Shown: positions 1 through 51,812 of the stretch, in pieces
Layout: each line of letters starts with the position of its first letter
How positions within the stretch are numbered: position 1 is the first letter of the stretch
Origin: a virus
DNA: 51,812 nt
Reading direction: 5' to 3' (one strand)
Virus record (IMG/VR): IMGVR_UViG_3300027847_002828
Coordinates: 1-51,812 of that record
Translations under genes and position numbers: made by a program
Notes under the pieces: generated by a model
The model's input: only the letters and a program-made list of their open reading frames with translations
Database searches by the model: none
What the model was told of the DNA's origin: nothing

Positions 1-165
1 GGGTCCGCCACCGGGCATTCCACCGCCGGGTCCGCCACCGGGCATTCCACCGCCGGGTCCGCCACCGGGCTGTCCGCCACCGGGTCCGCCACCGGGCTGT
101 CCGCCACCGGGCATTCCACCACCGGGCATTCCACCACCGGGCATTCCACCACCGGGAAGCCCAAT
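1..165 (-). repeat. In-gene tandem repeat coding MPGGG/QPGGG/PGGG
   Basis: Tandem units of 12 and 15 bases (on the + strand, variants of tccaccaccgggcat) encode alternating PGGG, MPGGG and QPGGG. The array runs off the left edge, so its full length is unknown. Arrays of this kind expand and contract by slippage. Confidence 0.9.
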
Positions 166-981
166 TGGTGGCTGCATAGGTGGCTGTCCGCCACTTCCAG
201 GTCCTCCTCCAGATGGGAACCCACCTGATTGAGGCGGCGGGAAGTTGCCACCCGGAGTCCCGCCTGGAAATACCGGCTGGACGGGGTACACGGGCATTCC
301 ACCACCTGTGTTACTAGTGTCACCCGGCATGAATACTGGTGGCTGCGGAAGCTGCGGCCAGCCCGGTGGGTATTGGGGTGGGTATTGGTATCCACCTCCG
401 GGTTGGCCGGGGCTGTTCGGTACCGGAGTGTTGGGGTCTACGCCTCCGGGTGTCTCACTGCCGGGAGGTGGCAGTTGGGGATAATCCGGGTTCGTGGTCC
501 CGCCAGGATTTGTGTACGGATCATACGGGCCAAGGTCGCCAGTTGTTGCAGGGTCTGCCGGGACACCTCCAGGCTGAGACGGATCAACCGGAACCTGTGG
601 CCACTGTGGCTGACCCTGGCCCGGACCCGATGGGATCGGGTCCCATCCACCCGGGACACCTCCAGGCTGAGACGGATCAACCGGAACCTGTGGCCACTGT
701 GGCTGACCCTGGCCCGGTAGGACCGGGTCCCATCCACCCGGGGAGGTCGGCCCAGAGTTCCACGGGCCTCCGGGACTAGAGGGTAAAGGCGCAGTGACGC
801 CTGGCCCAGCCGGGATCGGGTTCCATGGTGGCGGGGCCTGACCCTGACCCATGCCTGGTGATGTGGATCCTGGAGGCTGCATGGACATCTGCTGCGCACC
901 GCTGTTCTGGGCGTTACCGTTCATCGACTGATTGGTAATGCCGTTCTGTCTAGCACGCTGCGTGGGCGGGATATACACCAT
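1..981 (-). CDS. Gly/Met/Pro-rich virion-type protein, C-terminal end cut by window edge
   Basis: This reading frame has no stop before position 1. It begins at ATG 981, four bases after the glycosyltransferase stop, with GAGGTGA as ribosome-binding site. The N-terminus (MVYIPPTQRARQNG) leads into low-complexity sequence rich in Pro, Gly, Gln and Asn. Residues about 88-142 carry a duplicated block. The last 55 or so visible codons are MPGGG, QPGGG and PGGG repeats. No catalytic domain is visible. It lies in the late leftward operon, so a structural role is likely (inference). If the genome is circular, the frame continues directly into the Gly/Met/Pro-rich gene at 51812, giving one protein of about 537 residues. 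Confidence 0.75.
   Translation of the reverse strand, partial: MVYIPPTQRARQNGITNQSMNGNAQNSGAQQMSMQPPGSTSPGMGQGQAPPPWNPIPAGPGVTAPLPSSPGGPWNSGPTSPGGWDPVLPGQGQPQWPQVPVDPSQPGGVPGGWDPIPSGPGQGQPQWPQVPVDPSQPGGVPADPATTGDLGPYDPYTNPGGTTNPDYPQLPPPGSETPGGVDPNTPVPNSPGQPGGGYQYPPQYPPGWPQLPQPPVFMPGDTSNTGGGMPVYPVQPVFPGGTPGGNFPPPQSGGFPSGGGPGSGGQPPMQPPIGLPGGGMPGGGMPGGGMPGGGQPGGGPGGGQPGGGPGGGMPGGGPGGGMPGGGP
558..717 (-). repeat. 67-bp direct duplication with 93-bp period inside the Gly/Pro-rich gene
   Basis: Bases 558-624 and 651-717 are identical over 67 bp. The sequence following each copy (gggtcccatccacccggg) is also nearly repeated. The duplication keeps the frame and doubles a peptide block containing PGQGQPQWPQVPVDPSQPGG. 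The identity implies a recent duplication or active homogenisation. Confidence 0.9.
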
Positions 982-984
982 TGT

Positions 985-2436
985 TCACCTCATTTCGAGG
1001 AGCTTACCAGAAGCATCCACTTCGTTCCAGATGTCCTCGATGTGATCGGCCTCACAAGACCAGTCTACTAGGAACCTATAGCCAGTGTCATCGCTCAATC
1101 GCTTGTAGATCGCTGAGTCCACCCAGCCTTTGCAGTACGACGTGTCTGCTGAAAGAACCTCATTCGCAAGGCACGACCGGCGGAAGATCGTGCAGCCGAA
1201 GCCGTTTCCACCAACGCGGACAACGCCCTCTCCCTGTTGCCTACACAGCTCGCGGTTTTTGTCCCAATGGCAATAGGCGTCGGTATACCTCTGCCTGTAT
1301 GGGGCAGCGACAGACGCAACCCGAGAGGAAAACGATTTCATCAGTCGTAACCCCGTGTCCAAATGAGGGATTACGTCGTCCTCAAGTATCCACACGAACT
1401 CGGTTGTGACGTCTCGCATCATCTGATTGTAGATTTTGCCAACCTCAAGCGTCACCTCGTCTTGAACGTCCTTCTCTCGCCTGTCCATGTCAGCCAGTCC
1501 GGCGCGGCTGGCCTTTCTCTTGACGTAGCGGAAATCCGGGTAGTCGGACTGGTGCAGCCACTCCCTGACTTCTTCGCCAAATGCGACATCGTCACTGCCG
1601 TCGTACATCAGCAGTTTGATCTGATCCTTTGGCCACGTCTGCTCCTCAAGGAACTCACGCATGCGTGGCCATGCCCAGTCCCTGCCTGACAGCGGGATGA
1701 ACAGGGTCAGGTCTTCCATCTCCAGGCTGGCAGACTTGTAGTAGGGCACGCTTCCGTTGTTCAGATGCTCGTTTTTTCCGTGCATCCGGTACAGCAGCAT
1801 GGACGCCTGCTTCCCCACAGTCCAACCGGCACGCAGAACCGCCCTCCAGATGTACCAGTCTGCCATGGGTGCATACCCGATGGCGTCCTTCTCGAAGGCT
1901 TCGGTCAGATTCAGTGCGTGCCTGCGGACAAGAGCACTGCAATGGATGTAGTTGTCCCTCTCCATCATGTCACGGTTGAACGACGGATAGTGCTTTGTCT
2001 CGTACCTGTTGCCTATGGTGTGCAGGTCTGACGTGACAATCCCCACCCTGTAATCAGCGAACAGGGGCATGCCCCCGGCCAGGTAGTCACGCTCCATCAT
2101 GTCGTCGGCGTCAACGAAACAGACTATGTCGCTCTTGGTGTTCCTAAACCCGAACCCCCGTGACAGGTACACGTCCCGGTATGCCACTTTCTCGTACCTG
2201 ACCCCGTCATTCTGGTAGTCTTTGGCCACCTGTGCCGTGTTGTCTGACGAGGAGTCGTCAACAACCAGTATCTCCCGTGGACGCTTGGTCTGATCCACAA
2301 CGCTCCGGATGCACTCCCCCAGGAATCTGCCGTAGTTGTGAGACACGATGACCACCGACACCGTGTTCGCACCCGGCGTGCCCTTGGCAAGCATGCTGCG
2401 AATCTTGCCGCCCATCTTTCTTTTCTTGCGATTCAT
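985..2436 (-). CDS. Family 2 glycosyltransferase with two GT-A-like domains
   Basis: The N-terminal half has a classic GT2 fold signature: TVSVVIVSHNYGRFLGECI, then ILVVDDSSSDNT, then the metal-binding stretch VCFVDADDMM. The second half looks like another GT-A domain (LTLFIPLSGRDW ... LLMYDGSDD ... FVWILEDDVIPH). The protein would transfer sugars from nucleotide donors. In a virion operon it may glycosylate capsid or tail proteins, or alter the host surface (inference). The start chosen is ATG 2436, which overlaps the upstream stop as ATGA and has GGGTGG before it. An in-frame ATG at 2481 would lie deep in the neighbouring gene. GT2-type call firm; target unknown. Confidence 0.85.
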   Translation of the reverse strand: MNRKKRKMGGKIRSMLAKGTPGANTVSVVIVSHNYGRFLGECIRSVVDQTKRPREILVVDDSSSDNTAQVAKDYQNDGVRYEKVAYRDVYLSRGFGFRNTKSDIVCFVDADDMMERDYLAGGMPLFADYRVGIVTSDLHTIGNRYETKHYPSFNRDMMERDNYIHCSALVRRHALNLTEAFEKDAIGYAPMADWYIWRAVLRAGWTVGKQASMLLYRMHGKNEHLNNGSVPYYKSASLEMEDLTLFIPLSGRDWAWPRMREFLEEQTWPKDQIKLLMYDGSDDVAFGEEVREWLHQSDYPDFRYVKRKASRAGLADMDRREKDVQDEVTLEVGKIYNQMMRDVTTEFVWILEDDVIPHLDTGLRLMKSFSSRVASVAAPYRQRYTDAYCHWDKNRELCRQQGEGVVRVGGNGFGCTIFRRSCLANEVLSADTSYCKGWVDSAIYKRLSDDTGYRFLVDWSCEADHIEDIWNEVDASGKLLEMR

Positions 2437-3494
2437 GATGCCACCCATGCTCTGGCATCCACGTTCAGGTCTATGTAGCACACGGGACTGCCACCAGTGT
2501 CCGTCACGCCCGTCCCGTTACTGACCCAACGGATATAGATTTCTGACCCATCGACATACACTGTCTCCACGTCATACGGGGGATCAACCGTCTGCGACTC
2601 GCTGACACCTCCTGCTGTAGCAGTACGAGCCTGACTGTCATCCTCTACGTCTGTGTAGGAGTTGCCGCTAATGGTCTCACCATCGTAATAACTCGTCCTC
2701 AAGACTGGAGGTTTGGCCACGGTGACCGTGTCTCCGATGATCTCCCGTTTCACCTCCAGGTACTCCTCGTAGACGGCAGTCACTTCGCCACGGTTGACAG
2801 CCCACCCGTGCAGGTTCTTGATCCACCACAGGGGGTTCCCGTTGAGGGTCAACTGGTGTGCTGTATCAGGCGGGTGGCTACCTTGCAGCGTCGAAGAATC
2901 AGAGCAGTTGACACGGGACGACTTCTGCAAGCTGGACAGCATCTGGCCGTAACCGGCTATTACCACGAACGTCGGTGGGTCTATGCCCACCAGTCCGGGT
3001 ATGCCAGTTCCGCTGTTCCCGGTGTTGTATCCGCTCTTGAGATCAGCCCCTCCCTGAGTCTTCTTGTTCACTCCTGGTCCAGCAGGCGAGCCGCTAGGGT
3101 TGTCTGTGCTGTCCGGGGTAAGTGTCGTGTATCCCCCGTGACCACCTACCGACGAGTATTTCTGATGCACCAAGTCCGGGTCCAGGGCGTAGTTTATCAG
3201 AGGGATGATTTCGTTGGCCACGATCCCCTCTGACCCCATCCCCACGCCTAGTGTTGATTGCTCACCCTTGTCGTTGATGACAGACAGTCCGCTGTGGTTC
3301 GTGTCCCCCACGTTGTTGATGCGGATAGCGGGACCGTTCGTCTTGTTGTTCAGGACCAGAGGCTCCTCCAGAGTGATCCCATCTGAAGATGACAACGCAG
3401 CCACCAACGCCTCGGAAAACTCCTGTACCTCAGGAGACCACTCCCTCTGGGACAGGTTTGCGATTACTCCACCAAACAAGGACTTCAAGCTCAC
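2433..3494 (-). CDS. Hypothetical virion-associated protein
   Basis: A 353-residue protein I do not recognise. It is rich in Ser, Gly, Thr and Asn, with alternating polar and hydrophobic stretches that suggest beta structure. A low-complexity linker full of Gly and Pro lies around residues 115-165. No signal peptide or membrane segment is seen. It overlaps the upstream tail-like gene by four bases and the downstream glycosyltransferase by four bases, so the three are probably translated together. A tail or fibre component is the simplest guess. Confidence 0.6.
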   Translation of the reverse strand: MSLKSLFGGVIANLSQREWSPEVQEFSEALVAALSSSDGITLEEPLVLNNKTNGPAIRINNVGDTNHSGLSVINDKGEQSTLGVGMGSEGIVANEIIPLINYALDPDLVHQKYSSVGGHGGYTTLTPDSTDNPSGSPAGPGVNKKTQGGADLKSGYNTGNSGTGIPGLVGIDPPTFVVIAGYGQMLSSLQKSSRVNCSDSSTLQGSHPPDTAHQLTLNGNPLWWIKNLHGWAVNRGEVTAVYEEYLEVKREIIGDTVTVAKPPVLRTSYYDGETISGNSYTDVEDDSQARTATAGGVSESQTVDPPYDVETVYVDGSEIYIRWVSNGTGVTDTGGSPVCYIDLNVDARAWVAS

Positions 3495-5779
3495 TGCTGC
3501 ACTCCATGGACGGATATCTCGAACACCTTCTGCCTCTCAGTGGAGGGCACGCCTTCCACCTCGATACGCACATACATTGGTGACTTTGTCCGTCCCTGAC
3601 GCACCCCATCAAAGAAGTGCTCTACAACACCAGTGGTCTCTGTTGTGTCTACTACGATATCAGATGAACCCTTCTCAGTAGCTGACCCGTCCCCCTCTGA
3701 CTGGGCACGGTCGTACTGCATCGGGTCCGCCTCTGTCGAATGATCCAGGTAACGCCTCACGGATAGACGTGAGCCTTTATCGGGCTGGAACACCAGCTCA
3801 AATCCACGCACGTCGTTGCTGTCCGTCCAGACCCAGCGTAGCATTCCGCTTTTCCAGATCCAGCGTATTCCACCGAGCTGGTACTTGCTCGTGTTGTCCG
3901 GCCTCACCAGCCATGGCCGGTCAATAGTAAGCCTCTCTCCGCTCGCTGCTACCACAAGCCTCTGCTGCCCCTTTCCCCGTCCACCTGTGATCTGGATGGG
4001 AGTGCCAACCACGGCACTGCTGAACGAAGCCGAGGGGTCACTGGATGTCACCTGGGTGGATGTACCCAATGTTCCCGATATCTTTCCGTCCGTCGTCCCT
4101 AACCCGTCCAGGGAGCCGGTGTTTGACGCAACGACCTGACGACCGTCCATTCCGAGGTACATCTGCCTGCCACCCTGCAATTCACCCACCGTGGACGACG
4201 TGACAGGTCGGCTGTATTCCTCTACCCACCAGCGTGAGTGGATGTAGTGGTAACACAGAGCGTGCCTCGGATACCTCATCCCCGACAGGCAGACAAACCA
4301 CTTGATGGTCTGCTCACTGGGGTAGTGTGCAGCGTGGAAGTTGTCTGCATTCTTCCAGTTGATCGCCAGCTCACCCCTGCCTGAGAACATCGGTTGCAGG
4401 TCTGATGCCAGCTCCTGGGCCTGCCTGCCGTCGTAGGCGTATATCCCCTTTCGGTCAAGCAGGTAGGCATTGCCTTCCACAGTGACCCAGCATTTCTGGT
4501 TGACACAGCCTCTCCATGTGCCAAGGAACACCCTGCCGTCGTCCTTGGGGCTGGTGACGTATTCCAGTCGGTACAGCCGGTGCTCGAACAGTACGAACAG
4601 GGAGCTGGACAGCGGCATCAGGCCTGTCATTTCTCCAGCCTGCGGGTCCTCGGTGATCGTCAGGTAGTCACCGTCCGCCTCCTCCTTGTTCCATGAATCA
4701 GGGAAATCCACCTTGCTATAGAAGACACGCAGTGCACTCTGCCCGCCTGGAGCGATGGCGTAGTCCGCAAAGGGTGACGTTGTCCCGTCGTATTCTGCTG
4801 ACAACGTCAGCGTCTGGTTCGTGGTGTCAACTGATGCAATCGCGTAGCTCTTGGTGTTTCCCGACACGTTCGGATACAACACTCTCCCGGCCAGGTTTGA
4901 CGTCCACCCGGTTCCAATCCCTGTGACGGTCGTCGAGCTGTTCGTCAACACGACGCTGCCCTCCGTGTACGTCATGTCCACGGCTGCCCACAGGCGGCTG
5001 TAATGGGAGATCAACACCTGCTTCAGTCCGGGCGGCTCGCCATGAACAGACACGGAAAAGTCATTTCCGTTGTCGTCCATCAGGGTCACCTCCTCTAGAG
5101 CACCCAGGTCGTCGTCCGTGTTGGTTGAACTGAAGCTCGTGTCCGTCAGGTCTGTGTCAGTGACGTCTATGTAAAAGACGTTGACTGATCCGTCCTTTGA
5201 TCTGAGGATCTGTCTCGTTGTGACACGGCTGTCCGTGGGGACTTCGACATTCGTGTAGTTGATCGTCGAGGCCCCGCCTGACCACTCGCCGCCGCTGGTG
5301 TAGTCTCCCGTGCCCTCCGATTCATCCAGTGTAAATGTCGTTGTGCCCACCACGGTAATTGCCCAGCGTCCATTTGCGCCGTAGTTCCCCCTCACTCCAC
5401 TGATCTTCACCGATGCTCCAGTGGACAGCCCGTGAGATGCCGCCGTCGTTATCTTGATTGGGCTGGCATTTAAGGCATTACTGACCGCCCCGCTACTGAC
5501 AGCTATGCTGTACGAGGAGGACAATGGAGACAAGTTGCTCAGGCGACCATCGGCATCCAGAAACCTCAGATAGGCGTAGATCGTACCCACGATTGGACCC
5601 GTCCCCGACGCTGCCAAGGTGACCGCCGTGCCAGGTGCCGGAACCCCCGCGTCCACAAAGTCTGAGGCCAACCCGTCCCACCGCTTCACAGGCTGGTCAC
5701 CACGGGCCATATAGATGTTCCCGTCCGCCGTCTTGGTGAACGTCGGGACTGGAACCCTGGCTGTGAAACTGTCACTCAT
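3491..5779 (-). CDS. Putative tail (nozzle-like) structural protein
   Basis: A 762-residue protein starting MSDSFTARVPVPTFTKTADG. It contains repeated beta-rich motifs: GNIYMARGDQPVKRWDG near the start, an ISGVRGNYGANGRWAI stretch near residues 125-145 resembling the FCCH-type beta module seen in many phage structural proteins, and later LYRLEYVTSPKDDGRVFLGT and KGIYAYDG segments resembling beta-propeller blades. Such architecture is common in tail nozzle or stabilisation proteins of short-tailed phages. The precise role is inferred from fold impression and position. It overlaps both neighbours by one to four bases. Confidence 0.6.
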   Translation of the reverse strand: MSDSFTARVPVPTFTKTADGNIYMARGDQPVKRWDGLASDFVDAGVPAPGTAVTLAASGTGPIVGTIYAYLRFLDADGRLSNLSPLSSSYSIAVSSGAVSNALNASPIKITTAASHGLSTGASVKISGVRGNYGANGRWAITVVGTTTFTLDESEGTGDYTSGGEWSGGASTINYTNVEVPTDSRVTTRQILRSKDGSVNVFYIDVTDTDLTDTSFSSTNTDDDLGALEEVTLMDDNGNDFSVSVHGEPPGLKQVLISHYSRLWAAVDMTYTEGSVVLTNSSTTVTGIGTGWTSNLAGRVLYPNVSGNTKSYAIASVDTTNQTLTLSAEYDGTTSPFADYAIAPGGQSALRVFYSKVDFPDSWNKEEADGDYLTITEDPQAGEMTGLMPLSSSLFVLFEHRLYRLEYVTSPKDDGRVFLGTWRGCVNQKCWVTVEGNAYLLDRKGIYAYDGRQAQELASDLQPMFSGRGELAINWKNADNFHAAHYPSEQTIKWFVCLSGMRYPRHALCYHYIHSRWWVEEYSRPVTSSTVGELQGGRQMYLGMDGRQVVASNTGSLDGLGTTDGKISGTLGTSTQVTSSDPSASFSSAVVGTPIQITGGRGKGQQRLVVAASGERLTIDRPWLVRPDNTSKYQLGGIRWIWKSGMLRWVWTDSNDVRGFELVFQPDKGSRLSVRRYLDHSTEADPMQYDRAQSEGDGSATEKGSSDIVVDTTETTGVVEHFFDGVRQGRTKSPMYVRIEVEGVPSTERQKVFEISVHGVQQ

Positions 5780-6201
5780 TAGCTTGTCCTCGGATTCTTC
5801 CTGAATTCAAGAACACCGGAGTCCAGATGTCCGACAATGTGGCTGGCCTGTGGGCGCTTGTAATGCTGCACTGCCGTGTACGCCCCATCCTGGTGACCAC
5901 CACCCACCACCCTGAACCGCTTCAGATCCGCCCCGTTGTGGGTTCCTGCCGACCACTCGAACAGAGCGTGATGCACGCCCTCGCTGAACCCTGACGCCAG
6001 CCTGCCCTCGATCTCGAACATCCCTGTCCTGTTGCTGACATCCTTTGCAGGGATGGACTTTCCGCTGACAACGGACGCGAAGTCCCCGTCGTATACCGTC
6101 ACAGTGGGAGCACTGTCCGGAGCGACAGCGTCACCGTTTGCATCAGTGCATTGCACGGACAACGGAACCCACTCACCCAGCTTATAGCGTCCCAGATACA
6201 T
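5779..6201 (-). CDS. Small Ig-like virion protein, paralogue of the gene at 8155-8475
   Basis: The core (VPLSVQCTDANGDAV, then SAPTVTVYDG, ending in ALFEWSAG) matches the gene at 8155-8475 motif by motif: P, then I/V-Q-C, then G, then APxSAPTxTVY, then an EY/EW-SA stretch. It looks like a beta-sandwich domain of about 100 residues with a C-terminal extension of about 35. ATG 6201 is preferred over ATG 6222 because it has AGGAAG upstream and gives an N-terminus matching the paralogue. It overlaps the upstream 657-aa gene by 20 bases. Function unknown; probably a virion assembly or fibre-joining protein. Confidence 0.65.
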   Translation of the reverse strand: MYLGRYKLGEWVPLSVQCTDANGDAVAPDSAPTVTVYDGDFASVVSGKSIPAKDVSNRTGMFEIEGRLASGFSEGVHHALFEWSAGTHNGADLKRFRVVGGGHQDGAYTAVQHYKRPQASHIVGHLDSGVLEFRKNPRTS

Positions 6202-8155
6202 CGAGTTCTTCTTCCTCTCCATCTAACATATGCCTGCCCACCCTGAGAGAAGGCGGGATAACCGGTGCGATGTATGGCATGGCCTTTCCGTACATCCCCG
6301 GATCCAGCCCAGCTACCGATGCTCTGGTTCTGGCCCGGTGTCCGGTCACTGTGGTGAGCGGGTCCCAGATCATGTCCTCTATCATCTCCGTGAACTTTTT
6401 GCCGATTGGCCTGTTGCTTGTGATATCGACGACAGTCGGCTCATGCCATCCACTGCCCCCTCTGCCGGCTTCTTCCAGTGCCAGGTCATACTCTCCAATC
6501 TCCCTAAAGACCGGCGAACTGGTGGGCGAGCCGTGGGTGGTCTTAATATTCTTCTGCCTGATTGCACCTGGGTCATTGGTGACTGCCCGTCCGGTATCCG
6601 GGTCCAGCATCAGGTTGTGCATTTTCCTGCCTGATCCCATGTCCTTGACGTCCCATGGATTGAGGCCCTGCCTTTCTACTTGGTCCTTCCATGCGTAGAA
6701 TTCTTGATTGTGTATTTGTTTATTTCCCAGGTCTTCTCCTCCTTGAACCACGGCTTGCCGTCTCACATACGCCGCCTTCTCGGCATCGTCCATCGCATTT
6801 ATGATGTCCGACCCTTGCCCAGCGGTTAGCTGCCCGCCGGGGATCTCCTCCAGCATGGGGGAATGCGTGATCTGGATAGCCTCGTGGCCTGGGGTTGGAG
6901 TTGCTAGCTTCCTCTTCGCGTCATGAAAATTAATCATGGCACGTTGCATCTCCTCATGGGTTGCCCCAAGAGAATCTTGAATGTCAGAAACGCCTCGGCC
7001 TGTCGCCAGACGAGCGTCCCCTTTCCCTTGCGCATCTAAAAGCGGAGCAATTATCCGCTGGTCCTCAACATCCAAATGACGCAAGACGACTTCATCCGTA
7101 GCAGGCGTTTCTGGCCAGTTACCCCGCCTAAGACGCGACCTAACTCCGTGACGGCCTGCTTCTGCCGACGCAGCCCCAGAAGATGGAGCGGGAGAAAAGT
7201 CTGATGTATGCGGACCAGTCCAGACAGATGGCGTTGTTCCCTCCTGCGCTCGCAACCAGGAAGAACGAGGACTAGGAGAATGCAAGCTAGACAGTGCCTC
7301 CTCTCCAGACCCCCGCAGGGAGACGCCCCCCCAACCACCACCCCGCAGCCGTCTATTGATGTCACTCGTGTTGGTTGGCGGTCGGCTCGGGTGCTGGTGT
7401 AAGCTCCGGCCAGGTGCCCGCCAGTTGATGGCAGCGGCGGGAGTGGGCGGCGTCAGGCCAAGAGCGGGGAATACTTCACCAGTTTCCGGGTGTCGCGTCT
7501 GTATCGAGGGAGTGGCAGTATCAGACCTGATAACCGCATGTCTCCTGATCGGGACCATTTGCTCTACGTCCGGAATCCTCATGCTTTCTACAATCGCTGA
7601 TTCAGGCATATCAGTCGGATGTATGTTCCCCCCGCCTAGAGGAGATCGGGATACCCGAACCACTCCGCCCTGGGGTGTTTCCAAGGCCATGGCTTCAACG
7701 CCCTCATCAAGACGCCTACTTCCCGGAGGTATTTCCCGCAGAAGTTCTCGCTCCACCGGATCGGACGGTGGAAGAATCCTCCTCTCGTCGGTAACCCTGA
7801 TACTTCCGGCATCGTCCAGGTTTTCAATACGCTTCCTGAACGTCGTGCGGTAACGGGGACCGAGCTTGGCGGACATCTTAGCACCCTTGAGGGCACCCAG
7901 ACCTCCGACGAGCATCATGGGGTCCAGCAGCATCTCCACGCCCATGCCGGCCATCATTCCGGGGTCTTCCATCCCCCAGTGTTTCAGGACATCAGCGCCC
8001 GTAGCCCTGTTCTTGGAACTGACCCAGGCTTCAGGTCCCTCAAGCTGGTCCAGTGGGTTCTCCCACGCAAACGCATCCCTGACCATTGACCCCGGCAGGT
8101 CAAACAGGTTCATCAGCCCGAGGCCGAAGTCCTTCCAGAAGTCACTCATCGACAT
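6182..8155 (-). CDS. Large virion protein sharing an N-terminal module with the 1353-aa protein
   Basis: A 657-residue protein. Its first 90 residues (FDLPGSMVRDAFAWENPLDQ, later MGVEMLLDPMMLVGG) closely parallel the N-terminus of the product of 44163-48224 (LDIPGSMVRDVLHAENPFDQ, later FAAEVLLDPLTYLTLG). The middle is polar and Pro-rich, probably disordered. The C-terminal part is again structured. The N-terminal module may be a packaging, assembly or ejection tag (inference). Two adjacent ATGs exist (8155 and 8149). The first overlaps the upstream stop as TGATG. Ejection or internal virion protein is the working idea. Confidence 0.6.
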   Translation of the reverse strand: MSMSDFWKDFGLGLMNLFDLPGSMVRDAFAWENPLDQLEGPEAWVSSKNRATGADVLKHWGMEDPGMMAGMGVEMLLDPMMLVGGLGALKGAKMSAKLGPRYRTTFRKRIENLDDAGSIRVTDERRILPPSDPVERELLREIPPGSRRLDEGVEAMALETPQGGVVRVSRSPLGGGNIHPTDMPESAIVESMRIPDVEQMVPIRRHAVIRSDTATPSIQTRHPETGEVFPALGLTPPTPAAAINWRAPGRSLHQHPSRPPTNTSDINRRLRGGGWGGVSLRGSGEEALSSLHSPSPRSSWLRAQEGTTPSVWTGPHTSDFSPAPSSGAASAEAGRHGVRSRLRRGNWPETPATDEVVLRHLDVEDQRIIAPLLDAQGKGDARLATGRGVSDIQDSLGATHEEMQRAMINFHDAKRKLATPTPGHEAIQITHSPMLEEIPGGQLTAGQGSDIINAMDDAEKAAYVRRQAVVQGGEDLGNKQIHNQEFYAWKDQVERQGLNPWDVKDMGSGRKMHNLMLDPDTGRAVTNDPGAIRQKNIKTTHGSPTSSPVFREIGEYDLALEEAGRGGSGWHEPTVVDITSNRPIGKKFTEMIEDMIWDPLTTVTGHRARTRASVAGLDPGMYGKAMPYIAPVIPPSLRVGRHMLDGEEEELDVSGTL

Positions 8156-8475
8156 CAGGTCACCATGAACGTGCCAATTGCCGCCCTGTTTTGGCTGTCA
8201 GCCGTGTATTCGTAGATCACAGTGTAGAGCTTGTTGGTCTCATACCCCGTTGACGACGTTGTCGCGATGCTGCCCGTCCGGAACCCTACCTTCGAGTCCT
8301 TGTCGCTGGCATCCAGTGACCCCGTGGCGATGTATACCGAGAACCCCGGCGGGTACACCGTGTAGGTCGGTGCGGAGGACGGTGCTGTCACTACACCTGA
8401 CGAGTTGCGGCACTGGATCGCCACAGGCAGCGTGTCGTCCAGATCAATGAAGCCTATGAATCCAATATCGTCCAT
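8155..8475 (-). CDS. Small Ig-like virion protein, paralogue of the gene at 5779-6201
   Basis: A 106-residue, beta-rich protein with LPVAIQCRNSSGVV, APSSAPTYTVYPPG and LYTVIYEYTADSQ, aligned with the paralogue on the other side of the 657-aa gene. No signal peptide is seen. Its start overlaps the stop of the 59-aa gene as TAATG and its stop overlaps the next start as TGATG, which points to coupled translation. Function unknown; the fold impression is a single beta-sandwich domain. Confidence 0.65.
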   Translation of the reverse strand: MDDIGFIGFIDLDDTLPVAIQCRNSSGVVTAPSSAPTYTVYPPGFSVYIATGSLDASDKDSKVGFRTGSIATTSSTGYETNKLYTVIYEYTADSQNRAAIGTFMVT

Positions 8476-8654
8476 TACTCACCCTCGAATTTCACAACCG
8501 CGTACCCGGTGCGGGACTGTAGAACGCCCACGTCCTCGCACACGGCATTGATCTGCTTGTCTGATGCACCGGGGGGCAGATCCCTGACATCCGTCTCTCT
8601 CTTGAGGCCCGGAAAGTCCTTGATAACGATACTTGTTGTTGGTGCGGCTGCCAT
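8475..8654 (-). CDS. Small hypothetical protein (59 aa)
   Basis: This short frame fills the gap between the LamG gene and the Ig-like gene exactly. Its ATG (8654) overlaps the upstream TAA as TAATG, and its TAA overlaps the next ATG as TAATG. The product begins MAAAPTTSIVIKDFPGL and ends GYAVVKFEGE. It is a mixed-charge soluble peptide of no recognised family. Perfect head-to-tail coupling on both sides is the main evidence that it is a real gene. Confidence 0.7.
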   Translation of the reverse strand: MAAAPTTSIVIKDFPGLKRETDVRDLPPGASDKQINAVCEDVGVLQSRTGYAVVKFEGE

Positions 8655-10054
8655 TATTCCGGATCATCCACTCGGGGCCTGAGGGTGTCTTCCTGGTCCG
8701 CCCTCTCTGGTATGTAAAGACCACCCTTTCCGTCGATGGACGGCTCTGCTGTCGGAGGAACAACAGTATCATCTCCGCCTCCAGTGACAGCCGATGGGCT
8801 GGCGACAGAGGGATTAGTCGTAGGCACAGATGGGTCGCCGCTGGCAGAGTCCCTGTCCATTCCATAAGCCCAGTACGCTTTCTCTCCAGCACCCTTGCGA
8901 GGCATGACAGGCTCAGACGCCTGCAACCACCAATCACTCACGTCAGGATATATGTTCCTGTCTTCCTGACTGTAGAAGCGGTATGGTGCTCGCCTGTGTT
9001 CCAGTGGCAACACTGGGACCTCGGGAGGTGAAGCCCAGTCGGTGACGTCCGGCACATCCAGAAACTTGTCGTTGAGGAATCCGGACCACGAGTAATCGTA
9101 TTGCACGAAGACCGGGTTGGTACGCTCCGGGGTGAGGTGTCTGCGGTGCAAGGTTTCCAATGAGCCGGTTGATTTCCAGTCCAGGTCTGATCCATTAGCT
9201 TCCACCCACGGGTACTGTATACCGAACCCAAAATTCCATAGCTGCTCGACCTCGCCCATCGTCAAGGCCCGCTTCCAGATCGCCACCTCGTCCAGGCCGC
9301 CCTCAAGGAAGTTGGCAGCCCCGGTGGATGTACCGAATCTCAGTGCATTGGACCCAGCGCCAGGCGCAGATTCCAACCTAGTATTTAGAGAATTGAGTCG
9401 TCTCCCTGGAGACCAAGCCCCACTCGCCGCAGTCCCGTGCGCATAATGTGACTGCATCCCCGGACCTGGCTCCCACTCTGAATACATCATGATATTGGCT
9501 TCTGAGCCATCGGGATTTGGGTTCGGAATGGAGCTGTCGTATACCGCACACCCAAAATAGTATTCTTGAGACGGACCATGTCCTGTAAATATATAACCGC
9601 CATCCGCTCCGCTATCAAACTGTCCATCTGTTGTAGAGTAGTCAATAAAACCAAGAGGTGACCCTACGCTACGCTGGGTGTCAGTTCCGGCTGATAATCG
9701 CCAGTACCCTCCTGATGACGATTGTATGAAGGAAACCGTGTATTCGTTTCCTGCCTCGTGTAGAGTCCCCGTTCCGCTTCTCTTGGCGACCAGGCACGCT
9801 GACGCCAGGTCCGCTACGCGCGCTCTCCACATGATCGTGTAAGACGTTCCGTTCAGTTGCAGGTCTGAATGGTTTGTAACCGATAGGGATTCACTGGCTG
9901 ACGCATCAAACAGGGCCGACCTACCGACCTTCCCGGATTCATAGAGAACCGTGTTGTTGTCTGCCAGGTCGTGGTTGTTAGCCGTGGAGTCCAGACGGGT
10001 GCCCCCCGTCTCGTCGAGGCTCCAGTGCGACATTAGACTGTCTGTCAGCGGCAT
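8654..10054 (-). CDS. LamG/concanavalin-like domain virion protein
   Basis: Residues about 1-270 have the features of a LamG-type jellyroll: LMSHWSLDETGGTRLDST at the start, SALFDASASESLSV, a YTIMWRARV strand and the closing GGLDEVAIWKRALTMGEVEQ typical of this domain. The remaining 190 or so residues are Pro-, Asp- and Ser-rich. LamG domains bind glycans or proteins, so this may be a receptor-binding or virion surface protein (inference from family and location). It ends in TAATG shared with the next gene. Confidence 0.75.
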   Translation of the reverse strand: MPLTDSLMSHWSLDETGGTRLDSTANNHDLADNNTVLYESGKVGRSALFDASASESLSVTNHSDLQLNGTSYTIMWRARVADLASACLVAKRSGTGTLHEAGNEYTVSFIQSSSGGYWRLSAGTDTQRSVGSPLGFIDYSTTDGQFDSGADGGYIFTGHGPSQEYYFGCAVYDSSIPNPNPDGSEANIMMYSEWEPGPGMQSHYAHGTAASGAWSPGRRLNSLNTRLESAPGAGSNALRFGTSTGAANFLEGGLDEVAIWKRALTMGEVEQLWNFGFGIQYPWVEANGSDLDWKSTGSLETLHRRHLTPERTNPVFVQYDYSWSGFLNDKFLDVPDVTDWASPPEVPVLPLEHRRAPYRFYSQEDRNIYPDVSDWWLQASEPVMPRKGAGEKAYWAYGMDRDSASGDPSVPTTNPSVASPSAVTGGGDDTVVPPTAEPSIDGKGGLYIPERADQEDTLRPRVDDPE

Positions 10055-10056
10055 GA

Positions 10057-10344
10057 CTAACTTCCAGGTGTCCAGATCACTGACGTAGATACCTCGGTCC
10101 CGTTACTGGAACCTTCCATGATCTCAAGCTGCCGTTCCATGGGCACACACTCAGAACACTGTGGTCCGCAGACTGGGCCGTTACAACGCGAGCAGAACCC
10201 TCGCAGCTTTCCGCTGCCGGGCTGTACCTGCCAGTGACATCCACAGTGAACACACTGTAGTGTGTCGGCCTCGATCACCCCGTCAGGACCCGACAGTATT
10301 GACGTTCCCTTTGGTCGGAGTGCTGTCCACTTCTTGTCGGACAT
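10057..10344 (-). CDS. Small cysteine-rich (zinc-binding type) protein
   Basis: A 95-residue protein with a cluster of Cys and His residues: CVHCGCHW, then CSRCNGPVCGPQCSEC about 18 residues later. This spacing suggests one or two zinc sites. The N-terminus is basic and polar (MSDKKWTALRPKG). A strong AGGAGT site precedes ATG 10344. It lies among connector and tail genes, so it may be a small structural or assembly factor. Exact function unknown. Confidence 0.65.
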   Translation of the reverse strand: MSDKKWTALRPKGTSILSGPDGVIEADTLQCVHCGCHWQVQPGSGKLRGFCSRCNGPVCGPQCSECVPMERQLEIMEGSSNGTEVSTSVIWTPGS

Positions 10345-10346
10345 CC

Positions 10347-10799
10347 TTACTCCTCATGGAACATCACCACTTCATAGGCTGTGGTCCCCGTGCTGACGGA
10401 CACAGTCTTGCAACCCAGGCCATTGCTTGCCGTGGCCGGAGCTACCATCTCGCCACCAGGAGCGGCAACCCAGCGGAAGGTGTTACGCTGGTTCATAGAA
10501 ATCTGGAGCAGCACAGCGTTCGACGTGTAGGTCGGCTCGCTGGAGTGAGCCACCGCGTAGTCCGCCAAGGACGCCGGGTCACCAGGGTCGAGAGCAATCG
10601 GGGTGAACCCGCTGCCCTCGGTTCCAACAGCCGTGGTCCTCGCGACGTGCCACTTGACAGCAGCGTCAGCCGGTGTAGCAACGCTGCCGATGACAAGATC
10701 GTAGAGCGCCGGACGAATCGTCGCTGCCGAGATCAAGTTGAGGCAGGTCTTGTTGGCACCACTCGCTGCGGTTCCGTTACCTGTGTATCGTCTACCCAT
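10347..10799 (-). CDS. Hypothetical virion protein
   Basis: A 150-residue protein, Ala-, Thr- and Ser-rich with predicted beta strands (ALYDLVIGSVAT, AVLLQISMNQRNTFRWVA, TTAYEVVMFHEE). It has no charged coil, signal or membrane segment. GGAGAC precedes ATG 10799. It is two bases from the next gene and 14 bases from the preceding connector-like gene. The pattern fits a minor capsid or decoration protein, but no family was recognised. Confidence 0.6.
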   Translation of the reverse strand: MGRRYTGNGTAASGANKTCLNLISAATIRPALYDLVIGSVATPADAAVKWHVARTTAVGTEGSGFTPIALDPGDPASLADYAVAHSSEPTYTSNAVLLQISMNQRNTFRWVAAPGGEMVAPATASNGLGCKTVSVSTGTTAYEVVMFHEE

Positions 10800-10813
10800 C
10801 GAATTGTCTCCTA

Positions 10814-11974
10814 CTAATTCGGTGTAACTGTCGCGAAGTCCCGCAGGTGGTGGACGGAATAGTTTGCCGAGCCGTCCTGTCCACTGAAGTCCCTGTTGTC
10901 AGCCTGCATCGCCAACCGTAACGCTCCGGCGTAGATGCCCTGTTTCATACCCACATCATCCGACTTGGTCAGGATCGACAGCCGTGCCTCGGCAAGTGCC
11001 AGGAACGCCTCGAACATCGCACCCTGCTCAATGTCCAGGGGGTCAGAGATCCTGTATTTTATATTAGTGTGTCCGTTGTCCAGTACCTGGTCTACCGTGA
11101 TGGACGTCGCGCTGTTGACCGCTGTGACGACCCTCTCCTCCTGATAGGGATTCAATCCGTCGATGCCGTCCGGGTAGTCTTCAAGGGTTCCCATTCTGAC
11201 GATGGAGCCAAGCATGCTCTGGGTCCACGTTGTGCCTTTGCCCGTGAGAGTCGCCACCCCAGCCGTGCCGGTCAGCGTGCCAGCCTTGTAGTCCGTGATC
11301 CGGACGGGGTGCGGAGTCCGCTGGTACACGAAGTCGAAGCTGTTGGCACTGGACGGGGGCGGGTAGAAGAACACCGCCATGGCCCCGAGGTAATCCGGGT
11401 CAGCCATGTAGGTGTAAATCCTCGGATCATTGGCGGCTTCCTTGCTCTCGTGGTGTGCCAGCCACTCGCCGGGAGCAACGTATGTGGGCCACTGCCAATT
11501 CTTGTCAGCGTTCCTGAGCTGGTTGGCTGACTGGAAGTCCAGAGGCAGCGTGTACGAGTCCCTGGCGAGGGTGTACGACGAGGCTGTCGTGACGTCCTCG
11601 CCGGGATTGTTATTGATACCCAACACTACCGCCGTGTCACTGATACGCTTGGACACTGCGTAGTCGATATTGTTGATCCGGATGATTCCTCTGGCGGCCC
11701 ACGACGGGAATGTTCCGGATGCCAGCGTCACCTCACGATTGTTGCTGCCCCCGGCATGGTCGTATGTCACGGTCCCGGTGGCATAGGACGCCACGGTCGT
11801 CACGCGACCACGCTTGTAGTAGTACGACCAGTTGGTAGCAGTCGAGAGGTTCCGGTAGGCGGACAGGATGGATCGCTTGGACATACGGACGTTCCGCCCC
11901 TCGCTCGTCCCGCCCATGTGGTCGAGCAAGTGGTCGATGACGTCAGAGAATGTCCAGATTACCTGTGTCGTCAT
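10814..11974 (-). CDS. Putative head-tail adaptor or tail protein
   Basis: A 386-residue protein. The N-terminus is helical (FSDVIDHLLDHMGG ... SILSAYRNLSTATNWSYYYK), and long beta-rich segments follow. The C-terminal region is again helical (GAMFEAFLALAEARLSIL). This helix-beta-helix pattern, plus a position after the portal and small head genes, resembles adaptor or gatekeeper proteins of short-tailed phages. No clear Shine-Dalgarno site precedes ATG 11974. Role inferred, not shown. Confidence 0.5.
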   Translation of the reverse strand: MTTQVIWTFSDVIDHLLDHMGGTSEGRNVRMSKRSILSAYRNLSTATNWSYYYKRGRVTTVASYATGTVTYDHAGGSNNREVTLASGTFPSWAARGIIRINNIDYAVSKRISDTAVVLGINNNPGEDVTTASSYTLARDSYTLPLDFQSANQLRNADKNWQWPTYVAPGEWLAHHESKEAANDPRIYTYMADPDYLGAMAVFFYPPPSSANSFDFVYQRTPHPVRITDYKAGTLTGTAGVATLTGKGTTWTQSMLGSIVRMGTLEDYPDGIDGLNPYQEERVVTAVNSATSITVDQVLDNGHTNIKYRISDPLDIEQGAMFEAFLALAEARLSILTKSDDVGMKQGIYAGALRLAMQADNRDFSGQDGSANYSVHHLRDFATVTPN

Positions 11975-11978
11975 GTTA

Positions 11979-12329
11979 TCAGTGCAAGAAGTAACTCAAA
12001 TGGCCGCCTACAGCATTGCTGCCACAGGTGACAACCAGGGCCTCGCCGGACAGGCTCTCTAAATGCCCATCTGGGTTCCAGCCACACGACAACCCACTGC
12101 TGGCAGAACCCTTGACTGTCATCGTCCCGGTCAGATCGGTGTATGTGGAAGCACCGTCAAAGCTCTTCAACACCCATGTAGTGTTTCCAGACGAGGAGGC
12201 ATAGTACGACACCACGCAAATCTTCTTGCCTGTCACTGCTGCAACAAGTGACGTGGTCGCTGATCCTCCTGCGACGATCTTTGCGAACTTGACGTCCTGA
12301 CGTGACAAGTCCCTCAAGCCTACTGGCAT
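11979..12329 (-). CDS. Small beta-rich virion-type protein
   Basis: A 116-residue protein dominated by beta-forming sequence (KKICVVSYYASSSGNTTWVL, GTMTVKGSAS, EALVVTCGSNAVGGHLSYFL). Similar short proteins sit next to head genes in many phages of aquatic origin, but I cannot name the family. The start shares TGATG with the upstream stop. Probably a head decoration or tail-fibre related protein. Confidence 0.6.
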   Translation of the reverse strand: MPVGLRDLSRQDVKFAKIVAGGSATTSLVAAVTGKKICVVSYYASSSGNTTWVLKSFDGASTYTDLTGTMTVKGSASSGLSCGWNPDGHLESLSGEALVVTCGSNAVGGHLSYFLH

Positions 12330-12631
12330 CAGTATCTCCTCCGAATGTTCTTTATCTGTCCGGGAAACTGACCCTGTGGTGGCCTGTTGAACTGCCTGAA
12401 ATCTCGTTGGAACCTGTCGGACATGGACTGCTGTCTCAACTGCCGAAACAGTTGGTTCATCATCTCCGTCTGCATCAGGCTCCTGGCATTCACACCCGCT
12501 GGCACAGACTGGAGCGGCTGCTGCTGTAGACCCGGCGGACGAACCCCCGGATGGTTTCCGGCAAACTCACCGCCGTGAACCACCGCTGACAGGTTCGATG
12601 GCATCTGTGGTGACAGGCGGGGCTGATACAT
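12329..12631 (-). CDS. Small Gln/Arg/Pro-rich hypothetical protein
   Basis: A 100-residue protein. The first half is Pro-rich and probably disordered; the second half is a Gln- and Arg-rich helix (MNQLFRQLRQQSMSDRFQRD) ending in a basic tail (IKNIRRRY). It overlaps both neighbours by stop-start sharing (TAATG upstream, TGATG downstream). The basic tail could contact DNA or an acidic virion surface. Family not recognised. Confidence 0.6.
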   Translation of the reverse strand: MYQPRLSPQMPSNLSAVVHGGEFAGNHPGVRPPGLQQQPLQSVPAGVNARSLMQTEMMNQLFRQLRQQSMSDRFQRDFRQFNRPPQGQFPGQIKNIRRRY

Positions 12632-13170
12632 TATTTCCCACCATGCTTGTCCGTGACCTCGTCCTTCAGGTCCCTCATGTTCATGCGAGCCTTATCAGGA
12701 TCATTCCTGATCGCCTGCTGCATCTTCCTCTGTGTCAGGTCCTTGCCTAGCTTCTCCCGGTCTTCCCGTGGGTCCGTCTCTGGCTGACGATGCTTCACGT
12801 TCACAGAGCCTGAGCACTCCCAGCCCCTACGTTCACAGAGGTCCTGGATCTGTCCCCGTCCTCCGCTGCCAGAAATGAAAGCCTCCGGGTCTCCGGGAAA
12901 CTTCGCCAGCCCTCCGATGTACACGTCGTTGTAATTCGGAGTAAACCCCTTGGCCCGAGCGTTCGCAACGAGAGTATCCAGTGCTCGCTCGTCTCCCTCG
13001 AACTGCTTGGCAAGAGTCCCCTGCCCCTCGAAGAATTCCCTGTCCGTCAGGGACCGGGGACCCTCACGGAACGCCATCATCTCAGCCATCCGATGGCCGT
13101 TGCCTTTATCTCGCAGCCACTCGTAATCCGACTGGATTCCTTCGTTGCTGCTAACTGTCTGGTATGCCAT
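12631..13170 (-). CDS. Hypothetical soluble protein
   Basis: A 179-residue charged protein starting MAYQTVSSNEGIQSDYEWLR. The frame is open upstream to 13302, but that part lies inside the neighbouring gene and encodes Trp/Cys-rich sequence unlike a real N-terminus, so ATG 13170 is chosen (CAGGG lies nine bases before it). The middle holds NDVYIGGLAKFPGDPEAF and a Cys pair. The C-terminus is rich in Lys, Asp and Arg and probably helical. It lies between head genes. Function unknown. Confidence 0.6.
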   Translation of the reverse strand: MAYQTVSSNEGIQSDYEWLRDKGNGHRMAEMMAFREGPRSLTDREFFEGQGTLAKQFEGDERALDTLVANARAKGFTPNYNDVYIGGLAKFPGDPEAFISGSGGRGQIQDLCERRGWECSGSVNVKHRQPETDPREDREKLGKDLTQRKMQQAIRNDPDKARMNMRDLKDEVTDKHGGK

Positions 13171-13196
13171 GCCTAGCCCTGTTTCAAGTTTTACTA

Positions 13197-13736
13197 CTAT
13201 GCGAACGGCGAGGCCGAAGTTCCAACACCAGCAAGGGTTCCAGAAGCCACCAGCATGTTTGCGGCGGCGATCTCGACCCGGACATATCCACCCTGAACCC
13301 ACCCCTTGGTGGCACCAGTAATAGCCAGCTTGTAGTGGCTGGACTGGTTTGGTAGCTGAATCGCCTTGACTCCTGCCGTGCCGGTGTTGTCCTGCGAGAT
13401 GAAGACGTGTCCGTAGTAGAGATCGGCTGAACGACTGCCGTCGATGCTGAACCCTGCTGACGCTGCTGTTGTCTTGATGAGAAAGTCGCAGTACCAGCCC
13501 ACGTTGTCTGCGTTGGCCTCGGGCAACGTCACAACTATGCCGTCATTCTTGTCGAGAACGACGAGAGAACCGCTCTGGGCGGCAGTCAGCGTCTTGGTGG
13601 CGTCTGTGACCGTGATGATGGGACGATGGGCGACCTTGCTTCCATCAAGAAGGTCACGAACCTCGTCGTTCGTCGTGTTATCTGCCACCGCAACCGCCAA
13701 CTGGTTGAGCGCCTTTGAGCTAAGTGTAGTAGTCAT
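13197..13736 (-). CDS. Putative head-associated beta-rich protein
   Basis: A 179-residue protein that follows the portal gene in transcription order. The segment KTLTAAQSGSLVVLDKNDGI, followed by VVTLPEANADNVGWYCDFLI, resembles beta-structured phage decoration or fibre-base proteins, in which a buried Leu-Pro-rich sheet is common. A strong GGAGG site lies six bases before ATG 13736. Identified as structural by position and composition only. Confidence 0.6.
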   Translation of the reverse strand: MTTTLSSKALNQLAVAVADNTTNDEVRDLLDGSKVAHRPIITVTDATKTLTAAQSGSLVVLDKNDGIVVTLPEANADNVGWYCDFLIKTTAASAGFSIDGSRSADLYYGHVFISQDNTGTAGVKAIQLPNQSSHYKLAITGATKGWVQGGYVRVEIAAANMLVASGTLAGVGTSASPFA

Positions 13737-13805
13737 CGGGACCTCCGTGTGTACCTGACAGTTGCTGTTAGACTATACTCTCTCGCCCATCTATGGGAAA
13801 GATCA

Positions 13806-16595
13806 CTATTTTTCGTCCTTGTCCTTCTCGTCCTTGCCATTTGTCTTGGCCGCAGCCTGCTTGAGACGGGAGCGTTCTCGCTGCTCAGCCTGCTTTATCA
13901 GGAGCTTCTGGGCAGCCTCACGCTTACGGATTTTCTGCTCCGTCTGGTGGACGTCAGCCTTCTGCCCAAGGTTCTGCTGGTGCGATGTCTGGCTGAACAT
14001 GATGTCCTGTAGCTGCTTGGCCCTGCCAGCCATGAATTCCTGCTGTCCCTGCTGGGCGTCCTGCACAGCCTGTGCCTGGTCCACCTGCTGGCCCATGGCT
14101 GCTGCCTGCATGGCCTGCTGCGTCTTGGCGGCATCCAACTGCATGCTCTGCTCGCCCTGAGCAGCACCCAGTTGCATATCTGTCTGCGCCTTCATCATCT
14201 CAAGCTGCATCAACTGCTGCTTGAGTTGGGCTTCCATGGCAGCCATCTGCTGTTGCTGCTGCATCTTCATCATTTCAGCCTGGGTCTTGACCTGCATGCC
14301 CTGCTGCTTCATCGCTTCGGTCTGAACCTTCTGCTGCGATTCCTGGGCGGACATCTGCATCTTCTGCATTTCCATCTGCTGCTCCTGCTGCTTCTCCTGC
14401 TGCTGTGCTTCCTGCTGTTGCTGCTGGCCCTGCTGCTGTTGCTGGGCCTGCTGTTTCTGGAATTCAGGCTGGAATTGCAGCGGCAGACGCTTGTCAAGCT
14501 GCAACTTGGTGACATCCATGTCGATGGCCCGGCCCCACATCTGGATCAGGGCATTGATAGGGTTGGTGTCGGTCGTGGCGTCCGCGTGCTTGGAAAGCTC
14601 CGGGAACAGTGCAGGCATCACTGTGTTGATATTGGTCGTGTCCAGTGCGCGGTTGGGCTTTCTGGCACTTCCAGCTTCCACCGTGGCGTCGATCTGCCTC
14701 ACCACCAGCTCCGGGTCCTGCTTGGAAACGAGCTGCTCCCAAAGCATGGAGCCAGCCTTGCCGATCAGAGGCTCTACATCCTTCCCCTTGATGAAGAACC
14801 GGCAGCACATCTTTTCCATCTGTGCCACCTCGGCCTGCCACTTCTCCACCTTGGAGGCCATGTGGTCTGGCCGAATGTTCATCTGCTCCCGCTTTGTCGC
14901 AACATCCTCGGCGCTACGGGATTGCGTTGCCGTAATCCCTGACATCAGCTCCGTCAGGCCTGTCCGACGCTCGAACAGTTGCATGACGTGATCAAGGATT
15001 TTCCAGACATCGTAGTTCGTCTGCGGCTGCTGGAGGAACTGCACCACTTGGTTGATATCGCTATGCACCTCGTTCAGCGGGATGATAGCCTGATCTTCGC
15101 CGCTCTTGAGGACCCTCTCGACTTCCTTCTCTGCCGACTTGAGGACAGCAATGAAGTCCCGGCTGCTGCTCCAAATCCTGTTTGCCAGGTGGGATATGAT
15201 CACGTTCATGAACACCAGTTCGCCCAGTCCTGGGGCGATTGGTGCGATTGGCCACGCGCTGCCGGGACGCGGGTAGAAGTCCAGTATGGCTACCGGCCAG
15301 CGGGCATCACGCCAGTACGGAGTCGGCCACGAGAACATCTCGGCAACTTCTTCATCCTTGGCACTCTTGACCGTAGGTCCTGGCTCCTCAAGGACGCTTG
15401 AGTCCATGGGAGCGTTGAGCGGGAACGGGACGTCTGGACTGACCACGATGTAGGCATAATCTCCCACGACCTTGTCAAACGCATCCTTCAGCGGGGTCTT
15501 GACATCTGTCATCCGTGCCCCGACACCACCCTTGCTCCATATCTTGTAGTACACCACTAGGTCAAACGTCTTGCCCTGCTTGCGGTGCATGCTGCTCGTG
15601 TCGCTACCGAGCGACTCGCCCTGTGACTCGGCACTCTCCATGGACCCGGACAGGGTCCCCTTCTTCAGTCCGAAATCCCTCTCCACTTGCCATACCGGAT
15701 GGACGTGCTTGCGGGCTATCCACTTGGCGTCATGAATGCTCTCGGCGTCAGGATCAATAATCAGGTTCTCAACCTTGTCGTAGAACGACCCGGTCAGTGT
15801 CTGATCAGATCCGGGCATCTGGTAGGGTTCCACCCACAGACATCCCCTACCCTTTACCAAGGCTTCGGTAATCGCCATTTCCGCGTGGTAGGCCAGCCCG
15901 CCACCCGGCTGCTCACCCGGTGTGTAGTTCAGGTATGACTCCACGAGGTTGGCACGAGCCTCGTCCTTGATGCTCGTAGCCTTCTGGTCCATCATCGCTT
16001 CGTTGTAGAGGTTCTGTGCCTCCTGTACCTCCTGGACTTTCGGCTCAATCTCCTGCATCTGCTGCTGGAGCTGCTGCAACTGCTGCTGGGCCTGCTGCAT
16101 CTGCTGCTGCTGCTGCATCTGCTGCTGCTGGGCCGCCATGGGGTCCTGTTGCTGCTCCTGCATCTGCTGCTGCTGCTGCTGTTGCATCTGCTGCATCTGC
16201 TGCTGAGCCTGCTGCATCTGCTGCTGCAACTGCTGCTGCTGCTGCTGTGTCTCCTCCATATCATCCGGGCCAAACAGCTCCGGACGCAGAAGAATCTTCT
16301 TCCTCGGCCTGACGGTCCTCTGGGGGTTGCGCCAGTACAGGACAGGACCAAACAGTGCCACCAGCTCAAACGCCTTGGACATCGTCATCCGGAAGCGTGG
16401 GCTGGTGTTCGTCTTCAGGTACTTGTTCTTGAACTTCGGGTCCCACATGAACCCGCTGGACGCGCTGAAGAACGCCATGCACTGGTCAGAGATATCCTGG
16501 AACCAACTCTTGTGCTGGATGCCCAGCTCGATCTTGCCGAGCCATCCAGTAACGAGTGGCCGCAGGTAGTCTTCGGTCCTACCTTCTGGCAGCAT
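13806..16595 (-). CDS. Portal protein with two glutamine-rich segments
   Basis: A 929-residue protein. Long portals of this kind form the dodecameric ring through which DNA enters the head. Portal-like regions include an N-terminal helix region, SSGFMWDPKFKNKYLKT, LFGPVLYWRN, and the core around residues 240-640 (AITEALVKGRGCLWVEPY, FYPRPGSAWPIAPIAPGLGE, RRTGLTELMSGITATQSRSA). Two unusual insertions stand out: residues about 113-183 are mostly Gln and Met, and residues about 710-850 form a Gln-rich coiled tail before a Lys-rich end. The start shares TGATG with the gene before it. Portal identity is well supported by order and core motifs. Confidence 0.85.
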   Translation of the reverse strand: MLPEGRTEDYLRPLVTGWLGKIELGIQHKSWFQDISDQCMAFFSASSGFMWDPKFKNKYLKTNTSPRFRMTMSKAFELVALFGPVLYWRNPQRTVRPRKKILLRPELFGPDDMEETQQQQQQLQQQMQQAQQQMQQMQQQQQQQMQEQQQDPMAAQQQQMQQQQQMQQAQQQLQQLQQQMQEIEPKVQEVQEAQNLYNEAMMDQKATSIKDEARANLVESYLNYTPGEQPGGGLAYHAEMAITEALVKGRGCLWVEPYQMPGSDQTLTGSFYDKVENLIIDPDAESIHDAKWIARKHVHPVWQVERDFGLKKGTLSGSMESAESQGESLGSDTSSMHRKQGKTFDLVVYYKIWSKGGVGARMTDVKTPLKDAFDKVVGDYAYIVVSPDVPFPLNAPMDSSVLEEPGPTVKSAKDEEVAEMFSWPTPYWRDARWPVAILDFYPRPGSAWPIAPIAPGLGELVFMNVIISHLANRIWSSSRDFIAVLKSAEKEVERVLKSGEDQAIIPLNEVHSDINQVVQFLQQPQTNYDVWKILDHVMQLFERRTGLTELMSGITATQSRSAEDVATKREQMNIRPDHMASKVEKWQAEVAQMEKMCCRFFIKGKDVEPLIGKAGSMLWEQLVSKQDPELVVRQIDATVEAGSARKPNRALDTTNINTVMPALFPELSKHADATTDTNPINALIQMWGRAIDMDVTKLQLDKRLPLQFQPEFQKQQAQQQQQGQQQQQEAQQQEKQQEQQMEMQKMQMSAQESQQKVQTEAMKQQGMQVKTQAEMMKMQQQQQMAAMEAQLKQQLMQLEMMKAQTDMQLGAAQGEQSMQLDAAKTQQAMQAAAMGQQVDQAQAVQDAQQGQQEFMAGRAKQLQDIMFSQTSHQQNLGQKADVHQTEQKIRKREAAQKLLIKQAEQRERSRLKQAAAKTNGKDEKDKDEK
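14040..14460 (-). repeat. Gln-rich coding repeat in the portal C-terminal tail
   Basis: Imperfect CAG-type codon runs (ctg and ttg on the + strand) encode a Gln-, Met- and Ala-rich helix at portal residues about 710-850. It is less pure than the N-terminal tract, with many Met, Glu and Lys interruptions. Confidence 0.85.
16046..16257 (-). repeat. Polyglutamine tract (CAG repeats) in the portal N-terminal region
   Basis: On the + strand this is a near-continuous run of ctg triplets with cat interruptions, coding QQQQQ and QQQM units at portal residues about 113-183. Nearly all Gln codons are CAG, so it is a trinucleotide microsatellite and prone to slippage. Confidence 0.9.
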
Positions 16596-17077
16596 CAGAT
16601 TCTGGCCTCAACTGGTTTGTCTAGGACTGCACGGACTTTAGCAACAGTCCATCCAGAACCCATGTCGCTAGTAATCTCGGCGTGAGTCAGACCCTTGTCA
16701 TAGAGAGTCCACACCCGCTCCTCAAGACGAAGCTCCTTGGCAAGCGCCTCGTCCTTGTCACGCTTATCCTTGTCCACCTTTCTCAGCTCGGACGCACGAT
16801 CCCGCGCCTTCTCCATGACAACCTTGCGTCTGCCAGCAGCGTTCTCAATGGTGTCCCAGCCTCCGTAGTTGGTCGCCATCCCCGTCTTTTCCTTCAGGAT
16901 TTGCGAATCAACATGATGGACGTTCCTGTGGAGTGACGAAATGCCTCCGCCACGAGGGAAACAGGTCAGGTAGAGAACACCCATCCCATTTGTCCCAACG
17001 ACGACAGACGCTTCCGGCTCCTTTGTCTTGTCAGCCTGCGAGTAATACACACAATTCGTGCCCACTTCCAAATCCAT
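16595..17077 (-). CDS. Putative DNA-binding protein between terminase and portal genes
   Basis: A 160-residue protein. The N-terminal half looks like a small beta barrel (VGTNCVYYSQADKT ... VLYLTCFPRGGG). A Lys/Asp/Glu-rich helix at residues about 85-120 (KARDRASELRKVDKDKRDKD) follows, then a helix-turn-helix-like end (VWTLYDKGLTHAEITSDMGS, then WTVAKVRAVLDKP). The end resembles resolvase or sigma-type HTH units. It could be an alternative terminase small subunit or a packaging accessory. The TGATG junction couples it to the portal. Confidence 0.55.
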   Translation of the reverse strand: MDLEVGTNCVYYSQADKTKEPEASVVVGTNGMGVLYLTCFPRGGGISSLHRNVHHVDSQILKEKTGMATNYGGWDTIENAAGRRKVVMEKARDRASELRKVDKDKRDKDEALAKELRLEERVWTLYDKGLTHAEITSDMGSGWTVAKVRAVLDKPVEARI

Positions 17078-17095
17078 GCCGTGTCTCCCTGTTGT

Positions 17096-18781
17096 CTAGC
17101 CCCTACCGGGTCCCATGTGAACGAACTCGTTTTCTTCTTCGCCGTTTTCGGCTTCCTGCCACTTCTGAAACGCTTTCCAGGCCGGTGACGGGTGTGCCTT
17201 TCCCGGTGTTGGCCTAGCATACTCGATATTGTGGGCTGCGAGGTATCTCAAACAGTCCATCAGGTGATTGTTGCGGTCAACAGGTTCCTCTTTTGCCTCT
17301 GAACCCACCACACGCTTGTGGTATCTGTAGAATTCCCGCTTCAAGTTGGGCGTTCTGTTGATGATGACCTTCATCTTGATCGTTCCGTCCGTCCTGACAG
17401 ACATCCACTCCCTCACAAGGCCTATGCCAGCCTGGATGTTGTCACTGCCTGGAACAAAATTGTTCGATGTCATCTCGCTTCGGACGTTGTAGCGACCGAA
17501 TGCGTCAGCATACTGCTGCTTGACCGTCCTGTTGAATCCCATCGGGGTCTGGCGACCGGCGCGGTTGTCGATGATGAACGTCTGAAAGGTTTTCCCGCCC
17601 ACCTTGGCAGCAACCATCCTCGCTGTTTCAGCCGCATCACACCGTCGAAGATACAGCTCGTCGTACAGGACGACATGATCCCCCAGGGATGGCGGGGGAA
17701 CGGCAACAAACAGGATGGCACAGACGACATGGCCAGGGTCGAGAGCGAGATACCGACACCAGTCGTCCGGGGGAACCCCATTGTTCTTCCTGATTGCCTC
17801 GTCAACCTTGTCCTCAAGCTCGACCGTTTTCTTTGGGGTCCCGTGAAGTTCCTCTGAGAAACTCGGGTACACCAGAACTGTGTCCGTGATGAATTCACCG
17901 AGGTCTCTGGACCGAACTTCTTCCGGGCTTCGCTTCGACCACGCCTCAATACGCTTCCGCTTCTCGTTCTTGTCAATGAAGGGGTTGTCACTGTATCTGA
18001 GCGTGACCTCGAAGACGTCGGGGTCCTTCCGCTTCTTCTGTTCCGAGGCCCGCTCACTCATCTCGATAAGGGCATCGTTCTTGGAGTGAGGCCACACCGA
18101 CCAGATCATTCGCCCTTTGCGGTCAGACAACCGTGCCTGGTACTCAGGGATGTGACGGGGATATTCGATGTCCTCGTCGATGTGAATGAGGTCAACCGGA
18201 TCGCCCTGCTTAGGCTCACCATGAGAACTGAAGGCGTGTATTTCCGTGCCATTCAGAAGCCTGCAAACAGTGAATACACGCTCTCCTTTGTTCTCCCAAG
18301 CCCACCCCTTTGGCTCGATCAGACGCGGGGGGATGAGTGGCGGAGCTTCCTTGGACTTTTCCTCGTGGGCAGCGTCATATTCGTTCCATGGACAGAACGG
18401 TCGCCACTCCGTCGTGATCTCATCCTTGATGATCCGGAATGCACCCGGTCGGAACAGCATTCTGTGGATAGTTCCGCCGATATGACGTTGATCGTACCCC
18501 ACCACCCAGATGAGCAAACCCCTGTCCCTGGGGTACTTGAAGGGCATTGGCCCGTCGTCTGTGTATATCGGCATACCCGTGGCTGCGGACGCTGTTTCAG
18601 CAAACGCCGACATCGACTTTCCTGATCGGTTTCCGCCCCGGACTATGCGCTCACTGGCCATCGACAGATGGAACGGAATCTGGCTCTTCAGAGGCCTATA
18701 GATACGCAACGCCTCCGACCTGCGACGATGCTTCTCAGCCGCAGCCTTTCCGATGCGTTCCATCGCCTCTTTAGTTGTCAC
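17096..18781 (-). CDS. terL: Terminase large subunit
   Basis: The packaging motor ATPase and nuclease, 561 residues. The Walker A motif is GGNRSGKS at residues 49-56, and Walker B is DLIHIDED at about 197-204. The RNase H-like nuclease domain begins with YLALDPGHVV (Asp 348), continues with FIIDNRAGR (Asp 405) and ends with NNHLMDCLRYLA. The start is GTG 18781, overlapping the upstream stop by four bases (GTGA). Length and motif order are normal for the family. The gene order is unusual because terminase follows capsid genes in transcription. Confidence 0.95.
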   Translation of the reverse strand: MTTKEAMERIGKAAAEKHRRRSEALRIYRPLKSQIPFHLSMASERIVRGGNRSGKSMSAFAETASAATGMPIYTDDGPMPFKYPRDRGLLIWVVGYDQRHIGGTIHRMLFRPGAFRIIKDEITTEWRPFCPWNEYDAAHEEKSKEAPPLIPPRLIEPKGWAWENKGERVFTVCRLLNGTEIHAFSSHGEPKQGDPVDLIHIDEDIEYPRHIPEYQARLSDRKGRMIWSVWPHSKNDALIEMSERASEQKKRKDPDVFEVTLRYSDNPFIDKNEKRKRIEAWSKRSPEEVRSRDLGEFITDTVLVYPSFSEELHGTPKKTVELEDKVDEAIRKNNGVPPDDWCRYLALDPGHVVCAILFVAVPPPSLGDHVVLYDELYLRRCDAAETARMVAAKVGGKTFQTFIIDNRAGRQTPMGFNRTVKQQYADAFGRYNVRSEMTSNNFVPGSDNIQAGIGLVREWMSVRTDGTIKMKVIINRTPNLKREFYRYHKRVVGSEAKEEPVDRNNHLMDCLRYLAAHNIEYARPTPGKAHPSPAWKAFQKWQEAENGEEENEFVHMGPGRG

Positions 18782-19347
18782 GCAGTCTCCATTTCCGATT
18801 CAGCCGGGTCATGGATTTTCAGCCCATGCTTGTTGGCCAACTCGTTGATAAGCTCGGGACGGTTGTCGAGAAGACCGGCGACCATTTTGCCTATCTCCTC
18901 CTCAAGCTCATCGTCAGTCAGTGACGCCAAGTCGGGGGCGCTCTGGCGATGGTCGGCTGACAGGGAAGTTAGCCGGATTCCGACCGCGTAGAAGGCGTCC
19001 AGGACCAGCTTGCTGCCCGGCCTGTCGGTGGCGGCATCGTTGATGTGACGCATCCACTCGGCACAGAAAGCCTTGAGTCCGCCGAACTGCTCGTACATCT
19101 CTGCGGCGACTTCTGTCGGGTGCGGCACCTCGATCCTGTCACCACGGATGTCTGCAACCAGCTCCTTGAACATATCCTGCCGACCCTTCTTGCGTTCGTC
19201 GGCAGTTTTCTTCTTCCGGTCAGACTCCTGGCACGACTTGCACCAGCTTGACTGCCCGTTGGTTTTCTTACCTTTGTGAGCGTAGAAATCAGAGAGCTTC
19301 TTGGTCTTTCCACAGAAGCTGCATGGCTTGGTTCGTACCCCTACCAT
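18778..19347 (-). CDS. Zinc-ribbon protein, candidate terminase small subunit
   Basis: A 189-residue protein immediately upstream of TerL with a four-base overlap. The N-terminus holds a zinc-ribbon or HNH-like finger (CSFCGKTKKLSDFYAHKG, then WCKSCQ). The rest is helical and charged (AAEMYEQFGGLKAFCAEWMR ... LTDDELEEEIGKMVAGLL). Position and a helical, acidic C-terminal half fit a small terminase, but the zinc finger is atypical. ATG 19347 is preferred, with GGGGTGG before it. An in-frame ATG at 19392 would lie inside the preceding gene. Confidence 0.55.
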   Translation of the reverse strand: MVGVRTKPCSFCGKTKKLSDFYAHKGKKTNGQSSWCKSCQESDRKKKTADERKKGRQDMFKELVADIRGDRIEVPHPTEVAAEMYEQFGGLKAFCAEWMRHINDAATDRPGSKLVLDAFYAVGIRLTSLSADHRQSAPDLASLTDDELEEEIGKMVAGLLDNRPELINELANKHGLKIHDPAESEMETA

Positions 19348-19357
19348 GTCACCACCC

Positions 19358-20260
19358 CTATCTAGGAACCTTGAATGGACGCTGCGGGACATCCCAGGAC
19401 CTGTCCAGCCCTGATGTGAAATCGACGTGTTTCCGCTTTTCGTTTTCCGGAAGTCTCGTCGGCGCTATTTTCAACAGCCTGTCACTGACCATGGACGGGG
19501 TCACAAGCTGGGGTTTTCCTACAACCTTGGGCTTCCAGTGTCCTGCCCAGGCGTCCCAGTTCACACACACCGGGTTGTATCCCCATTCACACTCTCCCTT
19601 GAGGCTTAGGTCTCTGGTCGCAGTCACATCCTCGGTTGAGCACTTCTGTGACTCGTAGACGTCCTCGTACTCATAGTAAAACCACGGGTTGTCGCCCTTT
19701 TCTTTTGGCTCAGTCAGGTCAAACACCGACACGTCACAGAGAATAAGACCTGTCGGAAGGGCGGCAACGTGTTCAATACCACCTCTCTCGAAAGCCTCCT
19801 CCCGTGTGAATTGACCCAGCTTCATATCAACCTCATCCGGAGTATCCGACTCCATTCCTCTCCAACGGAACACATAAATATTTTCTTCCGGAGGTGGGCC
19901 ACAGTAGGGAGCCGCGACAACAAGAGGCTTACCATATTCGATCATGTAGTCCAGGGACGATGACCAGAACGGCTTGGCTTCCAGGTCCTGCCCAAGGAGA
20001 AGGTCGGGAGCCATATCGCTGTCAAGCATCAACAGCAGGTCGTAGTTTTCCTCTCTGGCTAAACGAACTGCGCGGTTGCGGGTCATGGTGATCGGCGTGT
20101 CCGCCATGTCCACCAGGTTAACCCTGCCAATCCGAGAGTCCGCTTTCATCTCCGGAATGGATCTCAGGAGCCAGTCACGCACGTCAGGATGTTCAGACTT
20201 CATCCCCCCGTTGCCACCGTAACTAAATGTGCATATCAGTACGTCATGCTTCATCGGCAT
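19358..20260 (-). CDS. Glycosyltransferase-like protein (GT-A fold)
   Basis: A 300-residue protein. HDVLICTFSYGG opens a Rossmann-type strand. DTPITMTRNRAVRLAREE is followed by the metal-binding LLLMLDSDMAPDL, typical of GT-A enzymes. A His/Trp/Cys-containing acceptor region follows. It sits between a head gene and the terminase block, so head glycosylation or surface modification is plausible. ATG 20260 has GAGAG before it; ATG 20254 is a second option. Acceptor unknown. Confidence 0.75.
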   Translation of the reverse strand: MPMKHDVLICTFSYGGNGGMKSEHPDVRDWLLRSIPEMKADSRIGRVNLVDMADTPITMTRNRAVRLAREENYDLLLMLDSDMAPDLLLGQDLEAKPFWSSSLDYMIEYGKPLVVAAPYCGPPPEENIYVFRWRGMESDTPDEVDMKLGQFTREEAFERGGIEHVAALPTGLILCDVSVFDLTEPKEKGDNPWFYYEYEDVYESQKCSTEDVTATRDLSLKGECEWGYNPVCVNWDAWAGHWKPKVVGKPQLVTPSMVSDRLLKIAPTRLPENEKRKHVDFTSGLDRSWDVPQRPFKVPR

Positions 20261-20339
20261 TGTTGTCTCTCTTGTTGTGCGCCAAACTGAAACTCAAGCC
20301 TCCCATGCCACCACTACCGCCATGCTCTCTACAAACGAA

Positions 20340-20375
20340 TAGCCGCTGCTCGGTCGTGGCACCGAACAGCGGCTA
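20340..20375 (-). terminator. Strong hairpin after the 204-aa head gene (possible terminator or processing site)
   Basis: TAGCCGCTG (20340-20348) pairs with CAGCGGCTA (20367-20375). An inner TCGGT/ACCGA stem follows one mismatch, leaving a six-base loop. On the leftward strand it follows the capsid-associated gene, and the bases after it are only weakly T-rich (TTCGTTTG). It could attenuate the late operon or protect the capsid message. Confidence 0.6.
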
Positions 20376-20396
20376 CCGTCTCGGTGCCGGCAGTCT

Positions 20397-21011
20397 CTAT
20401 CTGATTGACAGGTCAATCAGCGTGTCTGTGTTAGTATCACCGGCTGTTCGTGCCGTGATAGCCGTGCCAATGGCATTCTGGCTGACTAGCAATGCATCAG
20501 CACCTGTCGCTGCCGCTGCGGCATTTCTGTCAAACCTACCACTCTCAGTCGCCCCGGCTGTGCTGGCGGCGGCTGTCTTGGCATGAACGGGATCATTGAT
20601 CGCGGCGGCCAAACCCAGGGTGGTATACGACGACTTGACCAGGCACGGACCCTTGACAATGATCCAGCAAATGTCGTCATCAAGGCAGCCAGCGGCGGGG
20701 AGGTGGTCGTCTACCACGCCCGCAACTTTCTGACTGTACGAATTTGCATTTCCGTCCACTTCCTTGCCAATTGCATCAGTCTTGAACTGGACAATTGTCT
20801 TAGGCAGCAGGGCAACCCCGCTGACGTTCCGAACGGCGATAGCGACCACGTCACCGTTGCTACGGTGCTTGGTTTCGTCTGACGGGTCCGTGTCCTGAAA
20901 GACGTGAACCTGTCCGAGAATTGAGGTCCCTGGCAAGTCTGACGAATCAACCGTCTTCCCGTGAAAGAACGTCCGCCCTCTGGCGAAAGGTGCTACTGCT
21001 CGGTCTGGCAT
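20397..21011 (-). CDS. Putative capsid decoration or head-stabilising protein
   Basis: A 204-residue, Ala/Thr/Asp-rich protein directly downstream of the major capsid gene. It is rich in predicted beta structure (GDVVAIAVRNVSGVALLP, CWIIVKGPCLVKSSYTTLGL) and ends in Thr/Asp-rich strands. Small proteins here are often head decoration proteins. A GGAGGATACGAG leader precedes ATG 21011. A strong hairpin lies just after the stop. Confidence 0.6.
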   Translation of the reverse strand: MPDRAVAPFARGRTFFHGKTVDSSDLPGTSILGQVHVFQDTDPSDETKHRSNGDVVAIAVRNVSGVALLPKTIVQFKTDAIGKEVDGNANSYSQKVAGVVDDHLPAAGCLDDDICWIIVKGPCLVKSSYTTLGLAAAINDPVHAKTAAASTAGATESGRFDRNAAAAATGADALLVSQNAIGTAITARTAGDTNTDTLIDLSIR

Positions 21012-21069
21012 CTCGTATCCTCCGTGAGGCTCTCTATTTTATTGTGTCCAAGTGCGTAACGTCTCTTTG

Positions 21070-22170
21070 CTAGGCAATTGCTGCCAGCTTCGCGAAGTGC
21101 TTGGGATTGTAACGCACGTTGCCGAAGAACCCTACGAGGAACAACCAGGCGTCCGTCTTGATGTCGTACTCGGGGCCACGGGAGGAGAACAGCACACTGT
21201 CGAGGCTGCCTAGCTCCATCTGATCCACGTTCAGTCCGTATCCAACATCGGCGGGAACGTCGAAGTCGGTGTCGATCATCACTCCGTCCTGATTCAACAC
21301 GTCGTCGAATCCTAGGTCCTGAGCACCCTTGTGCGGAACCATGATCCGCCGGAGGGATTCGATCTTGTTCTTGTATCCGTAGAACAAGTTACCGGCCAGA
21401 AGATAGATATCAGGCCGCCCGTCCTTGCCGGAAGTCTGAGTCAGCCAGATCGTTGACTGCCGGAGAACCCGCTCGCAGTTGTTGTCCCAGGATGTCGAGG
21501 ACGTTCCCCAACCTGAGCTGCTGTAGTTGATGATCTTCGGAGAGATGTAGTCATACTCCGGGTCGCCGTTGCCGTCCGGCCAGTCCGTCGCAGCATTGGC
21601 GTTCGGACTGGTTGTCAGGTCGGTACTCCACGAGCCACCCTCGTTGGCCAACGCCGTGGACTTGCCACCGTAGGTATCACTCGGCTGTGCGATACGGTCG
21701 GCGGCGACAGTCGTGCCCGTTCCGAAGAAACTCTCCAGTCCGTGCAGACGGTTCTCGTTGCCGGTCGCGTAACCGTCAATGAAAAACTCTCCGCAGAACT
21801 TGTTGCGGAGAGACTTGGTCAGCGTCGGCATGATCCGGTCGTAGCGTTTGACAATGGCGATGTCGCCCTTGTTCTCCAAACGCTCTTTCTCCGTCATCAT
21901 GTCCGTGGCTTTGTAGCCACGCCAGTCGATCTTGAGCTGACGCAGAAGATCGTGCCGGGAGAAGTCAATAGTTCCGCCGTCGCCGTAGGCGCTGACGGGC
22001 TGCTCTGCGTATTCGACATCCCAGTTGCACTCGTGGGATGACTCGTTGAACGTGATCCGGCCCTTCTGGCGGACCATCGTCAGGATGAGCCTGTTCCGTA
22101 TCGTGTTGTCAGCAGCTCCCGAGAGATACTTCGGAGCCGTGCTATGAATAATCCCAATCCACTCTGCCAT
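21070..22170 (-). CDS. Major capsid protein
   Basis: A 366-residue protein directly after the scaffold gene, the usual arrangement. Segments such as ITFNESSHECNWDVEY, AYGDGGTIDFSRHDLLRQLK and DIYLLAGNLFYGYKNKIESL, with aromatic-rich strands and a basic C-terminus (GNVRYNPKHFAKLAAIA), fit the HK97-like capsid fold. AGGAGA precedes ATG 22170. The call rests mainly on gene order, size and composition. Confidence 0.8.
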   Translation of the reverse strand: MAEWIGIIHSTAPKYLSGAADNTIRNRLILTMVRQKGRITFNESSHECNWDVEYAEQPVSAYGDGGTIDFSRHDLLRQLKIDWRGYKATDMMTEKERLENKGDIAIVKRYDRIMPTLTKSLRNKFCGEFFIDGYATGNENRLHGLESFFGTGTTVAADRIAQPSDTYGGKSTALANEGGSWSTDLTTSPNANAATDWPDGNGDPEYDYISPKIINYSSSGWGTSSTSWDNNCERVLRQSTIWLTQTSGKDGRPDIYLLAGNLFYGYKNKIESLRRIMVPHKGAQDLGFDDVLNQDGVMIDTDFDVPADVGYGLNVDQMELGSLDSVLFSSRGPEYDIKTDAWLFLVGFFGNVRYNPKHFAKLAAIA

Positions 22171-22184
22171 CTGTCAGTCTCCTA

Positions 22185-23309
22185 TCAGCCGTTTTGCGGA
22201 AGCAACCCTCGTTCTCGCATTTCTAATTCAGCGAGCTGAAGGAATGACGAATCGCCATTTTGCGGGATGCCACTCCGCTCTGAACTGTCGATTGTGCCCG
22301 ACTGGTTGGGTTGGTGATAAGCACCCTGCAATCCACGCTCTAGGAATGTCTGGTTTTGTTCCGGCTCTGTCAACCCCGGTTCTTGGTACTCTGGCTGGGC
22401 CTGTTGTTGATATTGCTGTTGCGCAAGAGATTGTTGCTGGTACTGCTGGTTAGCGTACCCCATTCCTGTCTCAAGCATATCCCTCTGCAACAGTCCTGAC
22501 GCAAGGTCCCTGATCTCTTTCGCGTCAGTTACTCCGGACGACCTGAGACGCCTTGCGTACTCCTGCATCTTGTGACCGGCAGGAGTCAGCATCTCTCCTC
22601 CAGAATCGTCAACCAGCCGGTTTCCCTGGTTGTCCAACTGAAAGAAAATCGACTTGTTCTCGTCGAGGAAATCTCGTGCAGTTGACCTTTCCCTAATCCC
22701 GTCTACTGCGTCCCTGACCCGGCTCTCGACCATGTTTTCGACACGATCATTGAGTCCCTCCCACATGAAGTCATGCGGGTTCTCCCAGAACCTCTGTCCC
22801 TCCTTGCGGAGGTATTCCCGATACTCGTTCGCCTTCTGAGCGACAATCGGATTGACGTGCTGATAACGCGGAACGAACTGCCCACTATCCGGATCCAGCT
22901 TCACCAGAGCGTCCCAGTCCTGGTCGTACTCCGGAGGGTTCCACGAGCTGGCAGGAGCTGATTCCGGTGTCGGAGGATAGTACGGTTCATCGTACTGGGC
23001 CGAACGATCCTGCTGCTGCTGGGCCAGCCAGGCGTTCTGCATCTCGCTCATCTGCCCCTGCATCTGGGGGATGGTCGCTAGACCCTGCTCCAAAGCCTGC
23101 ACGAACGTCGCGTCGTCCTCGAACTGGCTAACGTCGTAACCCCGTTCCGCGAACGCCTGCCTCGCTGACGACTCAGTGGCCGCTGGGGGTGCGTTGTACT
23201 GCTGGTTGATCTCCTCCAACCCCTGCTCAAATGTCGGCTCGGGTGTCGGTGCCTGCTCTGGAGTGGGCTGCTGGGGGACGCCTGGTTGCTCGGAGTAGCC
23301 AGTTGACAT
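22185..23309 (-). CDS. Capsid scaffolding protein
   Basis: A 374-residue, Gln/Glu/Pro-rich, highly charged protein ahead of the capsid gene. The N-terminal 40 residues are Pro-rich and disordered. Helical Glu/Gln segments follow (FVQALEQGLATIPQMQGQMS, then AWLAQQQQDRS; RVENMVESRVRDAVDGIRER), and another Gln-rich stretch lies near the end. These are typical of scaffold proteins, which guide procapsid assembly and then leave. The AGGTGA site is five bases before ATG 23309. It heads the late operon. Confidence 0.75.
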   Translation of the reverse strand: MSTGYSEQPGVPQQPTPEQAPTPEPTFEQGLEEINQQYNAPPAATESSARQAFAERGYDVSQFEDDATFVQALEQGLATIPQMQGQMSEMQNAWLAQQQQDRSAQYDEPYYPPTPESAPASSWNPPEYDQDWDALVKLDPDSGQFVPRYQHVNPIVAQKANEYREYLRKEGQRFWENPHDFMWEGLNDRVENMVESRVRDAVDGIRERSTARDFLDENKSIFFQLDNQGNRLVDDSGGEMLTPAGHKMQEYARRLRSSGVTDAKEIRDLASGLLQRDMLETGMGYANQQYQQQSLAQQQYQQQAQPEYQEPGLTEPEQNQTFLERGLQGAYHQPNQSGTIDSSERSGIPQNGDSSFLQLAELEMRERGLLPQNG

Positions 23310-23339
23310 CAGTCACCTCTCATGCTGGTTGACACCAAA

Positions 23340-23368
23340 GTTGTACACGGCCCGGTTTTCTTTTGCAA
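23340..23368 (-). promoter_or_regulatory. Candidate leftward promoter for the late operon
   Basis: On the minus strand TTGCAA (23368-23363) and TACAAC (23345-23340) are separated by 17 bases, 31 bases before the scaffold ATG. The match is moderate. It lies back to back with a rightward promoter. Confidence 0.5.
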
Positions 23369-23384
23369 TTGACAATTTTGTCGC

Positions 23385-23413
23385 TTGACATCGGTTTGCG
23401 TTTTTTGTAAATT
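23385..23413 (+). promoter_or_regulatory. Candidate rightward promoter for the early block
   Basis: TTGACA (23385-23390), a 17-base spacer and TAAATT (23408-23413) form a good sigma-70-like promoter. It starts the rightward operon whose first gene has a GGAG site six bases before ATG 23432. The CGGTTTGCGTTTTTT spacer is echoed at 27534. Confidence 0.65.
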
Positions 23414-23431
23414 TTGAAAGTCTTGGAGAAA

Positions 23432-23716
23432 ATGACAATGACGCTCAAAATCACAGACGACAAACTTATTCCAGTTTCTGCTGTTTCCAAAATCCTGCCG
23501 CACGTCAGCTACGGGACGGTCAGGAACTGGTACATGAAGGGCTGCGTTTCCCACGCTACGGGAGAGCGGGTCACCCTGGATGTTATCCAGATCGGACACC
23601 GCTTCTTCACCAGCCGAGAGTCGGTTGACGAGTTTATAAAGAGGCTCAATGGTGGGGACGAGGACCGCTCTGTCAGAACGGCTGACACGAATACTGGAGT
23701 AACCTTCTGTGAGTGA
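23432..23716 (+). CDS. DUF1580-like small HTH protein
   Basis: A 94-residue protein. The core ITDDKLIPVSAVSKILPHV, then VSYGTVRNWYMKGC, VTLDVIQIGHRFFTSRESVD and EFIKRLN matches my memory of DUF1580, a planctomycete family of helix-turn-helix-like proteins (RxW-type recognition helix, then a strand pair, then a TSREAL-type turn). It is the first gene of the rightward operon, so it probably regulates it. ATG 23432 is chosen because TTGGAGAAA precedes it; a TTG further upstream is less likely. Family call from memory, not searched. Confidence 0.7.
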   Translation: MTMTLKITDDKLIPVSAVSKILPHVSYGTVRNWYMKGCVSHATGERVTLDVIQIGHRFFTSRESVDEFIKRLNGGDEDRSVRTADTNTGVTFCE

Positions 23717-24062
23717 AGGTGACGCCATCCGCAGAGCTGACGAACTGGAAACAGAACTTCGTGAAATCAAGGAGGAGAACTACAAACTCAAAAAGCGTGT
23801 TGAGAGGCTACTTGCTCCCGAGACTATGCTGACTGCTGACGGGTTCATCGAGGCGATCACGGGCATCTCGTATCGCTTCGGCCTGCCCCCGGTCGTTGCC
23901 TACGACTACGAACAATGTGTCGAGATCCTGAAAGACCGAGATGGCATGGACCATGGTCAGGCTGTCGATTTCATGGAGTTCAATGTCCTGGGAGCCTACG
24001 TTGGAGAACGCACACCCTGTTTCATAGACAAATCGTGGAGACCAGAAGATCATGGACACTAA
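23709..24062 (+). CDS. Hypothetical coiled-coil protein
   Basis: A 117-residue protein starting at GTG 23709, overlapping the previous stop by eight bases. Residues 8-35 form a strong coiled coil (DELETELREIKEENYKLKKR), which suggests dimerisation. A mixed domain with MLTADGFIEAITGISYRFG follows. It overlaps the SSB gene by 11 bases. No family was recognised; an early accessory protein is the best description. The GTG start lacks a good ribosome-binding site. Confidence 0.6.
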   Translation: MSEGDAIRRADELETELREIKEENYKLKKRVERLLAPETMLTADGFIEAITGISYRFGLPPVVAYDYEQCVEILKDRDGMDHGQAVDFMEFNVLGAYVGERTPCFIDKSWRPEDHGH

Positions 24063-24417
24063 CGAAGTCCGGCTGAGTGGAATTGTTGACAAGGCTACGA
24101 CCCGTAACGTGGGTCAGAAGAACACCCGGCTGCTTGAAGTGGACCTCAGACAGGAAGTCCCAGCTTGGAATGGAGAGCTGGAGAGCCAGGTGATTCGCTG
24201 CCAGTGCCTTGGACGGCAAGCAGAGGAGATTGGCGAGAAGGTTCAGGAGGGGCAGAAAATCCGCATCACCGGCAAGCTGGATGGCCGTGAGTGGAACGAC
24301 AAAATATTCATCAACTGCTCCATTCAGAGCGTTGAGGTCTTGACGGTCAACGAGCAAATGCAGGACCATCGAGTCAACGAACAGCCTAGAGTAGACGATA
24401 TGGAGGTCCCGTTCTGA
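24052..24417 (+). CDS. ssb: Single-stranded DNA-binding protein
   Basis: A 121-residue OB-fold protein. The N-terminus EVRLSGIVDKATTRNVGQKN, then LLEVDLRQEV and IRITGKLDGREWNDKIF, follows the SSB strand order. It ends with DDMEVPF, close to the acidic C-terminal tip (DDDIPF) by which SSB recruits partners. It would coat ssDNA during replication and Rad52-type recombination. Shorter than bacterial SSB but normal for phage. Confidence 0.85.
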   Translation: MDTNEVRLSGIVDKATTRNVGQKNTRLLEVDLRQEVPAWNGELESQVIRCQCLGRQAEEIGEKVQEGQKIRITGKLDGREWNDKIFINCSIQSVEVLTVNEQMQDHRVNEQPRVDDMEVPF

Positions 24418-24441
24418 TCCTACTCATCAACGGAGGGAGCC

Positions 24442-24687
24442 GTGTCCAGAGACGACAACTCACTGCTTGGAGACATGATAACTACGCAAACGAAGCCGCT
24501 GAAAAACGTGATATCCAAGTATCGCAAGAGCGGCCCTGGCTCAGAGATGTCTTCGTCTCTAGCCGGGAAGCCACAGACAGTTATCGACACTGTCAACGGC
24601 AGGGTAGACGTCATGAGAATCAGGTACGAACAAGGGCTTGACCTGTGGACAGGAGAGCCTCTGGAGAAAACGAAAGGAACCAAATGA
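24442..24687 (+). CDS. Small hypothetical protein
   Basis: An 81-residue basic protein starting at GTG 24442, with GGAGGGAGCC just upstream. It contains SKYRKSGPGSEMSSSLAGKP and ends in a Lys-rich tail. No domain recognised. Its stop overlaps the next start as ATGA. It may be a small DNA-handling or host-interaction protein of the early operon. Confidence 0.6.
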   Translation: MSRDDNSLLGDMITTQTKPLKNVISKYRKSGPGSEMSSSLAGKPQTVIDTVNGRVDVMRIRYEQGLDLWTGEPLEKTKGTK

Positions 24688-24953
24688 GCAAGTTTACGGA
24701 CGATCCCGAAAACGCCGAGGTGGGCGATCTCACAGGACTGAGCAAGAACCAGTGCTTCTTGGACGGCGTTGAGTTCGGTATTTTCGTGCACGCAAACAGC
24801 GTAGCTGTGCTTCAGGGAGCAACTGAAAGGCACGAGATGGGGTCGCGTCATCGTGGGCGATTGGAGATGTTTTTCGAGGTCAACGGCGGAACTGTGGCAG
24901 ACATCAAGTGGATCAATGACGATTTAGTATCAGTGGAGATAGGCCATGCCTGA
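24684..24953 (+). CDS. Small hypothetical protein (89 aa)
   Basis: An acidic, soluble protein starting MSKFTDDPENAEVGDLTGLS, coupled by ATGA to the preceding gene. ATG 24684 is chosen because an in-frame upstream ATG at 24645 would lie inside the neighbour. It contains a strand-rich core (FGIFVHANSVAVLQGA, LEMFFEVNGGTVADIKW). Function not recognised. Confidence 0.6.
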   Translation: MSKFTDDPENAEVGDLTGLSKNQCFLDGVEFGIFVHANSVAVLQGATERHEMGSRHRGRLEMFFEVNGGTVADIKWINDDLVSVEIGHA

Positions 24954-25212
24954 CGGACAACAATGCGACAATTGCATATTCTGGACATCACACCAGAGCG
25001 GACAGGCTGGCGAGTGCTCGGCCATGTCCAACACCGACCCGGGCAACATCGTCAGGATGATCCTGATCCGGATGAATCCCGAGACAGGAGACTGGCAGCC
25101 GAACTTCGACCGTAACGTCTCCGTTGCGGTTGGCACATCGCCCACGTTCTTTTGCTCCATGCACCAGCCTGCCCAAACCCCTGACCAGGCACCTGCTGTT
25201 CAACAGGAGTAA
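24946..25212 (+). CDS. Small Cys-containing hypothetical protein
   Basis: An 88-residue protein. Cys residues occur in DNCIFWTSHQSGQAGECSAM near the start and in PTFFCSMHQPA near the end. The pattern could bind a metal ion, but the spacing is not a textbook finger. It overlaps the preceding gene by eight bases and lies two bases from the methyltransferase. Family not recognised. Confidence 0.55.
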   Translation: MPDGQQCDNCIFWTSHQSGQAGECSAMSNTDPGNIVRMILIRMNPETGDWQPNFDRNVSVAVGTSPTFFCSMHQPAQTPDQAPAVQQE

Positions 25213-25214
25213 CG

Positions 25215-26219
25215 ATGCTCTATGTGTCCCTTTTCTCCGGTGTTGGGGGGATTGATCTCGGGCTGGACCGTGCAGGAATGACCTGCGCCTACCAGGTTGA
25301 GATCGACCCCTACTGCCGGAAGGTTCTGGCCAAGCATTGGCCCGATGTGCCCAAGTGGGATGACATCAAAACCTTCCCTGGGACACATGCAATGAGTTTG
25401 CTTGGTAATGTGGACTTGGTGGCTGGAGGCTTTCCGTGCCAGCCTGTATCAAAAGCAGGAAAAATGAGAGGCGCTGCCGATGAAAGATTCCTATGGCCGG
25501 AAATGTACCGAGTTTGCAAGAAGCTCCGGCCCAGATACGTCCTGGTCGAAAACGTCACTGGGCTGCTCTCAGCTCCTGATAGGCTGGGAAGACGAGGAGG
25601 CCTGTTCGGAGGAATTCTGCGAGACCTGGCCTCGCTCGGGTATTGTGTCGAATGGCATTGCATACCGGCTTCCTCGATTAACGCGCTCCACAGGAGAGAC
25701 AGAGTCTGGATCGTGGCCTACGCCGAACACGATGGACCATCTGAAGCCTCGGGACGAGGAAACCATCGAGGAATACAACAACAGCAGGGACGGGCGGAAG
25801 AATCGGAAAGCCCTGAGCAATCTTCGACAGGCTGTGACCAGCCCGCACTATTCCAAGATGTTCCCGACACCTACCAGCAGGGACTGGAAGGATACCAGGG
25901 GGATGGCACAGACAGGAATCAATCCGGACGGGTCATCGAGGGATCGGCTGGACCAGTTACCCAGAGTCGTCTACGCAGGTTTGCCAACAGGGAAGGATCG
26001 GCCCAGTGGGGGCTTGAACCCGACGTGGGTAGAGTGGCTGATGGGGTTCCCGCTAGGATGGACCGACTTAGATCACTCGGAAACGCCGTAGTTCCACAGG
26101 TTGTCGAGTTTCTAGGACGATGCATAATGGACAGGGAAGATGTCAGAAAATCTCGGCCCAGTATACAACTGCCCAGAGTGCGGGGAGTTTCCCACTCTTG
26201 TAGAGACGACGATAGATGA
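25215..26219 (+). CDS. C5 cytosine DNA methyltransferase
   Basis: A 334-residue enzyme that moves a methyl group from S-adenosylmethionine to C5 of cytosine. Motif I is SLFSGVGGIDLGLDRAG (residues 5-21), catalytic Cys 75 lies in GGFPCQPVSKAG, motif VI is ENV (112-114), motif VIII is RRDRVWIVA, and motif X is SLGNAVVPQVVEFLG near 287-301. The target-recognition region is Gln/Gly-rich. It probably protects phage DNA from host restriction or changes expression. The last 80 bases overlap the Lar-like gene, and a second frame is nested inside. Confidence 0.9.
   Translation: MLYVSLFSGVGGIDLGLDRAGMTCAYQVEIDPYCRKVLAKHWPDVPKWDDIKTFPGTHAMSLLGNVDLVAGGFPCQPVSKAGKMRGAADERFLWPEMYRVCKKLRPRYVLVENVTGLLSAPDRLGRRGGLFGGILRDLASLGYCVEWHCIPASSINALHRRDRVWIVAYAEHDGPSEASGRGNHRGIQQQQGRAEESESPEQSSTGCDQPALFQDVPDTYQQGLEGYQGDGTDRNQSGRVIEGSAGPVTQSRLRRFANREGSAQWGLEPDVGRVADGVPARMDRLRSLGNAVVPQVVEFLGRCIMDREDVRKSRPSIQLPRVRGVSHSCRDDDR
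25480..26091 (+). CDS. Nested overlapping ORF (WPTP/WVEWLMGFP family) inside the methyltransferase
   Basis: A 203-residue frame, +1 relative to the methyltransferase and entirely inside it. It is not random translation: it holds ETWPRSGIVSNGIAYRLPRL, then SWPTPNTMDHLKPRD, then MFPTPTSRDWKD, and ends NPTWVEWLMGFPLGWTDLDH. I remember this pattern of repeated WPTP motifs and a WVEWLMGFP end from phage proteins annotated separately or as methylase-like. GAGAGG lies eight bases before ATG 25480. Both frames appear conserved at once, which implies dual coding. Function unknown. Confidence 0.7.
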   Translation: MKDSYGRKCTEFARSSGPDTSWSKTSLGCSQLLIGWEDEEACSEEFCETWPRSGIVSNGIAYRLPRLTRSTGETESGSWPTPNTMDHLKPRDEETIEEYNNSRDGRKNRKALSNLRQAVTSPHYSKMFPTPTSRDWKDTRGMAQTGINPDGSSRDRLDQLPRVVYAGLPTGKDRPSGGLNPTWVEWLMGFPLGWTDLDHSETP

Positions 26220-26337
26220 CTCTGGAGGCTCCATCGGAGCCGTCGCGTGTCGCGAATGCAGGCTTATCGCCACTGCATCAACCACACAAGACGCCATTCT
26301 CCTCTGGAATGGAATAGAAAAAGAGGATGATGACTGA
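26140..26337 (+). CDS. Lar-like restriction-alleviation zinc ribbon
   Basis: A 65-residue protein. YNCPECGEFPTLVETT, then AVACRECRLIATASTT and DAILLWNGIE, gives the CxxC...CxxC and terminal A-I-x-x-WN pattern of Lar-type proteins, which alleviate host type I restriction. It follows, and overlaps by 80 bases, a DNA methyltransferase, so the pair may form an anti-restriction unit. The family call is by motif; the function in this phage is inferred. Confidence 0.7.
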   Translation: MSENLGPVYNCPECGEFPTLVETTIDDSGGSIGAVACRECRLIATASTTQDAILLWNGIEKEDDD

Positions 26338-26968
26338 CCAGGGATTTGAAGACATTCACCAGTCGAAATACAGCCTCATTGACATGGGACTACCGTCCGA
26401 TCTCGTCATAGACTTCGGACCCAGCTTTCGACCACAGTATCTCAACCACGCTGCGAACAATGGGGCAAAACACGCTCTTGCCGTAGACGCAATCAGGAGA
26501 GAACTTGATGAAGGCATAGATTTCCACAGGGCTGACTTCAGCAGAGACGCCATCACACCCTGGATAGAAGCCTACAGGGACAGATACCCAGGAAAATGCC
26601 TCGGAATCATGTTTGACACACTGCTGCACCAGTATGCACCCATCCGCGTGCTCCAAAACCTCCTCAGCGTGCTGGACAGAGCCTGCATAGGGTGCCCTGT
26701 CATCAAGAAAGAGTCCCCAAACTGCACCTTTCTGCCGTCTGTGCCAGAACACGAGCAGGATGACCTGTTCCCAAGCTCCTGGATACCAGGAGAAAACAGG
26801 TTCGCTGATGAATCCAGGTACTCCTGGGCAAACTGGCTGTGGGGAATACCGCCCAATCTGCTCAAAACGTGGATACAACGCGAGAATTTCGACATCGTAG
26901 CCGAACAAACCGTCAAAAGACCCAACGCCTGGGACTGGTGGGGATGCTACGCCGTCAGAAAGCCGTGA
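26327..26968 (+). CDS. Putative SAM-dependent methyltransferase-like protein
   Basis: A 213-residue protein. LPSDLVIDFGPSFRPQY corresponds to the glycine-rich motif I (V-D-x-G) of class I methyltransferases. A following acidic residue sits at KHALAVDAIRRE, and LGIMFDTLLHQYAP, then IRVLQNLLSVLDRA, resembles motif IV. The glycine motif is degenerate (DFGPSF). A Trp-rich C-terminus (NAWDWWGCYAV) is unusual. It overlaps the Lar-like gene by 11 bases. ATG 26330 is an equally good start. Confidence 0.55.
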   Translation: MMTDQGFEDIHQSKYSLIDMGLPSDLVIDFGPSFRPQYLNHAANNGAKHALAVDAIRRELDEGIDFHRADFSRDAITPWIEAYRDRYPGKCLGIMFDTLLHQYAPIRVLQNLLSVLDRACIGCPVIKKESPNCTFLPSVPEHEQDDLFPSSWIPGENRFADESRYSWANWLWGIPPNLLKTWIQRENFDIVAEQTVKRPNAWDWWGCYAVRKP

Positions 26969-27638
26969 AATCCGGCTACATGGGATGCTTTTTGAGGTCC
27001 CACCCCCCCCTATATACTTAACTCCATATGCTTAAAAGCGGCTCGCCCTTTAAGTCTTTGGCCTTAAGTATATTAAGACGCAGTTCTTGTGCCCAAAATG
27101 CGGAAAATGGGCCTAAATACGGGGAAATAGCGGGGAAAACCCGGATTATTCCCCAGGTATAGAACAAATTTGTTCTATCTGCCCGTTTTTACGCCGAAAC
27201 AGGGGCAATTACGCCCCATTTGGGGGTATACCGGGGGTCTTTTAGGGGGTTTTAGAGCAAAAATTCCCCGAGATGTAGGTATAAGTATCAGCGAGCCGCT
27301 GGGGGCCTGCGGCCCTTCCGTCGTCGTAAGTCCTTTGATAGCCACAGGTTGGCTCCACGTCCCGCCACCGACGGACGCGATTCCTCTACCCGGTGCCTGA
27401 TTGGCAAAGTATCTACTATACCTAGTCAGTAGGAATCGACCCGTATCATTTTGCTGCATCATTTTGCAACACCAGGGGCAGAATGATACACCCATCGGAA
27501 TCCGTTGATATGACGTAAGTCGTTTCATACCAACGGTTTACGTTTTTTTGAGACGTTTGGCACGGGTTGTGCATCTTGTTTTCTCGTCGCCGTTCCGACT
27601 ACCGGACGGGTCATCCACTGACTAGGGAAGCAAGTACA
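26969..27638 (+). other. Repeat-rich non-coding region (possible origin or control region)
   Basis: No convincing gene lies here. Between 27017 and 27077 there are five CTTAA/TTAAG elements. A 20-bp perfect palindrome follows at 27159. Bases 27325-27340 and 27514-27529 are a 16-bp near-repeat (14/16). ATCATTTTGC is directly repeated at 27445 and 27458, and GTATCATT (27443) is inverted at 27482-27489. CGGTTTACGTTTTTT at 27534 matches 23392. Such density fits an origin or an early regulatory hub. Confidence 0.5.
27159..27178. promoter_or_regulatory. 20-bp perfect palindrome, operator-like
   Basis: ATAGAACAAATTTGTTCTAT reads the same on both strands. Its arms (AGAAC/GTTCT) and AT-rich centre are typical of a dimeric repressor site. 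It lies in the large non-coding region between two rightward gene blocks. Confidence 0.6.
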
Positions 27639-28163
27639 ATGGCACTCACAATCACAACCGAGAATGCTGCGGACCTGCTCATCGCTTCAACCATCAGCAA
27701 GGAACAATTCGAGGCGTTCTTTGCTGCCACATTGGCCGACAAGGTCAAGGTGGTCCGGCAGGATACCACCAACGTCAAGCATACTGACAAGGGCGGGTTG
27801 TGGATACGGACCCCTGACATGGTCTGTCCAGTCAAGCCCGAATCCTACGCCAAGAAATTGGCCGATGGCAAGGCGGCGAAGGCAACCTACAACGCAGCCG
27901 TCAACATGCTGGATGGCCAGTGGCAAGCCTTCTTCACCTGTGATGATCGGGCGGGTTTGGCCGAAGCTTGTCGAGAGCATGGGGCTGGTTGCTTGGCCAG
28001 CGTCCTAGATTTCATCGACGGGCTTGGCGACGATGCCACCGTCGATACGGCCAGAATTGAGGCCGTCAGCATGAGCCGGATCGACGCCCATGCCAAGGCC
28101 GTCAAGGCTGCTGAGAAGGACGATGAGACAGACGCCGAGTATGCTGCCCGATCTGGCAAGTGA
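27639..28163 (+). CDS. Hypothetical acidic protein
   Basis: A 174-residue protein, Ala- and Asp-rich, starting MALTITTENAADLLIAS. ATG 27639 is used; upstream in-frame sequence lacks protein character. AGGGA lies ten bases before it. The middle contains NAAVNMLDGQWQAFFTCDDR, and the C-terminus is charged (AKAVKAAEKDDETDAEYAAR). A strong terminator begins 22 bases after its stop, so this gene may be expressed at high level by itself. Family not recognised. Confidence 0.65.
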   Translation: MALTITTENAADLLIASTISKEQFEAFFAATLADKVKVVRQDTTNVKHTDKGGLWIRTPDMVCPVKPESYAKKLADGKAAKATYNAAVNMLDGQWQAFFTCDDRAGLAEACREHGAGCLASVLDFIDGLGDDATVDTARIEAVSMSRIDAHAKAVKAAEKDDETDAEYAARSGK

Positions 28164-28184
28164 GGCCGATACGGACCCGCTGCC

Positions 28185-28219
28185 AAGCCCCGCTGGACTA
28201 CGGTTCAGCGGGGCTTTCT
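28185..28219 (+). terminator. Rho-independent-type terminator
   Basis: AAGCCCCGCTG (28185-28195) pairs perfectly with CAGCGGGGCTT (28206-28216), an 11-bp GC-rich stem with a ten-base loop. TTTCTG follows. It lies directly after the 174-aa gene in the same direction. Confidence 0.75.
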
Positions 28220-28246
28220 GCGTTAACTCCGGAGCCTAGTCCGGGG

Positions 28247-28402
28247 CGGATCGAAAACGCCGAGGATCGTCTGTGCGGACTCGCAATCTTCGATCCGACA
28301 CATCCTACGCACAACCGATCCGGGTCGATTCTGAGCGATTCTGAGGACTCTGGAGCGTTATCGTGGCCAACGGGACCGACGAGATTTTGACCGATCCGAT
28401 CC
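28247..28402 (+). repeat. Cluster of CGATCC/GGATCG motifs (iteron-like)
   Basis: Within 156 bp, CGATCC or its complement occurs at 28248, 28264, 28291, 28316, 28392 and 28397, far above chance. CGGATCGAA at 28247-28255 pairs with TTCGATCCG at 28289-28297, and CGATTCTGAG is tandemly repeated at 28326 and 28336. The stretch 28220-28661 otherwise shows no supported gene. Confidence 0.6.
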
Positions 28403-28661
28403 AGATACCACCCACCCACTATGCCACAGTAGGTGCCAGGCACCCACGTTGTCTAGATACCGCCAGTAGCCTTGCCACTCCACTCAGTACGTTGGCCATG
28501 CCACTCCCTGGTACGTCAACAGACTGCCAGAACGACATCCTGTCAGGCCTGGCCTGGCGAGTGGCTAGCGAAGAGTGCCAGTGGCATCATAGTACAAATG
28601 GAAGCGACTCGTCATGTAGCACGGTCGCGTATGTTGTTGTTGTGTTAGCAGAGGAAAGATC

Positions 28662-28958
28662 ATGGCTATGGAATACACAGTTGCACAGTTGCAGAGTACG
28701 GAGGCTAGCAGCCTGGCGGACGATCTTGCATGGTTGCAAGGTAACCGGGTTACCCACTTTATCGAAGAGGATGGTGAGTTGGTATCCTGCCACGGTGAGT
28801 TTGTTGGTGATGAGCCTAGCCTTTGGCCAAGCGGTCTTGGTACGGAACAACACGTTGACCACCATGCCCAGTGGTACGTTGATGCTGTTGGTATCTCTCT
28901 TGTCAGCCGTACTGCTGGCAAGGTTTACATGCCTACCTTGGGTATCCCGATTGGCTAG
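28662..28958 (+). CDS. Small hypothetical protein
   Basis: A 98-residue protein starting MAMEYTVAQLQSTEASSLAD. GAGGAAAG lies four bases before ATG 28662, a strong site. It is rich in Val, Gly and His, with no signal or membrane segment (VTHFIEEDGELVSCHGEFVG). A longer frame on the same strand (28363-29115) reads as non-protein-like low complexity and was not accepted. Function unknown. Confidence 0.6.
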   Translation: MAMEYTVAQLQSTEASSLADDLAWLQGNRVTHFIEEDGELVSCHGEFVGDEPSLWPSGLGTEQHVDHHAQWYVDAVGISLVSRTAGKVYMPTLGIPIG

Positions 28959-29111
28959 CAGGATAGCCTGGGACGCTTGTTACCGACCCACCACCACCAT
29001 GGTCAGAAGCACACCTAGTGTTCCTGGCCATGGTAGGGAGGCGGGGATGTCTGGCTTGGGCTACTTGAGTATGCCGCCAGAGCAACCTAAGCCGCCAGAA
29101 AGAGAGCAACC

Positions 29112-29378
29112 ATGACTCAAATACTCTGGACTGCCGCCAATTTAGCAGCGATGGCACTGTTCGTATGGATGACCCTGAGACCCAAGCAGAAAGGAGAACT
29201 GGACTACACGATCACGGCTAGTCCTCCAGAGAGTGAGGCTGGTGGGTTCGATCTTGAGCCGCCAATGGCTAGTCGCTTGCACGGCAACCCAGGCTGCACA
29301 AAGGGCCATCTGCCTGCTGAGTACGCTGAGAAACTGGGTAAGAAATTACACATTGTCTACGGTTCACACAAAGACTAA
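29112..29378 (+). CDS. Small membrane-anchored protein with MoxR-like peptide
   Basis: An 88-residue protein. Residues about 4-21 (ILWTAANLAAMALFVWMT) form a membrane helix, followed by a basic stretch. Residues 45-56 read GFDLEPPMASRL, ten of twelve identical to residues 139-150 of the MoxR-like ATPase two genes downstream (GFELEPPMANRL), a region near its sensor and arginine-finger positions. It may compete for, or derive from, the ATPase partner site. The similarity is seen directly; its meaning is inferred. Confidence 0.55.
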   Translation: MTQILWTAANLAAMALFVWMTLRPKQKGELDYTITASPPESEAGGFDLEPPMASRLHGNPGCTKGHLPAEYAEKLGKKLHIVYGSHKD

Positions 29379-29395
29379 CGAGAAGGAAAGCAACG

Positions 29396-30262
29396 ATGAA
29401 TGAAGCACAACGCTACCCACTGACTGGTCAACAAGTCTTCTGGGACAACGCACCCACACCCCGTGAGGATCTTCGGAAGGTTCTCGATGCCCACAATCTG
29501 TCTGCTCTGCTGCCAGACGAGGTGACTAATGAGAAGGCTCTGAGACAGGCACTCTCTGGGTTCACCAGTGAGGTGCCAGCACCAAAGGGGCATGTCTGGC
29601 TGATCCGTGGACTGAAGAACCTCAAGCAGAATGGGTACGAGGTCAAGCTGGAGCGGAAGGACGAGACTGAGAACGACGCTAGTCAGGCGTTCCGTGTCAA
29701 GATCTTCAACCGCTTCGTCGTCATTGAGAATGACAATCAGTCGTTCTCTGCCATCCCCATGGTGCAGGTGGACAAGGAGCAGAGGATTCAGGAACTCTAC
29801 GATGAAGCCAAGGCTACCGTTCCTGGCTGTGACGTGGGAGCCATCCTGACAAGGATCTTGAAGACCTATCGTCCGATGGTCGTATCGTTACGTCCGATGG
29901 GCGGACTGTACTGGATCCCGGACGTACACAAGGTTGCGTTCGAGTCCTTCTGCGATGACCTGTTGGCTGCGTGTCCCGGTAACGTCGTCACTCCCATGAA
30001 CTGGGAGATGACTCCCAAGGGACTGAGCCGTGTCAAGGACTCCATGCTCAAGGAGATGCAGAAGGAATGCCAGTCACTGCTGGTTGATGTCCTCGATCCC
30101 ACCCTTGGACACGAGGCTATGGACAACAGGCTGAGACGGTGCATCGAACTTCAGGATGAAGTGACCCACTCTGACGAGATACTCGGTGAGTTCAGCGAGA
30201 CTCTCAATGCGATTCTTGCTTCAGCCAGACAAGCTGCCACACACGGACTGCTGAATTCCTAG
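29396..30262 (+). CDS. Hypothetical protein of the MoxR-VWA cassette
   Basis: A 288-residue soluble protein starting MNEAQRYPLTGQQVFWDNAP. It has predominantly helical, charged character and an internal segment GGLYWIPDVHKVAFESFCDD. Proteins of this type sit next to MoxR-like ATPase and VWA genes in other phages, I believe, but I cannot name the domain with certainty. It is followed after 40 bases by the ATPase, so a shared pathway is likely. Confidence 0.6.
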   Translation: MNEAQRYPLTGQQVFWDNAPTPREDLRKVLDAHNLSALLPDEVTNEKALRQALSGFTSEVPAPKGHVWLIRGLKNLKQNGYEVKLERKDETENDASQAFRVKIFNRFVVIENDNQSFSAIPMVQVDKEQRIQELYDEAKATVPGCDVGAILTRILKTYRPMVVSLRPMGGLYWIPDVHKVAFESFCDDLLAACPGNVVTPMNWEMTPKGLSRVKDSMLKEMQKECQSLLVDVLDPTLGHEAMDNRLRRCIELQDEVTHSDEILGEFSETLNAILASARQAATHGLLNS

Positions 30263-30302
30263 TAAGTCACCACAAGGACGCGGGCCACAAGGAGAGACTG
30301 AG

Positions 30303-31484
30303 ATGGTATCAATGGCTAATGCTACTGGCTGGGTTACAGCCCAAGTTGGCGAGACTCCCCTGTTCTCTGGGTCGCCTGGCTCAGTGAAGACTGAGGTTGC
30401 CAAGGCTTTCGTTCGCTGGGCTGGGAGGCAACCCTTCTGCCTCATTGGGTCGATCATCGACGCACCTGACGTAGGTGGCTACCCCGGCATCGTGGAGGTG
30501 GATGGTAAGAGGCATTGTGAGATGATGCCCCTTGACTGGGCGATGAAGACACATGATCAGCCCTCTGCCCTGATCATCGACGAGCTGACTACCAGCCCAC
30601 CACCTGTGCAGGCTGCCATGCTCCGCATCATCTGTGAGCGGAAGATTGGCAACTATGACCTGCCAGATGACCTGTGGATCATCTCCATGTGCAACCCTCC
30701 TGGCTGTGCAGCTAACGGGTTCGAGCTTGAGCCTCCGATGGCCAACAGGCTGGGTCACTACAAATGGAAGACTCCGTGGGACACGGTAATGGCTGGATGG
30801 AGAAACGGACTGAACTTCCCTGACGCTGATTACCCTGAGGTCCCTGACAACTGGATGGAGTACCAGCCAGCCATTGGGAATCTCTGTGCAGCCTTTCGTG
30901 AGCGGAAGCCTGAGTTGTTCGAGCCTGCTACCGACAGTGCTGGCAACATGAAGCTCTCTGACTCGGAGCAGGGTGGTGCATACGGGACTGCCCGTAGTTG
31001 GACTGCCCTACAGAAAGTCTGGGCTGGCCTTGAGTCAGTCGGTCTTGGTGACGAGGAGAAGTTTGAGGCTGGCGTAGCCTATGTCGGTGTCGATGCTGCT
31101 GCTGAGTTCGTCACCTACTGCAAGGAACTGGACCTGCCTGATCCTGAAGAGTGGCTGACTGCCTTCCATGACAACCCTTCTGCCGACTTCACTCCGCTAG
31201 ACAGGCCTGACCTGACGATTGCTTTCCTTGGCAGCTTGGAATACGCCGTCAAGAAAGACAACACCAAGGAACGGTGGGAAGCAGCGATGGCTCTTCTCAA
31301 CAGCCTTGTCACCAAGCAGGGACAGAAGGTGTTTGTCGTCGAGACTGGACAGGCACTCCACGGCAAGGACAGTGACGGTGTCAGCTATGCGAAGCACAAC
31401 TATACCCTGCCTGCAACACTCGGTGTGGAGCTTCAGTCCATGCTGCGTGCCAGGCTCAACGCCAGTGACAGAAGGAGTGCATGA
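30303..31484 (+). CDS. MoxR-type AAA+ ATPase
   Basis: A 393-residue ATPase. The P-loop is GSPGSVKT at residues 23-30, unusual because Val replaces the Gly before Lys. Walker B is ALIIDE (89-94), sensor 1 is near CNPP (130-133), and GFELEPPMANRL (139-150) precedes the arginine-finger region. MoxR ATPases act as chaperones with VWA-domain partners, and such a partner follows here with overlapping stop and start codons. GGAG lies nine bases before ATG 30303. The target is unknown. Confidence 0.85.
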   Translation: MVSMANATGWVTAQVGETPLFSGSPGSVKTEVAKAFVRWAGRQPFCLIGSIIDAPDVGGYPGIVEVDGKRHCEMMPLDWAMKTHDQPSALIIDELTTSPPPVQAAMLRIICERKIGNYDLPDDLWIISMCNPPGCAANGFELEPPMANRLGHYKWKTPWDTVMAGWRNGLNFPDADYPEVPDNWMEYQPAIGNLCAAFRERKPELFEPATDSAGNMKLSDSEQGGAYGTARSWTALQKVWAGLESVGLGDEEKFEAGVAYVGVDAAAEFVTYCKELDLPDPEEWLTAFHDNPSADFTPLDRPDLTIAFLGSLEYAVKKDNTKERWEAAMALLNSLVTKQGQKVFVVETGQALHGKDSDGVSYAKHNYTLPATLGVELQSMLRARLNASDRRSA

Positions 31485-32701
31485 TGGGTCAGAAGTTTGG
31501 AATCGACGAGAGTAGGTTCGTAGTTTATCAACAACTCCCTTATCTACAGAGGCACATCAATTCCCTTATCCCGGTAGAGTCACCGGGTCTGGGTACATGC
31601 GCCATGGACCAGCATGGTCGTCTATACTACGACCCTGACGTGTTCACTAATTGGACACTGAAAGAGTGCGGTGGGGTATGCCTCCACGAGCTACTCCATG
31701 ACGTGCTCAACCACTGTAGCAGGGCTAAGGACCTGTTTGGGGACCATCCCTCACAGGAACAGCTTGAGAAGTGGAACATTGCCTGCGACATCGTGATCAA
31801 CCCCATAGTCAGGGATGCTAACTTCAACCTGCCAGAAGGCTGCGTCTGGCCCTCTGACTACGGGTTCGACGAAGGCCTGACGGAGCTGGAATACTACCAA
31901 GCTCTGCCAGACAAGCCTGAGCGACCGGGACGTAAGACTCCTGGTGACGGTGACGGAGGTGATCCTAGCGACTCACCTGAAGGTGGCTCCTGCTCTGACG
32001 GGCAGGAAAGGGATTGGGAGCTTGGCCCACCCACCAAGGGTAACCCCGGCATGAACGGGGTGGACAAGAAGATTCTTCAGGCGCAGACAGCCAAGTCTGC
32101 TGAAGAACACTCGAAGACCAAGGGTTCGCTGCCGGGTGCTATCTCCCGTCTGTGCGACGATATCCTTCGCCCGACTGTTGACCCGAGGAAGCTGCTCCAA
32201 TCGGCTGTAAGGTATGCTGTTGCCTCTGTGAGGGGTCACCAGAACCTGAACTGGAAGCGTCCGTCACGACGACAGGTTGCCGGGTGCGGTATGCTGCCGT
32301 CTCGACAGGATCCTCTTCCCAAGGTTGCGATACTGGCTGACACGTCAGCTAGTATGAACAAGAAGGACCTAGAGATGGCACTCGGTGTCATCGACAAGGT
32401 TCTGACCGCACACCAGACCAGCATCACGGTCTACGCTGGTGATGCTTCACTGGGTGTGGCTCAGGACGTCTTCAACGTGAAGAAGGTTCAGTTTGATCAG
32501 GCTGGTGGAGGTACTGACATGGGTGGCCTGGCCACTGAGATTCAGGAACTCTCCGACCCTGATGTGATCATCATCTGTACCGATGGAGAGACTGACTGGC
32601 CGACTGAGAAGCTGAGGGCCAAGACGGTGGCTTGCGTCACCCGTGAGTCGAACTACTACCCAGTTCCTGACTGGATGACGAAGGTCCAGCTTGAAGTATG
32701 A
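31484..32701 (+). CDS. VWA-domain protein with N-terminal metallopeptidase-like motif
   Basis: A 405-residue protein. The N-terminal domain has HELLHDVLNH (residues 68-77), an HExxHxxxxH zinc-binding pattern. A Pro/Gly-rich linker follows. The C-terminal VWA domain has the MIDAS set: DTSAS (about 284), GGGTDM (about 342) and CTDGETDW (about 365). This is the usual partner of a MoxR ATPase. ATG 31484 (TGATG coupling, GGAG seven bases away) is preferred over ATG 31481. Whether the zinc motif is active is unknown. Confidence 0.8.
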   Translation: MGQKFGIDESRFVVYQQLPYLQRHINSLIPVESPGLGTCAMDQHGRLYYDPDVFTNWTLKECGGVCLHELLHDVLNHCSRAKDLFGDHPSQEQLEKWNIACDIVINPIVRDANFNLPEGCVWPSDYGFDEGLTELEYYQALPDKPERPGRKTPGDGDGGDPSDSPEGGSCSDGQERDWELGPPTKGNPGMNGVDKKILQAQTAKSAEEHSKTKGSLPGAISRLCDDILRPTVDPRKLLQSAVRYAVASVRGHQNLNWKRPSRRQVAGCGMLPSRQDPLPKVAILADTSASMNKKDLEMALGVIDKVLTAHQTSITVYAGDASLGVAQDVFNVKKVQFDQAGGGTDMGGLATEIQELSDPDVIIICTDGETDWPTEKLRAKTVACVTRESNYYPVPDWMTKVQLEV

Positions 32702-32816
32702 CCACAAGCTGCTGCCGATAGCAGGGTGGCGGCGGGCGGAGAGTTCCGCTTGCCGTCGCCACTGCTAAGGCACGCCGACACCGTACACCTACACCACTAA
32801 ACATAAGACGACAACC

Positions 32817-33281
32817 ATGAGCTATAAAGAACGCCGGATGGCCGAACAATATCTGAAGACTGACCTTAGTGAGATACTAGACAAACTTGAGGAATCTTCC
32901 GAAAGGCCTATAGGCCGACGTAACGCTAGGAGTGTTGCTGCCGGGTTTGTAGTAAATCTACAGAACCACATTCAGAACAATTACCCCCCGATAAGTAAGC
33001 CTAAAAGCGACACGGCGAGAGCAACGCACATAACGTGTCCTGATTGTCATGCTATACGTTGCTCTAGTTTCACTCTGGTACAACACATCATGAGCATGCA
33101 CTCCCGCATGATAGGCATTGATTACAACTCACCTAAACACGGCCTGCGCTGCGTATGTGGAAAGACCTTCAAGGGTAAGACGGGGCTAGCTGCACACCTG
33201 TCTTACCAGCACCGAATTGGTACACTAGAGTCTCACTGGGCAACCGGCACCACAACCATGTTCTTGGAAGGAAAGCTATGA
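32817..33281 (+). CDS. Protein with two C2H2-like zinc fingers
   Basis: A 154-residue protein. ITCPDCHAIRCSSFTLVQHI, then MSMHSRM, forms the first Cys2His2 candidate, and LRCVCGKTFKGKTGLAAHLS, then YQHRI, forms a second close to the classical finger (C-x-C variant). The N-terminus is charged and helical (MSYKERRMAEQYLKTDLSEI). Such tandem fingers are uncommon in phage and may bind DNA or RNA. The downstream gene overlaps by ATGA. There is no strong ribosome-binding site. Confidence 0.6.
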   Translation: MSYKERRMAEQYLKTDLSEILDKLEESSERPIGRRNARSVAAGFVVNLQNHIQNNYPPISKPKSDTARATHITCPDCHAIRCSSFTLVQHIMSMHSRMIGIDYNSPKHGLRCVCGKTFKGKTGLAAHLSYQHRIGTLESHWATGTTTMFLEGKL

Positions 33282-33895
33282 CCAAACCAGTATTGACAGA
33301 GGGACACATCCATAGACAGACATCTAGGGATGAGAACGGGAACCACAAACATCTAAAAGGTAAGTGTTGCCCAGTGTGTAAGCAGGGAGCCAACTTCAGA
33401 ATCGACGTGATGCTCCAGGGTTATCTCACTGATGAGGGGCTAGTGGTCTCGAAAGGACAGGAAGACAGCATAGCAGACTACTCCAAAGTCTCCTGTGCTA
33501 ACCGTAACATGGCGGTCGAGGGTGACTGCAAATGGTACGGGTACTACCGTGATATGGAAGTCATGGACACAGAGACGTGGCCTGAGTTCAAGGAGGGAGA
33601 CAGAGTCATCAGTTTCGGATCAAGACAGAACTCTGGCTGGAAACAGACATGGGAGTGTGCTGTCTACGTTGCAAAGCAGAGGCGCAGGGATGGAGTGGTG
33701 ACATGGAGACGTGATGGAGAGCCATTCCTAAGCACCACTAATGTTTCCGTTGCACATAAATACTGTAGTAAGAAGCAGAGGGAGATCGAAGAAGCCGATG
33801 GGGTCAAGCTGAGGATTATGCAGGGCATCAAGCGTGGTACTGTGATTCTCAATTCCGACACCGCTACCGACCACCTGATGAGAGGGGGAGCGTAA
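33278..33895 (+). CDS. Hypothetical protein with CxxC motif
   Basis: A 205-residue protein. GKCCPVCKQGANFRIDVM near residue 30 gives a CxxC pair, with another Cys pair later. The middle contains SIADYSKVSCANRNMAVEGD, and the C-terminus carries a charged helix (KKQREIEEADGVKLRIMQGI). It is coupled to the zinc-finger gene by ATGA. No family recognised. It may act together with that gene. Confidence 0.6.
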   Translation: MTKPVLTEGHIHRQTSRDENGNHKHLKGKCCPVCKQGANFRIDVMLQGYLTDEGLVVSKGQEDSIADYSKVSCANRNMAVEGDCKWYGYYRDMEVMDTETWPEFKEGDRVISFGSRQNSGWKQTWECAVYVAKQRRRDGVVTWRRDGEPFLSTTNVSVAHKYCSKKQREIEEADGVKLRIMQGIKRGTVILNSDTATDHLMRGGA

Positions 33896-33927
33896 GAGAT
33901 AGGGTGATCCCGCCCTTAACGGCGATA

Positions 33928-33955
33928 ACCCTGTGTCCATCAAGATGCACAGGGT
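33928..33955. other. Hairpin-forming region between early genes
   Basis: ACCCTGTG (33928-33935) pairs with CACAGGGT (33948-33955), with a possible extension in the 12-base loop. It lies in a 227-base gap (33896-34122) with no recognised gene. No T-run follows on either strand, so a terminator is unlikely. Confidence 0.45.
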
Positions 33956-34122
33956 GCGTAGCCAGGGGATCGGTATGCTCAGAGAGCCGTGGGAAGAACC
34001 TTCTGCTAAGGAGCCAGAGGGTCGCGTCATTGAAACAGTGGCGTGCTTTCCGAGACTGACACCACCACAGTCTGCCTGATCCTGAGCGGTGGATTTTATA
34101 CACAATATTCTAAGGACGACTG

Positions 34123-34479
34123 ATGTATCACACTGAAATGCAAGCGTGCCAACACAGCCTTCTATGTGCAGCTCAGTTAGCAAGGGATCATATTGCCATG
34201 CATGTAGGCCTCACTCGGCCTGACCTGCCAGACATGGAGGTTCTGAAAGTACTCGGCAAGCTGGACACTGCCATCCAGAACATGACTATGCCCGGTCTGC
34301 GGCCAGAGGAGATGCAGCACTGGGATGAGTATGAGGAGTTCCCTGTAGCAGACTGGAGGGAGGAGGTTGTGAACGACAATACCCGCATGGGGTATCACGA
34401 GTGGGCTGACTGCGCTGAGGCAGTCCGTGACGAGGAGGAGTATGACAAGGAACAGACTACAACAGAGGAGGAGGTCTAA
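34123..34479 (+). CDS. Hypothetical acidic protein
   Basis: A 118-residue protein starting MYHTEMQACQHSLLCAAQLA, with AAGGA seven bases upstream. The second half is very acidic (EEMQHWDEYEEFPVADWREE; the tail is mostly Glu). Similar acidic early proteins may sequester host DNA-binding proteins, but nothing here proves it. Family unknown. Confidence 0.6.
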   Translation: MYHTEMQACQHSLLCAAQLARDHIAMHVGLTRPDLPDMEVLKVLGKLDTAIQNMTMPGLRPEEMQHWDEYEEFPVADWREEVVNDNTRMGYHEWADCAEAVRDEEEYDKEQTTTEEEV

Positions 34480-34481
34480 GT

Positions 34482-34709
34482 ATGAGAGGCACACAACCAA
34501 AGCACCCGGATGTCTACGTCCCACTGAATGGTGAGGACGGCAACGCCTTTGCAATACTGGGTCGGGTCACTCAAGCCTTGAAGAGTGCTGGTGTATCCCG
34601 TGAGGAGATCAAAGCGTTCCGCCTGGAGGCAACGTCTGGTGACTACAACAACCTGCTGCAAGTTGTCCTGTCATGGATCAACGAGGGCGGCGAAGAGGAG
34701 GACGAGTGA
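34482..34709 (+). CDS. Conserved small protein of phage and actinobacterial type
   Basis: A 75-residue protein. HPDVYVPLNGEDGNAFAILG, then RVTQALKSAGV, EEIKAFRLEATSGDYNNLLQ and WINEG matches a small family that I recall from phages and bacteria of many groups. It is a single acidic helical domain with a Glu-rich end. A strong AGGAGG site precedes ATG 34482. Its stop shares TGATG with the recombinase start. Function unknown despite wide distribution. Confidence 0.7.
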   Translation: MRGTQPKHPDVYVPLNGEDGNAFAILGRVTQALKSAGVSREEIKAFRLEATSGDYNNLLQVVLSWINEGGEEEDE

Positions 34710-35491
34710 TGCCGAAGGTTTGTGCCTACCTGCGTGTCAGCAAGGACGAACAGAGCCTCAACGGCGAGTCTCTGGATGATCAGGCTGCAAGGTCTACGGC
34801 ATACTTCGATCTTCTCAAGACCATGCCCACTTCAGACTCCGGTCTGGAGTGGGGAGGGTTCTTCTTTGAGAAGGGAGAGAGTGCGTGGAAGACTAGGCTC
34901 GTTGATCGTGAGGAGGGACGTCGGCTCAACAAGATCCTTGAGCGTGACGATCACATTGTATTCCTTCGGATGGACAGAGCCTTCCGATCAGTGCAGGACT
35001 TCACGACAACGCTCCCGATGTGGGAGCAGCGTGGGATTACGATTCACTTCATCGACCAGTCCGTGAACCTGTCCACGCCGAACGGAAAGTTCTTCGCAAA
35101 CGTACTCGTTGCTGTGGCACAGTGGGAGAGCGACATCAAGAGTCTGCGTAACAGGGAGGCTGCCGCCAAGCGTAAGTCCGAGGGAAGGATGAACACACGT
35201 CAGCCGCCAATAGGTTACATGGCAGTAGGGAAGCGTAACGTACTGGTCAAAGACCCTGCCCAGATAGCCATCATGCGTCTCATATTCTTCATGAGGACCA
35301 AGAATGGCTACAGCTACGACCTCATCAGTGACAAGGTTGAGGAACTACTGTCCCAACGGGACGGCAGAGTCTTCCGCCGACGCAACGGGTTCGATGGCTC
35401 ACGTCCTTGGCCAAGAGACAGGGTGCGCAAGGCGTACCACAGGTACGAGAAGATCGTTGCGTCCGACGAGCCTGTCTACACGGAGAGGTAG
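34709..35491 (+). CDS. Serine recombinase (resolvase/invertase type)
   Basis: A 260-residue enzyme of the serine recombinase family. VCAYLRVSKDEQSLNGESLD gives the catalytic Ser in LRVS, and FLRMDRAFRSVQDF holds the conserved arginine motif. It then continues through NGKFFANVLVAVAQWESDIK (the long helix) into a short DNA-binding part. It is much shorter than typical phage serine integrases, so it may be an invertase or resolvase, or an integrase of a reduced class. The start shares TGATG with the upstream gene. Confidence 0.85.
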   Translation: MPKVCAYLRVSKDEQSLNGESLDDQAARSTAYFDLLKTMPTSDSGLEWGGFFFEKGESAWKTRLVDREEGRRLNKILERDDHIVFLRMDRAFRSVQDFTTTLPMWEQRGITIHFIDQSVNLSTPNGKFFANVLVAVAQWESDIKSLRNREAAAKRKSEGRMNTRQPPIGYMAVGKRNVLVKDPAQIAIMRLIFFMRTKNGYSYDLISDKVEELLSQRDGRVFRRRNGFDGSRPWPRDRVRKAYHRYEKIVASDEPVYTER

Positions 35492-35865
35492 TCTTCGGCA
35501 TGACCGAGGGCTACCATCTCCTGGTTCAGGTTGACCAGTGTGCCGTCAGGCTTACGCTTGCCGATGATCTCTATAAGCCAGCGACCATACTTGCCAGAAG
35601 CGTCCATATCGTTTTTGGAACTCTGCTTGTGAGTCTTCACCGAGTGTGACCACATCTCTGTGGACAGTGAATACTTGTTCAGCAGATTCGTCAACGCTAT
35701 CTTGGCCCGCTTGCCCTCATCGGTCTTCATCTCCTGTGCGTTGATCGCATAGAGCCTTGCCTTCATGCGGAAGGCTATGCCAAAGCCGCAGTCAACGATG
35801 ACCTCCACGCTGTCTCCGTCGATCACTCTCATGATCTGAGCGTTGTAGACGTATCGTGTTTTCAT
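35476..35865 (-). CDS. Staphylococcal nuclease-like protein
   Basis: A 129-residue protein. YNAQIMRVIDGDSVEVIVDC, then RMKARLYAINAQEM, EGKRAKIALTNLLNKY and KYGRWLIEI, then LNQEMVALGHAEDYL, is the SNase pattern (DGD metal site, R-x-x-x-I, and R in KYGR). It would cut DNA or RNA with Ca2+. Its C-terminus overlaps the end of the recombinase gene on the other strand by 16 bases. No signal peptide is seen. It may degrade host nucleic acids or help lysis. Confidence 0.8.
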   Translation of the reverse strand: MKTRYVYNAQIMRVIDGDSVEVIVDCGFGIAFRMKARLYAINAQEMKTDEGKRAKIALTNLLNKYSLSTEMWSHSVKTHKQSSKNDMDASGKYGRWLIEIIGKRKPDGTLVNLNQEMVALGHAEDYLSV

Positions 35866-36341
35866 GGCTCCACCGTAGCCTTGATCTGGCCTTCGACTGA
35901 TTCGATCAGCAAATCGAACTCTATCGGCGTGACTTTTGTATCACCAGGGGCCAGGGGTTTGGACGACTCCACGTTTCCAGGAGGAGGTGGGGTTTGGACG
36001 ACGTTGTTTACAGCCCCTCCGGTGGATGCGTCAGCGAGCATCTGCATCCCCACAGTTCCAAGTCCACCGGCTCCGAGCAAACTTGCGGCCAACAGTGCGC
36101 CCTTGAGCAGGCCGCCGTTGTTATGAACGACGGTGTTGCTGGCTGGATGAGATGGATATGTTCCCACGTCTATATCTCCCAGACCCATGGCCATCGCTTC
36201 CGACTTCCTTCTTATCTTCAGTCGGTGTTCAACGTCATGTGTCCAAAGATTCGACAGCAGCGACCGAGCTTCGCGTGCTGATGATGCCGTCTTCGTCACT
36301 TCCGCTATGCAGTCGTGGTGTGGTGGGCTGCTCTCCGTCAT
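35862..36341 (-). CDS. Membrane-linked hypothetical protein
   Basis: A 159-residue protein. The N-terminal half is polar; residues about 76-100 (GLLKGALLAASLLGAGGLGT) form one membrane or glycine-rich hydrophobic segment. The C-terminal half is Pro-rich, then acidic. A strong GAGAGGAG precedes ATG 36341, so this start is kept although it overlaps the next gene by 107 bases. It lies in a small-membrane-protein cluster near a secreted protease and may be part of a lysis unit. Confidence 0.55.
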   Translation of the reverse strand: MTESSPPHHDCIAEVTKTASSAREARSLLSNLWTHDVEHRLKIRRKSEAMAMGLGDIDVGTYPSHPASNTVVHNNGGLLKGALLAASLLGAGGLGTVGMQMLADASTGGAVNNVVQTPPPPGNVESSKPLAPGDTKVTPIEFDLLIESVEGQIKATVEP

Positions 36342-36513
36342 TGGTGTCTCCTCTCACCCAGTCCACCATGGCCATATCCAGCGCGTGGAGGCTTTCCATC
36401 GTGCGACTGCTCTGCTCACCGACGCGCAGGCATGCCGTCACCGCTTCGATCAAAAGACCACGGTCGTCAAGATCGACTAACCGCTCTGCCTCCACACGCA
36501 ACTCATCATCCAT
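36235..36513 (-). CDS. Small helical hypothetical protein
   Basis: A 92-residue acidic protein. The N-terminal 60 residues (MDDELRVEAERLVDLDDRGL ... ALDMAMVDWVRG) have a clear amphipathic helix pattern, and the rest is Ser/Thr-rich. The end overlaps the neighbouring gene by 107 bases, so the C-terminal part is less secure. No family recognised. Confidence 0.5.
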   Translation of the reverse strand: MDDELRVEAERLVDLDDRGLLIEAVTACLRVGEQSSRTMESLHALDMAMVDWVRGDTNDGEQPTTPRLHSGSDEDGIISTRSSVAAVESLDT

Positions 36514-36550
36514 GCCCTAACCCCTGCCTGGCAAAACAGTCTAGGGCAGA

Positions 36551-36751
36551 CTAACCGGCGTTGATGGGTGCTTCACGGTGCATGATCTGCCGGATGGCTG
36601 CTGCCTGTACCGGATCAGTCTCGGCGTGCAGCTTGAGCATCACGCGATCAAGGATCGCCATGAAGTTCGTACTGGCGTCCGACTGGCGTGCCAGACGTTC
36701 GCCACTTGCTGCCGTCAACAACTCTTGCAGGTTCACATTTCCTTCGGCCAT
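36551..36751 (-). CDS. Small helical hypothetical protein (66 aa)
   Basis: A 66-residue protein, all helix by appearance (NLQELLTAASGERLARQSDA ... VMLKLHAETDPVQAAAIRQI). It shares TAATG with the protease stop and is probably translated with it. No signal, membrane or catalytic motif is visible. It may be an accessory to the protease unit. Confidence 0.6.
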   Translation of the reverse strand: MAEGNVNLQELLTAASGERLARQSDASTNFMAILDRVMLKLHAETDPVQAAAIRQIMHREAPINAG

Positions 36752-37722
36752 TACTTAGTCTCCCGTGGAACCAGACGCAGGCGTACCCGCGCCTTGAAGC
36801 TGGATGTCCAATCTTCAAGATGAGACAGCCGTCTAGTGATGTCAGTCGTGTTGGCATCGGCTCCATCCTTGCCGCCTTTTCCAGCCGGACCAGCAGGCCC
36901 GACCAGCTTATCTTTGTTCAGCTCAAAAAGTTTGAGAAAATCCAGCTCAGGTGTTACGTCGCCCTTAACCCTGGTGCCCGGCAGCCCTTCGAGCACGGCG
37001 ATGCGTGCCTGCATGGCCTCGACAGTTTTCTCAAGCCTCTCGATAGCCTCAGCCATCTTGTTGTCGCTGCCCAGCCTGTCTGGACGGTCGTAACCTTTCA
37101 GGAACTTGGCCAGTTGGCTTGGTGTGGAGGCGTATGCCTCCGTGTCCTTGTCGCTACCATGGGAGATGACACCCACCAGTTCACCGGCCTTGTTGAATAC
37201 CCCGCCACCACTGTCACCGTTCCCGAACTTCCCCTCCTTCACGGAGTAGTGGGCACGGAGAACCTTGAGGTTGCTGGGAGTGGTGGTCCCGAGATAGCTA
37301 AAAATCTTGGGACGAAGCGTCTTACCCGCCCGGAACCCGTAAGCCCTGACGGACACCTCTTTCCGGGGTAACGACGACCCAACCCCCCCAGGAGCCGACG
37401 ACAAATTTGTAACTTTGGGTGACGGATCTGTCACCACGAACAACGCCATGTCGAGATGCTTGTCAACGCGGACCCACTTGGCTGCGTACTGTGTGCCATG
37501 TCGGTCATAGACATCGACGGTCTTTCCGACCTCTGCTCCACCGTGTGCCACGCTGAGTCCGACCGTCGCGTCACCCACGCGGACAATCGTGCCGGAACAA
37601 CCAGCCACCCGAACACTGGCGTTCTCTGCCCTTACCCCAGCCAGGCACCAGGGGGTTTCGGCAGTGGCCAAAGCCACGCAGATAGCCAGTGCTGCCAAGG
37701 TTTTCCGTTTCCGTACCACCAT
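36751..37722 (-). CDS. Secreted trypsin-like serine protease with collagen-like segment
   Basis: A 323-residue protein. A signal peptide is clear: basic MVVRKRK, then hydrophobic LAALAICVALATA, with probable cleavage near residues 25-32. The S1-type triad is His 60 (LSVAHGG), Asp 91 (KHLDMALF) and Ser 171 (GNGDSGGGVF). After the protease domain come a coiled coil (IERLEKTVEAMQARIAVLEG) and a short collagen-like run (GPAGPAGKGGKDGAD, residues 275-289). It has its own promoter. It may cleave envelope proteins for lysis or act on competing phage or host proteins. Role inferred. Confidence 0.85.
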   Translation of the reverse strand: MVVRKRKTLAALAICVALATAETPWCLAGVRAENASVRVAGCSGTIVRVGDATVGLSVAHGGAEVGKTVDVYDRHGTQYAAKWVRVDKHLDMALFVVTDPSPKVTNLSSAPGGVGSSLPRKEVSVRAYGFRAGKTLRPKIFSYLGTTTPSNLKVLRAHYSVKEGKFGNGDSGGGVFNKAGELVGVISHGSDKDTEAYASTPSQLAKFLKGYDRPDRLGSDNKMAEAIERLEKTVEAMQARIAVLEGLPGTRVKGDVTPELDFLKLFELNKDKLVGPAGPAGKGGKDGADANTTDITRRLSHLEDWTSSFKARVRLRLVPRETK

Positions 37723-37729
37723 GACCCAC

Positions 37730-37759
37730 AGTCTAGTACTACCCTAGACCGTGTGTCAA
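37730..37759 (-). promoter_or_regulatory. Candidate promoter of the protease gene, near-leaderless
   Basis: On the minus strand TTGACA (37759-37754), an 18-base spacer and TAGACT (37735-37730) lie just before ATG 37722. The start codon falls about seven bases after the -10 box, so the transcript may have little or no leader. No Shine-Dalgarno site is seen. Confidence 0.55.
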
Positions 37760-37953
37760 CTCTTGTCCTTTCCGTTCGCAAGTTTCCGTTTGACGACCTC
37801 GAATCCCCCGGCCAGAAGCATAAGTTCGACGATGGTCTTGACCTCTGTCTCGTCAAAGGCATTGGAGTTGAGGTAGAGAAAGATCGTGATCCCGGCGAAC
37901 ACTACGATCAGCCGGACGATTGACCAGATGGGGTGTTCTGTGTCGCGTGGCAT
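37756..37953 (-). CDS. Small membrane protein, holin-like
   Basis: A 65-residue protein. Residues about 9-27 (IWSIVRLIVVFAGITIFLYL) are a membrane helix. A second weaker hydrophobic helix (TIVELMLLAGGFEVV) and a Lys-rich tail follow. The size and helix pattern fit small holins, and the next gene downstream is the secreted protease. AAGGAG precedes ATG 37953. Holin identity is inferred, not proven by motif. Confidence 0.5.
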   Translation of the reverse strand: MPRDTEHPIWSIVRLIVVFAGITIFLYLNSNAFDETEVKTIVELMLLAGGFEVVKRKLANGKDKS

Positions 37954-37963
37954 GATAACTCCT

Positions 37964-38045
37964 TGCTACAATGGATGCACTCCCAGACATCAGAGGGATC
38001 TCACGGTCTGGGACAGGCGAGCCACGGACGGCTCGCTGATTTTTT
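37964..38045 (+). ncRNA. Candidate small RNA with promoter and terminator
   Basis: An extended -10 box TGCTACAAT lies at 37964-37972 on the + strand. From about 37980 the sequence folds into TCCCAGAC (37981-37988)/GTCTGGGA (38006-38013). A GC-rich terminator follows: GCGAGCC (38017-38023)/GGCTCGC (38030-38036), then TTTTTT at 38040-38045. It runs opposite to the adjacent leftward genes and would make an RNA of about 65 bases. No clear -35 box is seen. The call rests on structure only. Confidence 0.55.
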
Positions 38046-38152
38046 ATAACAGACGGCGTGATGACGCAACTCGCCAGGGACCTGGTGAGTAACGTCGTCC
38101 AAAAGTGACCGCCACGACAGGGGTTTGGGCGACGAAATTCTCCACTTTTTTT

Positions 38153-38359
38153 TCACGAAGTCTTCCACACGCTCTCTTGTGCCAGGTCTGTGATAAAGTC
38201 TTCTGCCCAGCAGTTGAGTTCCCACAATTCATTCTTCGTCACCGAACGACCTTCAAACTTGGCCGAGTCGATACAAGCTGAGATAAACGTCGGGGCCTCT
38301 GCTGGTACAACGTCGATAAGCTCGATGTCGGTGAGCTTACTTGGCTCTAGCATCTTCAT
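38153..38359 (-). CDS. Small acidic hypothetical protein
   Basis: A 68-residue protein, acidic and helical (PSKLTDIELIDVVPAEAPTF ... KNELWELNCWAEDFITDLAQ). AAGGAAACG lies before ATG 38359. Family not recognised. It lies between two membrane-protein genes in the leftward block. Confidence 0.55.
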   Translation of the reverse strand: MKMLEPSKLTDIELIDVVPAEAPTFISACIDSAKFEGRSVTKNELWELNCWAEDFITDLAQESVWKTS

Positions 38360-38392
38360 TGTACGTTTCCTTGCGTGTGTTACGGTACGGTT

Positions 38393-38692
38393 TTATCGGA
38401 AATACGCGAGGCAAACGCCAGCCTGAATCAGACCGACTGCTAGCCACACGACCCTCCAGCCCTTGATATTGCGACGTTCGATCTCAAACATCGCGGTCAA
38501 CGCGACACCAAGACCGGCAGCCTTTGTTGCAACCAGCCCCTCGACGCCTGCAAGATCTATGATTGCAACGCAGAGTGGGTTCAGTTCCACGTCACGCAGA
38601 AACTCTGCATCCTGCACGCAGAAGTAACTGTCTGCTGACGTTCCGATTATTACCAAGGCTATTGGCCAGAGCCTTTTGATTCTGTTGAGCAT
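38393..38692 (-). CDS. Small membrane protein, three hydrophobic segments
   Basis: A 99-residue protein. Hydrophobic segments: residues about 9-19 (WPIALVIIGTS), a middle segment (VELNPLCVAIIDLAGVEGLV) and a final segment (WRVVWLAVGLIQAGVCLAYF). The E-L-N-P motif and layout resemble small membrane proteins of the DUF5658 type, in my memory. GGAG lies nine bases before ATG 38692. It could contribute to lysis or superinfection control. Confidence 0.55.
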   Translation of the reverse strand: MLNRIKRLWPIALVIIGTSADSYFCVQDAEFLRDVELNPLCVAIIDLAGVEGLVATKAAGLGVALTAMFEIERRNIKGWRVVWLAVGLIQAGVCLAYFR

Positions 38693-39048
38693 GAGACTTT
38701 CTCCACGGTTAGCACAACCCTCGGATCAGTCTTGCTGACGCTGAACTCAACAGGCAAGTAGGTAACCTTGTTGTCGTCGCTGAGTATTCCCGCATCGACA
38801 AGACCGTCGATGGCTGATTTGAGGCTTCACAACCCGTTGTCAGGATCACGACGACGCTTATCTTTGTGGAAGAATTCTATGCGCACCATGGCTGCGGACC
38901 AAGGTTCATCTGGAGCAACCATCCTGCCCATCTCCCCGGACAGGGAGCGGTATCCTCTGACGGCAGACGCCTTCTGCATGTAATGCACCCTTGCGTTAGG
39001 GGAACATTCCCCTGGTGGCAACGGTAGCACTACGCGAACCCTGTCCAT
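38659..39048 (-). pseudogene. rusA: RusA-like Holliday junction resolvase interrupted by in-frame TGA
   Basis: Codons 1-73 give MDRVRVVLPLPPGECSPNAR, then VHYMQKASAVRGYRSLSG and RIEFFHKDKRRRDPDNGL, the RusA pattern with metal-binding DPDN. TGA at 38829-38827 then stops the frame. In the same frame, SLKSAIDGLVDAGIL, then SDDNKVTYLP and DPRVVLTVEK continue to TAG at 38659, giving about 130 codons, the normal RusA length. The stop separates DPDN from the conserved Lys and Asp, so a truncated enzyme should be inactive. Nonsense mutation, sequence error and readthrough are all possible. Confidence 0.8.
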
Positions 39049-39097
39049 GTCTAAACCCCTCAGAATACTGTCTTCGGGTGGCCCATTATACCAGCGA

Positions 39098-40849
39098 TCA
39101 CTGGTCTGGTGAACCCGAGTGTACCCCGAGGTGGTGCTGGAACTCCTCGTTGCTTATGGCGTCCTGCGCCCACTCAAGGTACTGGGAAGGCATGTCCTTG
39201 ATCTTCATGCCACGGTACTTGCCGAACCGCATAACGAACTCTGATCCAGACTGAGTCTTCAGCTTGCTGATGATCGCGCCTGCCTGAGCCTTGCTACACT
39301 GGACGGCAAGCTGCCTGTCCACCCCAAGGTCAAGCATGTAGGACACCTGTTTGTCACTGGCTCCGCCTACCAACTTCCCCATGTGCCTGATAGCCCGTGA
39401 CTGATCCCCGAATGGGTCAACCCAATCCGTCGAGTAGCGTGCCGTAGCCCTTATCTTGGCACGCTTGGCACGTTCCGAACGCCTATCCTCCGCCAGCTTC
39501 TCAAGTCGCAACCGTGCTTCTTCGAGAGAATCTGCCGTGGTGGAAGGCTTCTTCTTCTTCCGCATGGTCTTGACGGCCTCAGCGATCACCTCGTCACTGT
39601 AGCTGCTGCCAAGCACGTTGGCTGATGACACGAGCTTGTGCCTGCCGGAGTTGCCCACGAAATCAAGCACCGTAACCCTGGGCTTAGCACTATCAGCGAT
39701 TGCCTTCACCCTGTCGGCGGCATGGGGTATGGGGTCCACAACCCCAGCCAGGGTCCTCGTCCCACGCCCGATGCACTGGCAATAAAGTGACAGAGACTTC
39801 GTGGGTCGGGCCATGGCAATCACCGCACAGGCGGGTGCGTCGAAGCCTTCGGTGAAGACACCAACACCCACTAGCATCTGCAAGCGACCTTGCTGGAAGT
39901 CTCTCACCGCACGCTTGCGGTCGTCGTCCCGCGTCTCGGCCAGTATGCACTGTGCTGTCACCCCGTCATGCCTGTTCAGCACGTCGGTAAGCCTGCGTGC
40001 GTGGTGCTTGTTCACTGCGAACACTAGGGTCGGCCTGCCGTTAGCCTCCTTCACCGTGGGGTCAGCGATGGCGTGAAGCATCTTCTCCTGCTTCTGTAGC
40101 AGGTGAAGTTCTCCAGCACCCATGCCCATGGCAGCGGCCAAGTCCTGTTCGTTGAAGTCGCCAGACTTGGTACGGACCTTGCTGAAGTCGAGTGACTCGA
40201 TGACGACGTACCGTTGCTCGATGTCAACCAGCCACCCCTCACTGATCCCCTGCCGTATGTCCATCTGGTAGGCGACAGTACCAAAGGTAGCACCAAGGCC
40301 ACGCTTGTCGTGCCTGTTGGGGGTAGCCGTTACACCTAGTAACTTCGTGTCACTACCCTGACTGAAGTATTCGATAACCTTCTGGTAGCTGTTACTAGGT
40401 GCGTGGTGTGCCTCGTCAACTATGATGCAGTCGAACTCGGAAGGATCAAACCGCTCCCGCCTAGCCTTGCGTGCAAGAGTCTGGACCGATGCTATCACAG
40501 CGTTGCTCTTAGCCATCAGGCCGTGACGACTGGCTCGCCGTTCACCCATCTCTACGTTGGGTACGGAGCCTGTATGCAACCCGGTCTTGTCCCGTGCCTG
40601 GTCAACCAGTTCCTTACGGTGTGCCAAGATGAGGACTCGCCCAGTACCCTGCTCCCACCTACGGACAACCTCTGAAAAGATCACCGTTTTTCCCAACCCC
40701 GTCGCCATCACCAGCAGGGTACTTGGAGAGCGAGTCCACTCATCGAAGATGGCATCAACCGCTTCCTGTTGGTATGGACGCAGCCGGAATGCTCCGGATA
40801 CGGATGGCGGTTCCACAACGACAGAATCAAACAGTCCTAGTTGAGACAC
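39098..40849 (-). CDS. Superfamily 2 DEAD/DEAH-type helicase
   Basis: A 583-residue helicase. LRPYQQEAVDAIFDEW opens the Q-like region; motif I is MATGLGKT, motif II is IVDEAHH, motif III is TATP, and the second core has GVFTEGFDAPA and motif VI QCIGRGTR. The C-terminus contains FGKYRGMKIKDMPSQYLEWA, an accessory domain often linked to nucleic-acid proteins. It would unwind DNA or RNA in replication or recombination. The start is GTG 40849 with GAGG nearby. It overlaps the ParB-like gene by 13 bases. Confidence 0.9.
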   Translation of the reverse strand: MSQLGLFDSVVVEPPSVSGAFRLRPYQQEAVDAIFDEWTRSPSTLLVMATGLGKTVIFSEVVRRWEQGTGRVLILAHRKELVDQARDKTGLHTGSVPNVEMGERRASRHGLMAKSNAVIASVQTLARKARRERFDPSEFDCIIVDEAHHAPSNSYQKVIEYFSQGSDTKLLGVTATPNRHDKRGLGATFGTVAYQMDIRQGISEGWLVDIEQRYVVIESLDFSKVRTKSGDFNEQDLAAAMGMGAGELHLLQKQEKMLHAIADPTVKEANGRPTLVFAVNKHHARRLTDVLNRHDGVTAQCILAETRDDDRKRAVRDFQQGRLQMLVGVGVFTEGFDAPACAVIAMARPTKSLSLYCQCIGRGTRTLAGVVDPIPHAADRVKAIADSAKPRVTVLDFVGNSGRHKLVSSANVLGSSYSDEVIAEAVKTMRKKKKPSTTADSLEEARLRLEKLAEDRRSERAKRAKIRATARYSTDWVDPFGDQSRAIRHMGKLVGGASDKQVSYMLDLGVDRQLAVQCSKAQAGAIISKLKTQSGSEFVMRFGKYRGMKIKDMPSQYLEWAQDAISNEEFQHHLGVHSGSPDQ

Positions 40850-41673
40850 TCCCTGTCCTCATCACTAAGTCGGTTGTAGGTCCCTCTGACAATCCAGCCA
40901 CAGCCGTTGCACAGGTCACAGTCGTTGGCACAGGACTCTGCACCGACACCATGTGGGCACTCGGTGTAGTACATGCCGTGAGTGATTTCTTCCTGAGCCT
41001 GCTTCATGGCACGCTCGAACTCTGACAGGTCGATGCACTCACCACCCGGCTTACCCGCCATTCCCCTGACCTCAGCCATGACGCTGCCCAGGCTGAACAC
41101 TACACGCCGCAGGTTCGCAACTGAACCCTGAGTTTCCAGAAGGTGTTCCGGCACTTTGTGACCAAGCTCATCCACCGCACCCTTGACCACCTTCTTCTTC
41201 GGCGGAGCCTTGAGATACTTCTTGACCACCTTGGTTACAGCAGAGGCCGTCACCTTCTTGCTACCACCAGGTGCATCGGGAGCGTTCTCGACAACCTCAG
41301 CCCACACCTTGTCCCGCTTGACGGCTGGGACCTTGAGCAGTTCACGCATCTGCCCCTCGTTTTGTGGCAGGAAGGACAACTGGCCCATGTTGAGCTTGGA
41401 GTATGCGTCAGACGCGGCCATCAACTGGTTCGCACGCCTATGCTCCATGCCCCACTGTTCCTTGAGGAAGACTCCCATCGACTTGCAGCCGCAAGACTCG
41501 TAGAGCTTCTTGGTGCTGATCTCTGTCAGTATCTCACCACACCTGATGAAACCTGACATGACCGACGCGGACACCGTACCGTACTCGTCCACGAGTGACT
41601 GGAGTTCCTCCCTCCTGATCTTGCGAATTACCATGTCGTTCTGTGCAATCGACCCCTCGTCTAGCTTCATCAT
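40837..41673 (-). CDS. ParB-like/plasmid-partition-type DNA-binding protein
   Basis: A 278-residue protein. The region MGVFLKEQWGMEHRRANQLM, then FLPQNEGQMRELLKVPAVKR and TASAVTKVVKKYL fits a class of ParB/KorB-like proteins seen in plasmids and phages: a helix-turn-helix with E-x-Q-x-R-x-L. The C-terminus has a Cys-rich finger (CPHG, then CANDCDLCNGCGW). It may act in partition, replication initiation or regulation. ATG 41673 overlaps the preceding stop (ATGA). Confidence 0.7.
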   Translation of the reverse strand: MMKLDEGSIAQNDMVIRKIRREELQSLVDEYGTVSASVMSGFIRCGEILTEISTKKLYESCGCKSMGVFLKEQWGMEHRRANQLMAASDAYSKLNMGQLSFLPQNEGQMRELLKVPAVKRDKVWAEVVENAPDAPGGSKKVTASAVTKVVKKYLKAPPKKKVVKGAVDELGHKVPEHLLETQGSVANLRRVVFSLGSVMAEVRGMAGKPGGECIDLSEFERAMKQAQEEITHGMYYTECPHGVGAESCANDCDLCNGCGWIVRGTYNRLSDEDRECLN

Positions 41674-42167
41674 CGTATCCTTAGATGTGTGGTCTGCCTG
41701 ATCTCCGTGCCAGGAACATCGCGTTCCTCTTTGAGGGCGTCGAGAACCCTTCTCTTGTCCAGCACTGGCGCAGGCGTGTTGAAATATTCCTCAGGTATAT
41801 CCTTGGGCGTAACAATCTCAACGCTTGGCGGACCCTTGGAAACCCTAGCGTCAAAGACGCCAGCCATCATGTGTTCAATGCCAAGCCGAGTCATGTTGTC
41901 GTAGACGTAATCCTTCATCCAGTCAGCCTTGCGCTTGGCTGAGGCGGCCAGCTTCTTGAGACGGTCAGCCTCCTCCTTGCACCTGCGACTGTCTGCCATG
42001 TATTCAGCGTGAATCTTCAGACAGCCTTCGACCTTGATCTTGATGTCAGTCTGTATCGTCTCAAGGTGTACGGCAATCTCCTGCGGATCGTCGTCATCCT
42101 CCAGGTTGTCCAGCTTAGAAAGGATGTCCTCGAAAGCCTCCGCCAGCTCGTAGAGTTTAGACGCCAT
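41670..42167 (-). CDS. Gp157-family protein
   Basis: A 165-residue protein. A long N-terminal coiled helix (YELAEAFEDILSKLDNLEDD ... CKEEADRLKKLAASAKRKAD) leads to a C-terminal strand region (SVEIVTPKDIPEEYFNTPAP, then LDKRRVLDALKEER, PGTEI). This is the known layout of Siphovirus Gp157-like proteins, usually next to recombination genes, as here (Rad52-like upstream). Its exact role is not known. Fully coupled to the ParB-like gene. Confidence 0.75.
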   Translation of the reverse strand: MASKLYELAEAFEDILSKLDNLEDDDDPQEIAVHLETIQTDIKIKVEGCLKIHAEYMADSRRCKEEADRLKKLAASAKRKADWMKDYVYDNMTRLGIEHMMAGVFDARVSKGPPSVEIVTPKDIPEEYFNTPAPVLDKRRVLDALKEERDVPGTEIRQTTHLRIR

Positions 42168-42184
42168 AGCCAGTCCTTGCCCCC

Positions 42185-43048
42185 TTATCCTGCTATGTAT
42201 TCTGTTGCAGAGACCATCATCGTCGGGTAGTCAGCACCCGCTGAGTGGCGACGTATCAGCTCCACCACCACGTCCTCTGCACAGTCACGACGTGCCTCGT
42301 CCACAGTGGAAACCGTTCCGTTGCTTGCCCAGAAGACTACCGAGTTAGCAGACTGTGAGTCCGTGCAACCAATGTCATGCTGAAGGATGATCTCTAGCTG
42401 CTTGACCCACTCGTCTGGAGTGGCCAGAGGTTCTTCCTCCAAGGCAGACATGAACTCACCGACCTCATCTTCCGCGTCTTCCACAACTGTCACAACTTCC
42501 GTTTCCGGTGTCGTAACCCCCGACACGTTTTGCCCAGAGGGCACGGCCCAAGCTGGCAAGGCTGGTGGATGCCACCAGAACCAGACGTCCCCTGTCTGGG
42601 AGCCTGAGTTCTTACCCTTCGCCTTGAACCATCCATCCCCAGGCTTCTGCCCAGTACGGCACTCGGCAAAGTTGGTGTCAAGGCTGTATAGATACCTACC
42701 GACACCCCAGAGGACAGCCGCACGCTTCATGGAATCCGAAAGTCCGCCCTTCACTGACTCGAACTCAGTGTTCTCTGCGCCGTCCCACTTGGATATCCAC
42801 TCACCCTCCACTCGGAGAGAGAGGCCACAGAGCACTCCGCCCTGTGGCCCCTTCCGAAAGCGGTTGTACCAGTTCTCTGGCCCCACGACGGAATCCAGTC
42901 TGGTTTGGATAGCCCTGTTGGTGATGTATGCCAGGCACATTGCCCATGGCACACCATCCTTAGCACCACTCTTGCCAACACGCCACCCAATGTCCTGCTC
43001 CGGGAACGGCTCCCTGAGCAACTCAAACACATCAACCGCTTCAGTCAT
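42185..43048 (-). CDS. Rad52-type single-strand annealing protein
   Basis: A 287-residue protein. FELLREPFPEQDIGWRVGKS, LAYITNRAIQTRLDSVVGPE, NWYNRFRKGPQGGVLCGLSL and MKRAAVLWGVGRYLYSLDTN match the Rad52 family motifs found in many phages. It anneals complementary single strands in recombination-dependent replication, probably with the SSB. The C-terminal third is acidic and probably flexible (EDAEDEVGEFMSALEEEP). It sits in the leftward recombination operon. Confidence 0.85.
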   Translation of the reverse strand: MTEAVDVFELLREPFPEQDIGWRVGKSGAKDGVPWAMCLAYITNRAIQTRLDSVVGPENWYNRFRKGPQGGVLCGLSLRVEGEWISKWDGAENTEFESVKGGLSDSMKRAAVLWGVGRYLYSLDTNFAECRTGQKPGDGWFKAKGKNSGSQTGDVWFWWHPPALPAWAVPSGQNVSGVTTPETEVVTVVEDAEDEVGEFMSALEEEPLATPDEWVKQLEIILQHDIGCTDSQSANSVVFWASNGTVSTVDEARRDCAEDVVVELIRRHSAGADYPTMMVSATEYIAG

Positions 43049-43050
43049 CG

Positions 43051-43242
43051 CTACCTCGCTTGTTGCTCACCATGTTGCATTTTGGCAGCGACCTCTCCTC
43101 GCAGGATTGAAACATCCTCAGGGAAGTCGAACCCCAGCTTGGCCTTGCCGTCGAAGGTCCGTATCAGGATCACCGTGGATACCCGACCCTGCTCATCGGT
43201 CAGGTTCACACGACCCTCCTCACGCACCGTCAGAACTAGCAT
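43051..43242 (-). CDS. csrA: CsrA-like RNA-binding regulator
   Basis: A 63-residue protein. MLVLTVREEGRVNLTDEQGR opens like CsrA (MLVLTRKxGE), followed by VSTVILIRTFDGKAKLGFDF and PEDVSILRGEV. The end corresponds to the CsrA strand that carries the RNA-binding Arg (VHREE). AAGGAGG lies six bases before ATG 43242. CsrA binds GGA in leaders and controls translation, so a phage copy may redirect host or phage messages. The first basic pair (RK) is replaced by VR. Confidence 0.7.
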   Translation of the reverse strand: MLVLTVREEGRVNLTDEQGRVSTVILIRTFDGKAKLGFDFPEDVSILRGEVAAKMQHGEQQAR

Positions 43243-43525
43243 GGCTGCCCTCCTTGAGTCCGTTACTGCTAGAGAACTTGACCACCCGACGCATCAGTGC
43301 ATGCGCTGTACGCATGTCACCACCGAGACGGCCGTAGGTTTCGAGTGCTGCCTGTGCAGCCTCGGTACCGCCCATCATGTGGACATACTCACTCGTCTTG
43401 GCAAGCCTGTTGAGTACCACGTTTACGTCAATCGTAGACTCCGCCTTGCCCTTCGCCCGCTTCTTACGCCACGCCGCCCTCAATTTTCGAGAGTGGGCTT
43501 TTCTGCGTTCTTCAGTCCATGCCAT
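43220..43525 (-). CDS. Small basic hypothetical protein, first gene of the leftward operon
   Basis: A 101-residue protein. The N-terminus is strongly basic (ERRKAHSRKLRAAWRKKRAK), suggesting DNA or RNA binding. The rest is helical (VLNRLAKTSEYVHMMGGTEA). It is the first gene after the candidate promoter at 43591-43619 and overlaps the CsrA-like gene by 23 bases. Family not recognised. Confidence 0.6.
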   Translation of the reverse strand: MAWTEERRKAHSRKLRAAWRKKRAKGKAESTIDVNVVLNRLAKTSEYVHMMGGTEAAQAALETYGRLGGDMRTAHALMRRVVKFSSSNGLKEGSHASSDGA

Positions 43526-43590
43526 GTCGTGTGCCTCAAAAAAAGTGGCACGAGGCTCAGGCCCCGCGAAATTTCCATGCCCGCAATTTA

Positions 43591-43619
43591 TTTATAGCCG
43601 CGCCAATTCGAGTCGTCAA
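43591..43619 (-). promoter_or_regulatory. Strong candidate promoter for the leftward recombination operon
   Basis: On the minus strand TTGACG (43619-43614), a 17-base spacer and TATAAA (43596-43591) match the sigma-70 consensus well. Its -35 box touches a palindrome at 43619-43631, so an operator is likely. Confidence 0.7.
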
Positions 43620-43631
43620 GACCGACGGTCT
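43619..43631. promoter_or_regulatory. Palindromic operator candidate, AGACCGACGGTCT
   Basis: Six-base arms AGACCG/CGGTCT around one central base touch the upstream edge of the -35 box. The XRE repressor gene lies directly upstream, which makes it the natural binding protein. Confidence 0.5.
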
Positions 43632-43660
43632 AAAACATTTCCGAAATTGAAAAATAAAAT

Positions 43661-43879
43661 TCAATCCAGAAGATCGGCGGGACGTATCTCGACGGCTGTC
43701 GCAATTCTCTGCAACGCCGGGATTGAGGGCCAACGCTCTCCACGTTCGTACTTGTACCAGGAGTCGCCGTGGAGGTCGGCCTTGTATGCGGCTTCAACAA
43801 CACTCAGTCCGATTCGCACCCTGTGCGAGCGGAGCCTTTTGCCAAACCGTTTTTGGCTATTAGTGTGTTCTCTTGTCAT
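43661..43879 (-). CDS. XRE-family helix-turn-helix repressor
   Basis: A 72-residue protein. FGKRLRSHRVRIGLSVVEAA, then YKADLHGDSWYKYERGERWP and IPALQRIATAVEIRPADLLD is the Cro/CI-like HTH pattern. It starts the leftward block and may repress its own and neighbouring promoters. ATG 43879 is used; a further in-frame TTG at 43915 falls within the promoter. The transcript may be leaderless, as for lambda cI. No Shine-Dalgarno site. Confidence 0.8.
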   Translation of the reverse strand: MTREHTNSQKRFGKRLRSHRVRIGLSVVEAAYKADLHGDSWYKYERGERWPSIPALQRIATAVEIRPADLLD

Positions 43880-43886
43880 TAGACGT

Positions 43887-43915
43887 GTTGTATAATGTCG
43901 TAGGCGAAAAGTCAA
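43887..43915 (-). promoter_or_regulatory. Repressor promoter, near-leaderless
   Basis: On the minus strand TTGACT (43915-43910), 17 bases and TACAAC (43892-43887) lie directly before the repressor. ATG 43879 is eight bases downstream of the -10 box. The same DNA contains TATAAT on the + strand at 43891-43896. Confidence 0.6.
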
Positions 43916-43925
43916 CTACCCAAAC

Positions 43926-43988
43926 GACACAACCCCGGCTGGCTAGACCAGGGTTGTGTCCATCGTGGGGCACACAACTCACACGATG
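43926..43988 (-). terminator. Twin hairpins ending the late leftward operon
   Basis: GACACAACCC (43926-43935) pairs perfectly with GGGTTGTGTC (43951-43960). CATCGTG (43961-43967) pairs with CACGATG (43982-43988). They follow the last small gene in the leftward direction and are followed by GTTTG, only weakly T-rich. The repressor promoter begins ten bases beyond. Confidence 0.65.
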
Positions 43989-44012
43989 GCATGGTTCGCC
44001 GGACACTGCGCC

Positions 44013-44147
44013 CTAGTAGCCGCTGGACTTCTTCTTGCCGCTCTTTTTGCCCATCTCGGCCTTGCCCTTGACGTTCTTGACGTACTTGCCGAACTTCGGC
44101 TTGGATGCACTGGATTCGGAGTAACCGCCACTCTTTTTCTTGGCCAT
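44013..44147 (-). CDS. Lys-rich small protein (44 aa)
   Basis: The frame starts at ATG 44147 with GAGGTGATGAC before it, 15 bases after the stop of the giant virion gene. The product is very basic, with MAKKKSGGYSES at the start, a KPKFGKYVKNVKGK core and KKSGKKKSSGY at the end. It may be a DNA-binding or head-internal peptide. The clear ribosome-binding site and good spacing support a real gene. Confidence 0.65.
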   Translation of the reverse strand: MAKKKSGGYSESSASKPKFGKYVKNVKGKAEMGKKSGKKKSSGY

Positions 44148-44162
44148 GTCATCACCTCATTC

Positions 44163-47100
44163 TTAGTATTGTGCTCTGCGAGCCTCCTCGGCCCGCTCCC
44201 TGGCTCGCTTGGCAAGCATACGCTTCAGGTTCATGAGACGCTCCGCGTGCTCCCTCTCACCCGGGGCCATTGTAGCAATCACTTCCTCTGGCAGGTAGAC
44301 GTTCCTGAATGTTTTGCCGCCCGGTATCTCTAGGATGGATTCCTCAGCAGCCTCTCGAAGCAAAGCCTCCTGCGTCCTGGGAGGAATATCGCTCACCCGG
44401 AAGCCTGTGCCCAGGTTCGCAGCCGTGCCAAGCACACCCTTCCGTGGGTCGGTCAGCGTTCTTGCTGTCGTCAGGAACCTGGAGAAGGGACTGTTGAGCA
44501 TCAGGTGCTCGAAGGTCTGGCTGCCCAGAGGCTCAACCCTCCCAGTACTCTCGCCCGTCATCAGGTCACTGATGTTAGACAACGTCCTGCCCATGGTCGG
44601 GTCGAGGTCAGTCAGAGGACGTCCTCCCATCGGACCCTTCTGGAAGAACGTCTGTCCCGAGAGTGCCTCAAGCGGGAACTTGAGCATGGGATTAAGACGT
44701 GATGCCATCTCCATCAAGGGGTCCGTGAGGACATCTCCGCCCGTGGTAGGCATGAAGGTGAACGGGTCCATGGACATCAGGTCCAGGGTTGTCAGGTACC
44801 TGGGATCACCTTCCGGTCCCTGCATCATTTCCGGCAGCTCAACAGCCATGGTCTGTTGTAGGTGCTCTGGGAGAGGACGTGTCTGGTCACCCTTCAGACT
44901 CCGGGTGCCACGCATCACCTTCGCCAGCCGTCCGCCGGGTCGTTCCGCCAGCTCCTTGATTACGAAGGGCATCTGCCTGCTGGAGAACTTGTAGAAGGGG
45001 AACAGCCTCTGTGCCGCATTCCTCTCGAACGACGTGTACGCCTTGGACGAGTAGTCCACCTGCGCTGCATTGATCCGCTTCATGGCTGCCGCCGGGTCAA
45101 TGCCACGCCGCAACGACTCGATGAACGGGGTCAGTCGGTTCAGATCCTCAACGTACTGGCCCAGCATTTCACCAGCAGCCGATGGACCGTACCCGGACAC
45201 AGCCCTGCCGCTGACACCACGCTGCTCCGTCAGCATGGACCTGACATTCAGGGGACTACTGGCTTCCGGAACCCTGTTGCCGCGACCGAACCACGTCGCG
45301 ATAGTTTCGGAAATCGTCGCAGGAGTGTCCCTGAGAGCCGACTCCGGTCCACCAACGCCACCGACGTATCTGCCGCCAACCCCTTCCGTCAACAACTCGC
45401 CAGTCACATCGTCTACGTTCGAGACAGCACCAGCCCGCTCGAACACCTCGCCCATCTGACGCTTGGGAGACTGGATGTAATACATCTCGCGGACCAGGTC
45501 TGTGGCCACCTCGTCGTTCAAGGCTCTGGTTTCCACTCCCCTCACAACCCTGTCCGCGTGCATCCTCCGCACAGCGGGAAGATTGGATGCGCCATCCATC
45601 ACCCCGCCCTTGGCAACGCTCCTCGCCGTTAGTAATGCTGGCCCCATACGGTCCATGTCCACCAGGCCAGCCACCCAGTTTCTGATCTGTCCGGAGACGC
45701 CGTTGCGTGTATGGAACGCCAGCCACGGTGCGGTCAGCATCCCCTTTATCATATTGGTAGCACTATCAAACTGCTTGGCAATCTCGCTAACGACCTCGGG
45801 ACTCCTGAACGACTGGTGGAACCGGGTGAGATCGTCCGCCATGCCTGCGGGGATGTGCATCCCTGCTATTTCCCCGATGACCGTCTTCATTTCCTCCGGG
45901 TCATCGACGTGCCTGCCCATCAGCTTGGCTATCTTCTGGTAAACCTCAGCACCTTCCCCTGTCTCTGAGACGAACCGGGTAGACTTCAGATTCAGACCAG
46001 CAACCAGCTCGCTAACCGTCTTGCTCCCCTCGCTTCTTACCGGGGTAGCCTTGGCGGCGAGGGTCCTGACGGCTGCCTTGGTGCTCTCGATGTAGTCGTT
46101 GAACGTACTGACACGCCGGGTCAGGGCGCTGACCGGGTCAACATAGATGCCAGCCTGTATCGCGTCCGGGTCCATCCCCTTCAGCCATTTCGCCAGCGCC
46201 TCCCACCTGTTTGCCTGGGTGGCCCCAGTCGCTACGTCAACGATCTTCTGTCCCGTCGCCGGATCAGTCAGGTATGTGAGGGACTTAGTGTCCTCAAACA
46301 TCTCGTCAGCCAGATGGCCCCAGCGATCACCCAGATGCTGTGCCGCGCCCTTCATGTTGCCAGTCTCAAGGAGATGGGACAGGCGTGGGTCCTGCGTCAT
46401 CTCCCTGACTGCACCTGTGCCAGACTCGGTGAACCCTCGCGTGGATGCCTCTCTCCCTGCTAAGTGTGGGTCCGTCGCATACAGGGGGCCACGACTGCCA
46501 GCAGACTCAGCGCCTTCCCGAGCAGCCAGCCTGGCAAAGTAGTTTTCAGGAGGCACGAACTCGTCAGGTATCTCCTTCAAGGCTCGCTTGGCATCCTCAA
46601 TGGCCTGCCACTTGATCAACCCCTCCTCGTCAAAAGGCAACAACCCTTCTCTCGTCCCGGCGTGATCCCGAATCACTCCCGGCAGTTCCATGGCTTCTGC
46701 CAGAGCCTTCTCGGCCTCTGTTCTACGCGCTGCATGGAGGGCGTATTCAGGACCGTACAGCTCCATGAAGTTAGCGCCCCACTCGTCCGCCTCACCCTTC
46801 ATTGAGCCGAGAGTTCTGCGGACGCTTTCCACCATGTGGAAAGTTTCATCGCTGACGCCTTTCGTCCGCAGCAAATCACTGGGCATTTCCATCAGCTTGT
46901 ATGTCGCTGTGACCACGTCCGGGTGCGACATCAACGCCTTGTCGGTGTCCCTCTTGAGAGTTTTCAGGGCGTCCTTGCCATAGCCCTTGGTCACCAACTT
47001 GCCAGTATCAGGGTCGGTGTACCTGACCCATGCCTGGCCAGTGTCCTCGATCTTCAGGACCTTGGCGTTGACGGGAAGGTCGATGCCTGACACCCAGTCA

Positions 47101-48224
47101 CCCTCGATGGGCAAGCCCTCATCCAGCCCTGCCCTGACCTCATGGAGAGGACGTTCAAAATTATGAACCCGCTCAAGGTCTTCCAGGTTCCTGCCAAGCA
47201 CCGTCTCCATCTCACTACCGGCTTCCCTGCCGAGCGCCTCTGCCTGGATCTTCTTGTCATACAGTGCCTGAGCGGTTTTCTGTCCGGCTTCCGTTGTCGT
47301 GTCCATCACGCTGGGCCTGAACAGTCTGCTCACAGCCCGGCCACCAGCCGTCTTGTATTTCAGGTGATGGCCGACCGCATCCAACGCCGCGTCAGCCCTC
47401 TTCCCTGTAAACGGTATGGTTGGAGCACCCATGTGCAGGCCGGGTAGACCGGGAGCCTTCCACCGGGCGAAGCTGCCTACTGGCTCGAACAGGATGTCGT
47501 CAAGTTTCTGCCCTACGTCGGTGGCGGCTTCCGAGAACAGATGACGCTGCCCAATCGCGACGTCCGCCTGTCTCGCCACGTCCGAACCGGCGTCCATCAT
47601 CTCGTCGGAATACTTGATCATGTCAAAAGGAGTCACCTCGCTGCGTGCCTGGCTGGCACCGACACGGGTGACGTCATCAAATGCTTCCGAGACAGTCTTG
47701 CCACCTTTCTCAGCAGCATCTCTCGCTGTCCACGCTGCTGCCTCCATAGCCGCCTCATCCATTCCGGCCAATGATTTCCTGGTGGCGACCTTTGCCAGAT
47801 CGTCCCACTTGCCCATGTGCTTCACCACCTTGCCCGCCTTGGTGGCTGCTGATGCACCAAGGGTCAGGTAGGTTAGCGGGTCAAGCAGAACCTCGGCTGC
47901 GAAGCCAGTCAGCCCCGGCGTCCATCCGGATTCGTCCCTGCCAAATCCGACCAGCTCCTGGCCGCGTGTCCTGCCCTCCTGGCTGGTCCAGTTCCACGGC
48001 AGTAGCTGGTCAAAGGGGTTCTCAGCATGAAGGACGTCACGAACCATGGACCCCGGAATGTCCAGTATGTTCGCTGCACCTGTCAGCCCACTGATGCCAC
48101 GCTGCACCAGTGACCTGTTGACCTCCTCCTCCTCTTGGGGAGTGAGATCACGGTTCAGGTGTCTGGCACTTCGTCCACCAAGAGGAGCCAGACTGGCGAG
48201 CGGGGGCAGTCTTGGAAGCGGCAT
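44163..48224 (-). CDS. Giant virion protein, candidate ejection/internal core protein
   Basis: A 1353-residue protein, the largest in the window. Residues about 40-130 hold the shared module (LDIPGSMVRDVLHAENPFDQ, then AAEVLLDPLTYLTLG) also seen in the 657-aa protein. The rest is long, helical and charged. A late segment, RLFPFYKFSSRQMPFVIKEL, then AERPGG, is typical of large internal virion proteins of phages without a tape measure. No peptidoglycan hydrolase motif was found. It probably enters the host with DNA (inference). Confidence 0.65.
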   Translation of the reverse strand: MPLPRLPPLASLAPLGGRSARHLNRDLTPQEEEEVNRSLVQRGISGLTGAANILDIPGSMVRDVLHAENPFDQLLPWNWTSQEGRTRGQELVGFGRDESGWTPGLTGFAAEVLLDPLTYLTLGASAATKAGKVVKHMGKWDDLAKVATRKSLAGMDEAAMEAAAWTARDAAEKGGKTVSEAFDDVTRVGASQARSEVTPFDMIKYSDEMMDAGSDVARQADVAIGQRHLFSEAATDVGQKLDDILFEPVGSFARWKAPGLPGLHMGAPTIPFTGKRADAALDAVGHHLKYKTAGGRAVSRLFRPSVMDTTTEAGQKTAQALYDKKIQAEALGREAGSEMETVLGRNLEDLERVHNFERPLHEVRAGLDEGLPIEGDWVSGIDLPVNAKVLKIEDTGQAWVRYTDPDTGKLVTKGYGKDALKTLKRDTDKALMSHPDVVTATYKLMEMPSDLLRTKGVSDETFHMVESVRRTLGSMKGEADEWGANFMELYGPEYALHAARRTEAEKALAEAMELPGVIRDHAGTREGLLPFDEEGLIKWQAIEDAKRALKEIPDEFVPPENYFARLAAREGAESAGSRGPLYATDPHLAGREASTRGFTESGTGAVREMTQDPRLSHLLETGNMKGAAQHLGDRWGHLADEMFEDTKSLTYLTDPATGQKIVDVATGATQANRWEALAKWLKGMDPDAIQAGIYVDPVSALTRRVSTFNDYIESTKAAVRTLAAKATPVRSEGSKTVSELVAGLNLKSTRFVSETGEGAEVYQKIAKLMGRHVDDPEEMKTVIGEIAGMHIPAGMADDLTRFHQSFRSPEVVSEIAKQFDSATNMIKGMLTAPWLAFHTRNGVSGQIRNWVAGLVDMDRMGPALLTARSVAKGGVMDGASNLPAVRRMHADRVVRGVETRALNDEVATDLVREMYYIQSPKRQMGEVFERAGAVSNVDDVTGELLTEGVGGRYVGGVGGPESALRDTPATISETIATWFGRGNRVPEASSPLNVRSMLTEQRGVSGRAVSGYGPSAAGEMLGQYVEDLNRLTPFIESLRRGIDPAAAMKRINAAQVDYSSKAYTSFERNAAQRLFPFYKFSSRQMPFVIKELAERPGGRLAKVMRGTRSLKGDQTRPLPEHLQQTMAVELPEMMQGPEGDPRYLTTLDLMSMDPFTFMPTTGGDVLTDPLMEMASRLNPMLKFPLEALSGQTFFQKGPMGGRPLTDLDPTMGRTLSNISDLMTGESTGRVEPLGSQTFEHLMLNSPFSRFLTTARTLTDPRKGVLGTAANLGTGFRVSDIPPRTQEALLREAAEESILEIPGGKTFRNVYLPEEVIATMAPGEREHAERLMNLKRMLAKRARERAEEARRAQY

Positions 48225-48230
48225 GACTGA

Positions 48231-50819
48231 TCAGTTCTCCAGACGATACTGCTCCAGCTCAGGAACCCATGTCCCCAGCTCTCCTCCGCCCCACATGCTC
48301 GGATGCGTTTCAAAAGGAGTACCAGGAATTCCAATAGTCAGTGTATCCGGCATGCCTGGGTCTGCCTGGTAAAACCCTTCGTGCCAGTCATACGGCTCGG
48401 AGGATCCGTCAGGAGACTCTTGTGCGTAGAATTCCCTTGCCATTCCGTAGGTGAGCCGACCACGGTATTTAGGCTGTTTCACCACCCACGCAGCCCAGTC
48501 GTCTGCGTCTGCGAATTCCAGGTTGTCGCCATACGACAAATTCTTTTCGTGGCTTATTCCACCCCAGTCTAAAGGATTCCAACTTGTGTCCGAATCAAGG
48601 CCCTTCCTTGTGCGCCACGACAAGCTGTGCAGATCCCTTAGCAGCAGGCTGTCAAGACCTTCTGACCCATCGGGACGATTTGCCTTCACGTCAACGATAA
48701 GTTGCCTGTCCAGTAAATTTCCCTGTTGCGCCATGTAGTCAACATCGTCTTCTTTCCACATCGCAGGTTGTCCCGAGGTGCTCATTGGGGACCGAGTGTT
48801 AGCATGGCTAGGCAGACTGTGCTCCCTGCTTAGGCCCCCCCTGTTTCCGGGAGCAGCAGCGCCAGGTGCTGCGTCCATCCGGCGCTGGAAATCAGTAAAC
48901 GTCTCCCCCGCGTTTCGGTTTTCGATATATTCTGCGGACTCCGCCTGCTGCCTGGGATTGACGCCTTGGCCACCCTTGGCCCTTTCGACATGCACCTGGT
49001 AATCTTGACCGGCTGTCGCAGTTCTAGTTTCTTCGTCTCTGATTTCCTGCTCTTGCTCCGGAGTCTTCGGCTTAGGACTAAGGTCTCTTTGCAGGCTTCT
49101 GTCTTCTCCCTTCTCCCTAATAATGTCTTTGTGTTGCCTTTCTTTCGCAGCATCCGAGCTTGACCTGGCAGTAATGGTCTCCTCGTGCTGCTGTTTTTGC
49201 GTTAGAAGCCTTTCCTCATGACGCCTACTCGCAGCGGCTTCTTCCCTATTCCCCCTACGTTCTGCGGCAGCGGCCTGCCGACGAGCCTGGTCTATTGACG
49301 CATCAAGTTTCCTGATCTCAAGACTATGCTTGGCACTGTCGAGTCCTCGGCCTCCGAGGCTGTCCTCCAGGCTGGGGTCCCTGCGGAGAGCTTCAGCGTT
49401 CCATGCCTGCCTACGCGCCTCTCGTTGGTCCGCATCCCGGAGACCACGAGCACCACCCCGTGCCCTGCGAACAGTTATCCGGTCTCGCTGCGCAGGCGTC
49501 ATGTCGTCTATTAGTCCCTGCTCAGGCCCACTGATCTCTATGCCACCGGGACGTAGCCTCTCCCTGCCTTCCAGTGACTGCGCCAGGCTGCGTGCGTTTC
49601 TGGAACGTCGCGTGTTGGACCGCTGCCGTTCACTGTCGGCTGCCTGGGCACTACGGATTCCTTCCGCCTTGGCCCGAAGAGATCCCGCCCCCTCCATGTC
49701 CCCCTCGGACTCACGGACCCCCGCCTCTGACAGAAGGTCTTCCAACTGACCCTGCCGCCTGCCGACAACCCTGGTAGCGCCGGGAATGTCCCGGCTCTCC
49801 TGATACCTGACCCCGGTAGGACTCTCTGTTCCAAGCTTGGCAAAGCCAAGATTGCTTCGGTCAAACTGACCCGTGGCAATCGCGTGATCAATTAGTTTTT
49901 CATCAGCTACACCCTGACCAAGCTGAGACCTCTCCCTAGCCGTCAACCGCCTGGGTTCCGGCTCCTCAGGAGCGAGGCCCAGCATCCGACCCTCCAGACC
50001 TGTCGGGTCACTAGGGCCGTAGGTCCCATGTGCTATCTTGCGTTCTTCAGAGGTGCGAAGACGAGGAAGACCCAGGCGTTCCGATTCGAGATTCATAATC
50101 TCTCTAGCACGAGCCGGGTCCTGCTCCGCCCCACGCTCCGCCAGCGTCCTGATATTCTGCTGGTGGTGACCCTTTGTCAGGGCCATCCTGGCATCACGAG
50201 CGTCCTCGGCAAGTTTCTCACGCTGATCCGGCCCTTTCTCAATAATCTGGTTTGCCTCATTTATCCGGCGGACACTATCGTCTGCCGACGCTTGCTCACG
50301 GAGCCTCTCCCCGGACCACTCTCCTGGAAACCCCACAAGATCGTCCATGAGACCTGAGCCTGGGGTCGGGAGGTCGGGGCCAAACGAGAACCTGTCTAAC
50401 GCTCGGGGGTCAGGATTCCTCGCCCTCCACTCTGCTTCCACTTGGTCACTGGTCAGAAGTTCCGGGCGTCTAAGTGTCCGTCCAGCACCAACCGGGTCAT
50501 GAGACACATTCTGTCTTGCTTCCCTGATTATGTCTTCACTCGTTGGCTCGCGACGTGGTAGCGGAGGGGCAGGTGGGTCGTCTGGTCCAATCGTTTCCTC
50601 TAGTGTGGGACGAGCCTTCCTCTTGGGAGGAGCCTTCTGGTTGTTGTCGTTGCGTGCTATGGCAGCCCTTTCGGCGGCCGCCCTCTTTCGCGAACTCTGG
50701 ATATGTGCAGGGGCAGAGGCTCTCTCCGCTGCCTCCATCTCCATCAGTTCGCGACGGGCTTTCTTGTCGCCCTTCTCTGCCAAACGCAGCAGGAGTTTCC
50801 TTAACCGAGGATCTGCCAT
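48231..50819 (-). CDS. Large charged internal virion protein
   Basis: An 862-residue, highly charged protein, mostly helical and rich in Arg, Glu and Ala. A coiled coil with ASIDQARRQAAAAERRGNRE and related sequence lies near the middle. The last 150 or so residues are more globular (Trp, Tyr, Gly-rich: WRTRKGLDSDTSWNPLDWGG). It is next to the 1353-aa gene, so the two may form an ejection complex. No enzymatic motif was recognised. Confidence 0.6.
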   Translation of the reverse strand: MADPRLRKLLLRLAEKGDKKARRELMEMEAAERASAPAHIQSSRKRAAAERAAIARNDNNQKAPPKRKARPTLEETIGPDDPPAPPLPRREPTSEDIIREARQNVSHDPVGAGRTLRRPELLTSDQVEAEWRARNPDPRALDRFSFGPDLPTPGSGLMDDLVGFPGEWSGERLREQASADDSVRRINEANQIIEKGPDQREKLAEDARDARMALTKGHHQQNIRTLAERGAEQDPARAREIMNLESERLGLPRLRTSEERKIAHGTYGPSDPTGLEGRMLGLAPEEPEPRRLTARERSQLGQGVADEKLIDHAIATGQFDRSNLGFAKLGTESPTGVRYQESRDIPGATRVVGRRQGQLEDLLSEAGVRESEGDMEGAGSLRAKAEGIRSAQAADSERQRSNTRRSRNARSLAQSLEGRERLRPGGIEISGPEQGLIDDMTPAQRDRITVRRARGGARGLRDADQREARRQAWNAEALRRDPSLEDSLGGRGLDSAKHSLEIRKLDASIDQARRQAAAAERRGNREEAAASRRHEERLLTQKQQHEETITARSSSDAAKERQHKDIIREKGEDRSLQRDLSPKPKTPEQEQEIRDEETRTATAGQDYQVHVERAKGGQGVNPRQQAESAEYIENRNAGETFTDFQRRMDAAPGAAAPGNRGGLSREHSLPSHANTRSPMSTSGQPAMWKEDDVDYMAQQGNLLDRQLIVDVKANRPDGSEGLDSLLLRDLHSLSWRTRKGLDSDTSWNPLDWGGISHEKNLSYGDNLEFADADDWAAWVVKQPKYRGRLTYGMAREFYAQESPDGSSEPYDWHEGFYQADPGMPDTLTIGIPGTPFETHPSMWGGGELGTWVPELEQYRLEN

Positions 50820-50820
50820 G

Positions 50821-51270
50821 CTATACCACCTGTCCGAGCCACCCCAACGACTGGCCGCGTCCAGTCAGCGAGGCTTCGATGCCCTTCTGGATCGCCTGCG
50901 ACCTAGCGCCGCTGTAGGAGTTAGATACGTCTTGCGATGCCCTCTGTTGTGCCCCTGCATGGGCCAACGACATCAGATTGCTGGGCTGTCCCTGTATCCC
51001 TCTGCGAGCCTGGGACTGCGAGAGGTTTTGATTCGCCTTGGCGAAGTCGCCGGAGATGGAACCACGCAGACGCTGCCCCTCACGCCTCTCAGCCGTGGGA
51101 GACAGGTGACGGAACAACGAATCTTCAAAAACCTCTGTGCCGGGAATCCCCGGTCTTGAAAGCCCCCCGGTATTCGAGGCTACATCATTCCCGGGAGACC
51201 CTGAAAAGGGGACGATGGCAATGTCGGGGCCTGTGGCCTGTCGGGGAACTGGTGCTGGGTCTGCTCCCAC
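50821..51270 (-). CDS. Hypothetical virion protein
   Basis: A 149-residue protein. The N-terminal 45 residues are Pro/Gly-rich and overlap the upstream gene by 91 bases, so the real start may lie further inside. The C-terminal half is Gln/Ser/Ala-rich and helical (RGSISGDFAKANQNLSQSQA). It is one base from the next gene. Function unknown; late operon membership suggests a structural role. Confidence 0.5.
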   Translation of the reverse strand: MGADPAPVPRQATGPDIAIVPFSGSPGNDVASNTGGLSRPGIPGTEVFEDSLFRHLSPTAERREGQRLRGSISGDFAKANQNLSQSQARRGIQGQPSNLMSLAHAGAQQRASQDVSNSYSGARSQAIQKGIEASLTGRGQSLGWLGQVV

Positions 51271-51812
51271 TGCGGAGTTTCCATCCCGGGGTTCCCGAAG
51301 CCCGCGCTTCCTTTGAAGTAGTCACCCATGGAACCGAACACAGCCGGGAAGGATTTGTCGAACCTCTGCTGGGCCAGTAGGGCAGGCGTCTGGGCGATCT
51401 CAGCCAGCACGGGAGACATCGCCGTGTTGTAGAGGTTGCCAAGGAACCCGGCCTGTGTCCCGTAGTTCTGCGCTCCCGTCCCCATCATCTGGTTCAGAAT
51501 AGCGGAGATGGCATTCATCTGGTGGCCATAGGCCCCAGTGTCATCCCCTTCCCGCATCTCGAACTGGCCGGTGATCGGGTTGAAGCTGTATCCACCACCC
51601 GATGAGCCTGTCCAGCCTGGCAGGCCACCAAGCATCCCGGCCATGTTTCCGCCGCCCTGGAACCCAGCGGGTCCTCCCATGGCTCCAGCCGGACCCGCGC
51701 TGCCCATGGGGTTGATCGACCCTGGAGGCGTAAAGGTTCTCTGAACCTGCGGAGGGGCCATGTTGGTGGTGGTGGACGGACCCCTGATAACCTGCTGCTG
51801 TGGACTTGTCAT
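51180..51812 (-). CDS. Gly/Met/Pro-rich protein, likely the continuation of the gene at 1-981
   Basis: A frame of 210 residues starting at ATG 51812, the last bases of the window. The N-terminal 70 residues are Gly/Pro/Met-rich (GSAGPAGAMGGPAGFQGGGN). The rest is helical with Phe/Met content (QMNAISAILNQMMGTG, YNTAMSPVLAEIAQTPALLA). It is in phase and compositionally continuous with the repeat gene at position 1, so its ATG may be an internal codon. Probably a tail or internal virion component. Confidence 0.65.
   Translation of the reverse strand: MTSPQQQVIRGPSTTTNMAPPQVQRTFTPPGSINPMGSAGPAGAMGGPAGFQGGGNMAGMLGGLPGWTGSSGGGYSFNPITGQFEMREGDDTGAYGHQMNAISAILNQMMGTGAQNYGTQAGFLGNLYNTAMSPVLAEIAQTPALLAQQRFDKSFPAVFGSMGDYFKGSAGFGNPGMETPQWEQTQHQFPDRPQAPTLPSSPFQGLPGMM

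Follow-up and report, generated by a model that had tools for sequence, protein, structure and literature searches.

Two overlapping reading frames of a tailed-phage locus probably encode the two parts of one split C5-cytosine DNA methyltransferase

The question raised by this phage locus is whether one stretch of DNA serves two conserved proteins at once and, if it does, what the second protein contributes to the first. The window, meaning the whole stretch of DNA that was analysed, is a virus record of 51,812 bases, and its family matches to a portal, a terminase, a major head protein and an SSB point to a tailed phage. The original prediction placed a C5-methyltransferase frame and a second frame nested within it at one locus, and both open frames are present, the former at 25215-26219 with 334 aa and the latter at 25480-26091 with 203 aa; one stretch of DNA is read as GLEPDVGRVADGVPARMDRL in the enzyme frame and as NPTWVEWLMGFPLGWTDLDH in the nested frame, and the enzyme end is overlapped by a Lar-like ORF at 26140-26337, again as predicted. 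We call the enzyme frame alpha and the nested frame beta. The locus very probably encodes a C5-methyltransferase split in the manner of M.EcoHK31I, in which alpha would provide the catalytic large domain and beta the small domain, with assembly in trans. Its features are as follows.

25215..26219, + strand: alpha, the C5-methyltransferase large-domain frame, 334 aa (PF00145, E=2.9e-43; phrog_363, 1.9e-75; AF2 model)
25480..26091, + strand: beta, the nested +1 frame, 203 aa, proposed small domain (phrog_1008, 2.3e-18; wobble constraint; periodicity switch)
25215..25736, + strand: alpha residues 1-174, catalytic domain with motifs I-VIII (aligned to M.HhaI 7-176; pLDDT mostly >85)
25434-25442, + strand: PCQ of alpha (read in translation)
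25548-25556, + strand: ENV of alpha (read in translation)
25468..25471, + strand: GAGG, possible ribosome-binding site of beta, 8 nt before the ATG (weak)
25726..26007, + strand: beta residues 83-176, variable TRD-like block (low conservation with conserved flanks; exchange pattern between relatives)
26014..26064, + strand: beta residues 179-195, LNPTWVEWLMGFPLGWT, motif IX equivalent (alignment conservation, profile comparisons)
25737..26075, + strand: alpha residues 175-287, linker over beta-coding DNA, mostly predicted disordered (AF2 model; substitution pattern)
26076..26153, + strand: alpha residues 288-313, motif X (LGNAVVPQ) and C-terminal helix (invariant residues; confident helix 294-313; wobble free again)
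26140..26337, + strand: Lar-like zinc-ribbon ORF overlapping the alpha 3' end, a neighbour outside the enzyme (PF14354, 2.7e-5, and TIGR03655, 1.8e-5, both below cut-off)

The neighbouring ORF is called Lar-like only, as it scores 24.8 bits against a curated cut-off of 28.6 for PF14354 and 24.9 against 39.6 for TIGR03655. Elsewhere in the window, adjoining genes at 30303-31484 and 31481-32701 have matches to a PHROG labelled 'ATPase' and to DUF2201, a putative metallopeptidase that has a VWA-like domain, and a resolvase-type serine recombinase at 34673-35491 (PF00239; PHROG integrase) is a possible integrase of this phage. A search of the phage collection for near-identical DNA gave no match to window positions 20000-32000.

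The openness of the nested frame goes well beyond chance. When the synonymous codons of alpha were shuffled, the 203-codon beta frame stayed open in 27 of 20,000 shuffles, with a mean of 4.9 stops, and the real +2 frame of alpha holds 12 stops over the same span. Across viral loci picked by likeness to alpha, the beta span is open in 80/80 against 1.55/80 expected from the shuffles, which is the fair comparator here, since a beta HMM match within an open frame defined this span and its zero stops hold by construction. Frequent stops in the nested frame of homologous methyltransferases, which the original prediction had named as evidence against itself, were not seen in the loci examined.

The pattern of selection also changes where the second frame begins. 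The beta peptide WVEWLMGF, by which most beta-picked loci had been found, introduces a bias at alpha codons 271-278; the set carrying this bias (73 sequences) gave a third-position entropy of 1.88 bits outside the overlap (10 sites) and 0.93 bits inside it (59 sites; p=9.9e-6). The wobble test was therefore repeated on the alpha-picked loci whose alpha DNA is not common to the beta-picked loci (67/80, 65 of them distinct), where entropy at fourfold sites of alpha was 1.89 bits over codons 1-45 (14 sites), 1.03 bits over codons 98-287 (40 sites), a nearly fixed 0.24 bits over codons 266-287 at motif IX (10 sites) and again 1.76 bits over codons 289-310 at motif X (9 sites). For both flanks against the core of the overlap, p was 1.2e-7 in these 65 loci.

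Pairwise substitutions tell the same frames apart, as position 1 of an alpha codon is the wobble position of beta. Between the window and its relative L082, substitutions at alpha positions 1, 2 and 3 number 4, 1, 15 in codons 1-88; 9, 4, 7 in codons 89-174; 23, 6, 2 in codons 175-287; 4, 3, 6 in codons 288-313; and 9, 3, 2 in codons 314-334, where Lar overlaps. For L002 the corresponding counts are 7, 4, 22; 11, 2, 5; 29, 8, 4; 1, 2, 3; and 13, 4, 3. Fisher tests of the codons before against those within the overlap gave p=9.5e-6 (L082) and 1.6e-6 (L002), and the window and L082 share 189/203 residues of beta against 167/199 of alpha in the overlap core. This move of substitutions from alpha position 3 to alpha position 1 means that constraint is stronger on beta over the alpha linker, and stronger on alpha before beta begins and at motif X. 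Judged from sequence, both frames are conserved as proteins, and the predicted dual coding, with 25480-26091 as a real protein-coding frame, is thereby strongly supported. As a separate observation, the Lar-like gene at 26140-26337, too, is in frame +1 relative to alpha, and over alpha codons 314-334, where substitutions fall mostly on alpha position 1, it looks as if Lar were the constrained frame and the alpha tail free.

Searching the nested protein, as had been advised, matched phrog_1008 'DNA methyltransferase' over residues 1-197 (E=2.3e-18), a family also matched by 71/71 members of alignment A1; beta alone had no match in Pfam, NCBIfam or PADLOC. The same +1 overlap of alpha and beta was found in 80/80 beta-picked viral loci (the best 80 of a search of viral contigs in which, among the 600 stretches listed, at least 595 encode a relative), in 80/80 alpha-picked viral loci (the best 80 of 599, ranked by likeness to the window alpha and so representing this clade rather than C5-methyltransferases at large) and in 80/80 bacterial-genome loci (the best 80 of 347, picked by beta), the last from many phyla as judged by record title. 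The HMMs used to classify loci were built from the beta-picked viral loci, so the independent sets are the alpha-picked and genome ones; the alpha DNA of 13/80 alpha-picked loci is common to the beta-picked loci. Contig ends cut L003, L005 and L026, and the alpha of L027 and L054 matches in two pieces in two frames. A census of loci with motif IX in beta, motif X in alpha and no motif IX in alpha counted 79/80 beta-picked viral loci (the exception, L003, is cut by the contig end), 79/80 alpha-picked loci (in the exception, L146, motif IX is a variant not caught by the pattern) and 73/80 bacterial-genome loci. Motif X was not found in the matched alpha ORF of 6/80 genome loci, and in the two of these that were inspected alpha is in two pieces, by an in-frame stop in L196 and by a change of frame in L225. 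In single-sequence tblastn searches of the phage collection, beta matched 95 records and alpha 1521, of which 149 cover at least 80% of the length of alpha, and the nested layout is therefore not general to phage C5-methyltransferases.

Alpha has the anatomy of a methyltransferase from which one domain is missing. It carries motifs I-VIII of the PF00145 large domain, with PCQ and ENV, its profile aligns with M.HhaI 7-176 (motifs I-VIII; E about 1e-41), and an M.HhaI structure was the top Foldseek hit of its AF2 model. Against single-chain enzymes alpha aligned over motifs I-VIII only, no counterpart of M.HhaI 177-296 was found in it by profile alignment, and neither a TRD nor motif IX was found on the alpha chain by alignment, AF2 model or motif census. 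A second stretch aligns with M.HhaI 297-320 (motif X) at 1.2 bits, which is not significant by itself; motif X is assigned to alpha because G289, N290, V293 and P294 are invariant in alignment A2 and because of the AF2 model, in which the catalytic domain and the C-terminal helix are confident and residues 175-245 and 262-284 fall below 50. The alpha stretch over beta-coding DNA is thus probably a little constrained, unstructured tether. Alpha alone among the seven ORFs examined was matched by PADLOC, the 25 families shown being methyltransferases, which makes the enzyme probably an orphan; no restriction gene was recognised among these seven ORFs.

What alpha appears to lack has an equivalent in beta. 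The consensus of beta runs from a conserved TWPRSGMMRNGxAYxLPPL through a variable block to LNPTWVEWLMGFPxGWTDL, and the motif IX equivalent, LNPTWVEWLMGFP in the window, is C-terminal to the variable, TRD-like block. In six of six single-chain controls in alignment A3, motif IX reads RR(L/V)TPxExxxL(Q/M)GF in the enzyme's own frame; the classic Arg and Glu are not kept in beta, and the best local match of beta to single-chain enzymes, which does set its motif on motif IX, is weak (hhalign probability 2.1%, E 0.023). The assignment becomes firmer in two steps, because beta is homologous to actinophage chains (probability 99.3%, E=2.7e-20) that carry the beta-type motif shortly before motif X on one chain, and these in turn align with single-chain enzymes IX on IX and X on X, again weakly (probability 5.4%, E 0.0071). 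By alignment, then, motif IX is absent from alpha and its equivalent is present in beta. The AF2 model of beta alone is a poor fold (mean pLDDT 59). Profile searches of PDB sequences returned six designed proteins for beta (best E 5.8e-4), which we took as spurious, and three unrelated proteins for the actinophage chains (best E 0.03).

According to PMC5944983, the TRD of C5-methyltransferases sits between motifs VIII and IX. Over 886 locus pairs with catalytic identity of at least 65%, drawn from 109 loci with redundant contigs included, mean identity was 0.72 in the catalytic domain, 0.63 in the N-terminal part of beta, 0.38 in its variable block and 0.75 in motif IX. Some pairs fall to 0.31 in the variable block at a catalytic identity of 0.86 and a motif IX identity of 0.71; between the window and L082 the block stays at 0.96. 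The aligned block thus displays the cassette-like exchange expected of a TRD. The same DNA is read in alpha too, so the exchange pattern alone is silent on which frame uses it, and the TRD is placed on beta rather than alpha because of the substitution pattern and the predicted disorder of alpha, which favour this choice.

We propose that the locus encodes one C5-cytosine DNA methyltransferase as two polypeptides whose genes are written over each other. Alpha would be the large catalytic domain, in which motifs I-VIII are followed by a long linker and then by the motif X helix, folded back against the large domain; the anatomy suggests that alpha comes by this partition of motifs by reading through the beta-coding DNA until it arrives at its own motif X. 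Beta would start by internal initiation inside alpha, one frame over, and give the small domain with the variable target-recognition block and motif IX, and the two chains would bind each other in trans to form an active methylating enzyme of the M.EcoHK31I kind. The ribosome-binding site predicted for the nested frame is present but modest, a GAGG 8 nt before the ATG that is unchanged in L082, L002, L084 and L085 and whose bases also encode alpha. Beside its Lar-like neighbour, the enzyme would likely serve the phage as an orphan methyltransferase, modifying the phage DNA and so protecting it from host restriction.

Among the roles that had been suggested for the nested product, cofactor comes near, and the evidence suggests that the product is the small domain which the same enzyme otherwise lacks, with a TRD-like block and motif IX; no finding spoke for an inhibitor, and a separate anti-restriction function was not indicated. 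A separate regulator, inhibitor or anti-restriction protein, acting on methyltransferase or restriction without being half of the enzyme, would likewise explain a conserved and independently constrained frame beside a Lar-like gene, but we consider it improbable: alpha is without motif IX and a folded TRD and beta has the motif IX equivalent, related actinophages join homologous segments to motif X on one chain, and an overlapping alpha accompanies beta in 160/160 beta-picked loci (viral and genome). It may instead be the assembled enzyme, or the Lar-like neighbour, that protects against restriction. Ribosomal frameshifting from alpha into beta, giving a fused transframe protein in place of internal initiation, would fit the constant +1 phase of beta and the modest ribosome-binding site of the window. 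A single +1 shift, however, leaves motif X in the alpha frame, so that a complete enzyme would need a second shift, and the beta frame is constrained upstream of the catalytic-domain end (for example at codons 151-156), as if it started there; a beta-frame start codon with a Shine-Dalgarno match of at least 4 nt occurs in 69/72 loci against 48/72 in the +2 frame, a modest excess to which we give little weight. Such frameshifting seems to us quite improbable.

The HMM of beta also matches the +1 frame of single-chain or truncated controls (L263, 1.2e-11; L262, 2.3e-9; L261, 8e-8; L265, 9.2e-5), where its matches end before motif IX, and the likeness within the first half of beta is therefore partly forced by the motifs of alpha. 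This mirroring would suit the view that the whole nested frame is a by-product, kept open and similar by alpha motifs and codon use. That view is already contradicted, and we give it next to no credence: 27 open frames in 20,000 shuffles are too few, the substitutions fall on alpha position 1, and third positions are fixed at motif IX and free at motif X, which is as conserved in alpha. We find it equally hard to credit that the frame is a hidden mobile element, like the out-of-frame HNH endonuclease in a phage methylase for which PMC11855218 offers a precedent. A weak phrog_15463 HNH endonuclease match (E=0.033) points that way, but the strong matches are to methyltransferase families, and the frame is in 80/80 alpha-picked loci, with no insertion that has empty relatives.

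With the split enzyme as the preferred explanation, we looked at how its relatives are annotated and arranged. Phages of Mycobacterium, Paenibacillus, Lactobacillus, Bacteroides, Acinetobacter and a cyanobacterium include further examples of the layout. Of nine phage records examined in which the nested layout is complete, eight have a single frame annotated: alpha only in seven (ctgrD200, ctjLE16, Mycobacterium SG4, Lactobacillus Lc-Nu, Bacteroides BF1-TP2, Acinetobacter ABMM1 and phage C72C1), and beta only in Cylindrospermopsis Cr-LKS3 (L095, 656-1393), where beta is the annotated 'methyltransferase' and the catalytic alpha frame is unannotated. Paenibacillus Bloom has both frames annotated as DNA cytosine methyltransferase. 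The layout is incomplete in Microcystis Mwe-JY08, which is cut by the record end and has a short ORF in the beta frame, and in Mycobacterium Llama (L090), where a single site near 1369 shifts the frame of alpha and beta alike. More mycobacteriophage records have a two-piece match like that of Llama, and in L085 alpha and beta change frame together near 3695-3781, with overlapping matches that suggest a short insertion or duplication.

Actinophage relatives, to go by their reading frames, appear to be M.AquI-like pairs and re-fused single chains. LittleB and Vash have motif IX and a GNGVV-type motif X on the +1 chain, as in M.AquI, while Silvy, Baddon and L278 have motifs IX and X in the alpha frame and a +1 frame that still encodes beta-like N-terminal parts. 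The frame carrying IX and X varies among L258 (1132-2269), L267 (1177-2254), L259 (712-2256), L260 (679-2838) and L278 (1336-3057). Small E. coli plasmids also gave alpha-like hits, and the one read (L279) encodes a single chain with an in-frame motif IX. A tree was made from 107 loci, of which 6 had no passing alpha domain, leaving 101 rows; its architecture labels are crude patterns (L082 and L094 are labelled 'other' despite both frames, and the label 'nested' needs 12 changes), and we used it only for the separation of classic chains and the place of the actinophage forms. With a midpoint root, the tree splits the seven control chains (L257, L262-L266, L279) from the remaining 94 rows (100/100), and the actinophage forms lie inside the dual-coded set (96/96 and 98/84), as does the single chain of Vibrio 1.233 (L261), on a long branch with weak support (86/68).

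The points of interest are the breadth of this layout, its half-annotation and the assignment of one domain to each frame. Overlapping genes are usually discussed as an old protein and an unrelated new one; here the two frames are very probably two domains of one enzyme. It seems fairly likely that a large phage and prophage clade keeps its two enzyme domains in two frames in this way, with the catalytic domain and motif X in alpha, the TRD and motif IX in the +1 frame and the alpha reading of the TRD region a mere tether; that specificity evolves in this clade by exchange of beta cassettes under an open, nearly free alpha frame; that some actinophages have moved IX and X between frames, giving split and re-fused forms; and that annotation often covers half of the enzyme. 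A record annotated in one frame would omit one half of the enzyme, probably its specificity half or its catalytic half, and cloning or specificity prediction from that frame alone would then fail. The locus is also a natural model for the evolution of a variable recognition module within a gene that has to remain open in the other frame.

Comparison with known systems begins with M.EcoHK31I, whose small chain was reportedly found by Lee et al. in 1995 to be read in another frame inside the large-chain gene, an overlap like the one in the window. The likeness to M.EcoHK31I is one of layout as described. In M.EcoHK31I (YGGCCR), according to PMC3404938, motif IX is on a separate, smaller polypeptide and the large one has motifs I-VIII and X; the window enzyme would likewise be two polypeptides, with motifs I-VIII and X on the large chain and motif IX on the smaller one, the latter by position and the two-step profile comparison, the direct comparison being weak. 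The same paper assigns the predicted TRD of M.EcoHK31I to the large subunit, whereas the evidence from the window favours the small chain; the window gene also differs in lying in a phage, with no restriction gene recognised among the seven ORFs examined. M.AquI (CYCGRG), also described there, is a C5-methyltransferase that occurs naturally as two chains, the large one with motifs I-VIII and the small one with both IX and X; this is unlike the window, where motif X is in alpha and no GNAVVPQ-like motif was found in beta. The actinophage pairs LittleB 79/78 and Vash 32/33 look M.AquI-like. Both halves are already catalogued in PHROGs as 'DNA methyltransferase', phrog_1008 for the nested frame and phrog_363 for the alpha frame, but as two separate families, and the entries examined do not mention two frames of one locus. 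A literature search that left most subscription journals outside it yielded no description of nested C5-methyltransferase subunits widespread in phages. PMC11855218 likewise describes a phage methylase gene in which a further frame encodes a second protein; that one differs in being an inserted mobile element that codes for an endonuclease and not a conserved half of the enzyme. The split type is known from M.EcoHK31I; the member described here is new, and the breadth of its occurrence is notable.
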